Virus record (IMG/VR): IMGVR_UViG_3300043437_001049
Span: 1 to 45,424 of that record
Direction: 5' to 3' (one strand)
DNA length: 45,424 nt
DNA from: a virus
A program made the translations under genes and the position numbers. Below the pieces are notes generated by a model. That model did no database searches. It was not told the DNA's origin and saw only the letters and a list, made by a program, of their open reading frames with translations. Shown here piece after piece: positions 1 through 45,424 of the stretch. Numbering within the stretch: the stretch's first letter is position 1; each line of letters begins with the position of its first letter.

Positions 1-38
1 GCGGGCCGGAACCCCACGTGGCGCGGGGATCGCAGACG

Positions 39-70
39 AAAAAAAGGGCCCGGAGATCATCCGGGCCCTT
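39..70 (-). terminator. Rho-independent terminator (minus strand)
   Basis: A perfect 10-bp stem (44-53 paired with 61-70) with a 7-base loop is preceded on the plus strand by seven A residues (39-45). Read on the minus strand this is a G+C-rich hairpin followed by a U-run, the classic intrinsic terminator form. It lies downstream of the broken minus-strand gene at 293-790 and could have ended its transcript. Positions 71-292 hold no gene I can support. Confidence 0.8.
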
Positions 71-292
71 GTAGATGGTGGTGGGCCTGTAACCCGCGCC
101 AAACCTAGCTAACTCAGCGCCTTACAACCGGCGCAAACTCGTGCGGAACGGTGCGGATCACCCCTCTACCTGCGGTGAATCGTAGCAGCTTGACCTCATC
201 ACCACCGCGATCACCGCCGCCAGCATCACCGCGAGTTCGATTCCGTATTGCTCAATCGAACCCGCGTCCGCAAGCCACGTCGGTGGCAACGG

Positions 293-790
293 CTAATCGA
301 GCCACTTGCGGCACGCTTCGAAGGTCGCCGCTGACACGACCGATGCCAGGTTCGCCTGCGAAGGCGACGCTGGCGCAAATCCCATGTTTTCGGTTGCGCC
401 AACTGACACCGCTGCATCGCCGTCCGCGCCGCACAGGCACAAGAGGTTCGATGACCGGTCGAGCAGCGTTGCCTCCGGGAAGACCTTGAAAGCCGCGCGA
501 TCGCCGTGGCGTTCGACCAGACGAAGCAGGTCTTGCAGGTCGGCCTCCGAAGTTCGGCACGTCGGGTGGATGCTGACGACCAACCGGAGCTTGGTCGCAG
601 CGTTGTCAGCGAGGTATCCCTCCATCCAGTTCACTGCCCGCGCGTCGATCGCAGACACCACGCCGAACACGCTGAGCGCCGCCCGCGCGGCCACCTCGAA
701 GGGAAGCTCCGTCTCGTACCTGCCGACCCCTGAGCTGACGCGGGGCTCCGGCCACACGAAGGGCATCTGCGGGACGATTGGCTTGCTCAC
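293..790 (-). pseudogene. PLD-like domain protein, probable truncated remnant
   Basis: This minus-strand frame codes for 165 residues from a GTG at 790 that has a good Shine-Dalgarno (AAAGGAGG) a few bases upstream. The second half reads like the first half of a phospholipase D-like fold: a strand VVSIHP, a helix-rich DLQDLLRL segment, then SNLLCL and VGATENMGF, similar to the conserved PLD region but without a clear HxKx4D motif. It ends at an in-frame TAG (293-295) after a RKWLD segment. The same frame then stays open for about 48 more codons, to a TGA near 149. PLD-like modules occur in several defence proteins, and this gene diverges from the Pgl operon. I infer a decayed defence gene. 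The family assignment is from recalled pattern only, and a short intact protein is also possible. Confidence 0.45.
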
Positions 791-893
791 GAGGCCTCCT
801 TTGGCGGTTAGGTCACGCGGCGATTGAGAGCCTTTGCCGCCTGGGCACACCCACAACGGTAATCACAATGCAGCGGATACAAACACTAAAACG

Positions 894-908
894 ATGTGTT
901 GGACACAT
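894..908. promoter_or_regulatory. Perfect palindrome, candidate BrxR operator
   Basis: ATGTGT-TGG-ACACAT is a perfect 6-bp inverted repeat with a 3-base spacer. It is flanked by CACTA (884-888) and TAGTG (911-915), a second, slightly offset inverted pair. The palindrome lies between the divergent PLD-like remnant and the WYL regulator and covers the -35 box of the promoter described at 899-928. BrxR-family WYL repressors are known to bind inverted repeats upstream of BREX operons, so this is the likely operator. Binding itself is inference. Confidence 0.6.
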
Positions 909-928
909 TCTAGTGCGGCTTATATACT
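899..928 (+). promoter_or_regulatory. Sigma70-type promoter of the defence operon
   Basis: A -35 box TTGGAC (899-904) and a -10 box TATACT (923-928) are separated by 18 bases. They are oriented toward the regulator gene that starts at 980, giving an untranslated leader of about 45 bases. The -35 box sits inside the palindrome at 894-908, so a bound repressor would block RNA polymerase. No second strong promoter is evident between the regulator and pglW. Confidence 0.55.
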
Positions 929-979
929 TCACGCAATAGCCCCCATAAGCCTTCGTTAACCGAAACGAGCACCCCCAGG

Positions 980-1894
980 ATGTCGAAAGAACAGCTTGCA
1001 GACCTGACCCAGACGCAGCGCGATCGACTCGCGTTCGTGGAGTTGCGCGTGCGCTTCATTGGGGAGATCCGCCGACAGGACTTGGTTTCGCGTTTTGGCA
1101 TCCAGTCCGCCGCCGCCACCCGGGATCTGGCCCTTTACAAAGACCTAGCTGCGGGCAACATCGACTACGACTCCAAGGGCAAGTCGTACATCTTGGGTCC
1201 GGACTTCCAGCCGGTCTTCGACTTCCCCCCTGAGCGGGTGTTGTCGTGGCTGACCCAGGGCTTCGGCGACGGAGAGCCCGTGCGACTCAAGGCATGGGTC
1301 GCCAGCGAGAGCCCATCACGTCTGACGCACCCCGATTTGGATGTGCTGGCCAGCGTGACCCGGGCGATCCACCAGGAATGCGCGCTCGACATCGAGTACC
1401 ACTCCATCTCCAGCGGGCAATCGGGACGCGAAATCGTCCCGTTCGCCCTGATCGACAACGGCCTGCGCTGGCATGTCCGCGCCTTCGATCGCAAGTCTCA
1501 AGAGTTCAGGGACTTCGTGATCACCCGCATCAGACGGCCGGTTTTACTCAAGGGAATGCCGGTGCTACCTCACGAGGCCAGCGACCAGGACATCCAGTGG
1601 ACCCGGATTCTGGAGCTGGACCTGGTCCCGCATCCCGACCAGCCTCATCCTGAAATCTCCGAGATGGACTACAGCATGGAGCGCGGCATGTTGAAGATGA
1701 AGCTGCGTGCCGCGATGGCCGGCTACATCTTGCGTAAGTGGAGCGTGGACTGCTCACCGACACACAAATTGAACGGTCCCGAGCACAGGCTCTGGCTCAG
1801 AAATCACCTGGCGCTGTATGGCGTCCGAAGCGCCGTGCTGGCTCCCGGCTACGAGAGCCCGGAGCCCGTCGAGCCAGAACAAGATTGCGACTGA
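980..1894 (+). CDS. brxR: WYL-domain transcriptional regulator, BrxR-like
   Basis: This 304-residue protein probably represses the defence operon. The N-terminal third resembles a winged helix-turn-helix (RDRLAFVELRVRF, then LVSRFGIQSAAATRDLALY, residues about 12-55). A WYL-type ligand-binding region follows (IEYHSIS to IVPFALIDNGLRWHVRAFD, residues about 135-170), and the C-terminal part is typical of BrxR-like regulators. BrxR proteins sit first in BREX loci and bind an operator upstream; the palindrome at 894-908 fits that. The start is the ATG at 980 with only a weak CAGG upstream. It lies 87 bases before pglW, in the same orientation. The family call is firm; the effector ligand is unknown. 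Confidence 0.85.
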   Translation: MSKEQLADLTQTQRDRLAFVELRVRFIGEIRRQDLVSRFGIQSAAATRDLALYKDLAAGNIDYDSKGKSYILGPDFQPVFDFPPERVLSWLTQGFGDGEPVRLKAWVASESPSRLTHPDLDVLASVTRAIHQECALDIEYHSISSGQSGREIVPFALIDNGLRWHVRAFDRKSQEFRDFVITRIRRPVLLKGMPVLPHEASDQDIQWTRILELDLVPHPDQPHPEISEMDYSMERGMLKMKLRAAMAGYILRKWSVDCSPTHKLNGPEHRLWLRNHLALYGVRSAVLAPGYESPEPVEPEQDCD

Positions 1895-1981
1895 TATGAC
1901 TTCTCCACCAAACAACAGAGGAACGTTGGGCGCGACCGATCACCACCGTACTCGCTGCATCACCACACTCGGAGGTTGCCG

Positions 1982-4900
1982 GTGAGCGGGCGCTGGAAGA
2001 CGATTTCGCCGTCCCAGTTTCCGTGGGAACAGGATGCGCTCGACTTCGTGCAGCGCGCTCTGCCGAACCGCGAACCGTTCCGGGCCTACAGCAACTTCGA
2101 GTTTGTTGCCGACGACGGGAGCATCAACGAAGTCGACTTGCTGATCATTTCGCGGTACAGCATCTTCCTTGTTGAGATCAAGAGCCGCCCTGGGGAGGTC
2201 AGTGGCGATTCGCACACCTGGATCTGGCGGGACGGCGCCCGGGAGTACTTTGACGACAACCCCTTGCTGCTCACGAACCGCAAGGCAAAAAAGCTCGCCT
2301 CGCTGCTGCGTAAGCAACTGACTGTTCAGAAACGTCGCACGCCCTACATCCAGTCCCTGGTCTTCCTGTCCGACCCTGCGCAACGGTGCAGGCTCGCCGG
2401 TCCTGCCCGGGAAAATGTTCATCTGCGGGCCGACATCGCCAACAAGCTGTTCGACGAAACGGCCCCGGTGGCCAGCGCACAGCCCATAGACCGCGATCTG
2501 GCGACATCACTCAATCGGGCGCTGGAAGCCATTGGCATCCGTCCGCCGCAGCAGAGTCGGCGCGTTGGCGACTACCAGCTCGAACAGGTCCTTGCCGAGA
2601 CAGACTTCCACCAGGACTGGCTGGCCAAGCACGTATCGCTGACCAACCTGCGCCGACGTGTTCGCCTCTATACCGCCAAGCGCACGCTCAATGCCGGGCA
2701 GCGCTCCATGCTGGCCGACGCGGCTCGGCGAGAGTTTCAGTTACTTGAAGGCATACGCCACCCGGGCATCCTGCGCGCTTCAGACTTCATCGACAGCGAG
2801 CATGGGCCCGCCCTGATCTTTGAGTACGACGAAGGGCTGCAGCGACTCGACCACTTCATCCGGGCGCAAGGGGAACACCTCGATCTCTGGCAGCGGTTGA
2901 AACTGGTCCGCGCCATTGCTGAAGCACTGGATGCCGCTCACCGCTACCGCCTGTACCACCGGGGCCTGTCGCCGCAGACCATCATGGTCAGGACGGTTGG
3001 CACCAATTCGTTCGATGTCACCATCTTCGACTGGCAGATCGCCACGCGGCAGTTGCAAGAAGCCGAAGGCGAGACCACCGGAACGCTGCACGTCGAGATG
3101 CTCTCGGACCGTGTGGCTCAGGAGATATACCTCGCCCCCGAAGCGCGCAACGCGCCCCGGCCCGACTCCATCAAGCTGGACCTCTTTTCTCTCGGAGCCA
3201 TCTCGTACTTCGTACTCGCGGGTGAGCCTCCCGCCATCAGCGGCGACGAGCTGGTCACCAAGTGCGAACAAGGGCCCGGACTCACTTTGTCGGCCATGGT
3301 CAACGGCTGCCTGGCCGAGATTGAGGAACTCATCCAGTTCGCCACCTGGCCTTCGCCCGATGACCGGTTCAGCTCGACCAACGAATTCTTGGCCGCCCTC
3401 GACAAGGCGGAAGAAGCCCTCGAAGACGCGCTGACCGCACCGGCATCACCGCTGGCTTCGCCGCTGGAGGCCAACACCGGCAATGAGCTCAACGGCTTTG
3501 AAGTCATCCGCCGGCTCGGCAAAGGCGGCACCAGTCTGGCCCTTGAGGTACGCCGCAAGGGCGCAGGGCAGCCGCGCCAGGGTGTTTTCAAGATCGCCTT
3601 GGAGCCAGAGTACAACGAGCGGCTCAAGCGCGAAGCTGAGACGCTGGTGCGGCTACAGCCGCACCAGAACATCGTCCAGTGCTTTGAACGCTTCGAAATC
3701 GCGGGGCTGGCGACCCTGTTCCTCTCCTCGGCAGGCGATGAATCACTGGGCGAACGCCTGCGCCAAGAGGGTCGCCTGGGTTTGGACCTGCTGCAGCGGT
3801 TCGGTGAGGAGCTGATATCGGTTGTGGAGTACCTGGAGCGCGAGGGCGTACCGCACCGCGACATCAAGCCAGACAACATCGGCATCCGCCCGGGGACCGG
3901 CAAACGACTCACCCTCACGCTGTTCGACTTCTCGCTGGCGGGCGTTCCTGCGACTGACCTGAACGCAGGCACGCGTGTCTACATGGACCCGTTCCTGCGC
4001 AAACGCGGTATGTGGGACGGGTATGCCGAGCGCTACTCCTGCGCGCTGACCTTGCATGAAATGGCCACCGGCACCCTGCCCGAATGGGGCGATGGAAGCG
4101 CCGACCCGGCAACCCTGAAAACCGAGATCGGTCTGGACTCCGAGCGCTTTGATGCGTCGATTCGCAAGCAGGCACTCGACTTCTTCGCCCGGGCACTGGC
4201 CCGCGACCACCGCAAGCGCTTTGACAACGCCGAACAGATGCTGCGTCAGTGGCGCAAAGTGTTCGAAAACGTCTCGCGGCCCGTCACCACCCACACGACG
4301 CAAACACCGCAAGGCGACCTGCCCTTCGGTGATGAGCCAACGTCCGTCGAAAGCGGCGTCACGCCGAGCACGCCCATCGGGTCGCTGGAACTGGATTCTC
4401 GGCACCTTGAACTGCTCGATCGGATTGGCCACGAGGAATTGGCCACTGCGGGCGATCTGGCCGACTTGCCGCGCAATCGTCTCTACCGGCACCGTGGCAT
4501 CGCCTTGGCCGTCGCGCGTGAACTGCACCAAATTGCTGACCGACTGCGGCAACAGCTCAGCGGCGGCGCGGCCAAAGACGAGCAGCCCGCAGACACCACC
4601 GTGGCCAAGCTGTCGGTGGATGCGGCAGCCGCCTTGCTCGTGCCCAAGAAAGGCGACGACGCACAACTCCAGGCTCTGGAGGCTTGGCTGGGCTTGAGCG
4701 CACAGGCAGACGCATCACCACTGGCCGAGGACCTGTTGCAGTCGATGGCTGAGCGGATGTCGCGCCAGCCGGAAGTCACGCACCTGCGAGACGACGTGGC
4801 CCTTGTTTTGGCAGGGCTGGGCGGCATCGCCACGGTTGGCGAAATTGCCACCGCGTTGCTGGCCCGGCGCGGCAGCGTGCAAACGGGCCCAGCCCGACAC

Positions 4901-6193
4901 AGCGAGGCCGAAGCGCTGACGCGAGCGGTCATCACCGTCGAGCGCACCAAGCAAGCAGCTCGTTGGCAACTGGTGAAGCGCGACGCCAACGTTCGGCCGC
5001 TGACTGAAGCGCCGCAAGTCGACGATCTGGTGGTCGCCACCCTCGCCAGCAGCGGCGCGACCGGGCTGTTCCCCTCCGCACCTGAGGTGCGTGCCAGTTA
5101 CGCCGTGGTTCTGGGCGAAGCGGCCGACCGCCTGGCACAGCAAGACCCGCTGCCATCGTCACAACAGGTGGCCGACACCTTGGCGCGCGTCCCGCCACCT
5201 GCGGGGGATGCGGGCCTGAGCGCCGATCGCCTGATTCGCCTGGCGGCTGCGTGCGCCCGGCAGGCAGCCCTGTCCTCGCGCCTTGAGTTCTATCCGGTCC
5301 AGTTGTCCGCAGCACGCGCCGTCAAGCTGGCCACCAACTCGCTGCTCGGCTTGCGTCAGTTCGACATGGAGACCATCCGGCGTCGGATTTTTGCCCGCTA
5401 CCCAGAGGCGGCGCCTTTGCCCGGCCCCTCGGAGCTGGAGCAGCTGCTCAAGGACGCGGGCCTGGAAGTCAAGTGGGACGGAGCCAAGCGCGCGTTCGTC
5501 ACGCTTTATTCGGCGGGCATCATTTCTGGCACCACCCAGATCACCCGGTTCGGCACGACCAGCAACCGCCCGCGCTCGTCCACAGCGCCGGATGTACAGG
5601 CTGCACTGCAGATCGACGAGCGCATCAAGCACACCTTGACCAGCGGCAAGTTGCTCACGCTGTCTGTCGACCCTAAGGGCCTCGCGCTCGCGCAACGCGA
5701 ACTGTCGCAGCGGTTTGGCTTGAAGGTCATCGACTTCGACGAGGTCGTGCTCACGCTGCTTGAGGCGCAAGCCAAGGAATGGGAAGTGGACTGGAACATC
5801 CTGCTGGCAGCCGATGGCGCACCTGCGGGTTCGGTGGATGCACAGAACTTCGCGACCGTGCTCGGTGAAGTCTGGCCCAAGGTCGAGGCGCGACTTTTGC
5901 AGGACGACAAGCCGGGCTTATTGGTGAATCTTGGGCTGGCTGCACGCTGGCAGAGGATGCCGCTGTTTGCCAAGCTGGCCGATGCCTGCATGTTTGGCAA
6001 GCGCCCGCCGCTGGTCGCCTTGATTGCCAGCCCTCTGACGCCTGACAACCGCCCCGTGCTGGATGGCGAAGCCGTTCCGGTCACCATCAACACCACCGAC
6101 TACGGTCGTATCCCCCGCGCTTGGCTCGAAAACGCCCACCGCACACACGGCAGCGCGGCCGCCACGCCCAGCACGAAGTCAAAACAACCATGA
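1982..6193 (+). CDS. pglW: PglW: NERD nuclease-like and dual protein kinase domain protein
   Basis: PglW is the Ser/Thr kinase of the Pgl/BREX type 2 defence system. The GTG at 1982 is chosen because GGAGG ends 6 bases upstream; the in-frame TTG at 1976 abuts that site. The 1403-residue product has a NERD domain (residues about 12-150) with NEVDLLI and LVEIKSR, the D...ExK pattern of PD-(D/E)XK nucleases. A first kinase-like domain (about 195-480) is degenerate: HRGLSPQ replaces HRDLKPxN and DWQ replaces DFG. A second kinase domain (about 500-760) keeps GKGGTS, the VFKIA lysine (537) and HRDIKPDN (625-632), but has DFS for DFG. The C-terminal 600 residues are mainly helical and unassigned. 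It ends in a 4-base ATGA overlap with pglX. Confidence 0.88.
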   Translation: MSGRWKTISPSQFPWEQDALDFVQRALPNREPFRAYSNFEFVADDGSINEVDLLIISRYSIFLVEIKSRPGEVSGDSHTWIWRDGAREYFDDNPLLLTNRKAKKLASLLRKQLTVQKRRTPYIQSLVFLSDPAQRCRLAGPARENVHLRADIANKLFDETAPVASAQPIDRDLATSLNRALEAIGIRPPQQSRRVGDYQLEQVLAETDFHQDWLAKHVSLTNLRRRVRLYTAKRTLNAGQRSMLADAARREFQLLEGIRHPGILRASDFIDSEHGPALIFEYDEGLQRLDHFIRAQGEHLDLWQRLKLVRAIAEALDAAHRYRLYHRGLSPQTIMVRTVGTNSFDVTIFDWQIATRQLQEAEGETTGTLHVEMLSDRVAQEIYLAPEARNAPRPDSIKLDLFSLGAISYFVLAGEPPAISGDELVTKCEQGPGLTLSAMVNGCLAEIEELIQFATWPSPDDRFSSTNEFLAALDKAEEALEDALTAPASPLASPLEANTGNELNGFEVIRRLGKGGTSLALEVRRKGAGQPRQGVFKIALEPEYNERLKREAETLVRLQPHQNIVQCFERFEIAGLATLFLSSAGDESLGERLRQEGRLGLDLLQRFGEELISVVEYLEREGVPHRDIKPDNIGIRPGTGKRLTLTLFDFSLAGVPATDLNAGTRVYMDPFLRKRGMWDGYAERYSCALTLHEMATGTLPEWGDGSADPATLKTEIGLDSERFDASIRKQALDFFARALARDHRKRFDNAEQMLRQWRKVFENVSRPVTTHTTQTPQGDLPFGDEPTSVESGVTPSTPIGSLELDSRHLELLDRIGHEELATAGDLADLPRNRLYRHRGIALAVARELHQIADRLRQQLSGGAAKDEQPADTTVAKLSVDAAAALLVPKKGDDAQLQALEAWLGLSAQADASPLAEDLLQSMAERMSRQPEVTHLRDDVALVLAGLGGIATVGEIATALLARRGSVQTGPARHSEAEALTRAVITVERTKQAARWQLVKRDANVRPLTEAPQVDDLVVATLASSGATGLFPSAPEVRASYAVVLGEAADRLAQQDPLPSSQQVADTLARVPPPAGDAGLSADRLIRLAAACARQAALSSRLEFYPVQLSAARAVKLATNSLLGLRQFDMETIRRRIFARYPEAAPLPGPSELEQLLKDAGLEVKWDGAKRAFVTLYSAGIISGTTQITRFGTTSNRPRSSTAPDVQAALQIDERIKHTLTSGKLLTLSVDPKGLALAQRELSQRFGLKVIDFDEVVLTLLEAQAKEWEVDWNILLAADGAPAGSVDAQNFATVLGEVWPKVEARLLQDDKPGLLVNLGLAARWQRMPLFAKLADACMFGKRPPLVALIASPLTPDNRPVLDGEAVPVTINTTDYGRIPRAWLENAHRTHGSAAATPSTKSKQP

Positions 6194-9100
6194 TCAATCG
6201 CACCAAGCTGCTGGCGGACCTGAAGGTCCAAGTCCGAGACCTGGAGAGCGATCTGCGCGGTCGCTTTACCACCCATGCGGAGTACAAGAGCCGCCTCACG
6301 GCCGAATGGCAGGCGGCACGCGACGCCGGGCGCACATCAGAGGCCGTGGAGACTTGGTCTGAAGCGCAGTTCACCCAGTCCGCCGTAGCCTGGGTCTTGG
6401 CCTGCGTGTTCGTCCGCTTCTGTGAAGACAACGCTCTGCTCGACGCGCCGCTGATCGCCGGCACGGACGCCCGGGGTCAATCTGCCGTAGCGAGACAGGA
6501 AGGCTTCTACCTCCAAAACCCGACTGCTTCAGACAACGACTACCTGCACGACGTGTTCGCGGTCGCGAGCCGCCTACCTGGCCTGTCAGACGTCATGAAA
6601 GTCCAGCGCGTCTTGCTGACGGCCCCCGTCTCTGCCGACATGGGCAAGCAACTGGTGCGCTTCTTCCGGGCCACCAATGCCGACACTGGCGCGCTGGTTC
6701 ACGACTTCGCTGATCCTGACTGGAATACCCGATTTTTGGGCGATCTGTACCAGGACCTGTCGGAGGCCGCGCGGGATCGGTACGCCCTGCTGCAGACACC
6801 AGAGTTCGTTGAATCCTTCATCCTGGACCGCACGCTGACGCCTGCGCTCGACATCTACACACTGGAAGAAGTCGATCTGATCGACCCGACCTGCGGATCG
6901 GGGCACTTCTTGCTCGGCGCCTTTGAAAGGTTGGCGCCACGCTGGCTACGCAAGCGGCCAGACAACGTCAATCTGGCATTGCAGGAGGCCTTGGACCGCA
7001 TCGCGGGCATCGACCTGAACCCCTACGCCGTGGTGATCGCCCGGTTCCGACTGCTGGTGGCTGCGCTCAAGATGGCCCAAGTGCACAAGCTGAGACTTGC
7101 GCCGGACTTCCATCTGCACATTGAAACTGGCGACAGCCTGTTGCACGGATTCGATCAGCGCGACTACGCACGAGCACAGGTATCGCTGGCATTGAACACA
7201 CCGCAAGAGAATCTGGCGACGGCTGCTGACCATCTGTATCGCCACGCGTTCGCAGCAGAGGACTTGACCGCGACCAATCAGATCCTGGCGAGAAAGTACG
7301 CGGCGGTGGTGGGCAACCCGCCGTATATCGCGGTCAAGGACCGTGCGGTTTCTGCCTTGTATCGAGAGCGCTTCTCCAGTTGCCACGGAAAGTACGCTCT
7401 CGTCGCGCCATTCTGCGAGAGATTCTGGGCATTGGCAAAGCCCATCGACAACGCGCAGCGAGCGGGCTACGTCGGCCTGATTGTCGGCAATGCATTTATG
7501 AAGCGCGAATTTGGGAAGAAGTTGGTTGAAGCCTTCTTCCCAGCGCTGGATCTCACCCATGTGATTGATACCGCCGGCGCGTATATCCCTGGGCACGGCA
7601 CACCAACTGTCATCATGTTTGGCCGAAACCGCCCACCATCAAGCAACGTGATTCGTGCGGTCATGGGGATAAAGGGTGAGCCCTCCACACCTGTAGACCC
7701 TGCTCAAGGCATTGTATGGCGTGCGATTGTCAATCAGATCGATCAACGGGGATCTGAATCCGAATGGATTAGCGTCACAGATACTGATCGACCAGTGTTC
7801 TCTCGACATCCATGGAGCATTGGAGGCGGAGGAGCGTCAGAACTCAAAACTGAAATTGAAGAAAATGCGGCCGGCAAGCTCAGCGCGATCACCGATGAAA
7901 TGGGGATTGTCAGCGTCAGTGGCGAGGATGATGTCTATTTAATCGAACAAAGAGGAGTCGCCGAGCGGCACGGAATTGAATCGGTTCGCGACCTTGTTAC
8001 CGGAGATCAGGTCCGAGATTGGACTGCCTCAGGACTTACGGCAGTTTGGATTTACGACAACGATTTCAATCTGCAGTCAATCGAAAACGCCCCCAAGACT
8101 CATCGCTTTCTTTGGTCGTTCAGGACTAATTTATCAAAGAGAAGACGCTTTGGTACACCTATGCTGGAGCGTGGATTATCTTGGTATGAGTGGCAGGAGC
8201 TTTACTCGTCAAAGATTAGATCCCCCTTGACTATCACCTATGCTTTTGTCGCAACTCACAATCACTTTGTCCTAGAGCGTGGTGGAAAAGTATTCAATCG
8301 GTCAGCGCCGGTCATCAAGCTTCATCAGACCGCAACGGAGGATCAGTATCTTGGAATACTTGGAGTTTTGAATTCATCATTGGCCTGCTTTTGGGCTAAG
8401 CAGGTCTTTCACAACAAAGGCAGTACGGTTGATCAACACGGGGCAAGGCAGAGAACTGATGCCTTTGAAGATTTCTACGAGTTCACATCCACAGGGCTTG
8501 GCAAATATCCACTGCCAGAGACTTTCCCCTTAGCAACGGCAAAACTGCTGGATGAATTAGCCCGAAATTACATAGACGGATTGCCAAGCAAAATAATCGA
8601 TTCACCGATTCCAAGCCGTCAACATCTTGACGCAGCAAAGACAATCGCTCATTCAAGTCGCGAGAGAATGATCAGCTTGCAGGAGGAGCTTGATTGGGAA
8701 GTCTATAAGCTGTACGGCCTAACCGATGAAGACCTTGGACTCAGTGGCGATGTGCCTGCATTAGAACTTGGGCAACGTGCATTTGAAATTGCGCTTGCCC
8801 AGGACTGCGCCTCAGGCGCGGCGAGCACGACTTGGTTCGAACGGCATAGCTCGCAACAGATCACGTCTACGCCAGCCCATTGGCCAGCAGACTACCGTCT
8901 CGTTGTTGAGAGGCGCATAGCCACAATTCGACGCTCGCGAGACATCGCTTTGATTGAGCGTCCGGAATTCAAGCGACGCTGGGCCAGCGAGGACTGGAAC
9001 TCACTGGAAAAGACTGCTCTTGAACAATGGCTCTTGAAGCGTCTGGAGGCCGTTGACCTTTGGCAGCGCGATGCGCATCCTGCGCCGAAGTTGCGTTCGG

Positions 9101-9873
9101 TACGCGAACTGGTCGACGCCTTATCCGGCGACGACGATTTCCGGCGCGCTTTGGACTTGTATGCAGGCACCGGTAGCGATGCGCATGCGACCGTTGTAGC
9201 GCTGGTGCAGCAAGCATGCGCTCCTTATCTGGATGCACTGCGGTACAGCGAAAGCGGATTGCGAAAGCGTGCGGTCTGGCGGAACACCTGGCTGATGCAG
9301 CGGCGTGAGGATGCAATCGATTCGTCAGTGGCTCAGCGATTGAGTGGTGAGCCAACTGAGGTCATCAAGGATGAACAGGCTCGCCGTAAAGCTGCAGAAG
9401 TGGGTGCCATCCCCGTCCCGCCGAAGTACAAGCAAGACGACTTCCGCGACGGTGTCTGCTGGAAGTTGCGTGGGGCGCTGGATGTCCCCAAAGAACGCTT
9501 TGTCAGCTTCCCTGGGTTGGAGCGCAGCAACGATGCTGGAAGCCCAATGCTGCTTTGGGCCGGCTACGACGCCAAGGCCCGTGCCCTGGCGCTAACGGGC
9601 CACCTGTACGAGATGCTGCAACGCGAGGGCGCCGACGCGTCTCGCTTGACGCCTGCGCTGGCCGGGCTGGATGAACTGCTTCCCTGGGTTCACCAGTGGC
9701 ACAGCGAGATCGACGACGACCTGGGCATGAGTACCGGCGACTACCTTCAGGGCTTGCTCGATGCGCAACTGGCCCAGCACGGGCTAACACTCACGGCGGT
9801 GCGTGCCTGGCAGCCGCCTGCGCCTGTTCGCCGCACGCGCGGCAGACGCTCCAGCGCAGCCGCGCAGGCCTGA
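6190..9873 (+). CDS. pglX: PglX: adenine-specific DNA methyltransferase of Pgl/BREX
   Basis: PglX methylates the host DNA motif and is required for self/non-self marking in BREX. The ATG at 6190 overlaps the pglW stop, so translation is probably coupled; an upstream in-frame ATG at 6121 lies inside pglW and is rejected. The 1227-residue protein has the S-adenosylmethionine motif DPTCGSGHFLLG (residues about 232-243) and the gamma-class N6-adenine motif GNPPY (375-379). The segment after the catalytic domain (about 7,640-8,780, residues 485-865) is visibly more AT-rich than the rest of the operon and probably contains the target-recognition region. That suggests exchange of specificity by recombination. 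Length and motifs fit type 2 PglX. Confidence 0.9.
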   Translation: MINRTKLLADLKVQVRDLESDLRGRFTTHAEYKSRLTAEWQAARDAGRTSEAVETWSEAQFTQSAVAWVLACVFVRFCEDNALLDAPLIAGTDARGQSAVARQEGFYLQNPTASDNDYLHDVFAVASRLPGLSDVMKVQRVLLTAPVSADMGKQLVRFFRATNADTGALVHDFADPDWNTRFLGDLYQDLSEAARDRYALLQTPEFVESFILDRTLTPALDIYTLEEVDLIDPTCGSGHFLLGAFERLAPRWLRKRPDNVNLALQEALDRIAGIDLNPYAVVIARFRLLVAALKMAQVHKLRLAPDFHLHIETGDSLLHGFDQRDYARAQVSLALNTPQENLATAADHLYRHAFAAEDLTATNQILARKYAAVVGNPPYIAVKDRAVSALYRERFSSCHGKYALVAPFCERFWALAKPIDNAQRAGYVGLIVGNAFMKREFGKKLVEAFFPALDLTHVIDTAGAYIPGHGTPTVIMFGRNRPPSSNVIRAVMGIKGEPSTPVDPAQGIVWRAIVNQIDQRGSESEWISVTDTDRPVFSRHPWSIGGGGASELKTEIEENAAGKLSAITDEMGIVSVSGEDDVYLIEQRGVAERHGIESVRDLVTGDQVRDWTASGLTAVWIYDNDFNLQSIENAPKTHRFLWSFRTNLSKRRRFGTPMLERGLSWYEWQELYSSKIRSPLTITYAFVATHNHFVLERGGKVFNRSAPVIKLHQTATEDQYLGILGVLNSSLACFWAKQVFHNKGSTVDQHGARQRTDAFEDFYEFTSTGLGKYPLPETFPLATAKLLDELARNYIDGLPSKIIDSPIPSRQHLDAAKTIAHSSRERMISLQEELDWEVYKLYGLTDEDLGLSGDVPALELGQRAFEIALAQDCASGAASTTWFERHSSQQITSTPAHWPADYRLVVERRIATIRRSRDIALIERPEFKRRWASEDWNSLEKTALEQWLLKRLEAVDLWQRDAHPAPKLRSVRELVDALSGDDDFRRALDLYAGTGSDAHATVVALVQQACAPYLDALRYSESGLRKRAVWRNTWLMQRREDAIDSSVAQRLSGEPTEVIKDEQARRKAAEVGAIPVPPKYKQDDFRDGVCWKLRGALDVPKERFVSFPGLERSNDAGSPMLLWAGYDAKARALALTGHLYEMLQREGADASRLTPALAGLDELLPWVHQWHSEIDDDLGMSTGDYLQGLLDAQLAQHGLTLTAVRAWQPPAPVRRTRGRRSSAAAQA

Positions 9874-9898
9874 CACGAATCACGAGGGATACAACAAC

Positions 9899-12800
9899 AT
9901 GCCAAAACTACGCGAGATATTTGACCTGCCCGAACAGGTCCACCAGGGCGACTTTGTTCTGCGCCTGACCGACGGCTTGAACACCCCAGCGGAAACCGTG
10001 CGCGACTACATCGCCACGCCCCAGTTGGTGAAGTGTTTTGATCAGGCGCTCGGCGTGGTCAAGGGTGCGATCGACAGCCGCATGAGCAAGGGCGCTTACC
10101 TGCACGGCAGTTTCGGCTCGGGTAAGAGCCACTTCATGGCCATCCTTTCGCTGCTGCTGCGCGGCGACGCCACGGCCCGTGGCAAGCCAGAGTTGGCTTC
10201 GGTGGTGTCCAAGCACAACGGCTGGACGCAGGGAAAGAAGTTCCTGGTTGTGCCGTACCACATGATCAATGCCGAGACGCTGGAATCGGCACTGTTCTCG
10301 GGCTATGCCGAGCTGACTGCACGCCTGCACCCCGACGCGCCGAGCCCCGGTTTCTACCAGAGCGAGGGCATGCTCAACGATGCGCAGAAGCTGCGCACGC
10401 AGATGGGAGACGAGGCCTTTTTCCGCACCCTGAACGGTGCGACCGGTGCCGCCACCGGAGGCGGCGGCTGGGGGCGTGTCACGCAGACCTGGGCCCCTGC
10501 GCGCTTCGAGGCCACGCTGAAAGTGCCGCCCGGCAGCCCAGAGCGCTTCCAACTCGTCGGTGCGCTGACACGCGCCTTCTATGGCAGCGTGAGCCACCTC
10601 TCTGCCTCGCAGCGCGAGATGTACACCTCGCTCGACGAAGGCCTGTCGGCAATGTCGCATCACGCCAAGGACCTGGGCTACGACGGCATCATCCTGTTCC
10701 TGGACGAGTTCATCCTCTGGCTGGCCAGCCGGGCCGCCGATGTGGCCTGGATTGCCCGCGAAGGACAAAAGGTCGCCAAGCTGGTGGAGTCGAGCAACGC
10801 CGACCGACCGACGCCCATCGTCAGCTTCATGGCCCGCCAGCGCGATCTGCGCGAACTGGTTGGCGAGCACATGCCCGGCGCCGAACAGTTGTCGTTTGCC
10901 GACACGCTGCAGTATTGGGAAGCGCGCTTCGACAAGGTGAATCTGGAAGACCGCAACCTTCCAGAAATCGCCAAGAAGCGCCTGCTGCGCACGCGCGGCC
11001 CTGCCGAGGAAGCGCTACTAAGGGGTGCCATAAACAAGCTGCTCAGCAGCCAGCCCGAAGTGCTGCAAACCCTGCTGACACGCGATGGCGATCAGCAGAT
11101 GCTGCAGGATCTGTACCCCTTCACACCGGCACTGGTTCAGACCCTGATCGCCGTCTCGTCGATGCTGCAGCGCGAGCGCACAGCACTCAAGCTGATGCAG
11201 CAAATGCTGGTGGACAAGGCCGACACGCTGGAGATTGGCGACGTCATCCCGGTGGGCGATCTGTTCGATGTGATTGCCGACGGCGACGAACCGTTCACCC
11301 ACGGCATCAAGCTCTTTTTTGAGCAGGCCAAGCAGCTCTGGCGTCGTCGCCTGCTGCCGATTCTGGAAACCCAGCACGGTGTGACCTGGGAAGACATCGA
11401 GGCGGGCAAGGCCGACCCGAAGAAGGCTGCCGCGCTGCAAAACGACGCCCGTCTGCTCAAGACCCTGGTGTTGGCCGCTTTGGTGCCCGAGGTAGAAGCC
11501 CTGAAGAACCTGACGCCCACCAAGCTGGCGGCGCTGAACCACGGCACGATCCGCACGCCAGTGCCTGGCAGTGAGGGCATCACTGTACTGACCAAGCTCA
11601 AGCGTTGGGCGGGCCAGGCGGGTGAGATCAAGATTGCCGACGACTCGCCGAACCCGATCGTGTCGGTGGAAGTCGCCAAGGTGGACACGGATGCCATTCT
11701 GGCCAACGCGATGTCGTTCGACACGCAGGGGAACCGGCAGGCAGAAGTCAGGCAACTGATCACCGATGGTCTGGGGCTCGCCGACGTCGGCTCCAGCCTG
11801 CTGCCCCCGGAGATGGAGATCAGTTGGCGCGGCTCGCGCCGCAATGCGGAGATTCTGTTTGGCAACGTCCGCGAGCAGTCCTTCGACACTCTTAAGGGGC
11901 GCGAAGGGACGTGGCGCATCCTGATCGACTTCCCGTTTGACCACCAACCCGAACACGGCCCACAAGACGATGTGGCCAAGATCAACGGCTTCCTCAACGA
12001 CGGCCGGGTCGGGCGCTCGGTGGCCTGGCTGCCGTCCTTCCTGTCACCCAACACCCAGGACCAGTTGGGGCGGCTGGTGGTCATCAATTTCGTGCTGCGT
12101 GGCAACAATCTCGATCAGTACGCCAGCCAACTGTCGCAGGCAGACCGTGAGCAGGCGCGAGTACTGCTGACAAACCAGCGGGACCAACTGCGGCAGTTCA
12201 TTCGCAACTGCTTGTACACCGCCTACGGTCTCAACAGTGTGGCCCAGGAAGCGCTGGACCCAGCGCAGACCGTCGACGAGCACTATTTCAGCCTCGACCC
12301 CTCTTTGGTCTTGCGCCCACCGGTGGCGGCCAACTTCAAAGGTGCGTTCGAGAAGTTGACCGAACAAGCGCTGGACTACGAGTTTCCAGCCCACCCGCAC
12401 TTTGATGCCGAGCCCAGGCCGATTGCTGTGAAACGCCTGGCTGATCTGATGGTGCTGGCAGCCCAAAAGCCAGCCCATCGGGTCGAGCTCGAAGCCTCGC
12501 TTCGGGACGACGCCAAGCGCATCGCACCCAAGCTTGATCTGGCTGAGGTGGGCGAAGCAGCGCTGCAGTTGCGCGATGACTGGTCGCAGCACTTTGCCCG
12601 ACAAATCGCGCAGCAATCTGGCCGCGAACCCACTGTGACCGACCTCCGCCGTTGGCTGGACCTTCCCGACAGGCGCGGCCTGCGCGAAGACCTGCAAGAC
12701 CTGGTGATCCTGACCTGGCTGGCCAAGAGCAATCGCTCCTTGTACCGTTTCGGCCAGCCCTTCAAGGGCGAAATCGGCAACGTGCCCAACGAGTGCGAGG

Positions 12801-13597
12801 TGCGCGAGCAGCCCTTGCCTACCACGGCCGACTGGGACAAGGCCACCAAGTTTGCCGGCGATATGTTGGACCCGGCCATGGCAGCGCTGTACCGGTCAGC
12901 ACCGGGACTGGTGGAGTTTTCTCGCGCGGCACGCAAGCGTGTGACCGACACGGCAGCCCATTTGCTGAACTACCTGCGCGTGGTCGAGCAGTTGATGACC
13001 TTGGTGCAGACCGATGTCGTCGCCACAGGTGAGCCTGCCCTTCGCAAGACAGGCGCAACCCGCCTGCGCGACTGGTTCGCGGCCATGGAGTCCAGCAGCT
13101 CGGAGTTTGACCTCGTCAACCTCGTGGCGAGGCTGGACTTCAGCACCGAAGAAGTCGCCGAAACCAAGGCGGTTCTCGGTGGGGTCCAGGCACTGGCACG
13201 TGTCGAGGCCAAGCACTACCTGGTCAACAGTCTGCGCTCGATCGCGAGCGGCAGCGGTGAGTTTGCGCCGCGTGCCAACCAGATTCTGGAGAGCCTGGCG
13301 CACGCTGTACTCCGCTACGAGTACGTCGATGGACTTCAAGCCGCTGTCGCCCAGTTCGAACGCGACGCGGGAACGCTGATGGCCGATGTCGCCAACCGGG
13401 CGACGCCACCGGCCCCGCAGCCTCAGCCCGCGCCGGAGCCAGAGCCGGAACCCGGCATGAAAGCGCCGCAACGCATTGAGCGCGCTAGGCTGGTGAAGAC
13501 CGATGCCCTGCAGGCATTGGCGGATGCGCGCACGCTGCTTGAGGGACTCGGCGAGGTCAGTGTGGACATTCAGATCGTGATCCGGGAACAGGAATGA
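9899..13597 (+). CDS. pglY: PglY: P-loop ATPase of Pgl/BREX (BrxC/DUF6079-like)
   Basis: PglY is the large ATPase of the Pgl/BREX type 2 complex, related to BrxC. The start is the ATG at 9899 (protein begins MPKLREIF), with GAGGG about 11 bases upstream and 25 bases after pglX; the longer open frame back to 9803 overlaps pglX and is not used. The 1232-residue product has a Walker A motif GSFGSGKSHF (residues 70-79, lysine 76) and a Walker B motif IILFLDEF (acidic pair at 269-270). A Pro/Glu-rich linker with repeated PEP units lies near residue 1175, before a short C-terminal domain. Its stop overlaps the pglZ start by 4 bases, so the two are probably translationally coupled. Confidence 0.87.
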   Translation: MPKLREIFDLPEQVHQGDFVLRLTDGLNTPAETVRDYIATPQLVKCFDQALGVVKGAIDSRMSKGAYLHGSFGSGKSHFMAILSLLLRGDATARGKPELASVVSKHNGWTQGKKFLVVPYHMINAETLESALFSGYAELTARLHPDAPSPGFYQSEGMLNDAQKLRTQMGDEAFFRTLNGATGAATGGGGWGRVTQTWAPARFEATLKVPPGSPERFQLVGALTRAFYGSVSHLSASQREMYTSLDEGLSAMSHHAKDLGYDGIILFLDEFILWLASRAADVAWIAREGQKVAKLVESSNADRPTPIVSFMARQRDLRELVGEHMPGAEQLSFADTLQYWEARFDKVNLEDRNLPEIAKKRLLRTRGPAEEALLRGAINKLLSSQPEVLQTLLTRDGDQQMLQDLYPFTPALVQTLIAVSSMLQRERTALKLMQQMLVDKADTLEIGDVIPVGDLFDVIADGDEPFTHGIKLFFEQAKQLWRRRLLPILETQHGVTWEDIEAGKADPKKAAALQNDARLLKTLVLAALVPEVEALKNLTPTKLAALNHGTIRTPVPGSEGITVLTKLKRWAGQAGEIKIADDSPNPIVSVEVAKVDTDAILANAMSFDTQGNRQAEVRQLITDGLGLADVGSSLLPPEMEISWRGSRRNAEILFGNVREQSFDTLKGREGTWRILIDFPFDHQPEHGPQDDVAKINGFLNDGRVGRSVAWLPSFLSPNTQDQLGRLVVINFVLRGNNLDQYASQLSQADREQARVLLTNQRDQLRQFIRNCLYTAYGLNSVAQEALDPAQTVDEHYFSLDPSLVLRPPVAANFKGAFEKLTEQALDYEFPAHPHFDAEPRPIAVKRLADLMVLAAQKPAHRVELEASLRDDAKRIAPKLDLAEVGEAALQLRDDWSQHFARQIAQQSGREPTVTDLRRWLDLPDRRGLREDLQDLVILTWLAKSNRSLYRFGQPFKGEIGNVPNECEVREQPLPTTADWDKATKFAGDMLDPAMAALYRSAPGLVEFSRAARKRVTDTAAHLLNYLRVVEQLMTLVQTDVVATGEPALRKTGATRLRDWFAAMESSSSEFDLVNLVARLDFSTEEVAETKAVLGGVQALARVEAKHYLVNSLRSIASGSGEFAPRANQILESLAHAVLRYEYVDGLQAAVAQFERDAGTLMADVANRATPPAPQPQPAPEPEPEPGMKAPQRIERARLVKTDALQALADARTLLEGLGEVSVDIQIVIREQE

Positions 13598-15792
13598 AGG
13601 TCCCGGCGCATCAAATCAGCCTCCAGGCCAAGCAGGCCCACGAGGCCGACCCACGAGCAAGGTTCATCCTGCTGCGGCTGCCGCCAGATGCCTTCGATGG
13701 TGCGGCGGTGGATGTGAACGCCGGGAGCTGGCCAGTCTCGGCCTGCAGTTCCCCGTTGTCGGTTCGAGATGCCATGAGACGTCATTCAACCAGCACGACG
13801 CCGGTTGTCTTGCTGTTCTCAGGTGACGAGAGTGACTTGGGCTCTGACGTACTGGCCCGCTGCGCCAAGCGGCGCGCCATTAGCCACGACCTTTGGCAGA
13901 CCGTCTTGGCGCTGTTTCGGGCGGCGCACATTGATCCGCGATTGGCCCGCCACCGCTGGTTGGCCGAACTGCTTGTGCGGTACATGCCAGCAGAGGGATA
14001 CGCCCCGGTTCGATCACTCGTCCTGGATCAAGACCGCGCCTGGAAAGAGCTGTTCCGGGTTGTCTTGGGCTTCGAGTCCTATCCGCCGACCGAACTTGAC
14101 CTGCTGAAATGGGCCGGCGATGCCCAGCGGCGAGAGCAATTCAAGGCACTGGAAGACACCGCCCGTCAGGAGACAGTCCAACGGTTACGTGAAGCGCTGG
14201 GCGACCTGGTGAGCTTTGTCTTCGCGGCCATCGACACGGGCAGCGCAGATGAACTGGTCGCCATTGCCATGCTCTGTGAAGCCCTGGAAGACAAGACCGC
14301 TGGCACGGAGGCGAGTCGGGCAAAGGTGGCTGCCCGACTGGAGGTGCTGTTCGATGGACTGACGATTTCGGCACACACCACGCACCAACTGGCTGGCGCA
14401 GCTGACGCCTGGTTCGACCGCGCCCCAGAGGCAGCCAAACAGCAGCAGGTTGCACGCTACGAGTCGCTGGTGACACAGCTGAAGGCTGAGTCGCTGGCGG
14501 CGCATGCACGGTATGGGAGCGCAGCACTGCGCGAAAAGACAAAGGCCTTCGCGGGCGCACTGAACGAACTCAACCTGTCCGAGGCCATTTCGCGATTTGG
14601 GCGTCTGATGGCCCACCGTGGGCCGGTTCTGAACAGTCGCTCGGAGCTCCGGTGCAAGATGGCTGTGCGGCTGGTGAGCTGGCTCACGCAAACTGCCAAC
14701 TCATTTCCGTCGGCATTGAATGCGCTCGCTGAGCAATATCGGAACGAAATCGCCTGGGTTGATTGGGCGCAGACGGTACTGCTGGAGGGCGACGACTCTG
14801 CTGACTTGGCGAACGCCTATGGAATTCTGCGCGAGAACACGCGCGTTCGAAGGGACTTGTTTGACCGTCGGTTCGCCGAGTCACTGTCGGCCGATCAGCC
14901 AAACGGGACGACGCTGATTCCGATCGAGGACGCGCTCGACAAGTGCGTCGCACCGGTTGCGGTGGCTGGTCGCAGCTTGCTGATCGTGGTAGACGGGATG
15001 AGCATTCCCGTTTTCCTTGAGCTGCATCACAGCCTGACAGATCACGGCTGGGTTCAGTTCGAGCGCGCGGAAGGCTCCTGCTCGACCCTGTTGACCATGC
15101 TGCCGTCTACAACAGAGGCATCCAGGACGTCGCTGCTTTGCGGTACTGCTTGTGCTGGCTCAGCGTCGACGGAGAGGTCAGCATTCAGTGCCTACCCGTC
15201 GCTCGTTGCCCCGTCTGTTGCTGGCAAGCCGCCAGCCATTTTTCACAAGCGAGACTTGCTCGACAGTTCTGGCGTCACCCTTTCGGATGACCTGAGAACG
15301 GCCCTGAGCGACACACGGCAGCGGGTCGTTGCGGTTGTGATCAATGCGGTGGACGATCACTTAATGAAGTCTGACCAACTTCGCCTTCGCTGGGACATTG
15401 CACAGTTCAAGGGGCTGGACGCACTGCTGGCGGAAGCACGGTCATCCGACCGGGCAGTGATCTTCACAAGCGACCACGGCCATGTGCTCGACCAGGACAC
15501 CACGATGCAGGGGGCGAGCCCCAATGCTCGATGGCGAGAACCAAATCTGGAAGCCTATCCCGGCGAGATTGCCCTGAAGGGCAAGCGAATCAAGGCTGCA
15601 AGTGGCATGGACGAGGTTGTTCTGGCCTGGAACAGCAAGTTGCGCTACGCCAGCAAGCGAAATGGCTACCACGGTGGCTGCGCGCCTGCCGAAGCGCTTG
15701 TTCCGTTCGCAACCTACCGCTATGGCACCAAAGCTGCGGAAGGTTGGAGCATTCGAGACGAATCCGCACCCGCCTGGTGGCAGGCGCGATGA
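13594..15792 (+). CDS. pglZ: PglZ: alkaline-phosphatase-superfamily protein of Pgl/BREX
   Basis: PglZ is the signature protein of BREX systems and belongs to the alkaline phosphatase superfamily, with a predicted metal-dependent hydrolase fold. The ATG at 13594 overlaps the pglY stop (ATGA). In the 732-residue product, the first metal-site aspartate is in LLIVVDGMS (residue 467) and the C-terminal site is SDHGHV (626-631). The N-terminal 450 residues are mostly helical. From memory it is shorter than many actinobacterial type 2 PglZ proteins, which are nearer 900-970 residues; both active-site clusters are present and no frameshift is seen. It is followed 30 bases later by the DUF262 gene. 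Confidence 0.85.
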   Translation: MKVPAHQISLQAKQAHEADPRARFILLRLPPDAFDGAAVDVNAGSWPVSACSSPLSVRDAMRRHSTSTTPVVLLFSGDESDLGSDVLARCAKRRAISHDLWQTVLALFRAAHIDPRLARHRWLAELLVRYMPAEGYAPVRSLVLDQDRAWKELFRVVLGFESYPPTELDLLKWAGDAQRREQFKALEDTARQETVQRLREALGDLVSFVFAAIDTGSADELVAIAMLCEALEDKTAGTEASRAKVAARLEVLFDGLTISAHTTHQLAGAADAWFDRAPEAAKQQQVARYESLVTQLKAESLAAHARYGSAALREKTKAFAGALNELNLSEAISRFGRLMAHRGPVLNSRSELRCKMAVRLVSWLTQTANSFPSALNALAEQYRNEIAWVDWAQTVLLEGDDSADLANAYGILRENTRVRRDLFDRRFAESLSADQPNGTTLIPIEDALDKCVAPVAVAGRSLLIVVDGMSIPVFLELHHSLTDHGWVQFERAEGSCSTLLTMLPSTTEASRTSLLCGTACAGSASTERSAFSAYPSLVAPSVAGKPPAIFHKRDLLDSSGVTLSDDLRTALSDTRQRVVAVVINAVDDHLMKSDQLRLRWDIAQFKGLDALLAEARSSDRAVIFTSDHGHVLDQDTTMQGASPNARWREPNLEAYPGEIALKGKRIKAASGMDEVVLAWNSKLRYASKRNGYHGGCAPAEALVPFATYRYGTKAAEGWSIRDESAPAWWQAR

Positions 15793-15822
15793 GACGCGAT
15801 TCAGGGATCAAGGAATGAGAGC

Positions 15823-17658
15823 ATGGCACGAATAGAAAACCACAAATACAGCATCGAGGAAGCCTTCAGGGAGTGCTTCTACATCGTCCCGGACTACCAG
15901 CGCGAGTACGTCTGGACGGACAAAGAGGTCCACCAACTCCTTGAGGACATCAACGAGCAAATAGACGCGGGTTCGACCCGGGAATACTTCATCGGTACGG
16001 TGCTGGTGTCGCCGACCGATCAGAAGAATCACTATGAGGTGATCGACGGGCAGCAGCGCCTGACAACTTTCTTCCTGCTGCTCTGCGCCTTGAAGCATGT
16101 GTTCCAAGCTGAACCACAGAGGCAGACCGTCAGCGGTTTGATCTCGACCAGCTACACCGACAGCGACGGCGAGACGAGGACCAGTCTGAAACTGGAGCCG
16201 CGCTACGAAAGCGCAGGCGAGGTCATGGCCAAACTGGTGGAGTTGGACGCCGACCCGCAAGCCGTGCGTGCCGGTATCCAGGCAGCAGGTATCGCCAGCT
16301 TCGGATCGCTGGAAAACCTGGTCAACGCCTACGGAACGCTTCACCGCTACCTGAAGGACAACTACGACGACGCAGCCAAGCTGAAGAAGTATTGGGGCTA
16401 CCTGGCCAACAACGTCGTGTTCATCCAGATCTCGACGGATGTGAGTAGCGCGTTGAAGATCTTCGAAACCATCAACGAGCGCGGTGTCGGGCTGAACCCC
16501 ATGGACTTGCTAAAGAACCTGCTGTTCACGCAGGTCAAGCAGATCCAGTTCACCCAGCTCAAGGATGAGTGGAAGAAGATCACCAAGCCGCTGGAGAAGG
16601 AGAAAGAAAAGCCGCTGCGGTTCCTTCGCTATTTCCTGATGGCCAACTACGTCATCAAGAACGAGCGTGGAGACGCAGTGGTGCGGGAAGATGAGATCTA
16701 CGATTGGTTCGTCGACAAGGACAACGCTGCGTTGTGCGACTACGCGAACAAGCCGTTTGAGTTCGTGCGGAAGGTCATTCGCAGCGTCGAGCACTACCTC
16801 GCCTTCGGCAATGGCCTTGGCAACGATGGCAAGCCGAGTCTTGCGATGGACAGTCTCAAGCGGTTGGCTGGTGGCGCGTTCAGCTTGCACTACGTCTTGC
16901 TGCTGGCAGCGGCTGCCTTGCCCAAGCCGCTGTTCGATCACTTCGTCGCCCAGCTCGAGAGCTTCCTGTTCTATTACATCTTCACCAAGACGCCGACCAA
17001 GGATCTGGAGCGGAACTTTTCGGTGTGGGCCGACGAGCTGAGGGCGATTGCTGCGGTGACGGACCCGGTAAAGCAGCGGCTAGCTCTGAACGCGTTCGTG
17101 GCGGACCGATTTGAGAGCAACATGGCAGCGAAATCGCCGGAGCTGTCAGATGCGCTCAAGCGCTTCTCGCTGTACACGATGCAGCAATACCGGACCCGGT
17201 ACCTGCTGGCACGGTTGACCCAGCACGTCGACATGGCGTTCAGCGGCGTCAAGTCACCGGGCAGCCTGGAGCCGTACACCAATCTAGAAATCGAGCACAT
17301 CCTGCCGGACACGCCCACCGCAGCGCTGCGGGGCAAATGGGCCACGGAGAACCCGGGCGCTGCGTATGACGACTACAAGAACCGGCTGGGCAATCTGACT
17401 CTGTTGGAGAAGCCGATCAATATCGTGGCTGGGAACGATTTCTACGCGACGAAGCAGACCGAGTACCGTAAGAGCAGCAACTACCTCACGCGCAGCTTGG
17501 TCGAGCTGACCAGCGTCGGGCAGAACACGTCAATCTCCCGGATCAACGAGAAGTTGGAAGCCTTCCCCTCCTGGGAAGCCGCATCGATCGAAAGGCGGCA
17601 CAGCATGCTCATGGCGCTGGCTCGGGATGTCTGGAAAACGACGCCCATCGAGGTCTGA
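15823..17658 (+). CDS. DUF262/DUF1524 GmrSD-type protein, BrxU-like
   Basis: This 611-residue protein has the two-part layout of GmrSD type IV restriction enzymes. The N-terminal DUF262 (ParB/sulfiredoxin-like nucleotide-hydrolysing) domain shows VPDYQREYVW (residues about 22-31) and DGQQRLTT (75-82). The C-terminal DUF1524 domain, a His-Me/HNH-type nuclease, shows EIEHILP (His 492) and NRLGNLTLL, followed by the Asn/Phe/Tyr positions of that family. GmrSD enzymes cut modified phage DNA. BrxU, a GmrSD homologue in a known BREX island, complements BREX in this way, so a similar partner role is inferred. The ATG at 15823 has AAGGA upstream. No domain is truncated. Confidence 0.85.
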   Translation: MARIENHKYSIEEAFRECFYIVPDYQREYVWTDKEVHQLLEDINEQIDAGSTREYFIGTVLVSPTDQKNHYEVIDGQQRLTTFFLLLCALKHVFQAEPQRQTVSGLISTSYTDSDGETRTSLKLEPRYESAGEVMAKLVELDADPQAVRAGIQAAGIASFGSLENLVNAYGTLHRYLKDNYDDAAKLKKYWGYLANNVVFIQISTDVSSALKIFETINERGVGLNPMDLLKNLLFTQVKQIQFTQLKDEWKKITKPLEKEKEKPLRFLRYFLMANYVIKNERGDAVVREDEIYDWFVDKDNAALCDYANKPFEFVRKVIRSVEHYLAFGNGLGNDGKPSLAMDSLKRLAGGAFSLHYVLLLAAAALPKPLFDHFVAQLESFLFYYIFTKTPTKDLERNFSVWADELRAIAAVTDPVKQRLALNAFVADRFESNMAAKSPELSDALKRFSLYTMQQYRTRYLLARLTQHVDMAFSGVKSPGSLEPYTNLEIEHILPDTPTAALRGKWATENPGAAYDDYKNRLGNLTLLEKPINIVAGNDFYATKQTEYRKSSNYLTRSLVELTSVGQNTSISRINEKLEAFPSWEAASIERRHSMLMALARDVWKTTPIEV

Positions 17659-17676
17659 CAAGGGAGCGCAATCACG

Positions 17677-17895
17677 ATGTCAAATCCAAACACCCCCCCA
17701 GCGATGTGCGCCGACTGCGATGCATTGGTCGGCGCCTCCCGTAGCACCAGGCCGCATGCGAACCTTGAGCACCAGGACAGCCGGAAGGTCTCGTCGATGA
17801 TGGGCGCCGCTGACGAGGCCTACTACCGGTGCAAAGTCTGCGGCCATGAATGGCTGCATGAGACGGGCTCTTGCGGCATGGGCTGGGTTGCATAG
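17677..17895 (+). CDS. Small zinc-ribbon protein at the end of the defence operon
   Basis: The 72-residue protein contains two CxxC knuckles, Cys11-Cys14 (MCADCDAL) and Cys52-Cys55 (RCKVCGHEW), about 37 residues apart. This is the arrangement of a zinc ribbon. A third cysteine (66) lies in a GSCGMGW tail. It starts 18 bases after the DUF262 gene with GGGAG upstream, so it is probably in the same transcript. It ends 8 bases before the stop of the convergent phage endolysin gene. I do not recognise a named family. A nucleic-acid or protein-binding accessory of the DUF262 nuclease is one possibility; a chance neighbour is another. Confidence 0.65.
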   Translation: MSNPNTPPAMCADCDALVGASRSTRPHANLEHQDSRKVSSMMGAADEAYYRCKVCGHEWLHETGSCGMGWVA

Positions 17896-17903
17896 GAGCC
17901 GCC

Positions 17904-18362
17904 TCACACGGTCAGCAAGGCCACCTCGGCGCTGCGCCGCGTCACAAGACCCGGCAGCACTTTCCCGCCGCCATAGACCCACCGCCGCAGCTCCTGCCCG
18001 ACTGCGATCCAGTCCTGCTGATTGACCCTCCGCCGTAGGGTCGATGTCTGTAGCCGCCCGGCGCCGAGGTTGAACGTGAAGTCGACGATCGCCGCGAGCC
18101 GTCCCTCTGGCTGGGTAGCCAACACGGGGCAGAATCGCAGCGTCGCATCGAGCGCGGTCACAAGGTCCCGCGTCAGATAGGCTTCCCCCTCGGCCTGAGA
18201 GATCGGCGGGTGCGTCTGGACACAGAGATGGCCGTAGCCGATGGTCCAGAACCCGGCCGGACAGACGTAGGGATGAGCACGATCGGGATCGGACTTCGGC
18301 ACGCGGTGGAAGCCCTCGAATCGCTTGGCCAGATCGACCGCTGCCTTCGGCACTCCGCTCAC
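17904..18362 (-). CDS. Phage endolysin, GH24 lysozyme
   Basis: The 152-residue protein is a T4-type (GH24) muramidase that cuts peptidoglycan at lysis. It carries the family pattern: the catalytic Glu in KRFEGF (residue 16), then PAGFWTIGYGH, with SQAEGEAYL and the Asn-rich FNLGAG segment further on. No signal peptide or SAR segment is evident, so export would rely on a holin. The start is a GTG at 18362 in a 4-base GTGA overlap with the holin gene; the longer open frame in front overlaps the holin and is not used. It is the last gene of the prophage late operon and converges on the defence operon. Confidence 0.85.
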   Translation of the reverse strand: MSGVPKAAVDLAKRFEGFHRVPKSDPDRAHPYVCPAGFWTIGYGHLCVQTHPPISQAEGEAYLTRDLVTALDATLRFCPVLATQPEGRLAAIVDFTFNLGAGRLQTSTLRRRVNQQDWIAVGQELRRWVYGGGKVLPGLVTRRSAEVALLTV

Positions 18363-18835
18363 GGACGCACTCGGTCGAACACACGCCCGAGGAACCAGAA
18401 GTTCAACACCCCGGCCCACAGCGCCTGATCCGCTTCCGTCCAGGCGTGCAGGATGGCCGTGCCCCAGCCAGCGCCAGCGGTGACGGCAGCCGCGAATGCC
18501 GCCGTCTTGGCCGCGCAGTACAGCGCCATGAACCAGTAGGTGATCACAGGGCGCACGCTGCACGATAGTGCGTCGGCCCAGCGCACCCCATTGCGCTGCC
18601 CTTGCGCGGCGACCGACTCCCGAAGAGCCTCGATGGCGCCGACGTTCCAAGCCGCGTCGGCACTGGCGCCGATCTCAGACATGCGTTGCGCGCCGCGCAG
18701 CTTCTCGAACTCCAGCGCCTTGTCCTGCATCGCCAGCTCGTGGCCACGCTCGCCTTTGCGGTCGAGCCACTTGAGGAATTCAGGCGCAAGACGGAAGGCC
18801 CCACCAAGGAGGCCACCCAGCAAGGTCTCGATCAT
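18359..18835 (-). CDS. Holin, 3TM family-like
   Basis: This 158-residue protein starts with a short hydrophobic segment (LLGGLLGGAF), then a charged helical part (EFEKLRGAQRMSEIG), then two hydrophobic segments (VITYWFMALYCAAKTAAF and a segment around AWTEADQALWAGVLNFWFLG). This layout matches the phage/GTA three-TM holin family. It would open the inner membrane so the downstream endolysin can reach the wall. Its ATG (18835) overlaps the stop of the preceding small membrane protein, and its stop overlaps the endolysin GTG, so the three form one translationally coupled lysis cassette. The family is recalled, not searched. Confidence 0.7.
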   Translation of the reverse strand: MIETLLGGLLGGAFRLAPEFLKWLDRKGERGHELAMQDKALEFEKLRGAQRMSEIGASADAAWNVGAIEALRESVAAQGQRNGVRWADALSCSVRPVITYWFMALYCAAKTAAFAAAVTAGAGWGTAILHAWTEADQALWAGVLNFWFLGRVFDRVRP

Positions 18836-19131
18836 TGGCCACCTCCCATCAGCTTGAGCTTGATTGCGGCACCGACGAGAAGCGCCGCCAAGATACCGGT
18901 TGTGATGACCTTGATGACGGTCTGCCAGGCGGTACGCCGGGCGTCGCGCCACGCCTCCAGGAGATTCCGCAGTTCGTGGATGTCTCGTGCTGCGGTGCTG
19001 CTCTCCAACCCGAGGTGGGACAGCGCGCGTTCTGCACCGCGCTCGGCGGCACGGTCGAGCAGATCGTCGAAGTCCTCCTTGCGCATCAGGAGCATGTTTT
19101 CGACAAGCATGGGGGATTCGGGATCGGTCAT
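18832..19131 (-). CDS. Small membrane protein in lysis cassette (DUF6127-like)
   Basis: This 99-residue protein has a charged N-terminal helix (FDDLLDRAAERGAERAL, then LRNLLEAWRDARR) and one C-terminal transmembrane segment (VITTGILAALLVGAAI). It looks like DUF6127-type phage proteins found next to holins. The start at 19131 has GGAGAG just upstream. It may be a second holin, an antiholin or a spanin-like partner; the sequence does not decide. No recognisable Rz/Rz1 spanin pair is seen in the cassette. Confidence 0.65.
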   Translation of the reverse strand: MTDPESPMLVENMLLMRKEDFDDLLDRAAERGAERALSHLGLESSTAARDIHELRNLLEAWRDARRTAWQTVIKVITTGILAALLVGAAIKLKLMGGGQ

Positions 19132-19151
19132 GGGCTCTCCAGAAATGCGAA

Positions 19152-19182
19152 ACCCGCCCGATGCATGAGCATCAGGGCGGGT
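19152..19182 (-). terminator. Strong hairpin between tail and lysis genes
   Basis: ACCCGCCC-GATGC (19152-19164) pairs with GCATC-A-GGGCGGGT (19169-19182), giving a 13-bp stem with one bulged A and a 4-base loop. On the minus strand the stem is followed by TTTC rather than a long U-run. It lies in the only sizeable gap (19132-19205) of the late operon, between the last tail gene and the lysis cassette. It may be a partial terminator or an RNA processing site. Confidence 0.5.
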
Positions 19183-19205
19183 CTCAGGGTTGAATCAGTT
19201 GGGTT

Positions 19206-19427
19206 TCAGATCTCGATGATTTCCAGGGTCAGGCTCGGCGCGATGCCCTCAACGGCGTCGTCGCGCACGAACACCTTCTGGCCAAGGGCCGCAGAGCCCC
19301 GCGCCTTGATCCGGCCACCACCGGGCAACACGACGGTGACCACGCCAGAGCCGACGTCGATCACGGTGCCAGCCTGCAGCGGCGGGTCGGGGATGAGTTG
19401 GCGGAACTGCTCGTAGAGGTTATGCAT
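19206..19427 (-). CDS. Small beta-rich phage tail protein
   Basis: This 73-residue product follows the tail-tip gene with an 8-base overlap; the ATG is at 19427. The sequence is mostly short beta strands (AGTVIDVGSGVVTVVLPGGG and KVFVRDDAVEG), suggesting a small OB-like barrel. In phages of this layout a short barrel protein often follows the tail hub. I do not assign a specific function. The longer open frame starting at 19628 lies inside the preceding gene and is rejected. Confidence 0.6.
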   Translation of the reverse strand: MHNLYEQFRQLIPDPPLQAGTVIDVGSGVVTVVLPGGGRIKARGSAALGQKVFVRDDAVEGIAPSLTLEIIEI

Positions 19428-21435
19428 AGGCCTGCACCCCCAACGTCTGCCAGACCTCTGGCATCCCGGCTTCGACCTGGGTCGAGCGCACGAGGCCCAG
19501 CCGTGTGACGCTGCCGTCCTGGTACTCGACGAATGCCCCGGGCTCGATGATCCCGGTCTCGGCCAGCACCGGTAGGCGCAAGCTGACCTCGATCTGCTGA
19601 CCAGTGTCGGCCAACACGGCGATGCCACGCTGCCTTGCGGCCGCCGCCTCGGTGATCAACGGGTCGACGACCATCGGTGCAAGCACGTCTCCGGCAGTGC
19701 CGGCACGGGTCACCTGCCCGAGCACGCCAACGTCCTGGCCCGAGACGAACACGCGGTTGTACGCAGGCTTCTCCAGCCAGCGCAGCGACTCGCGGGCAAC
19801 GGCATCGACGGGCAGCACAAAGTCGGGCGTGACCGTGCTCCATTCCCACGGAGCCACCGGGTAGCGATGAAGCACACGGATGCTCTGTGCCGAAGGGTGC
19901 GGGACCAGGTAGCCCCCGGCAGCACCGGCGATGGCGGCCAGTGCCTCGATCCAAGTTCCCTGTTGCGAGAACACTCCGGCCGGAACGTTCCAGTCCGTCA
20001 GTCCCCAATCCACCGCCCAGCCCAGCGGGATGCCGTTGACCGCCAGCACGTCGTCCATCAACTGCCGCGCGGTACGAGCCTCAGGGTTGGAGAAGGTCAT
20101 CACAGGGGCATAGGGGGCGGCCAGCACGGCATTTCGGCCTCGGCCGGAGATGCGGATGCTGGCGTCGCCAAAGCTGCGCTCGCGGCTGATGTTCTCAGCG
20201 AGCACTCGGAAGGTGGTGCCGTTGATGGTGGCCACGAGCTCGACCGGCCCGGATGCGTTGCCCGCAACCAGTGCCTCGGCCTTCGCGGGCAGCACCGCAT
20301 CGAAGCCCCACGCCCAAGACGAGGCATCGAGCGACAGCGAGAGGTTGAACACCGGTACCGGCGCGCCATCGGACGCCCGGTACAGGGTCACGTTGTTGAT
20401 CACGAAATAGACCCTCCGAACAGGAACGACCACCGGCTCCCCATCGGGCGGCGGCGGGGTGATGTGGTTTTCACAAAGGAACAGTAAGTGCCCATCTGTC
20501 GCGGCCAGCGCGGCAAACAACAGGTGCGGGCTCGGCGTGTAGCAAGGCTGCGGAATGGGTGGCTCGGGCACCACCCACCGGCTGATGCCCGGTGGCGGCG
20601 GCACCGCCTCCTGATACCTTCCGCGCCAGCCCTTCAGTTGCGGCCGTGCAGTCTGAAAATCGCTCCCCTGGCCGCGCACCACCAACACAGCGCTTTGCCA
20701 CCGGGACACTCTCCCCGCGCGCTTGGTGCGGTCACCGTCCTGATGCCGGAACCGCGTGGCATTCCTCAGAGGGCCTGCGTTCTGGAACAGACCGCGTCGG
20801 GCCGCTTCAAACCGCATGGCGTCCTGGTGCGCAAACCACGTCGAATCCTGCAGTCGGGTCGCATCCTGGTGGCGAGCGCTTCGTTGCTCGGGCGCTGCCG
20901 CCAACACCGGCGGCAACCTGTGTTCGATGCCTTGAGGAACACTCAAGGTGCGTCGCCAGAACGCGGCCCAGCCTGCGGGTGTAGTGCCAGCGTCCTGCTG
21001 GCCCTGCGTGGCACCGTCCTCGGTCTGTCTCGCCAATTGCCAAGGGTGAGCGGTCTGGCCCACCGTCGGTCGCTGCGTGCGCGAGTAGTACCTGACCTCG
21101 CCGGAGAACACGACACCGGGAAGACTTGCGCCCGCCACGTCCAAGGGCACGCTCGGGCGCAGCACCAGGGTGCTGACTGTCAGTGCAGGCAGCTCGGCCA
21201 GCAGTTCGGCCCGCGCGGGCGGAATGAACTTGATTGAGACGACCGGAAGCGGCAGGCTGGCCAGCACCACCAGGTCGTCGCGCGGTGCGACGAAGCCCGC
21301 TCCAAACACCAAGTCGGCGTCGGTGGCAGCGGGCTGATCGAACAGCAGGTTGACCAGAGGTGGGCCGAACGCGATGCTGACTTTGGGTAACGGCAGCGTG
21401 GCGGCCAGCGTCAGTTCGCTGGATGCACTCGGCAC
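19420..21435 (-). CDS. Tail-tip/hub-like protein
   Basis: The 671-residue protein is probably part of the tail tip. The C-terminal two-thirds contain VYFVINNVTLYRASDG and SLDASSWAWGFDA, followed by domains typical of phage hub (gp27-like) proteins, such as TFSNPEARTARQLMDDVLAVNG and a LVPHPSAQSIRVLHRYP strand pair. The middle (residues about 120-285) is a low-complexity stretch rich in Gln, Arg and His with repeated QDA/QNA units. The start is a GTG at 21435, just after the preceding stop at 21439. It lies between a 131-residue gene and a small barrel gene in the tail module. The hub assignment rests on position and general features. Confidence 0.65.
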   Translation of the reverse strand: MPSASSELTLAATLPLPKVSIAFGPPLVNLLFDQPAATDADLVFGAGFVAPRDDLVVLASLPLPVVSIKFIPPARAELLAELPALTVSTLVLRPSVPLDVAGASLPGVVFSGEVRYYSRTQRPTVGQTAHPWQLARQTEDGATQGQQDAGTTPAGWAAFWRRTLSVPQGIEHRLPPVLAAAPEQRSARHQDATRLQDSTWFAHQDAMRFEAARRGLFQNAGPLRNATRFRHQDGDRTKRAGRVSRWQSAVLVVRGQGSDFQTARPQLKGWRGRYQEAVPPPPGISRWVVPEPPIPQPCYTPSPHLLFAALAATDGHLLFLCENHITPPPPDGEPVVVPVRRVYFVINNVTLYRASDGAPVPVFNLSLSLDASSWAWGFDAVLPAKAEALVAGNASGPVELVATINGTTFRVLAENISRERSFGDASIRISGRGRNAVLAAPYAPVMTFSNPEARTARQLMDDVLAVNGIPLGWAVDWGLTDWNVPAGVFSQQGTWIEALAAIAGAAGGYLVPHPSAQSIRVLHRYPVAPWEWSTVTPDFVLPVDAVARESLRWLEKPAYNRVFVSGQDVGVLGQVTRAGTAGDVLAPMVVDPLITEAAAARQRGIAVLADTGQQIEVSLRLPVLAETGIIEPGAFVEYQDGSVTRLGLVRSTQVEAGMPEVWQTLGVQAYA

Positions 21436-21438
21436 GGG

Positions 21439-21834
21439 CTACCCCAGGATCGCCGACACCATCCGGGCGTCGCCACCCAGATAGAGATTGGTGCTGGCCA
21501 GCTTTACGTCGCCACTGCCATCGGTGCCGCTGCAGTCAAGATCCAGCGCCGTGACTTCGTTGCCATTGACCAGCCGCGCCCACGTAGCAACGCCGGTGCT
21601 GGTGATCAAGCCATCCTCCTGCTGCGCCAGAGTCAGGAGCCCACCCGCAATCGTGCCTGCGGGTTTGGTGAGCCTGATCTCGACCAGCATCGCGCTCGTC
21701 GGCGTCGTCGCCGGTGTAGCGGGTCGCGTGCCGCCGTAGATGCGCAGTCGCGCCGGGTTACTGCCCGCATCCAGGAACGCCAGGGTGCCCGCCAGCCGTG
21801 CCTCGTTGTGTTCGACAGTGATGGCAACGGTCAC
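21439..21834 (-). CDS. Phage tail-associated protein of unknown function
   Basis: This 131-residue protein starts with a GTG at 21834 that overlaps the previous stop (GTGA). It begins VTVAITVEHNEARLAG and includes a strand-rich stretch with LRIYGGTRPATPATTP, typical of small virion proteins carrying one beta-sandwich domain. The operon position and tight coupling indicate a virion tail or tail-fibre component. The longer open frame to 22188 lies inside the upstream gene and is not used. I do not recognise the family. Confidence 0.65.
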   Translation of the reverse strand: MTVAITVEHNEARLAGTLAFLDAGSNPARLRIYGGTRPATPATTPTSAMLVEIRLTKPAGTIAGGLLTLAQQEDGLITSTGVATWARLVNGNEVTALDLDCSGTDGSGDVKLASTNLYLGGDARMVSAILG

Positions 21835-22916
21835 GGCATCATCTCCGGATGAAGGTTGTCCGCGATCACGGCGCGGTACATCTGCTTGTGGTCGTAGCTG
21901 ACCACGGTGTACCTCTGGGCCGGGTCGATCAACTCGAACCGGTACGCGCCCGTGGTGTCGCTCCAGGTCTCGGCCACCAGGACGCGGGTGTTCTCGCTGA
22001 TCAGTTGCACCCGCCGCACCAGGGGCTGGTCGGGCTGACCCTTCTCCTTCACGGTTCCGACGATCACCCCGTGGCCGCTGAAATGGATGTCCTTGCGGCC
22101 GTTCGGGATGGCGCGGAAGTGCCAGTCGTAGCCGCCGCCCCGGTTCCACAACACGGACGAGGGGCTGTTCAGCCGCATCAGGTCGCAATCGGCATTGACG
22201 CCGATGTTGGCGGCGGGATCGGGCAGCACCGAAGTCGGTCCACCGGACAGCGGCAGCAGGTCATCGGCAGCGTTCACGCCGACGGTTGCGGGAAACGCGG
22301 GCAGACCTGACGGCGTGTCACCCGCGATGGCGTGGACGCGCGCCGTGGCCCCATACAGGAACACGCCCGGGATCAGCTTGCCCCGGTACGCTGCATCCCC
22401 GACTTGGAACATCAGCACTCCGCCGGCCTTGAACTGGATCAGACGTGCCCAGGGCACGCCATTGGTGTCGAAGGCTCCGACGATGACCTCGCAACGCAGC
22501 GTCAGCCGCTGGCCGACGTTGAAGGTCGGGGCCACGTCGGCGACGCCCGCGACCGGTTTCGCTCCATCGTTGACGCCGCCCGTCACTGCCACGCCGTCCC
22601 CGAAGCCGCTGTTCCAGCGTGTCACGACCCAGGCACCGTCCAGATGCGCGAACCGGTAGCCCTCGGAACCGTTGCCGGTGGTCATCCACAGGCCGATGTG
22701 CTTGCGGGCGCTTGGGTCGGTCAGCAACTCGATGTCCGCCTCAAACCAGAAGTCGCCGTGGGCGGTTTCGTTGAAGCGCAGGATGGACTGGCTGTTCGGG
22801 GCCGAGATGTCGATGGATTGCTGGGCGCTGTTGTGTGTCGCGGCCATTCCGCCCAGCACGGCGGTGTAGCCGGGCGCGGGAGCCGTGGCGAAGGACTCGC
22901 TCAGCGGGTAGCTCAT
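21831..22916 (-). CDS. Phage tail protein with lectin-like N-terminal domain
   Basis: The 361-residue protein has an N-terminal half resembling a concanavalin-like beta-sandwich (RFNETAHGDFWFEADIELL, then HIGLWMTTGNGSEGYRF). A 60-residue linker with two repeated VGVNAADDL/IGVNADCDL units follows. The C-terminal domain (GTVKEKGQPDQPLVRRVQL, then TWSDTTGAYRFELI) looks like a carboxypeptidase-regulatory-like beta domain. Such proteins are usually tail-tip or receptor-binding parts. GGAGG sits 6 bases before the ATG (22916), inside the stop region of the preceding gene. Function is inferred from folds and position. Confidence 0.65.
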   Translation of the reverse strand: MSYPLSESFATAPAPGYTAVLGGMAATHNSAQQSIDISAPNSQSILRFNETAHGDFWFEADIELLTDPSARKHIGLWMTTGNGSEGYRFAHLDGAWVVTRWNSGFGDGVAVTGGVNDGAKPVAGVADVAPTFNVGQRLTLRCEVIVGAFDTNGVPWARLIQFKAGGVLMFQVGDAAYRGKLIPGVFLYGATARVHAIAGDTPSGLPAFPATVGVNAADDLLPLSGGPTSVLPDPAANIGVNADCDLMRLNSPSSVLWNRGGGYDWHFRAIPNGRKDIHFSGHGVIVGTVKEKGQPDQPLVRRVQLISENTRVLVAETWSDTTGAYRFELIDPAQRYTVVSYDHKQMYRAVIADNLHPEMMP

Positions 22917-22919
22917 GGC

Positions 22920-24191
22920 TTACCTCCACGGGCCGGTGATGTCGAACGCGATCTGCGCGCCTTCGGTTTCAGAGCTGTACTGCGTCCTGACCAGCAAGAA
23001 GCGCTTGCCCGCCTGACCGACCACGTTGTCTACGATGGTCTGATCGCTGTAGGGTCGGTCTTGGGGCATCCACAGCATCCCGGGCAAGATGCCTCGCATA
23101 TGCCCGTCCTCCTGCCGCACGTAGGTGGGCAGCAGCCACAAGCTGTAGTCAGCGCCATTCGGGAACGGTGTCGGGCCCCGGCCGCAAATCTGCTGACCGT
23201 TGTTGGTGTTCAGGGACGTCAGGCCGAAGCGAACCGGGTTGCCGAGCTGGGTGTGATTGCGCAGCAGCACCTTGCCCGTGAAGTCCAGCGAAGACACCAG
23301 ACCGTAGCCGTTGTACTGCCCCGGGTAGCTTGAGTAGCCGCTGCTGCTGTTGCTCCAGTAGATATCTTCGGCGGCAAGGATCGTGGCGTAGCTGTCCCCT
23401 GGTTTGAAGCTGATGAGGTCGCCAAAGCAGTAGCAGTTGCGGCCATACCAGCCATAGCCCGCTGCGTTGGTGCAGAACAGAAAGAACAACCGGTCGTCAC
23501 CGATCAGCACCCAATTGCGACCACCGGCACCGCCGTCGCCAGAGTTGTCGTACCCAGGACTGCGCGCGTGGTACCACTTGTACCAACCCCACTGGCCTGC
23601 TTGAACTTGCTTCCAGTTTTGCGTTGGGTTGTTCGGGTCATAGGGGGCCTGCGCGCCGACGATGGTGTCGATGTCCGACAGGTCTTCCACAATGCCGACG
23701 TTCGCCCACTTGGCCCAGCCGGTGGTGTAGCCCGGCGTCTTGAGACTGTCGTCGATCAGCAGGATGTTCTGTGGCGACTGCGGGTTCTTGCTGCGGTAGG
23801 CGGCCTTGCTCGTCCCCGCAAAAGGCTTCTCCCATCCGAGGGGCGCTACCTTGGCGCTCAGATTCGTGGTCGTCGTCGCGGGCGACACTGGCGTGCCCGT
23901 CACCGCATAGGTGAACGTGGTCATGGTCGTCGTCAGCACGCGGAACGATCCGTTGTACTCGGGCTGCTCGGCTCCGGCGACCAACACCACCTGATGTGGC
24001 TGGTACGCGTGGCCCGCCGTGATGGTGGCGGTGGCCACGCCATCGGCGAAGGTCAAGGTGTCGATGGCCTTCAGGGCGAAACCGTTGACGAGGCAGGCAT
24101 CGAGCATCGTCACCAGATCGCCCCAGTTGTTGGAGATCTGTGGCGCGCCGGTCATGCCGCTGTTGAAGTATTTGACGGTCAGGTCGGTCAT
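22920..24191 (-). CDS. Phage tail protein, putative receptor-binding or tail-tip
   Basis: This 423-residue product starts at an ATG (24191) after AGGAA. Residues 1-120 look like an attachment domain (VKYFNSGMTGAPQISNNWG, then DGVATATITAGHAYQPHQVV). The rest is rich in aromatic residues, Gly and Asn (GWYKWYHARSPG; GYGWYGRNCYCFGD), as in surface-exposed phage tail proteins. No enzymatic motif is seen. It is between the large modular tail protein and the lectin-like one. Proteins of this kind recur in tail-tip modules of high-GC siphoviruses; the exact role is unknown. Confidence 0.62.
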   Translation of the reverse strand: MTDLTVKYFNSGMTGAPQISNNWGDLVTMLDACLVNGFALKAIDTLTFADGVATATITAGHAYQPHQVVLVAGAEQPEYNGSFRVLTTTMTTFTYAVTGTPVSPATTTTNLSAKVAPLGWEKPFAGTSKAAYRSKNPQSPQNILLIDDSLKTPGYTTGWAKWANVGIVEDLSDIDTIVGAQAPYDPNNPTQNWKQVQAGQWGWYKWYHARSPGYDNSGDGGAGGRNWVLIGDDRLFFLFCTNAAGYGWYGRNCYCFGDLISFKPGDSYATILAAEDIYWSNSSSGYSSYPGQYNGYGLVSSLDFTGKVLLRNHTQLGNPVRFGLTSLNTNNGQQICGRGPTPFPNGADYSLWLLPTYVRQEDGHMRGILPGMLWMPQDRPYSDQTIVDNVVGQAGKRFLLVRTQYSSETEGAQIAFDITGPWR

Positions 24192-24214
24192 TTCATTGGT
24201 TCCTGTCTACGAAA

Positions 24215-27200
24215 TCAGGGGGTGTCCACGTCGCCGCGAATCAGCAACGTGAAGTTGTCGTCGGGCACGGACTCCGGCCCCTGCTGGACGGTGCGCACCA
24301 CCCAGACCGGGAACTGCGCGCCGATGGTGTTGAAGCGCAGCACGTTGCCGGTGGCCCAGCCATTGCCCCAGCCGAGCGCGGGCAGATGGAAGTACGGCAC
24401 GCCGGTCGCCGGGTTGTTGGGCGCGCAATCCGCACTGGTGTTGCCTGTGGCGATCACGCCGACGTTCTCGCCGATGACTTCGAACGAGGTGCTGTTGGTC
24501 AGGCGCACGATCCAACGCTCGGTCAGTGCCCCCCGGTTCGTGACGCGGATCGGGTACTGCGTGTTGTTGAAGGTCGCTGTTGCGGAACTGCCCGACAAGG
24601 CATCCGACCACGTACCGTTCCACGTCGACTGGTCGAACACCAGATTCACGCGGGCAAACAGGTCACCGGCCACCAGGGCGCTGGAGACGTGACTCCCCAG
24701 CGGATATTCGTGTGTCAGGGCGCGCGTGAAACTGATCTCGCCACTGATCTGCACATCCCGCACCACGGCCATGTCCTCGATGCGGTGCTCGATGGTCACG
24801 GGCTGGCTGTAGCCCGACACGTTGATGAAGGTGACGGTGCCCGCTTCCAGATCGGTGGAGTACCCGGTGTTGATCACCGCCGCGTCGTGGCCAACGACAC
24901 GCACGCGCGACAGGCGCACCCGCGCGCAGTTGATGGTCTGGCCGTTGCTGACCGAGGTTGTGATCTTGCCGGTGTGACCCACCACGGCGAAGCCGCCCGG
25001 GCGAAAGATCGGCACGCGCCCATCGCTGGGCAGGCGCACCGGATCGATGCCAAGCAGATCAGCGTCCAGCGGCAGATAGCTGTAGGCGACCGCGCTGTAG
25101 CGCACGCTGGATGCAGCCACCGGCTCGGGCCGGAAGATCTTTCCGTCAGTGCCCACCCGGTCGGCGGCGTACCAAGGCTGGCTCTCGTTCCCGGCCGCCG
25201 TGACCATCGTTCCGAAGCGCACGCGCACCAGACCGGTTTCGTAGTCGACGCTGCCGCCGATGCCGGTTGCCTCGATCTTGCCGTCAATCCCGGCCGTCAC
25301 GCTTTGCGTGCCACCAACCGCGCGGGCGTACTGGATCGACAGCGACCCCGGACGCAGCGGGGCCGCGCCGGTGCGGAATACGTACTCGCTGGAGATGTTC
25401 TCGCCGACCGTGGTCACGCAACTGGCGCGTTGAATCGCGTTGTTCGTGCCCGCCGTCCAGGACGTCAGCGCCACGTCCCCGGACAGGTAGTTGATCGTGC
25501 CGCGCGTGACCCAGCCACTGGTGGTGAACTCGCGCAGCGTGCCCTGTCCGTTGTCGCCCCACGGCTGCGCGCCACTGATGGAGAGAAGCACCGTGCCAGT
25601 CACCACCTGGGCATTCACCCCCGGCACCAGCTTGAAGGCCGGGAGGAACTGAAACGTCTCGGTCTGGTTGCTAGTCGAGCCCGCGCTGTTGTAGCGCAGC
25701 TTGACGTAGCCGGACTCGTCGTTGGGGTACAGCGACGGCGCATCCACGTAGGCGATGCCGCCGTAGTTCAATCGCCACCGACCCGTACCGTTGATCGCCG
25801 CAGCCGTGTAGACCGGACGCGGGATGCGGATCGAGACATCCGGGTTGAAGGTCACCTGACCGGTCGCGTAGTTGACGGAGCCGACCGATGCGCCGTTCAG
25901 AATCACGTTGCCATTGCCATCGTCGCGGGCGATCTGGATGGGGTCGCGCCAGATCGAGACGCCAATGCCCATCTCCTGCAACTGAGCGAACGTGTACGCA
26001 CCGAGCACCGCCTCGTCGGTGAAGGTGTTCCATTCAACTTCTAGGGAGCCCGGCTCGATGGCCCCAAGAGTCGCGGTAACCGGCAGCAACCCTGCACCAT
26101 TGCGTGAGGGATGTGCGAAGGAATCCAGCTGCTTGGGGCCCGCCACGTAGGTGACGGTGAGCTCCGTGCCCACCGATGGCAACACGTTCGGCGCGAAGTC
26201 CACGCGGTTCTGCGCCACGCTGAGACTGCCAGTGGCGGCACCCGACAGCACGCCCGAGGTGGCCGCCGTGGCCGTCTTGGTGCCGCCGTACTCCCAGGAC
26301 ACGGTGAGCGACCCGGGCTGCACCGCCGTCCCTGCGGGCGGACTCAAAACAAGGCTCTGCGTCGCCTTCAGCGTGGTTGAGGGCTGCTGCGTTTCCTGGG
26401 TCGGGACGTTCCAGCTCAGGACGAGCGAACTACCCACGTCAGGCAAGGCCCCCAGCGTCACGACGAACGCACCGGTGTTTCTGTTGAACGTACCCGCGCC
26501 GTAGCTGGCATCCAGCCCCTTGAGTGAACCATTGCCGCCGTCGGACAGCACGTACCAGCGCCCTTGCGCCATGTAGCTGATCGCCAGCGTGCCAGGCTGC
26601 GGAATGGGGTTGACGGTGCCGACGTAGGACTGGCTGCGCGACTCCGGTGTGACCGGGATTTCCGAGCTCTGCGGCGCACGAAGAATCTGTGCGGCGGGCG
26701 TGTAGGTGACCGCCTTCGCGTTGGACATCGTCCCGGAATTCAGGGTCAGGATGCCGTTGGCGTAGTCGATGGTGCCAACCGTCCCGCTGGCGGTCTTGAG
26801 CAAGCCCGCGTCATCGAAGATCGTGATGCCATCGGTCTGGATGGCCAGTGACCCGGGCAGGCATCCACCGGGCAGGTTGAACTTGATGCTGGTGGTCCAG
26901 GCGTGGCTGGCGGTGTAGCTCACCGCGACAGCCCCAGGCACTGGCAATCCAGCGGCCGCGTAGGGAGGGACGAAGGAGATCGGCGTCTCGGTCTGCGCGC
27001 TCGGCACCAGCTGCGTGTAGATCGAGGCGCCCCGGATCGTGAAGTCGCCGACCGCAGCGGCTTGGGTCAGTGGCACCACACCGACGTAGGTTCCGGCGTC
27101 GGCCACGACCGTGTCACGCACCTTGGTACCGTTGGTGGCGCGCGTGAACGTTCGGGTCGCGGGCGAGCCGGTGAAGTCGTACCTCAAGGCATCGCTGATG

Positions 27201-27778
27201 TCGACCGTGACGACGTTGGCCTTGTAGTCCTGGTCGCCGTTGTAGGTGAAGGTGCGCTCCACCACAGAAATCGAGGTGGCCCGGATGTACTGCTCCTTTT
27301 GCGTGCCCAAACCCTCGTTCTCGATCAAGACCAAGGTCTGCCCGACGTTGGGGATGGTGTCGGTGACGCGCTGGAAAAGCTGAATCACGCGCTGGCCCGC
27401 GATGTGGTTCTCGAACAGGTAGCCCGCCCACTCGGGGCCCTTGTTGAGGTAGGCCTCGATGCGCACTTGCGCCTGCTCGCGAGTGTCGAAAGTCTTCTCG
27501 GTGCTGAACAGCGTGACGCTGACGCGGGCATCCTGCGGCGGCTCGGCCACGATCACGTTGGCACCGAAGTAGGTGTCGGTGTCGTCGGTCTGCACCGAGA
27601 CGAAGGACTTGCGCAGATTGACCCTTCCCCCGGCGCGATCCAGCTCGGAGATGTCGGGGAAGATGGCGTTCGAGACACCATCGGCAATGGTGATGCCTGT
27701 GGGTGCGCCACCGCCCTCGGGAACGTCCGCCATCACGGCGGACTTCAGCAGTTTCACGTCGCCGGACTGGATCGGCAT
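24215..27778 (-). CDS. Large modular beta-repeat phage tail protein
   Basis: The 1187-residue protein is the largest tail product after the tape measure. Residues 1-200 look like a virion-attachment domain (FPDISELDRAGGRVNLRK; DTDTYFGANVIVAEPP). From about 300 to 960 the protein is built of repeated beta units that start PGSL or PGTL and contain a Gly-rich DxxGxL turn and a Y/N-xxTG-x-V/F strand. The last 200 residues are different (VVRDVQISGEISFTRAL). No enzymatic motif is visible. It sits between the tape-measure region and the tail-tip genes, so it is probably a tail-tip or central fibre component. Confidence 0.65.
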   Translation of the reverse strand: MPIQSGDVKLLKSAVMADVPEGGGAPTGITIADGVSNAIFPDISELDRAGGRVNLRKSFVSVQTDDTDTYFGANVIVAEPPQDARVSVTLFSTEKTFDTREQAQVRIEAYLNKGPEWAGYLFENHIAGQRVIQLFQRVTDTIPNVGQTLVLIENEGLGTQKEQYIRATSISVVERTFTYNGDQDYKANVVTVDISDALRYDFTGSPATRTFTRATNGTKVRDTVVADAGTYVGVVPLTQAAAVGDFTIRGASIYTQLVPSAQTETPISFVPPYAAAGLPVPGAVAVSYTASHAWTTSIKFNLPGGCLPGSLAIQTDGITIFDDAGLLKTASGTVGTIDYANGILTLNSGTMSNAKAVTYTPAAQILRAPQSSEIPVTPESRSQSYVGTVNPIPQPGTLAISYMAQGRWYVLSDGGNGSLKGLDASYGAGTFNRNTGAFVVTLGALPDVGSSLVLSWNVPTQETQQPSTTLKATQSLVLSPPAGTAVQPGSLTVSWEYGGTKTATAATSGVLSGAATGSLSVAQNRVDFAPNVLPSVGTELTVTYVAGPKQLDSFAHPSRNGAGLLPVTATLGAIEPGSLEVEWNTFTDEAVLGAYTFAQLQEMGIGVSIWRDPIQIARDDGNGNVILNGASVGSVNYATGQVTFNPDVSIRIPRPVYTAAAINGTGRWRLNYGGIAYVDAPSLYPNDESGYVKLRYNSAGSTSNQTETFQFLPAFKLVPGVNAQVVTGTVLLSISGAQPWGDNGQGTLREFTTSGWVTRGTINYLSGDVALTSWTAGTNNAIQRASCVTTVGENISSEYVFRTGAAPLRPGSLSIQYARAVGGTQSVTAGIDGKIEATGIGGSVDYETGLVRVRFGTMVTAAGNESQPWYAADRVGTDGKIFRPEPVAASSVRYSAVAYSYLPLDADLLGIDPVRLPSDGRVPIFRPGGFAVVGHTGKITTSVSNGQTINCARVRLSRVRVVGHDAAVINTGYSTDLEAGTVTFINVSGYSQPVTIEHRIEDMAVVRDVQISGEISFTRALTHEYPLGSHVSSALVAGDLFARVNLVFDQSTWNGTWSDALSGSSATATFNNTQYPIRVTNRGALTERWIVRLTNSTSFEVIGENVGVIATGNTSADCAPNNPATGVPYFHLPALGWGNGWATGNVLRFNTIGAQFPVWVVRTVQQGPESVPDDNFTLLIRGDVDTP

Positions 27779-27779
27779 T

Positions 27780-28187
27780 TCAGATCTCCAGGAATCGCAG
27801 GGTCAGGCGATAGAAGTCGGTGTCAGCGCGGGCCGGAATGCCCAGAACCGGCTCGGACTCGATGGGCGTTTCTGTATGGCGGAAGGCCACGGTGAACGCG
27901 CGGCCATCGTTGAGGCTCAAGACGAAGCGGCCTGCGTTGTTGCCGACGGGAATTGCGGACCACGCGCGCAACTGCTCGACCGTGGCACGCGTCACCCAGG
28001 CCATATCGGGCGCGCCCACCAGCGTGATGGGGCGACCGGCCTGCCGCGTGGCGGACTGGATCAGCAAGGCTCCGGTGATGAGGTAGGACGTGGCCGCCAC
28101 AGCGGGCGACCACGCGTGCTCATCGCTCCACAGCAAATCGTCGGGCAGCAGCAAGGCCACCTCATTGGAGAGGTTCTTCAGTTGCAT
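27780..28187 (-). CDS. Minor tail protein following the tape measure
   Basis: This 135-residue protein starts at MQLKNLSNE (ATG 28187), 10 bases after the tape-measure stop; the upstream part of the open frame overlaps the tape measure and is out of place. It is strand-rich with AGRPITLVGAPDMAWVTRATVEQLRAW and a final YRLTLRFLEI. The position corresponds to the lambda gpM/gpL region, where small tail-tip proteins follow the tape measure. A specific homology to gpM cannot be shown from the sequence alone. Confidence 0.68.
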   Translation of the reverse strand: MQLKNLSNEVALLLPDDLLWSDEHAWSPAVAATSYLITGALLIQSATRQAGRPITLVGAPDMAWVTRATVEQLRAWSAIPVGNNAGRFVLSLNDGRAFTVAFRHTETPIESEPVLGIPARADTDFYRLTLRFLEI

Positions 28188-28197
28188 CGGAATGGAC

Positions 28198-31100
28198 TCA
28201 CACCGCCCGGGTACGAGCAGCGTCAAGAAGTTGCAGAAGGCGCGACTCGTCGCGCGCATCGATGGAGGCGCTGACCTTGCGGTCTCCCGAGGAAAGCTCC
28301 ACACGCACCGTGCGGCTGGGCCCGGCGTCTGTCGCCAGCACAGGTCGGGTCAGCCGCGTGGCGTTGGGCTGAACCAAGCCGCCTGTGGCGAAACCCTGAA
28401 CGCCCGCGAGCGCGCGACCGGCCAAGGCCTGCGCCGGGGCGGACAGGTTGTTGATCGCTTCGAAGAAACCAGCGCCATAGCGAGACACCGCATCCTTGTT
28501 CACAACGTACTCGCCTGGCGTGAGCATCGCCGGGACGGTGTCGGACTTGGCCATGCCACCGCGTCGGTAGAACTCGCCCTGGTTCTGCTCCATGTAGTCG
28601 ATCAGATCCCGCTCCAGGTCTTTGCCATAGACCAGCGGCTGCGCCATCGCCTGCCGCCAGTTCTGCTTGATCCGATCCAGGGTCTGGCGCTCATTGCCGG
28701 TCAGTACCTTGCGGTCGACGAAGCCCTCCAGCGCGCGTCGGTCCTCTCGCGCCAGCTTGCCCCAGTACTCCATCGTCTTGCGTCGCATGTCCAGGCTGAC
28801 CGAGGCACCGTAGTTCCACTGCAGCCAGCTGGTGTACTGGTCCAGCCCCTGCAGGCCGAGCTCGATCATCTTTTGAGCCTCGGCAGCCTCGCGGTTCTTC
28901 TTCGGGGTACTGAACTGCTCGCCGCCAGCCGGAGATCGACCGTCACCGAACGCTCGAACCGAACCGCCGATGGCGAATCGGGCGACACCATTGGCCAGTC
29001 TCGACAACGCGCCGCCGCCGTACTTCTGCACCGCAGCCTTGCGAATCACGAAGGCGCCCGCATCCAAGGTGCGCGGCACCGTGTCGTGATGGCCGGAGCC
29101 GGGAACCGAGCCGCCACTCATCCGGGGAAAGGCCGGAGCCACCGCACCACCGTCGGCATATCGGCGCACGCCACCACCGACCAGACCACCGGTGGCATTC
29201 GTTTCCACCTTCCTCACGTAGATCGTGTGCGTGCTCGAGGTGTTGGCCCCGTTCAGGCTCATGACCTCGGCGCGGGCCGCATCGGCGTTGGTGCTGACCT
29301 GGTGCCGGGATTCGGTCTGGATGCGATCCAGTGCCTTGATCTGACCCTCGACGTTGGTGATCGCGGCCTGCGCCTTCTCGGTCGCCACCTTCAGTTCGAA
29401 CTGTGAGTTCTGGTCGGCGTAGGTCTTGAGCTTGGCCAGCGCCTCTTTGGCTTTGGACACGTCGGCGTCCACCGGCAGCGTCTTGCCTTCCTTGAGCAGT
29501 TGCTCGTACTGCTGCAGCTTCTTCTCGGCCTCCTGCAAGTCAGCCTGAATCTTGAGCAGGTACTCCTTCTCGGCCAGCAACTTGTCCAGATCAGTGATGG
29601 CCTTGTCGAAGCGCGTCGTGTTGGCGTCCAGCGTGACCTTCAGGCCGTCTTTCAGCTTGGCCGTGATCTGGTCGATCTGGGTTTCGGTCTGCGTGAGGGT
29701 CTGCTGAATCTGCTCGCGCGCAGTCAGCGCAGCCTGTGCAGCCGTCTGGTGCGCCTTGGCTTCGGCATCCAGGGTCTTGTTGAGAATCTCCTCGGACTCG
29801 CGGATGCGCTGGATGGCTTGATTGACACCATCCTTGCCCTGTGCGATCTGTGCGTCGGCATCCTTGGTCTTCTGGGCCAGTTCGGCGCGCAACGCGTCTG
29901 CTTGGCGCATCAGGGCTTCGGCTTGCGCGTATTCCTGCTTGCGATAGGCATCGCGTGACTGCGATTCGAGCTGGGTGACCTGCGAAACCGCCTGCTCGGA
30001 CTGCTTGCGGGCGTCTTCGCCGCGCTTGGCTTCGCTGGTTTGCGAGCTGGCCACCTGCGAGGCCAAGTCCATCGCCTTCTGGGCCAGTTGTCGGGCCTGC
30101 TCGAACTCGCCGTTGGCAAGCGCCTCGCGGGCCTTCTCCTGGTACTCGGCGATCTGGCGCTTGCGGTCTTCCGTGGCCTCGAAGTCGGTCATGCCCTGGC
30201 GACGGATGTCGCGGACACGCTCCTCCGTCGTCATCGAGAGCTGGCGTTTCTCCTCCTCGATGCGTTTGATCTCGGCCAGATGCCGGTTGGCCTCGGTGTT
30301 GAGCGCGTCGATGTGCTGTCGGTACTCGGCCAGCGCCTGGGTCATCGTCTGGCGCTTGGTCGCCAGGATTTCGTTCTCGACCCGCTGGACGTTGGCCGCG
30401 CGCTCGGCTTCGGTCTGACCGTCACGGCGTGCCGCTTCGATCTTGGCCCGCGACTCGTCGTCGATCAGTTTCAACGCGTCGATAGTCGCCTGCCGCCGCA
30501 GCGTGGTCTGCTGGGTCAGCGCATCGGTCAGCAAGGCTGTCGACTTGGTGATCAGCGCGGCTTCGGACTGCTTCGAGACTTCCAGCGCGGATTGCTCCTG
30601 CTGGTAGCGTGCCTTCACCGCCTCTATCTGGCGCTGCAGGTTGGCTTCGACGATGGACGTCAGGCCCTTGTAGGCCTCGGCCATCTTGGCAGTGGCGTCG
30701 TTGACCGTCTGATTGGCCTTGCCGACGGCCTGCTCGACCTCACCGAGGCGAGACTTCAGCTTCTCCAGGGCACCGTGGACGGCCTCGATGCCACGCCCGA
30801 CCGCTTCCTGCGTACCCTGGCGCACGGCTTCGAGCCGCTTCGCGATCTCCTCGGCGGCGGTGGCGGCGGTGTTCATCGCGCCCTTGGCGGCGTCCGCGCC
30901 CTTGGTTGCGTCGGCGTACATCTGCGCGAAGATCTGGTTCATCTCCGCGAGGCGGGCCTCATGGCGCTTGGTGGCCTGCTCGATGGTGTCCGACGTGAAA
31001 ACCGCCTTGAATACCTCCCAGCGGTACTGCAATTGCTCGATGCCTTTCATCAGCATCTCGACCATGAAGATGCCCGCCTTGCGGACGATCTCGAACTTCT

Positions 31101-32235
31101 CCGACAGCCACGTCCCGATCTCCCAGCCGACCAGGAAGGCACCCAGCACGGCGAACGCCGTCTTGAGCACGCCGACGCTGGCCACGGCCGCCGACACCGA
31201 CAGGTTGGCCGTCGTCCAGGCTGCAGCGGTGGCACTGGCGGCCGTGACTGCCGCCGCACCGGCGGTCTGCCACGCGGTGATGAGCGCCGGGATCAGGCGG
31301 TAGATCAGCACCGCAAGCCCGACTTCGGCGATGCGCTTCAACCACTGCATCAACGTGTCGAGGTTGTTGGCGAGAAAGGTCAGCGCCTCAGCCAGCTTCT
31401 TGGTCAGACCCGTCGATTCATCGACCCGGTTGATCCACTGCCCGAAGGCATTGCGCAGGCGCTCGAAGGCCTGGCTCACCGTCTGCGGCAGTTGGGAGTA
31501 CTCGCTGGCCAGCTTGTCCTTCTGGCTCATCAGCGCGTTGACCACCACGTCGGCGGTCAAGCGCCCTTCTTCGGCCAGCTTGCGCAATCGCCCGATGGGC
31601 ACGTTCAGACCATCGGCCAGGGCCTGCGCCAGACGGGGGCTGTTTTCGACGACGGAGTTGAATTCCTCGCCGCGCAGCACGCCGGAGGCGAGCGCCTGCC
31701 CGAACTGCAGCAGGGAGGACTGCGCTTCGGTGGCCGATGCACCCGACAGGCGCAGAGCCTGCGAGATGCTCTCGGTGATCGTCAGCGCGTCCTTCTGCTC
31801 GCCACCCAGCATCCGCACGGCCTGCTGGAGCTTGCCGTACAGGGTGGCCGTTTCCTGAATCGGCACGCCGATGCGCTGGGCGATATCGAACAGGGCCGCT
31901 TGGGCGGTGGTGAACTCACGCTGACCCGCCGTCGCCAGCTTCAGACGCGCGGACATCATGTTCCAGGCGTCGGCGATCTGGACGATCTCCAGCACCTTGC
32001 CAGCAGCCCAGTTGATCGACAAGAAGGCCAGGAGCTGCGTTTTGGCCGTCGCCACCTGATCACCGAACGCCGACATCCCGGCCTTGACCTCGGCCATTCC
32101 GGCGGCGGCCTTCGCCCCGGCGGTCTTGGCGGTGGTCGACAGCTCGCCGAGACTGCGTTCGGCGGACGTGATGGCGCGTTTGAGTCCGTCGTCAGCCCCT
32201 TCGAGCGCGACGAGGATGGAAATTCGTTTGGCCAT
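28198..32235 (-). CDS. Tail tape-measure protein
   Basis: The 1345-residue protein sets tail length and is ejected with DNA. The N-terminal 300 residues carry the typical tape-measure region (SARLKLATAGQREFTTAQAA; ALRLSGASATEAQSSLLQFG; GEEFNSVVENSPRLAQAL). Hydrophobic segments follow near residues 300-385 (VGLAVLIYRLIPALITAW). A long coiled-coil-rich part has many Gln/Glu/Ala heptads (about 450-1000). The C-terminus has two copies of a DTVPxxLxxGxxVxxKxAVxxYGxG motif, a common end of phage tape measures. At about 0.15 nm per residue this predicts a tail near 200 nm. It lies directly after the tail chaperones and a 214-residue gene. Confidence 0.9.
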   Translation of the reverse strand: MAKRISILVALEGADDGLKRAITSAERSLGELSTTAKTAGAKAAAGMAEVKAGMSAFGDQVATAKTQLLAFLSINWAAGKVLEIVQIADAWNMMSARLKLATAGQREFTTAQAALFDIAQRIGVPIQETATLYGKLQQAVRMLGGEQKDALTITESISQALRLSGASATEAQSSLLQFGQALASGVLRGEEFNSVVENSPRLAQALADGLNVPIGRLRKLAEEGRLTADVVVNALMSQKDKLASEYSQLPQTVSQAFERLRNAFGQWINRVDESTGLTKKLAEALTFLANNLDTLMQWLKRIAEVGLAVLIYRLIPALITAWQTAGAAAVTAASATAAAWTTANLSVSAAVASVGVLKTAFAVLGAFLVGWEIGTWLSEKFEIVRKAGIFMVEMLMKGIEQLQYRWEVFKAVFTSDTIEQATKRHEARLAEMNQIFAQMYADATKGADAAKGAMNTAATAAEEIAKRLEAVRQGTQEAVGRGIEAVHGALEKLKSRLGEVEQAVGKANQTVNDATAKMAEAYKGLTSIVEANLQRQIEAVKARYQQEQSALEVSKQSEAALITKSTALLTDALTQQTTLRRQATIDALKLIDDESRAKIEAARRDGQTEAERAANVQRVENEILATKRQTMTQALAEYRQHIDALNTEANRHLAEIKRIEEEKRQLSMTTEERVRDIRRQGMTDFEATEDRKRQIAEYQEKAREALANGEFEQARQLAQKAMDLASQVASSQTSEAKRGEDARKQSEQAVSQVTQLESQSRDAYRKQEYAQAEALMRQADALRAELAQKTKDADAQIAQGKDGVNQAIQRIRESEEILNKTLDAEAKAHQTAAQAALTAREQIQQTLTQTETQIDQITAKLKDGLKVTLDANTTRFDKAITDLDKLLAEKEYLLKIQADLQEAEKKLQQYEQLLKEGKTLPVDADVSKAKEALAKLKTYADQNSQFELKVATEKAQAAITNVEGQIKALDRIQTESRHQVSTNADAARAEVMSLNGANTSSTHTIYVRKVETNATGGLVGGGVRRYADGGAVAPAFPRMSGGSVPGSGHHDTVPRTLDAGAFVIRKAAVQKYGGGALSRLANGVARFAIGGSVRAFGDGRSPAGGEQFSTPKKNREAAEAQKMIELGLQGLDQYTSWLQWNYGASVSLDMRRKTMEYWGKLAREDRRALEGFVDRKVLTGNERQTLDRIKQNWRQAMAQPLVYGKDLERDLIDYMEQNQGEFYRRGGMAKSDTVPAMLTPGEYVVNKDAVSRYGAGFFEAINNLSAPAQALAGRALAGVQGFATGGLVQPNATRLTRPVLATDAGPSRTVRVELSSGDRKVSASIDARDESRLLQLLDAARTRAV

Positions 32236-32238
32236 GAG

Positions 32239-32883
32239 TCAGTCCACCGTGCTGATCTGGCGCTCGACCTCGGCCGCCAGACGCGGGATGCGACCCGCAA
32301 CCAGACGCTCGATATCGATGCGCTTCTTGAGCGTGACCTTGGGCACCAGGACGGCGATGGGCACGTCTGCACCGCGCTTGATGCGCTTGATGCCCTCAGC
32401 CTTGCGGTAACGGCGCTTGAAGCCCGCCAGTGGCCGGTCGTGCTCCTTGATGTTCTCGGCCATCAGGACGATGTTCCCTTTTGCGTTCTTGATGAAATAG
32501 GCATTGCCGCCGCGCATCAGCTCGGCCACCTGCGCCTTGAATCGCTTGCGACCCACCCGGCCGTTCAGTGGAATCAGCATCCGGCCAGCGATCTGCCCAC
32601 CGGTCTCGTGCATCCCCGACCACGGAATGCGCGAACCCACGTAAAGCGCAGGCAACCGGTTCGGGTCTTTGGCCAGCACCTTGGCGGTGAAGCCCTTGAG
32701 GAAGGACTTCTTGACCACCGCCATCTGACTGGCGACGTGGCTGCGCACGTCCTGCTTGAGTTCGACCGCCTCACTGGCGATGGCGCGTGCGACCGCCTTC
32801 TTGACCTTGTCGCGGAACTCGCCGCCCCAGCGGCGCAGTTGCGCCTGGGCGGCGGCGCTATCGATCTGGACGGAAATGCGCAC
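32239..32883 (-). CDS. Tail completion-type protein (DUF6441-like)
   Basis: This 214-residue basic protein lies between the tail chaperone and the tape measure. It starts with a GTG at 32883, six bases after the frameshift-product stop. Residues around WSGMHETGGQIAGRML and the Lys/Arg-rich FKRRYRKAEGIKRIKRG are noticeable. I recall DUF6441-type phage proteins at the same place; lambda gpZ-type tail completion is an alternative. Structure and role are not resolved here. Confidence 0.6.
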   Translation of the reverse strand: MRISVQIDSAAAQAQLRRWGGEFRDKVKKAVARAIASEAVELKQDVRSHVASQMAVVKKSFLKGFTAKVLAKDPNRLPALYVGSRIPWSGMHETGGQIAGRMLIPLNGRVGRKRFKAQVAELMRGGNAYFIKNAKGNIVLMAENIKEHDRPLAGFKRRYRKAEGIKRIKRGADVPIAVLVPKVTLKKRIDIERLVAGRIPRLAAEVERQISTVD

Positions 32884-32888
32884 AGCGG

Positions 32889-33502
32889 TCAGTCACGAAG
32901 GTTGGCCTTGTCGGTGAGGCGGTCGAGGGTCTGATCGAGGTGGCGGGCATCGCCGCGCGTGCCAATGGCAATCACCGAAAGCAGCCGTGCATCTCGGGCC
33001 GCATCGGTGCGCGCGGTCGCTGCGACGAAACCGCGCACCTGCGCCAAGGTGTAGTCGAGGATGTCGGGCAGGCGGTGGCCGTGCTCGATCAGGTGCTGAA
33101 CGGCGTCGAACCACCCGCCACCGCCCTTGCCGACTTCACCCCGGGCGGCAGCTTCACTTGGGTGAACAGACCGTCGAGTTTCGGGATCACCGTCCGGGTA
33201 AAAAAATCCGCGTTCACCTCGATCACTTTGGCCGCCAGCAGGATCGCTTCGTCGGCGGCCAGCTCATCGACCCACGCGCGAGGCTTGCCGACGGCGATGG
33301 CGATGGCCGACAGCAGGTCGTCGCCGCGTTCACCAAACAGCGCCAGCCAATCGATGTCCGTGGTGGTGAGTTGCTGCATCACCGGCGAGATCGCCCGCAA
33401 GAAGCCGGGCATTTGCCCGACCTTCAGCGGCTTGATGGCCAACGGCTCACCGTCGATGACCAGTTCGATGCTTTGCGGAATAAGGGTTTCCAGATCACTC
33501 AT
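32889..33502 (-). CDS. Frameshifted tail assembly chaperone (gpGT-like)
   Basis: A -1 ribosomal frameshift at the T7 run (33200-33206) would fuse the first 101 codons of the G-type frame to a downstream frame with no other stop until 32889-32891. The product is about 204 residues. The T part contains GKGGGGWFDAVQHLIEHGH and RLPDILDYTLAQVRGF, which resemble the conserved T-domain of siphovirus tail chaperones. This frame has no start codon of its own in a good context. In lambda, G and GT proteins bind the tape measure and tail tube during assembly; the gene order here is the same. Confidence 0.8.
33089..33502 (-). CDS. Tail assembly chaperone (gpG-like)
   Basis: This unshifted 137-residue product starts at ATG 33502, 12 bases after the tail tube stop. 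It begins MSDLETLIPQSIELVIDGEP and includes GQMPGFLRAISPVMQQL and GERGDDLLSAIAIAVGKP, features of siphovirus tail assembly chaperones. Its last 36 codons after the slippery site are probably just the zero-frame ending. It would be made in excess over the frameshifted form. It lies between the tail tube and tape-measure genes, as in lambda. Confidence 0.82.
   Translation of the reverse strand: MSDLETLIPQSIELVIDGEPLAIKPLKVGQMPGFLRAISPVMQQLTTTDIDWLALFGERGDDLLSAIAIAVGKPRAWVDELAADEAILLAAKVIEVNADFFTRTVIPKLDGLFTQVKLPPGVKSARAVAGGSTPFST
33200..33206 (-). promoter_or_regulatory. Slippery heptamer for -1 ribosomal frameshift
   Basis: On the coding strand the zero frame reads GAT TTT TTT ACC, a T-TTT-TTT heptamer of the X-XXY-YYZ form in the correct phase. 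Slippage by -1 leads into the open T frame ending at 32891. It is the only seven-base homopolymer noticed in the GC-rich late operon. A 3' stimulatory structure was not determined. Confidence 0.75.
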
Positions 33503-33514
33503 GGCGCACCCCGA

Positions 33515-34267
33515 TCAAAGCTGCACGATGCGGCCGAACTGGCCCAGCACCGCGTCGAAGGGCTTGGTGGTGTCGGCCAGCAGCGAGCCTTCCAGCTCGA
33601 ACTTGTTGTATTCGTCCGAGATGAAGGAGATTTCCTTCAAGGGGTCGAAAGCTACGCGGTAGAGCTCGACCAGCACCTTGGCATTGCCCTGCGCCGTGTT
33701 GATACCTTCGAGCCGCAAAAAGCGCTCGGGCAGCGCCTGCGTGAAGATACCGATCTCGGTGGCCACACCGTAGGCATAGCTGGCCTTGAAAGGCGCGGTG
33801 AAGCCAGTGGTATCCAGAAACTGGATAGCACCGAAGTCGGTGTCGGCCGTGTAGTTCGTGCCCAAGACCAGGGTTGCGGGCGTGCCCGCCGAATCCACCA
33901 CCACCAGGGTCGACACCTTGGGGTGGGCGAGGAAGTAGCGGTCACCAGCTGTCGGCGTGGCACCGCCCACAGGTTCGGCCGTGACGGTGCCCGGCGTGCC
34001 GACGACGTGGTTGCCGTAGAGGGCCAGCGCCAGGTTCTCCTTGGTGAATTCCTCGATGGTGAGGTTCACGGTGGCGGACTTCTGCTTGACCATCCGGTGA
34101 TCCAAGGATCGCTGGCCGGTCTGGCTCTCGTAGTGCTCCAGCACGTCGGTCTTGAGGGAGAGTTTCAGCTCGGCGACGTTGCCGGGCGAGCGAACTTCGA
34201 TGGGGTGGCCGTCGATGTCGCGCTTGCCGAGGAAGACGCGGCCTTGAAAACTGGCATAGGTGCTCAT
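33515..34267 (-). CDS. Major tail tube protein
   Basis: This 250-residue protein (MSTYASFQGRVFLGKRD) is the tail tube subunit of the siphovirus tail. It is strand-rich: ELKLSLKTDVLEHYESQTG, then VNLTIEEFTKENLALAL, are the typical tube-family segments, and the end is KFELEGSLLADTTKPF. An inserted segment (residues about 95-170, with a TATLVLGTNYTADTDFG unit) may be an extra surface domain. Its ATG overlaps the stop of the small upstream gene by 4 bases (ATGA), indicating coupling. The gene order tube, chaperone, tape measure is conserved in long-tailed phages. Confidence 0.82.
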   Translation of the reverse strand: MSTYASFQGRVFLGKRDIDGHPIEVRSPGNVAELKLSLKTDVLEHYESQTGQRSLDHRMVKQKSATVNLTIEEFTKENLALALYGNHVVGTPGTVTAEPVGGATPTAGDRYFLAHPKVSTLVVVDSAGTPATLVLGTNYTADTDFGAIQFLDTTGFTAPFKASYAYGVATEIGIFTQALPERFLRLEGINTAQGNAKVLVELYRVAFDPLKEISFISDEYNKFELEGSLLADTTKPFDAVLGQFGRIVQL

Positions 34268-34461
34268 TGCTTGGGTTCCTTGCGTTGGAGAGGTTTGGGT
34301 TCGAGTTCAGAAACGGGGACGATTGGCTCCGGGGTGGCGATACCGTGCGCGATCAGCCAGTCGGCGGAAGTCGCATCGATCTCGACCCGGTCACCGACGC
34401 CATACGCCTTGCCTGCGTGGGTGTGCGGGCGCGTCAAAACGAGGTGGGTCATAGGTGTCAT
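34264..34461 (-). CDS. Small conserved phage protein before tail tube
   Basis: This 65-residue protein has a short beta domain (HLVLTRPHTHAGKAYGVGDR, then VEIDATSADWLIAHGIA) and a charged Pro/Lys tail. Its start (34461) overlaps the previous stop and its stop overlaps the tail-tube start, both by 4 bases. An internal ATG at 34452 could be the true start. Similar small proteins occur before the tail tube in other siphoviruses; the function is not known to me. Confidence 0.6.
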   Translation of the reverse strand: MTPMTHLVLTRPHTHAGKAYGVGDRVEIDATSADWLIAHGIATPEPIVPVSELEPKPLQRKEPKQ

Positions 34462-34898
34462 CCAAGGGTTGAAAGGTCATTGGCCAGCGTCCGGTACGTG
34501 ATGCGATAGCGCGCAGGGAGCGCCACGGCCACTGCATCGGCGTCCTCGACTTCCCACTCGCATTCCTGCTCCCGGATGCCGAGCGCCAAGCCACCGAGAT
34601 TCCCGTCCGCCATCAAGGCGGCGTGGACGGCGGTAAGCAGGCGGTCGGCATCGGCTTCTGGAGATGCCGGTGGAACGGCCCGGGCCAGTGCGACGACGCG
34701 AAGAGTGAGTTCGCGCGTGACGCGGTCGTTGGCGCGTTCGGTGATGGACTCCGACTCAGGAAACACCGCCAACGCCGGGCATTGCTCGCGACTGATGGCC
34801 ACCGTGGGGGAACGGTGCAGCGTGGCCCCAAGCCCTTCGGCTGCAGGCCGGGCAGCCGCCATCACCGCCAGCAGAATCCGCTCGCGGATCGAGTTCAT
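34458..34898 (-). CDS. Tail terminator protein (gpU-like)
   Basis: The 146-residue protein starts MNSIRERILLAVMAAA and has an alpha-beta pattern with a central RELTLRVVALARA strand, a helix DADRLLTAVHAALM and a final strand ARYRITYRTLAND. This is the tail terminator fold, as in lambda gpU. It is located between the head-tail connector and the tail tube gene, where terminators normally are. Such proteins cap the finished tail tube and join it to the head. The assignment rests on pattern and position. Confidence 0.72.
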   Translation of the reverse strand: MNSIRERILLAVMAAARPAAEGLGATLHRSPTVAISREQCPALAVFPESESITERANDRVTRELTLRVVALARAVPPASPEADADRLLTAVHAALMADGNLGGLALGIREQECEWEVEDADAVAVALPARYRITYRTLANDLSTLG

Positions 34899-34907
34899 CG
34901 GTGCTTC

Positions 34908-35192
34908 CTACAGACGAGTGAGATCGGCGCGACGCTCGGTCCCGTCGCCGATGGCGCGCACATCACGCACCTGGTAGGTCTGGCCTGCGATGGCAAGGGT
35001 GTCCCCGGCATCCAGGTCGGGGAGCTGCGACAGCGGGTAGGTGATCGTGTAGGCCGCCGAACGAACCAACCCGTCGAGCAGGTTTTCGTCAAGGCACAGG
35101 AATCCAACCGAAACCGTTCGACCAGCCACCTCGGCACTCACCAGCAGGCCCGCACGCGCCGCCGCCTCATACAGGAGCTCGACGAAGGCCAT
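34908..35192 (-). CDS. Head-tail connector (gpFII-like)
   Basis: This 94-residue protein lies between the major capsid and tail terminator genes. It is mainly beta (VAGRTVSVGFLCLDENLLDG, then AGDTLAIAGQTYQVRDVRAIG), a small barrel like the lambda gpFII head-tail joining protein. That protein binds the portal vertex and receives the tail. Start codon ATG 35192 lies 3 bases after the capsid gene. Confidence comes from gene order and strand pattern. Confidence 0.72.
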   Translation of the reverse strand: MAFVELLYEAAARAGLLVSAEVAGRTVSVGFLCLDENLLDGLVRSAAYTITYPLSQLPDLDAGDTLAIAGQTYQVRDVRAIGDGTERRADLTRL

Positions 35193-35195
35193 CGA

Positions 35196-36200
35196 TCAGC
35201 TCACAGTCAGCTTGACCAGCACCCCCGGGCGGTGACACATCGGCAGCGGGTTGGACTGCGTATGCAGGTCGGTACCGCGATCGAACTTGCGCGGCTCCTG
35301 CTTGGCATAGAGCGCCTGGCCCAGCGTGTTGGCTGTCTCGTTGAAGTCGGCCGGCGCGAAATAGGTGCCGAAGGTGTCCACCGTGCCGAGGGGAAAGGCG
35401 TGGGCTTCGCCAGCCGCGATGAAGCGACGCGACGTGCCATTGGCGTCCGTTGCCTGACCACGATATTCCTCGAAGGTGACGCCGCCGAAGGTGAAGCCTG
35501 CGCGCATGTCGTTGATCAGTACCGCGCCTTGCTGCCAGTATGCAAACGACTCCTTGACCTTGGGGTGATCAGTCAGCGCGTCGTAGAACTCCGGCGAGCA
35601 CAGGCAGTGGATGCCGGTCATGAACTCGCCCTTGAGGTTGTCCTCCAGGTGGCGCAAAACGTCGGCGCACTTCTTCTTGACGTTCGCGCTGGCATTGGCC
35701 AGATCGAAGCTCACCGCAGCCGGGGTGATGTCGAACTCGTCGTAGAGGTCGTAGATCACCGAGCCATCGGCGTCGAGGATCACGCCCTTCAAAGCGCCCA
35801 TGCGAAGGTGCTCCAGCGTGATGGCGTGCTTGTTGCGCATGGTCTCCAGGTGACGTGCCATGACGCCCGCGACCGACTCCATCTCGGTTTCAGAGCCGAA
35901 CGACCGAATGCCCTGGACTTCCTCGGGCAACACCACATCGTCATGCGGGATGTGCGGGATCACGAAGGAGCGCACCTTGCGCTTGCCACGGGTGCCGACG
36001 GTGCCCGGGGCACCGGGCGGCATCGTGGGCAGCAGATTGAGCACGCCGTTCTGCTCTTCGACGATCACCTGGCGGGTGCGCACCGGTTTGATCGGAAAGA
36101 GGTTCAGCGCCTCCATGCGACCGTAGCGATTGGGAATGATGTTGATGGCGGACGTCAGCGCCGCCATCGCGAAGGCCGGGGTGTTGAACGGATTGTTCAT
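35196..36200 (-). CDS. Major capsid protein (lambda gpE family)
   Basis: The 334-residue protein builds the icosahedral shell. It is clearly of the gpE family: NIIPNRYGRMEALNLFP at the start, RSFVIPHIPHDDVVLPEEVQ, the ITLEHLRMGALKGVILDADG helix, EFDITPAAVSFDL, and the end GTYFAPADFNETANTLGQ with MCHRPGVLVKL. The ATG at 36200 is chosen over the TTG at 36206 because AAAGGA lies 8 bases upstream of it. It follows the decoration gene and precedes the head-tail connector. It has the usual length for the family. Confidence 0.93.
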   Translation of the reverse strand: MNNPFNTPAFAMAALTSAINIIPNRYGRMEALNLFPIKPVRTRQVIVEEQNGVLNLLPTMPPGAPGTVGTRGKRKVRSFVIPHIPHDDVVLPEEVQGIRSFGSETEMESVAGVMARHLETMRNKHAITLEHLRMGALKGVILDADGSVIYDLYDEFDITPAAVSFDLANASANVKKKCADVLRHLEDNLKGEFMTGIHCLCSPEFYDALTDHPKVKESFAYWQQGAVLINDMRAGFTFGGVTFEEYRGQATDANGTSRRFIAAGEAHAFPLGTVDTFGTYFAPADFNETANTLGQALYAKQEPRKFDRGTDLHTQSNPLPMCHRPGVLVKLTVS

Positions 36201-36224
36201 GGACAAGTTCCTTTGGTAGATCGA

Positions 36225-36605
36225 TCAGGCGGATTGGCGGATGAGGATGCCGCGCGCTTCGAGTGCTGCAGTGGCAGCAGTCTTCTGCTCGGCGGTGATG
36301 CCGGTCGGCCAGACGACGGCATGCCTTGCGACGACGGCGTGACGCGCGAGCAGGACAGCGTCGTCGCGTTCGATCAGCGAGGCATTGCATGCGCCCAGCA
36401 AAATGCCTGCGGGGTGCTCGGTGCCATCGGCTGCGGCGGGATCGAAGCGCTTGACCTTGGCGGTCGCCACGACGCGGCCCACCACAGCGCCGAGCTCCAA
36501 GTTCTGACCTGATGCCACCGTGACCTGGTCACGCGAGTAGTTGAGGCAATCCTCTTCGTACTTGAGGAGGTCGCCGAGATTGAGGGGTTCGTTCAGAGCA
36601 GGCAT
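36225..36605 (-). CDS. Head decoration protein (gpD-like)
   Basis: This 126-residue protein, located between the protease/scaffold and major capsid genes, matches lambda gpD in position. It contains EDCLNYSRDQVTVASGQNL and a beta-rich core GAVVGRVVATAKVKRFDP and HPAGILLGACNA, as in phage head decoration proteins that stabilise the expanded capsid as trimers. The stop is 24 bases before the capsid ATG. Confidence 0.85.
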   Translation of the reverse strand: MPALNEPLNLGDLLKYEEDCLNYSRDQVTVASGQNLELGAVVGRVVATAKVKRFDPAAADGTEHPAGILLGACNASLIERDDAVLLARHAVVARHAVVWPTGITAEQKTAATAALEARGILIRQSA

Positions 36606-36608
36606 GGG

Positions 36609-36992
36609 TCAGTCCTTTCCAGTGAGTTTCTTGACGGCTTTGATGAGGGGGTTCTGATCGGCCGATGCCGCCTTGGCAGCTGCGTCCGGGTGGATCACCG
36701 AAGAGATTTCCGGGCTGTCGGCACGGGATGCCAACAGTGACCGACGCACCTGTCCTTCACTGGCGCCTTCGGCGAGGAAGGCCGCTGTGCGCTGCGGCTG
36801 GCCCGCCAGTTGGCAAAGCTCGGCGATCGCGACCGCATCAGCGCGGGCCGCCTTGGTTGCCGCGTTCACCGCGTCCTCCAACCCGACGTCGGAGTCCTTT
36901 TCAGACTCCGGTGCGGCTGGCGGCGCATCAGGTGCAACCGACGGATTCGGGTTTGCGGGATCGGTGCCGGTGTCAGGGTCTTCTGCGTTCAT
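36609..36992 (-). CDS. Nested scaffolding protein (Nu3-like)
   Basis: An in-frame ATG at 36992 inside the protease gene is preceded by AAAGGAAG with 5-base spacing, a stronger site than that of the protease itself. The resulting 127-residue protein is acidic and Pro-rich at the start and helical after (ALVNA-type helices, with LEDAVNAATKAARADAVAI). It ends in a basic tail (IKAVKKLTGKD). In lambda, Nu3 is made the same way from the 3' part of gene C and guides capsid assembly. Confidence 0.75.
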   Translation of the reverse strand: MNAEDPDTGTDPANPNPSVAPDAPPAAPESEKDSDVGLEDAVNAATKAARADAVAIAELCQLAGQPQRTAAFLAEGASEGQVRRSLLASRADSPEISSVIHPDAAAKAASADQNPLIKAVKKLTGKD

Positions 36993-37895
36993 GTGAACTT
37001 CCTTTCTGGGGGGCTTGGGTGGTGAATTTGCGGAAGCGGACAGGCTGTGGGTCGCCGCGTTCCGCACACGACGAGCCGAGAGAAACGTGGTGAAGTCGTT
37101 CACGGCAGCATCAAAGCCACCGAGGACATCTGCCAGGCCTGCCGCTACTGCGTCGGGGCCGAAATAGAGGCCGGCCTGGGTCGACCGCACAAAGCGCGGC
37201 TCCAGTCCCCGCATCGCGGCGACGTGGTCAATGAAGATCCCGTAGAGACGGTCCACCTCGCTTTGCAGACGCGCGGACGCTTCCTTGTCGAGGGGCTGGT
37301 GTGGCGAAAAGTCGTTCTTCTGGTCACCGGCGGTGATCGCCGTGTAGCGGTAGCCCGCCTGAGCATCCCGCGCAGACTGGTCGACGTGCATGGCGATGAC
37401 ACCGATCGAACCGACGCCGCCGGTCTGCGTGACGTAGACGCGAGATGCGGCACACGCGATGGCATAGGCCGCCGAGTACGCGGAGTCGGAGGCGATTGCC
37501 CAGACAGGTTTGACGGCATCGGCTGCGCGGACTCGCTGAGCAAGTTCGAACACGCCGCCTGCCTCACCGCCTGGTGAATCGATGTCGAGCAAGATGCCGG
37601 ACACGGCAGGATCGGCAGCGGCCGCATCAAGCATGGCACCCAGCTCGGAGTACGACGCCAGTCCAGATGCCGCGTCCAGGCCGAGCGAGCGACGTACCAG
37701 TGTTCCGTAGACCGGGACCACGGCGATACCGGTGGGCGCGACCGACTGATTGCGGGTGACCGGGGTCGGTAGTGCCGACTGGGGCTCAGGCCAGTGAATG
37801 CGCTCGCCCAGCACGGACAGGATGATGTCCAGCTTCGAGCGCGCAACGAGGAGCGGCGTCCCGTACAACCGGGACGCCAAGTGATGTAGCTGCAT
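36609..37895 (-). CDS. Prohead protease, S49 family (gpC-like) with C-terminal scaffold
   Basis: The 428-residue protein is a lambda gpC-type prohead peptidase. The start is ATG 37895 with AAGGGAA upstream, one base after the portal stop; the longer open frame from 37949 overlaps the portal. The S49 core contains GILLDIDSPGGE (residues 100-111), the nucleophile Ser141 in AYSAAYAIA, TGGVGSIGV and the general-base Lys193 in AGDQKNDF. From about residue 302 the chain becomes acidic and Pro-rich, then helical, which is the scaffold part. That part has its own start at 36992. The organisation is like lambda C/Nu3. Confidence 0.9.
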   Translation of the reverse strand: MQLHHLASRLYGTPLLVARSKLDIILSVLGERIHWPEPQSALPTPVTRNQSVAPTGIAVVPVYGTLVRRSLGLDAASGLASYSELGAMLDAAAADPAVSGILLDIDSPGGEAGGVFELAQRVRAADAVKPVWAIASDSAYSAAYAIACAASRVYVTQTGGVGSIGVIAMHVDQSARDAQAGYRYTAITAGDQKNDFSPHQPLDKEASARLQSEVDRLYGIFIDHVAAMRGLEPRFVRSTQAGLYFGPDAVAAGLADVLGGFDAAVNDFTTFLSARRVRNAATHSLSASANSPPKPPRKEVHMNAEDPDTGTDPANPNPSVAPDAPPAAPESEKDSDVGLEDAVNAATKAARADAVAIAELCQLAGQPQRTAAFLAEGASEGQVRRSLLASRADSPEISSVIHPDAAAKAASADQNPLIKAVKKLTGKD

Positions 37896-37896
37896 C

Positions 37897-39381
37897 TCAA
37901 TTCCCTTGGGGAGGCGGTTCGGTAGGAACCACCGGAGTCGGCAGTTCATGGCGCGGGTCAGAGTCGAAGACGAGCCCGAGCCCGTCAGCCCTCGCGTTGT
38001 CCGCCGCGATTTCCCGGTCGACGTCCTCGGCGTCGTATCCGTTGGCCGAGATCGCCTCTGACCGACTCATCAAACCGGAGCGAATCGCGGCCTTCATCGC
38101 ATCGGCTTCCTTCAGCGGATCGACCCACTGCCAGCCCTGGGGAATCCACTTGACGGCTTGATAGGCGCGGCGCTTGGCCACCCCACCACGTGCGAAGCCG
38201 GGCAATTCCAGCGCGCCTTCGAGAACGGCTTGGGCCATCCACGCTTGCCAGATGGGACGGCACAGTTGGTGGACGATCACGCCATGCTGCAAAGACTCCA
38301 CTCGACGGCGAAACTCAAGCAGTCCGGCCCGGATCGACGAGTAGTTGACCTGGGTGAGATCCCCTGTCAGTTGCTCGTAGGTCACGCCCATGGCAGCCGC
38401 CACGGCGCGGAATTGCATGCGCAGGAACTCGGAGTAGGAACCACCAACGTCAGCGGGCTGAGAGAACTTGATGTCCTCCCCGGGCTCCAGGATCTGCATG
38501 GTGCCGGGCTCAAGGCCCGCGAGCGCCACACCGTTGCTGTCGGCAAGGCCTTCACCCAGGAGGCTGTCTTCGGGCGCGAGCCGCGTCACGAAGCCAGCGA
38601 ACATCGCGGCGGTCTTCTTGCGAACCAGTTCGGCATCGTCGTACTGGTCGAGTTCGTTGAGCTTGACCAGCGCCCGTGCGAGCCACGGCTCGCCCCGGAT
38701 CTGCCCAGGGCGCATCGGACGAAACAGATGCATCACTTCGGATGCATCCACGCGGACCGTAGTCAGTCCACCATCGCTTGACATCGGCGCCAGCATTCCG
38801 TCTTCCGGATGCGAGCGATAGAGGTGGTAGGCCACCCGTCGACCCAAGCGGTCGAACTCGATCCCGGCACGAATGACGTTGCCGTTGTCGGCCGTGGTGT
38901 TCAGCGTGACAGGAAGGTGCTCGGCCTCCAGCACCTGAATCTGCAGCGCCACCGGCAAACCGTCTTCAGGTCGGCGGTAGCGCAGCCGCACGATGGCCTC
39001 ACCTCCTTCGAGCATCGCGCGACAGGCCAGCGCCTGCAGACCGTAGAAGTCCGTCAGCCCGGCCGCGTCGGCCTCAACCGCCCATTCGCGCCACAGGCTT
39101 TGGATCGCTTCACGCTGTTCTCCGGTCTGCACCATCGACTGCGGCTTGATACCCGTTCCGATGGCGTTCGCCACATAGGATTCCAGAGCCGCATTGGCCC
39201 AGGCATTGCGGCGCACCAGATCACGACTCTTGGTCCGCAGTTCGCTCTGCGTGTGAAGCAGCGCGGCTACAGCGCCGGGGTTTCCCACCATCCAGGCCAG
39301 CGATCGTCGGCCACCGCCAACGCCGTCGTAGGTGGGACTTGCGCCGAACAACTTGCGGCGAATGTTTTGGAACAGCCGCAT
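37897..39381 (-). CDS. Portal protein (lambda gpB family)
   Basis: The 494-residue portal subunit forms the dodecameric DNA gate at one vertex. Typical gpB segments are RDLVRRNAWANAALESYVAN (residues about 53-72), GLTDFYGLQALACRAMLEGGEA, EVMHLFRPMRPGQIRGEPWL and VTYEQLTGDLTQVNYSSIRA. Its start overlaps the gpW stop (TGATG). The order gpW, portal, protease is that of lambda. Length is close to that of lambda gpB (533). Confidence 0.92.
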   Translation of the reverse strand: MRLFQNIRRKLFGASPTYDGVGGGRRSLAWMVGNPGAVAALLHTQSELRTKSRDLVRRNAWANAALESYVANAIGTGIKPQSMVQTGEQREAIQSLWREWAVEADAAGLTDFYGLQALACRAMLEGGEAIVRLRYRRPEDGLPVALQIQVLEAEHLPVTLNTTADNGNVIRAGIEFDRLGRRVAYHLYRSHPEDGMLAPMSSDGGLTTVRVDASEVMHLFRPMRPGQIRGEPWLARALVKLNELDQYDDAELVRKKTAAMFAGFVTRLAPEDSLLGEGLADSNGVALAGLEPGTMQILEPGEDIKFSQPADVGGSYSEFLRMQFRAVAAAMGVTYEQLTGDLTQVNYSSIRAGLLEFRRRVESLQHGVIVHQLCRPIWQAWMAQAVLEGALELPGFARGGVAKRRAYQAVKWIPQGWQWVDPLKEADAMKAAIRSGLMSRSEAISANGYDAEDVDREIAADNARADGLGLVFDSDPRHELPTPVVPTEPPPQGN

Positions 39382-39602
39382 CAGAATCCTTTGCCCGTGG
39401 TGACCCGCACCTGCCGTGCGGGCGGCGACACAAGCCCGGTGGCAGCAGCCTGCTCGGCAAGGCCACGCTCGACAGCGCGCATCGCTTCTTTCAGTTCTTG
39501 TACCGATCGGTACTCGACCGTCTTGTCGCCGAAGCTCACGCGTTTCTCGCCTTTAGCGAGTGCAGCTTCGAGGGCCGTCAGTTGCTCAATCGTGTAAGCC
39601 AT
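39381..39602 (-). CDS. Head-tail joining protein (gpW-like)
   Basis: The 73-residue protein shows the gpW pattern: an N-terminal helix (YTIEQLTALEAALAKGEKR), a beta hairpin (VSFGDKTVEYRSV) and a second helix (ELKEAMRAVERGLAEQ). gpW binds the portal vertex after packaging. Its stop overlaps the portal ATG (TGATG). In lambda gpW likewise lies immediately before the portal gene. Confidence 0.88.
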   Translation of the reverse strand: MAYTIEQLTALEAALAKGEKRVSFGDKTVEYRSVQELKEAMRAVERGLAEQAAATGLVSPPARQVRVTTGKGF

Positions 39603-39604
39603 GC

Positions 39605-40201
39605 TCAGGAAACCTTGTGTGCGATGAGGTGGCTACTGGCCTTCACCACCGCATTCGAGGCAGCAACCTCAGAGGCGAAGCGGATCTGCAGACTGCCCGC
39701 CGCCGCCGCCGTGACCACCAGCAGGTCGGCGCAGGCCAGGCTGTTGGTGTTGGCGACGTCGATGCCGTTGGTGGCAGCACCGCTGTCCGCCGTGCGTTGG
39801 TTAGCTACCGTGTTGGCCGTCAACGATGTCGGCGTGGCCCATTGAGCGACAACAGTGGCGCCGACAGGGACCGTTTGCGTGAACCGGATGCCCGTCCCTG
39901 TCGCGGCGCACTGAAACATCACCCTGGCATTGATGGCGTAGGTGGCGTTTGCATCCAGGGCGATCGCCAACCCGGTGGCATTGGCCAAGGTCGTCGTGTT
40001 GTTGGTGACGTCAGCGGTCAGGCGTGCCACCGTCAGCCGAGCATCAGCACCAACCAGGAGCGCCAGGTCAACCCAGCCAGTGCCGTCGCACCAATAGGGC
40101 TTGTTGTCGGCAGCGAGGCGCACGATGACACCAGCCAGACCACTCGATGGCGCTGGCAAGGCCGATACGACCGGCACGACCCGGTAGGCCAGATCCTTCA
40201 C
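39605..40201 (-). CDS. Phage structural protein, fibre/decoration-like
   Basis: This 198-residue protein starts with GTG 40201, 3 bases after the preceding stop. Residues 15-50 resemble a short chitin-binding-like or fibre-attachment unit (IVRLAADNKPYWCDGTGWVDL). The remainder is a Thr/Ala-rich beta domain (TLANATGLAIALDANATYAI; GSLQIRFASEVAASNAV). That composition fits a surface jelly-roll. It lies between terL and gpW, which are neighbours in lambda. A head fibre or other decoration protein is a reasonable inference; no homologue is recognised with certainty. Confidence 0.6.
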   Translation of the reverse strand: MKDLAYRVVPVVSALPAPSSGLAGVIVRLAADNKPYWCDGTGWVDLALLVGADARLTVARLTADVTNNTTTLANATGLAIALDANATYAINARVMFQCAATGTGIRFTQTVPVGATVVAQWATPTSLTANTVANQRTADSGAATNGIDVANTNSLACADLLVVTAAAAGSLQIRFASEVAASNAVVKASSHLIAHKVS

Positions 40202-40204
40202 CGA

Positions 40205-40996
40205 TTACCCCATCACCACGACGCGATAGGCGTTCGCTGCAGGTGCCGCCGCGAAGTTGAGCCGGGCGCTGTTGGTGCTGGGCAGCGACACGTCGCAGTT
40301 GACCTGCTCGTAGTTGCCCGATGCCTGATAGACCTGGACGACGACATCGCGCGTGGCGAAGTTGTGATTGACGTCGAACTGCGTGCTGGTGCCGTCGCCA
40401 ATGGTTGCTTGCGCGCGGCGGGTCTTGTTCGCCCACGCATTGAGCTTCAGGGGCGTGACAAACCGGGCGTCGTCTGTTCCGGTGTCAGTTTCCGCCTGCG
40501 TGGCGATCTCCGCGATGCCGGAGCTGGTCTCCGATGCGGCGCCGACGGACGATCCGAACTGAATCCAGGTGACCGTGCCCGTATCCAGCACGAAGTTGAC
40601 GACAGACTGCCGCCAGCTCGTTCCGGCAGACGTGCCCTCCTCGACAGTGGTGACGGCCTGTTCCAGCTCTGCCGCAGCATTGGTATCAAGCGAGCGGGTC
40701 ATGGAGACCGCCGCGCCGTTCCAGATGTAGATGCCGTTCTCCGAGCCGACCGTCTGCGCTTTGACCAGGGCGCGATCGCCCACGGTCATGGTTACGCCGT
40801 CGATCGAAGCACCTGGCGATGAAAGGTTGAGGTTGGTCTGGGACGCGACTCGGCAGGAGTCTTTCCATGCCAACCCCTCCACGGCCGAGTTGAGGTCGGC
40901 CAGGCGGGCCGGTTCGTCGGCGGTGACCGGCGACGGCAGGTTGCGTATGCGGGCGACGCCGCCAAAGTCGAGGTCGGAGAGTTGCTTGCGGGACAT
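40205..40996 (-). CDS. Phage head- or tail-fibre-like protein
   Basis: This 263-residue protein starts at ATG 40996 with GAAAGGAA upstream. The N-terminus has a fibre-like ARIRNLPSPVTADEPARLADLN unit. A TMTVGDRALVKAQ/ENGIYIWNGAAVSMTRS domain, typical of phage fibre attachment, lies at about 65-100. A stretch IAEIATQAETDTGTDDARFVTP follows (tail-fibre repeat type). The C-terminal domain begins FDVNHNFATRDVVVQVY. Its C-terminal domain resembles that of the 120-residue neighbour. The unusual place between terL and gpW suggests a fibre on the head. Confidence 0.65.
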   Translation of the reverse strand: MSRKQLSDLDFGGVARIRNLPSPVTADEPARLADLNSAVEGLAWKDSCRVASQTNLNLSSPGASIDGVTMTVGDRALVKAQTVGSENGIYIWNGAAVSMTRSLDTNAAAELEQAVTTVEEGTSAGTSWRQSVVNFVLDTGTVTWIQFGSSVGAASETSSGIAEIATQAETDTGTDDARFVTPLKLNAWANKTRRAQATIGDGTSTQFDVNHNFATRDVVVQVYQASGNYEQVNCDVSLPSTNSARLNFAAAPAANAYRVVVMG

Positions 40997-41008
40997 TCAG
41001 TGTTCCTT

Positions 41009-41371
41009 TCAAATCAGTCGTGCCAACCCGGCAATCGGGATGGCGAATCGGATAACGAGCTGGTTCACACTCGTGTGCATCACATCGGCCTCGATCTCGT
41101 TGCCGCCGCTGTCGACAATCGACACGGCGGGTCTCAGCCCGAGGTTGTGGTTGATGACCCAGGCGGCAGATGTAGACGTCTGGGTGTGCAGATACGCCAC
41201 GCCGCTACTGCTACCTGTTGGTTCGCGAGCGGCCAACTCGTTGATGGCCGCTACGAGATCGCCCTTGGCCGAGGTGCTGAGACGATCCATCGGCCCGGTG
41301 CGCGCGTCGATCTGCTCGAATAGCTCGGCGACACGCGCCACGAAGCTGTTGATTTGTGATTGCAGGCTCAT
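41009..41371 (-). CDS. Small fibre-domain phage protein after terL
   Basis: This 120-residue protein has an N-terminal helix (QINSFVARVAELFEQIDAR) and a C-terminal beta domain (SAAWVINHNLGLRPAVSIVD, then NQLVIRFAIPIAGLARLI). That domain resembles the last 55 residues of the 263-residue neighbour (DVNHNF...DVVVQVY). Such a domain is common at the ends of phage fibres. It starts 12 bases after terL. Together with the next two genes it forms an inserted three-gene set between terL and gpW. Confidence 0.6.
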   Translation of the reverse strand: MSLQSQINSFVARVAELFEQIDARTGPMDRLSTSAKGDLVAAINELAAREPTGSSSGVAYLHTQTSTSAAWVINHNLGLRPAVSIVDSGGNEIEADVMHTSVNQLVIRFAIPIAGLARLI

Positions 41372-41383
41372 GGCGCACGGGCT

Positions 41384-43351
41384 CTAGCCCAACCAGCGAC
41401 TGCGAATGACACGACGTGTCGGCCGGCTCGGTTTGGGTACTCCAGAAACACCGAGGCCACCTTCATCGGTGGCCTCTTTGGGTTGCTCGGTCGTGGGTGC
41501 ATCCGGCGGACGCAAGCCCAGCTGACGCTCCAGCTCTCGCCAGTGGCGATCTTCAAATCGCTCCAGGCCTGCAGACGACGCGGCCGCCCGGGCGTACACG
41601 TAGCAGTCGAGCGCTTCATTGCGTTCGCGCATCTTTTGCCACTCGCGGATCGGAAATCCGTTGCGGTCGCGGCGGGTGATCAGTTGCTCGGCACAGAGCT
41701 GCTGGATGAACTCGGCATCCATCTTGGGCAGGTGCACGAACCCGGGTGGATAGACCGTGGTTACCCCGTCTTCGTTCACGTCCGCACTCTTGCGCAGGTT
41801 GTTGTAGAACTCGAGTTTGGCGATGCCCACGGCCACGGTGAAGACCTTGATGCCGCGCCGCAGCTTCCTTCCACCCAGCGTGACGTCCACGGCCGTCGGC
41901 GTACCGATGAGAGCCGCGCCGCGCGAGACTCCCTTGACTGGCATGACGCGCGGATCTCGGCATGCGCGCACAAACGCGTAGGCCTCCTGCGTTGCAAAGC
42001 CGGTGTCGAGCGCGAAGCGGGCCAGCGGCATTTCGACCCCTGAGGCGTGGGTCCAGGTCTCAGCAATCACTCCCCCGAGTTGCTTCCAGACGGAGTCGCG
42101 CACCGTATCGCCCATCAACACGCGGTGCTCCACCAGCCAGGATTCCTTGCCGCGACCGAAGGCCCAAACGGACACCTCGATTCGGTCCTTCTGTACGTCA
42201 GCACCACCGACCAGAAGCATGCCGCCATCAGGCACGGTGCCCAATGGGTAGTCCTCACGGCGCTCGATCAACCTCTGCCAATCCGGGGCTTCACCCTCCT
42301 CGACCCAGGTTTCACCGAGTTCGGTGTTTTTGAATGTCTTGATGGCAGAGGCTGATCCGGACTCCTTGCTCACGGCTCCTTCCCATGCGGCAGCGACGTC
42401 TTGCCAACCCCGCCAGCCCACCGGGCTATACAGCGACGACAGGTGGAATCCAGCCGTCTTTGCGCGGTTTTCGGGCGTCATGGCCCGCCATTCGCCATGC
42501 TCCAGCATCCATGTCTTGTGATGCTCCTCGATGGGCGAGTCGCAGGATTCGCAGATGTAGGCAGCCGTCTGTGGCTCGCCTTTCGCCCAGCGCAGTTGCT
42601 CAAAGCGCAACCACTGGCGGTGCGAGCAGTGCGGGCACGGAACGAAGTAGCGGCGTTGGTCGCTGGCTTCGTACTCACGCTCAATCGAACTCGCCCCCGA
42701 GATCGTTGGTGTCGAGACGATGAAGATCTTGCGACGCGCAAAGGTACGGGTACGTGCTTCGGCCAGCGAGATCGCGTCACCCTCACCCTCGACGTCCAGC
42801 GGGTAGCCATCCACCTCGTCGAGGAACAGATACCGCACCGGCATTGACCGCAGACCAACCGCACTGTTGGCTCCGGTCATCACCAGCACACCGCCCCGGA
42901 ACTCCTTAGCCAGGATGGTGTTGCCCGAGTCACGCGAGCGCGCCGGGGCGATCAGTTCTGCCAGTGCGGCCGACTCCTCGATCAGCGGGTCGATCCGCTG
43001 CTTGGAGTTGCGCTTGGCCATTTCCACCGTCGGCCACACGGCCATCATCGGCCCCGGCGCGTGGTGGATCACGTAGCCGATCCAGTTCGAGCCCATTTCG
43101 GTGGCGCCGAGTTGCGCCGCCTTCATGAACACCACGCGCTCGATCGGCGAGGTCGGCGACAGGCAGTCCATGATGGCTTTCAGGTACGGCGTGCGGCTGG
43201 TGCGCCAGCGCCCCGGCTCGGCCGAGGCCTTGCTGGAAAGCATGCGATGGCGATCCGACCACTCGGACACGGAAAGCAGCGGATCGGGTGTCAGCCCCTC
43301 ACGCCATGCGCGCTCAATCTCGGCCGCGCCTTCGTAGTCAAGATCCTGCAT
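41384..43351 (-). CDS. Terminase large subunit (gpA family)
   Basis: The 655-residue protein is the ATP-driven DNA packaging motor and nuclease. The ATPase core has the Walker A-like KAAQLGATE (residues 77-85) and Walker B LFLDEVD (175-181). A CPHC...CESC pair near 235-270 is characteristic of the lambda gpA branch. The C-terminal nuclease domain includes LLVGGADVQKDRIEVSVW and RFALDTGFATQEAY, with acidic positions expected at the metal site. The ATG overlaps the terS stop by 1 base (TGATG). The gpA type suggests cos-type packaging; no cos site was identified. Confidence 0.93.
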   Translation of the reverse strand: MQDLDYEGAAEIERAWREGLTPDPLLSVSEWSDRHRMLSSKASAEPGRWRTSRTPYLKAIMDCLSPTSPIERVVFMKAAQLGATEMGSNWIGYVIHHAPGPMMAVWPTVEMAKRNSKQRIDPLIEESAALAELIAPARSRDSGNTILAKEFRGGVLVMTGANSAVGLRSMPVRYLFLDEVDGYPLDVEGEGDAISLAEARTRTFARRKIFIVSTPTISGASSIEREYEASDQRRYFVPCPHCSHRQWLRFEQLRWAKGEPQTAAYICESCDSPIEEHHKTWMLEHGEWRAMTPENRAKTAGFHLSSLYSPVGWRGWQDVAAAWEGAVSKESGSASAIKTFKNTELGETWVEEGEAPDWQRLIERREDYPLGTVPDGGMLLVGGADVQKDRIEVSVWAFGRGKESWLVEHRVLMGDTVRDSVWKQLGGVIAETWTHASGVEMPLARFALDTGFATQEAYAFVRACRDPRVMPVKGVSRGAALIGTPTAVDVTLGGRKLRRGIKVFTVAVGIAKLEFYNNLRKSADVNEDGVTTVYPPGFVHLPKMDAEFIQQLCAEQLITRRDRNGFPIREWQKMRERNEALDCYVYARAAASSAGLERFEDRHWRELERQLGLRPPDAPTTEQPKEATDEGGLGVSGVPKPSRPTRRVIRSRWLG

Positions 43352-43908
43352 CAGTCCACCCGGGGGCGCAGTTCGCCCAACTCCTGCAGGTGCTCACGTA
43401 CCGCTGCCTCAAGGGCGACGTGCATCGTGTGCGCATCGATATTCAGCTTGGCCGCCATCTGTGCTGAGATCCGCGCGGGCCAGTTAAGCCATGCATCACG
43501 TTCGGAGCGCGCCAACTTGAAGACGTGGGCGATGGCCTGCGGCCGGTCTACCAACTCGCCCTTCAATCGGGCCAGCCGAACCTTGTTGGTCTGTGCCTTG
43601 ACGACCTCGTTGACGGTGCGCGCCTGAAGCAAGGACGTACCACCCGATGGCAGCGCGGCCGGCCCATCGCTGGTCGGCGCACTGGCTTCCGGCGTAGCGA
43701 CCTTGACCGCCTTCGCTCGCGTTCCGGCCTTCGTCGTGTCGGAGTTGCGCGCCCATTCCCGATCGACACGCTCCGGCTCGATCGTGCCGTCGGCCTCTGG
43801 GGTGATCCGCCCAGAACGAATCGCCTTGTGCACAGCGGTATCGGTGACCCCACGGTGGCGGGCGTAAGCGCGAATCGAGATGCCCATTTTGTAAGCCGCC
43901 AGCCCCAT
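43351..43908 (-). CDS. Terminase small subunit
   Basis: The 185-residue protein starts at ATG 43908 (an in-frame TTG at 43911 and an ATG at 43887 are alternatives). It has an N-terminal HTH (ISIRAYARHRGVTDTAVHKAI, then SGRITPEADGTI) and a helical C-terminal part (KLARSERDAWLNWPARISAQM) probably used for terL binding. This is the Nu1-type small terminase that recognises the packaging site. It begins the late operon; its start is within reach of the repeated leader element (43929-43986) read on the other strand. Confidence 0.82.
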   Translation of the reverse strand: MGLAAYKMGISIRAYARHRGVTDTAVHKAIRSGRITPEADGTIEPERVDREWARNSDTTKAGTRAKAVKVATPEASAPTSDGPAALPSGGTSLLQARTVNEVVKAQTNKVRLARLKGELVDRPQAIAHVFKLARSERDAWLNWPARISAQMAAKLNIDAHTMHVALEAAVREHLQELGELRPRVD

Positions 43909-43970
43909 CAATCATTTGTTCGCCATTCCCAAGGATTCAGCTTGGCTTCCATCTGGAACAGCGCGTTCAT
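43908..43970 (-). other. Possible 20-codon leader ORF overlapping terS start
   Basis: On the minus strand the conserved element of the repeat reads as ATG AAC GCG CTG TTC. It opens a 20-codon frame whose TGA overlaps the terS ATG (TGATG). A comparable frame (MNALF, then GSEAK) exists in the second copy (44262 down to 44203) but not in the third, where the ATG is changed. No clear Shine-Dalgarno precedes the first. It may be a coupled leader peptide or a coincidence of the repeat. Confidence 0.25.
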
Positions 43971-43986
43971 CCGTTCGTCATCAACC
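43929..43986 (+). repeat. Repeated leader element, copy 1
   Basis: An imperfect stem CCAAG (43929-43933) pairs with CTTGG (43941-43945). It is followed by GAACAGCGCGTTCATC (43956-43971), which can form a small hairpin itself, and ATCAACC (43980-43986). AAGGA and the start of the 65-residue gene (44005) follow. It lies in the space between divergent terS and the small-gene array. See copies 2 and 3 at 44215-44280 and 44837-44899. Confidence 0.7.
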
Positions 43987-44004
43987 ACATCGAAGGACAC
44001 GGAA

Positions 44005-44202
44005 ATGAACCAGCTCGAAAACCTCCTCACACAAATCGCCCAGCAGCACCTGCGGATCGAGACCCTGGAGACACGCAAGTCGGACGGTCTCGACTTCCAC
44101 GACGTGGCGGTCTGGTGCCTGCGCGACGCCCTCGAAGCCGCCTTCAACGCGGGCGTCGAACAGGGCAGCAAGGCCACGAAGTCGGACAAGGCCAACAACT
44201 GA
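44005..44202 (+). CDS. Small protein, DUF6900-like
   Basis: This 65-residue protein starts at ATG 44005 with AAGGA upstream. It is predicted helical: ENLLTQIAQQHLRIETLETR, then DFHDVAVWCLRDALEAAFNAG. The pattern resembles DUF6900 proteins found on mobile elements (recalled, not searched). It is the first of three plus-strand genes that diverge from terS and share a 5' leader. The function is unknown. Confidence 0.6.
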   Translation: MNQLENLLTQIAQQHLRIETLETRKSDGLDFHDVAVWCLRDALEAAFNAGVEQGSKATKSDKANN

Positions 44203-44214
44203 TCAAGAACTTTC

Positions 44215-44280
44215 GAAGCCAAGCAGATAGCGCTTGGCTTCACTCCCGAACAGCGCGTTCATCACGTCACCCCATCAACC
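44215..44280 (+). repeat. Repeated leader element, copy 2
   Basis: The perfect 10-bp inverted repeat GAAGCCAAGC (44215-44224) and GCTTGGCTTC (44232-44241) has a 7-base loop. It is followed by GAACAGCGCGTTCATC (44248-44263) and ATCAACC (44274-44280). The AAGGAG site and ATG of the DUF3489 gene come 20 bases later. The element begins 12 bases after the stop of the preceding gene. Confidence 0.75.
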
Positions 44281-44300
44281 CCTTGCACAAGGAGAAGCAA

Positions 44301-44816
44301 ATGACCACCACCCAACTGACCCCGGCGCAGCACGCGATCCTGGCCTACGCCCTCGAACACACTGGCGGCAAGATCGACTGGTTCCCCGACAACATCAAAG
44401 GCGGCGCACGCAAGAAGGTGCTCGACGGCCTGCTCAACCGCGCGCTGATCACCTCCGACGGCACCCGCTGGTTCGTGGCCGCCGAGGGCTACGACGCGAT
44501 GGGGCGCGCCCGGCCTGCGCCTGCGCCCTTGGAGGCAGACCCCGAAATCGAGGCCACCGTCGCGGCCGCAGAGGCCACGTGGGCCAAGGAGCGCGCAGAG
44601 GCCAAGCCCCGCACCCGCGAGAACAGCAAGCAGGCCACCGTGATCCAGATGCTGCAGCGCCCCGAGGGTGCAACCGTGCAGCAGATCTGCCAGACCACCG
44701 GCTGGCAGGCGCACACGGTGCGCGGCACCTTTGCCGGAGCCTTCAAGAAGAAGCTCGGCCTGACCATCGTCTCGGACAAGGCCCAGGGCGGCGAGCGGGT
44801 CTACCGGATCGCCTGA
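44301..44816 (+). CDS. DUF3489 domain protein
   Basis: The 171-residue protein starts at ATG 44301 after an AAGGAG site. The N-terminal part (TPAQHAILAYALEHTGGKIDW, then DGLLNRALITSDGTRWFV) looks like a small winged-helix unit. The linker is Ala/Glu-rich. The C-terminal DUF3489 region shows KQATVIQMLQRPEGATVQQI, TGWQAHTVRGTFAG and a final KKLGLTIVSDKAQGGERVY. DUF3489 proteins are common in proteobacterial mobile elements and are presumed DNA-binding. The gene is flanked by leader copies on both sides. Confidence 0.85.
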   Translation: MTTTQLTPAQHAILAYALEHTGGKIDWFPDNIKGGARKKVLDGLLNRALITSDGTRWFVAAEGYDAMGRARPAPAPLEADPEIEATVAAAEATWAKERAEAKPRTRENSKQATVIQMLQRPEGATVQQICQTTGWQAHTVRGTFAGAFKKKLGLTIVSDKAQGGERVYRIA

Positions 44817-44836
44817 TCAGAAAGATCGAGAAAGAG

Positions 44837-44899
44837 GCCAAGCAGCGCTTGGCTTTTCAATCGAACAGCGCGTTACTACGGGTGTCGCAACGATCAACC
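44837..44899 (+). repeat. Repeated leader element, copy 3
   Basis: GCCAAGC (44837-44843) and GCTTGGC (44847-44853) form a stem with a 3-base loop followed by TTTT, so this copy could act as a terminator for the DUF3489 gene. GAACAGCGCGTT (44863-44874) and ATCAACC (44893-44899) follow, then AAGGAG and ATG 44914. The third copy differs from the others after GAACAGCGCGTT (ACTACG instead of CATC). Confidence 0.72.
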
Positions 44900-44913
44900 C
44901 CAAGGAGCCAGAG

Positions 44914-45282
44914 ATGAACACCAACCAGCAAATGCCCGCCACCCAGAATGAAGCCTGGGGCTTTTGGGGCACGATGAACGAACACGCCAACGCCGCGTGG
45001 CCACTGGCGATGACCGCCATCTCGGACGCCACCAACCAGCCCCTCGAATCAGTCCTGGTCTTCCTCGACAGCCGCCACGGACGACACTTCGCCGACGACG
45101 TCCTCAACCAACTGCACGCGGGCCGCGATCTGGCAGACGCCATCAACGCCGCCACCCAGCAGTGGATGCGCTGGACGATTGGCCGCCAGACCAGCAAGCA
45201 ATACGGCATCCCGCGCGGTCTGCCCTACCTGACGGGCTTCGTGATTCACTGCGAGATCACCGACGAGTCGCTGGCCGCCTGA
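44914..45282 (+). CDS. Hypothetical accessory protein
   Basis: This 122-residue protein starts at ATG 44914 with AAGGAG 7 bases upstream. It looks like a single helical domain (EAWGFWGTMNEHANAAWPLA; SVLVFLDSRHGRHFADDVL; LADAINAATQQWMRWTIG) with a short strand-rich end (PYLTGFVIHCEITDE). I do not recognise a family. Its last 37 bases overlap the convergent methyltransferase gene. It shares the repeated leader with the two preceding genes. Confidence 0.65.
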   Translation: MNTNQQMPATQNEAWGFWGTMNEHANAAWPLAMTAISDATNQPLESVLVFLDSRHGRHFADDVLNQLHAGRDLADAINAATQQWMRWTIGRQTSKQYGIPRGLPYLTGFVIHCEITDESLAA

Positions 45283-45424
45283 TCGAACGTCACGCCATCC
45301 GCCTCGCGGGTGGCTTGCTTGCACGCCCAGTCCTGCCAGCGGCGCACGATCACGTCGACGTACTTGGGGTCGAGCTCGATCAGCCGGGCCAGCCGTCCTG
45401 ACTTTTCAGCGGCGATCAGCGTCG
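45246..45424 (-). CDS. DNA methyltransferase, C-terminal fragment (runs off window)
   Basis: The last 58 codons of a minus-strand gene enter from the right edge, ending with TGA at 45246-45248. The frame reads TLIAAEKSGRLARLIELDP and then KYVDVIVRRWQDW, which is the conserved end of gamma/beta-class N6-adenine or N4-cytosine DNA methyltransferases (motif I region in permuted enzymes: GT-TLIAAE, IELDPxYxDVIxxRW). Phage-borne methyltransferases of this kind commonly protect phage DNA. The gene's start and the catalytic PPY motif are outside the window. Confidence 0.8.
   Translation of the reverse strand, partial: TLIAAEKSGRLARLIELDPKYVDVIVRRWQDWACKQATREADGVTFDQAASDSSVISQ

Follow-up and report, generated by a model that had tools for sequence, protein, structure and literature searches.

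The window analysed here comprised the whole of IMG/VR record IMGVR_UViG_3300043437_001049 (45,424 bases), in which two operons of opposite direction were found to meet tail to tail. One, on the plus strand between 980 and 17895, encoded a WYL regulator, PglW, PglX, PglY/BrxC and PglZ, followed by a GmrSD-type protein and a Zn-ribbon protein of 72 aa. The other, comprising the late phage genes, ran on the minus strand from 43911 to 17904 and ended with the lysis cassette. The features of the window were as follows.

1–75, minus strand: host DNA downstream of ssrA (79–90% identity with family relatives, in which this DNA immediately follows the ssrA 3' end)
44–70, within this host DNA: predicted ssrA terminator
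76–82: attR core TGGTGGT, the complement of ACCACCA at the ssrA 3' end (another copy of the element, L235, matches from exactly base 76; empty sites end at 81–82)
296–856, minus strand: orphan ORF of about 178–187 aa, divergent from the WYL gene (ORF list and L235 copy sequence)
900–928, plus strand: sigma-70-like promoter TGGACA-17-TATACT upstream of the WYL gene, predicted from sequence
980–1894, plus strand: WYL-domain regulator at the head of the cargo operon (Pfam WYL, 8.6e-12)
1976–6193, plus strand: PglW with NERD and two kinase domains (NF033442, 1509 bits, cut-off 990; PADLOC)
6190–9873, plus strand: PglX, BREX-2 methyltransferase (NF033451, 1499 bits, cut-off 400)
9899–13597, plus strand: PglY/BrxC ATPase (PADLOC BrxC-PglY, full length; NF047891, 948 bits, below the cut-off of 1700)
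13594–15792, plus strand: PglZ, BREX-2 phosphatase (NF033446, 568 bits, cut-off 200)
15823–17658, plus strand: GmrSD-type (DUF262-DUF1524) type IV restriction enzyme (Pfam GmrSD_N and GmrSD_C)
17677–17895, plus strand: Zn-ribbon protein, 72 aa (CxxC pairs; 67–85% homologues beside GmrSD in L002–L009)
17896–17903: gap of 8 bases between the convergent operons, without a terminator
17904–18368, minus strand: endolysin (phrog_7, 4.7e-42)
18359–18844, minus strand: phrog_6637 lysis-cassette protein, without a function in PHROGs
18832–19131, minus strand: phrog_10540 lysis-cassette protein (PHROGs)
19206–43911, minus strand: late operon with tail, tape measure, major capsid, protease, portal, TerL and TerS genes (PHROGs)
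43912–45424: start of the early region (80–88% identical to the early side of prophages in genomes G003, G006, G019 and G023)

The first-pass annotation had described the two stops as almost in contact, with no integrase or att repeat separating them, and this description was confirmed. The Zn-ribbon ORF ended with TAG at 17893–17895 on the plus strand, and the endolysin ORF on the minus strand ended at 17904–17906 (TCA on the plus strand). The spacer was exactly 8 bases (17896–17903, GAGCCGCC), and neither an integrase gene nor an att core lay between the two genes. A terminator was sought in the junction sequence and none was found. The true start of the endolysin was placed near 18368 and not at the ORF start, 18650. 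It was found that a Burkholderiales MAG contig (CAIVGK010000254.1, L053) was 100% identical to window positions 13981–18752, across the junction. Two viral contigs (L002 and L195) and one genome contig (L091) had the same tail-to-tail layout of GmrSD, Zn-ribbon and endolysin genes at 80–85% DNA identity. Because the junction was identical in L053 and homologous in the other three, it is no assembly accident. Tight spacing was a family trait, the next ORF often starting 4–100 bases past the endolysin in the 64 genome loci of the census described below. In L006, L007, L009 and L200, one extra gene of about 0.8–1.1 kb was present between the GmrSD/Zn-ribbon genes and the endolysin, implying that small gains and losses occur in this gap and large deletions do not.

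The assignment to BREX-2 was based on PglW, PglX and PglZ, all of which scored above their NCBIfam cut-offs. PglY/BrxC matched the full length of the PADLOC BrxC-PglY model (E=0), and its score below the NCBIfam cut-off was indicative of a diverged member. No accessory BrxD or BrxHI was detected among the operon ORFs, and GmrSD and Zn-ribbon genes occupied their place. Because both accessory genes were absent and PglY was diverged, BREX-2 activity appears likely, not certain. The dN/dS values were low for PglZ (0.035, compared with L205), GmrSD (0.04–0.09) and the Zn-ribbon protein (0.07–0.09), which indicated that these genes are maintained. PglZ had no match among sequenced phages. Homologues of the WYL regulator, at 84% and about 55%, headed other cargos, and the window DNA from 900 on was 80% identical to a prophage of Pseudoduganella danionis. 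The orphan ORF at 296–856 had no NCBIfam match; it was retained, with changes, in L235.

The GmrSD-type protein combined DUF262 (GmrS) and DUF1524 (GmrD) in a single polypeptide, with both Pfam domains above cut-off and a DGQQR motif. Its EHILP motif differed from the DHIYP described for GmrSD homologues in the literature. Homology with about ten relatives began at the start of GmrSD itself (15809–15823), and the genes upstream of it were unrelated in those relatives, except in L205, which also had BREX-2. When 24 GmrSD proteins were placed in a tree, the window protein (BREX-2) paired with that of L002 (HMA-like system) with support of 97/99, and the L205 protein (BREX-2) paired with that of L206 (type III R-M) with support of 100/99. 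In L091, GmrSD was 91–94% identical to the window DNA, and the adjoining lysis and tail genes were about 80% identical. These comparisons point to GmrSD, which is under purifying selection, as an end gene common to many different cargos. Its occurrence with otherwise unrelated systems suggested that cassettes are exchanged at conserved edges.

It had been proposed that the operon might be prophage-borne, adding about 17 kb near an att site, and an attR was indeed located beyond the defence genes, at 76–82. The MAG that contains L053 also has a further copy of the element, L235 (95% identical). It matched the window from exactly base 76; before this base the two sequences differed, with L235 joining different host DNA. 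The shared core read ACCACCA on the minus strand. When 201 family genomes were searched with window positions 1–82, the best matches showed 79–90% identity and ran to base 81 or 82. Positions 4–81 were 90% identical to the DNA directly after ssrA in L252, and 80–83% identical in other relatives, where the tmRNA gene finishes at this base. In 8 of 10 fetched cases, the 3' end of ssrA, the tmRNA gene, as located by ARAGORN coincided exactly with the match; in these empty sites the joined sequence was typically ...CCAGCTCCACCA, followed by the flank found in the window. The remaining two sites (G017 and G018) were occupied, and G018 (Tepidicella xavieri) carried a prophage of the same group as that in the window. 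The occupied ssrA sites listed were those of the window, G031 and G018, compared with eight tmRNA-bearing empty sites. Because of the ssrA-flank matches and the L235 match from base 76, positions 1–75 were assigned to host DNA past ssrA, 76–82 to attR and 83 onward to the prophage, which places the BREX operon inside it.

The same attR was observed in T. xavieri about 11.9 kb past the endolysin, with a heat-stress island between. Other relatives (G003, G019 and G023) used the 3' end of tRNA-Phe, and a right end at CCACCA was also seen in G003 and G006. Long direct repeats were sought as att sites and none were found; the core was only about 7 bases. The phage was integrated at the ssrA 3' end of a betaproteobacterium, probably one of the Burkholderiales. 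The search for att repeats and an integrase, proposed in the first-pass annotation, yielded the attR, and the integrase and attL were not reached, as the record is truncated at 45424, within the early region and before both. The matching MAG (G001) also ends short of attL and the integrase, its contig C136 stopping at a position equal to window 43795.

The relatives were surveyed for what occupies this place. The phrog_6637 lysis-cassette protein, the best-conserved marker of the phage group, was used as query to fetch 80 genome loci, and the 64 with at least 3 kb past the endolysin formed the base of the census. Defence labels came from PADLOC scans of cluster representatives, not of every protein; metal, stress and McrC labels were read from the sequences. 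At least one defence gene was present past the endolysin in 40 of the 64 loci. A copper/heavy-metal operon was present in six, and its P-type ATPase and MerR alone in three more (about nine); a Clp/HtpX heat-stress island was found in three. Loci outside the defence, metal and stress classes were left unclassified. The defence systems in genome loci included type I R-M, BREX-3, BrxL-containing systems, HMA (HmaB/HmaC) and a PLD-helicase with DarG (DarTG), to which viral contigs added type III R-M and BREX-2. L106 and L108, with a recombinase close past the lysis genes, were apparently cargo-free, as were L037, L056 and L098, in which ordinary-looking genes directly followed the endolysin. In complete relatives, the interval from this lysis cassette to attR or to a recombinase module was occupied by other cargo. 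Relatives differed in total length (about 57 to 69 kb), so the largest might not be packaged in full.

The copper/heavy-metal-like operons directly past the endolysin in L051, L067, L080, L083, L085 and L100 encoded a sensor kinase, a regulator, a multicopper oxidase and a P-type ATPase. A near-identical 50-kb prophage including its type I R-M cargo was observed in Pandoraea nosoerga (L063, G006:C7:89363-139232) and Cupriavidus cauae (L061, G007:C6:107119-57244). Their identity of 97.8% indicated recent transfer between genera.

Two prophages that differ in their cargo illustrated the exchange. Those of P. danionis (G003) and a MAG (G023) were 92–94% identical from the tRNA-Phe site up to and including the endolysin, with 93.9% identity in the ParB-ParB-recombinase module at the other edge of the cargo. 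Between these shared edges, G003 contained 7.1 kb (WYL, a RecQ-like helicase and others) and G023 contained 20.3 kb (WYL, BREX-3 and others). The comparison implied that the cassette was wholly replaced between near-identical flanks. G006 and G019 likewise had both edges in common and different cassettes. The edges thus acted like recombination points.

Some further features of the prophage ends were observed. In G003, G006, G019 and G023 (L215–L231), two different serine recombinases, both reading inward, were present, one near each prophage end; the second adjoined two ParB-like genes just past the cargo slot, and either of the two may integrate the phage. In G019, L203 and L207–L209, GmrSD was also found at the opposite end of the prophage, next to DUF2924 and a serine recombinase. 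There it stood alone (86–90% identical; C73:157020-158855 in G019) between a conserved gene of 289–312 aa and the DUF2924-recombinase pair, forming a second cargo slot. In T. xavieri (G018:C5, L266–L269), the Clp/HtpX heat-stress island lay past the lysis genes and a WYL/type I R-M operon past the recombinase at the other end.

Other explanations of the junction were weighed against these data. If the operon were chromosomal and the prophage had inserted alongside it, the true prophage end would lie within 17896–17903. Many IMG/VR contigs of relatives stop just past the endolysin, as if callers or attachment sites ended there, and the ordinary-looking genes at this position in L037, L056 and L098 would also fit. 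However, a search near 17.9 kb for an att site separating the late operon from the defence genes found none, while the attR with its ssrA flank lies at 76–82. Moreover, unrelated hosts have similar cassettes past these lysis genes, and cassettes are swapped inside otherwise collinear prophages. A chromosomal operon was regarded as very unlikely.

ssrA is a frequent target of islands, and the cargo could instead be a genomic island or satellite of its own, inserted in tandem at this ssrA site between the prophage and the host DNA. The ParB-ParB-serine recombinase module past the cargo in some relatives might then be that of the second element, and cargo was also found at the other prophage end. 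But an integrase was absent from the ORFs in window 83–17895 and no second core was found between cargo and lysis genes. In addition, the module was as conserved between G003 and G023 as the phage backbone, which suggests a module of the phage itself; the tandem arrangement was judged unlikely. Only 8 bases separate two unrelated operons, as might be expected of an assembly chimaera or of the deletion considered in the first-pass annotation. Recurrence of the junction in independent records, with flanking genes intact and under purifying selection, spoke against a deletion, and a scar or chimaera seems scarcely credible.

We consider it highly probable that the junction marks the inner boundary of a cargo slot carried by a temperate tailed phage integrated at ssrA, with cassettes exchanged among relatives and a cargo that would protect the host. 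In the window, attR (76–82) is followed by the orphan gene, the WYL regulator, BREX-2, GmrSD and the Zn-ribbon gene. In the opposite direction the endolysin, lysis, tail, head, terminase and early genes follow, the last being cut off by the record end. With its own promoter-like site and WYL regulator, the operon should be active in the lysogen. Resident DNA would be methylated by BREX-2, which would block incoming phages that lack the methylation, and GmrSD would cut modified phage DNA; together they would allow the prophage to protect its host against competitors. Lysogenic conversion that shields the host from competing phages is the likely role. The cassette is swapped among related prophages between the lysis-cassette/GmrSD edge and the WYL promoter region or the attachment-side module, probably by homologous recombination. 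In the excised attP, the early end would be joined to TGGTGGTGGGCC, and the cargo would presumably be packaged in the virion with the phage genes.

P2-like prophages and P4-like satellites of E. coli have defence hotspots that also combine a fixed prophage position, conserved phage flanks and varied anti-phage systems (Rousset et al. 2022, PMC9122126). Those hotspots hold short systems and are said to be without BREX and type I R-M, whereas the slot described here sits between the lysis cassette and attR and holds cassettes of 7–20 kb including BREX-2, BREX-3, type I/III R-M and HMA. It may therefore be viewed as a large-capacity variant of the known hotspots. The 59.4-kb temperate phage AcaML1 of Acidithiobacillus (JX507079), whose attB is listed as the tmRNA gene, spelt srrA (PMC3826726), has a related lysis cassette (a phrog_10540-type gene, then lysozyme) directly followed by dcm-mcrB-mcrC. 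Unlike in the window, its cargo is a small McrBC set that includes insertion sequences and reads in the direction of the late genes, and its tail genes are of the contractile type; the block was not called a hotspot in the literature found.

On plasmid pEFER, BREX-1 and BrxU, a type IV enzyme of the GmrSD family, are complementary in one locus (PMC8565348). There brxU lies within a type 1 operon on a plasmid, whereas in the window gmrSD is 3'-terminal to BREX type 2 and common to other systems. WYL regulators of the BrxR/CapW type control defence systems (PMC9122601, PMC9122589), and the window likewise has a gene for a predicted WYL-domain regulator first in a defence operon. Lateral transduction was discussed for defence genes near att sites and their turnover, with stress on chromosomal genes (PMC12829572), whereas the genes in the window are inside the prophage. 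In a paper on Erwinia prophages, BREX was treated as a host system and not as prophage cargo (PMC9866893). Among the open-licence literature, no paper naming an endolysin–attR slot as a hotspot was found.

BREX, type I R-M and other large systems are generally assigned to chromosomes, plasmids and integrative elements. The slot offers a possible reason why cargo would escape prophage callers whose calls end with the last phage gene, and the genes just past the endolysin are a place to seek new defence systems. It also raises the testable question of whether cargo varying by more than 10 kb is all packaged. A prophage slot for large systems helps to explain their spread between genera. It seems fairly likely that this temperate group is widespread in Beta- and Gammaproteobacteria, with a large cargo bay of about 7–20 kb between the lysis genes and attR and a second at the recombinase end. 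Defence systems, copper operons and heat-stress islands would be exchanged there as cassettes between the WYL, GmrSD and lysis-cassette edges, and these phages may be general vectors of large islands, including BREX.
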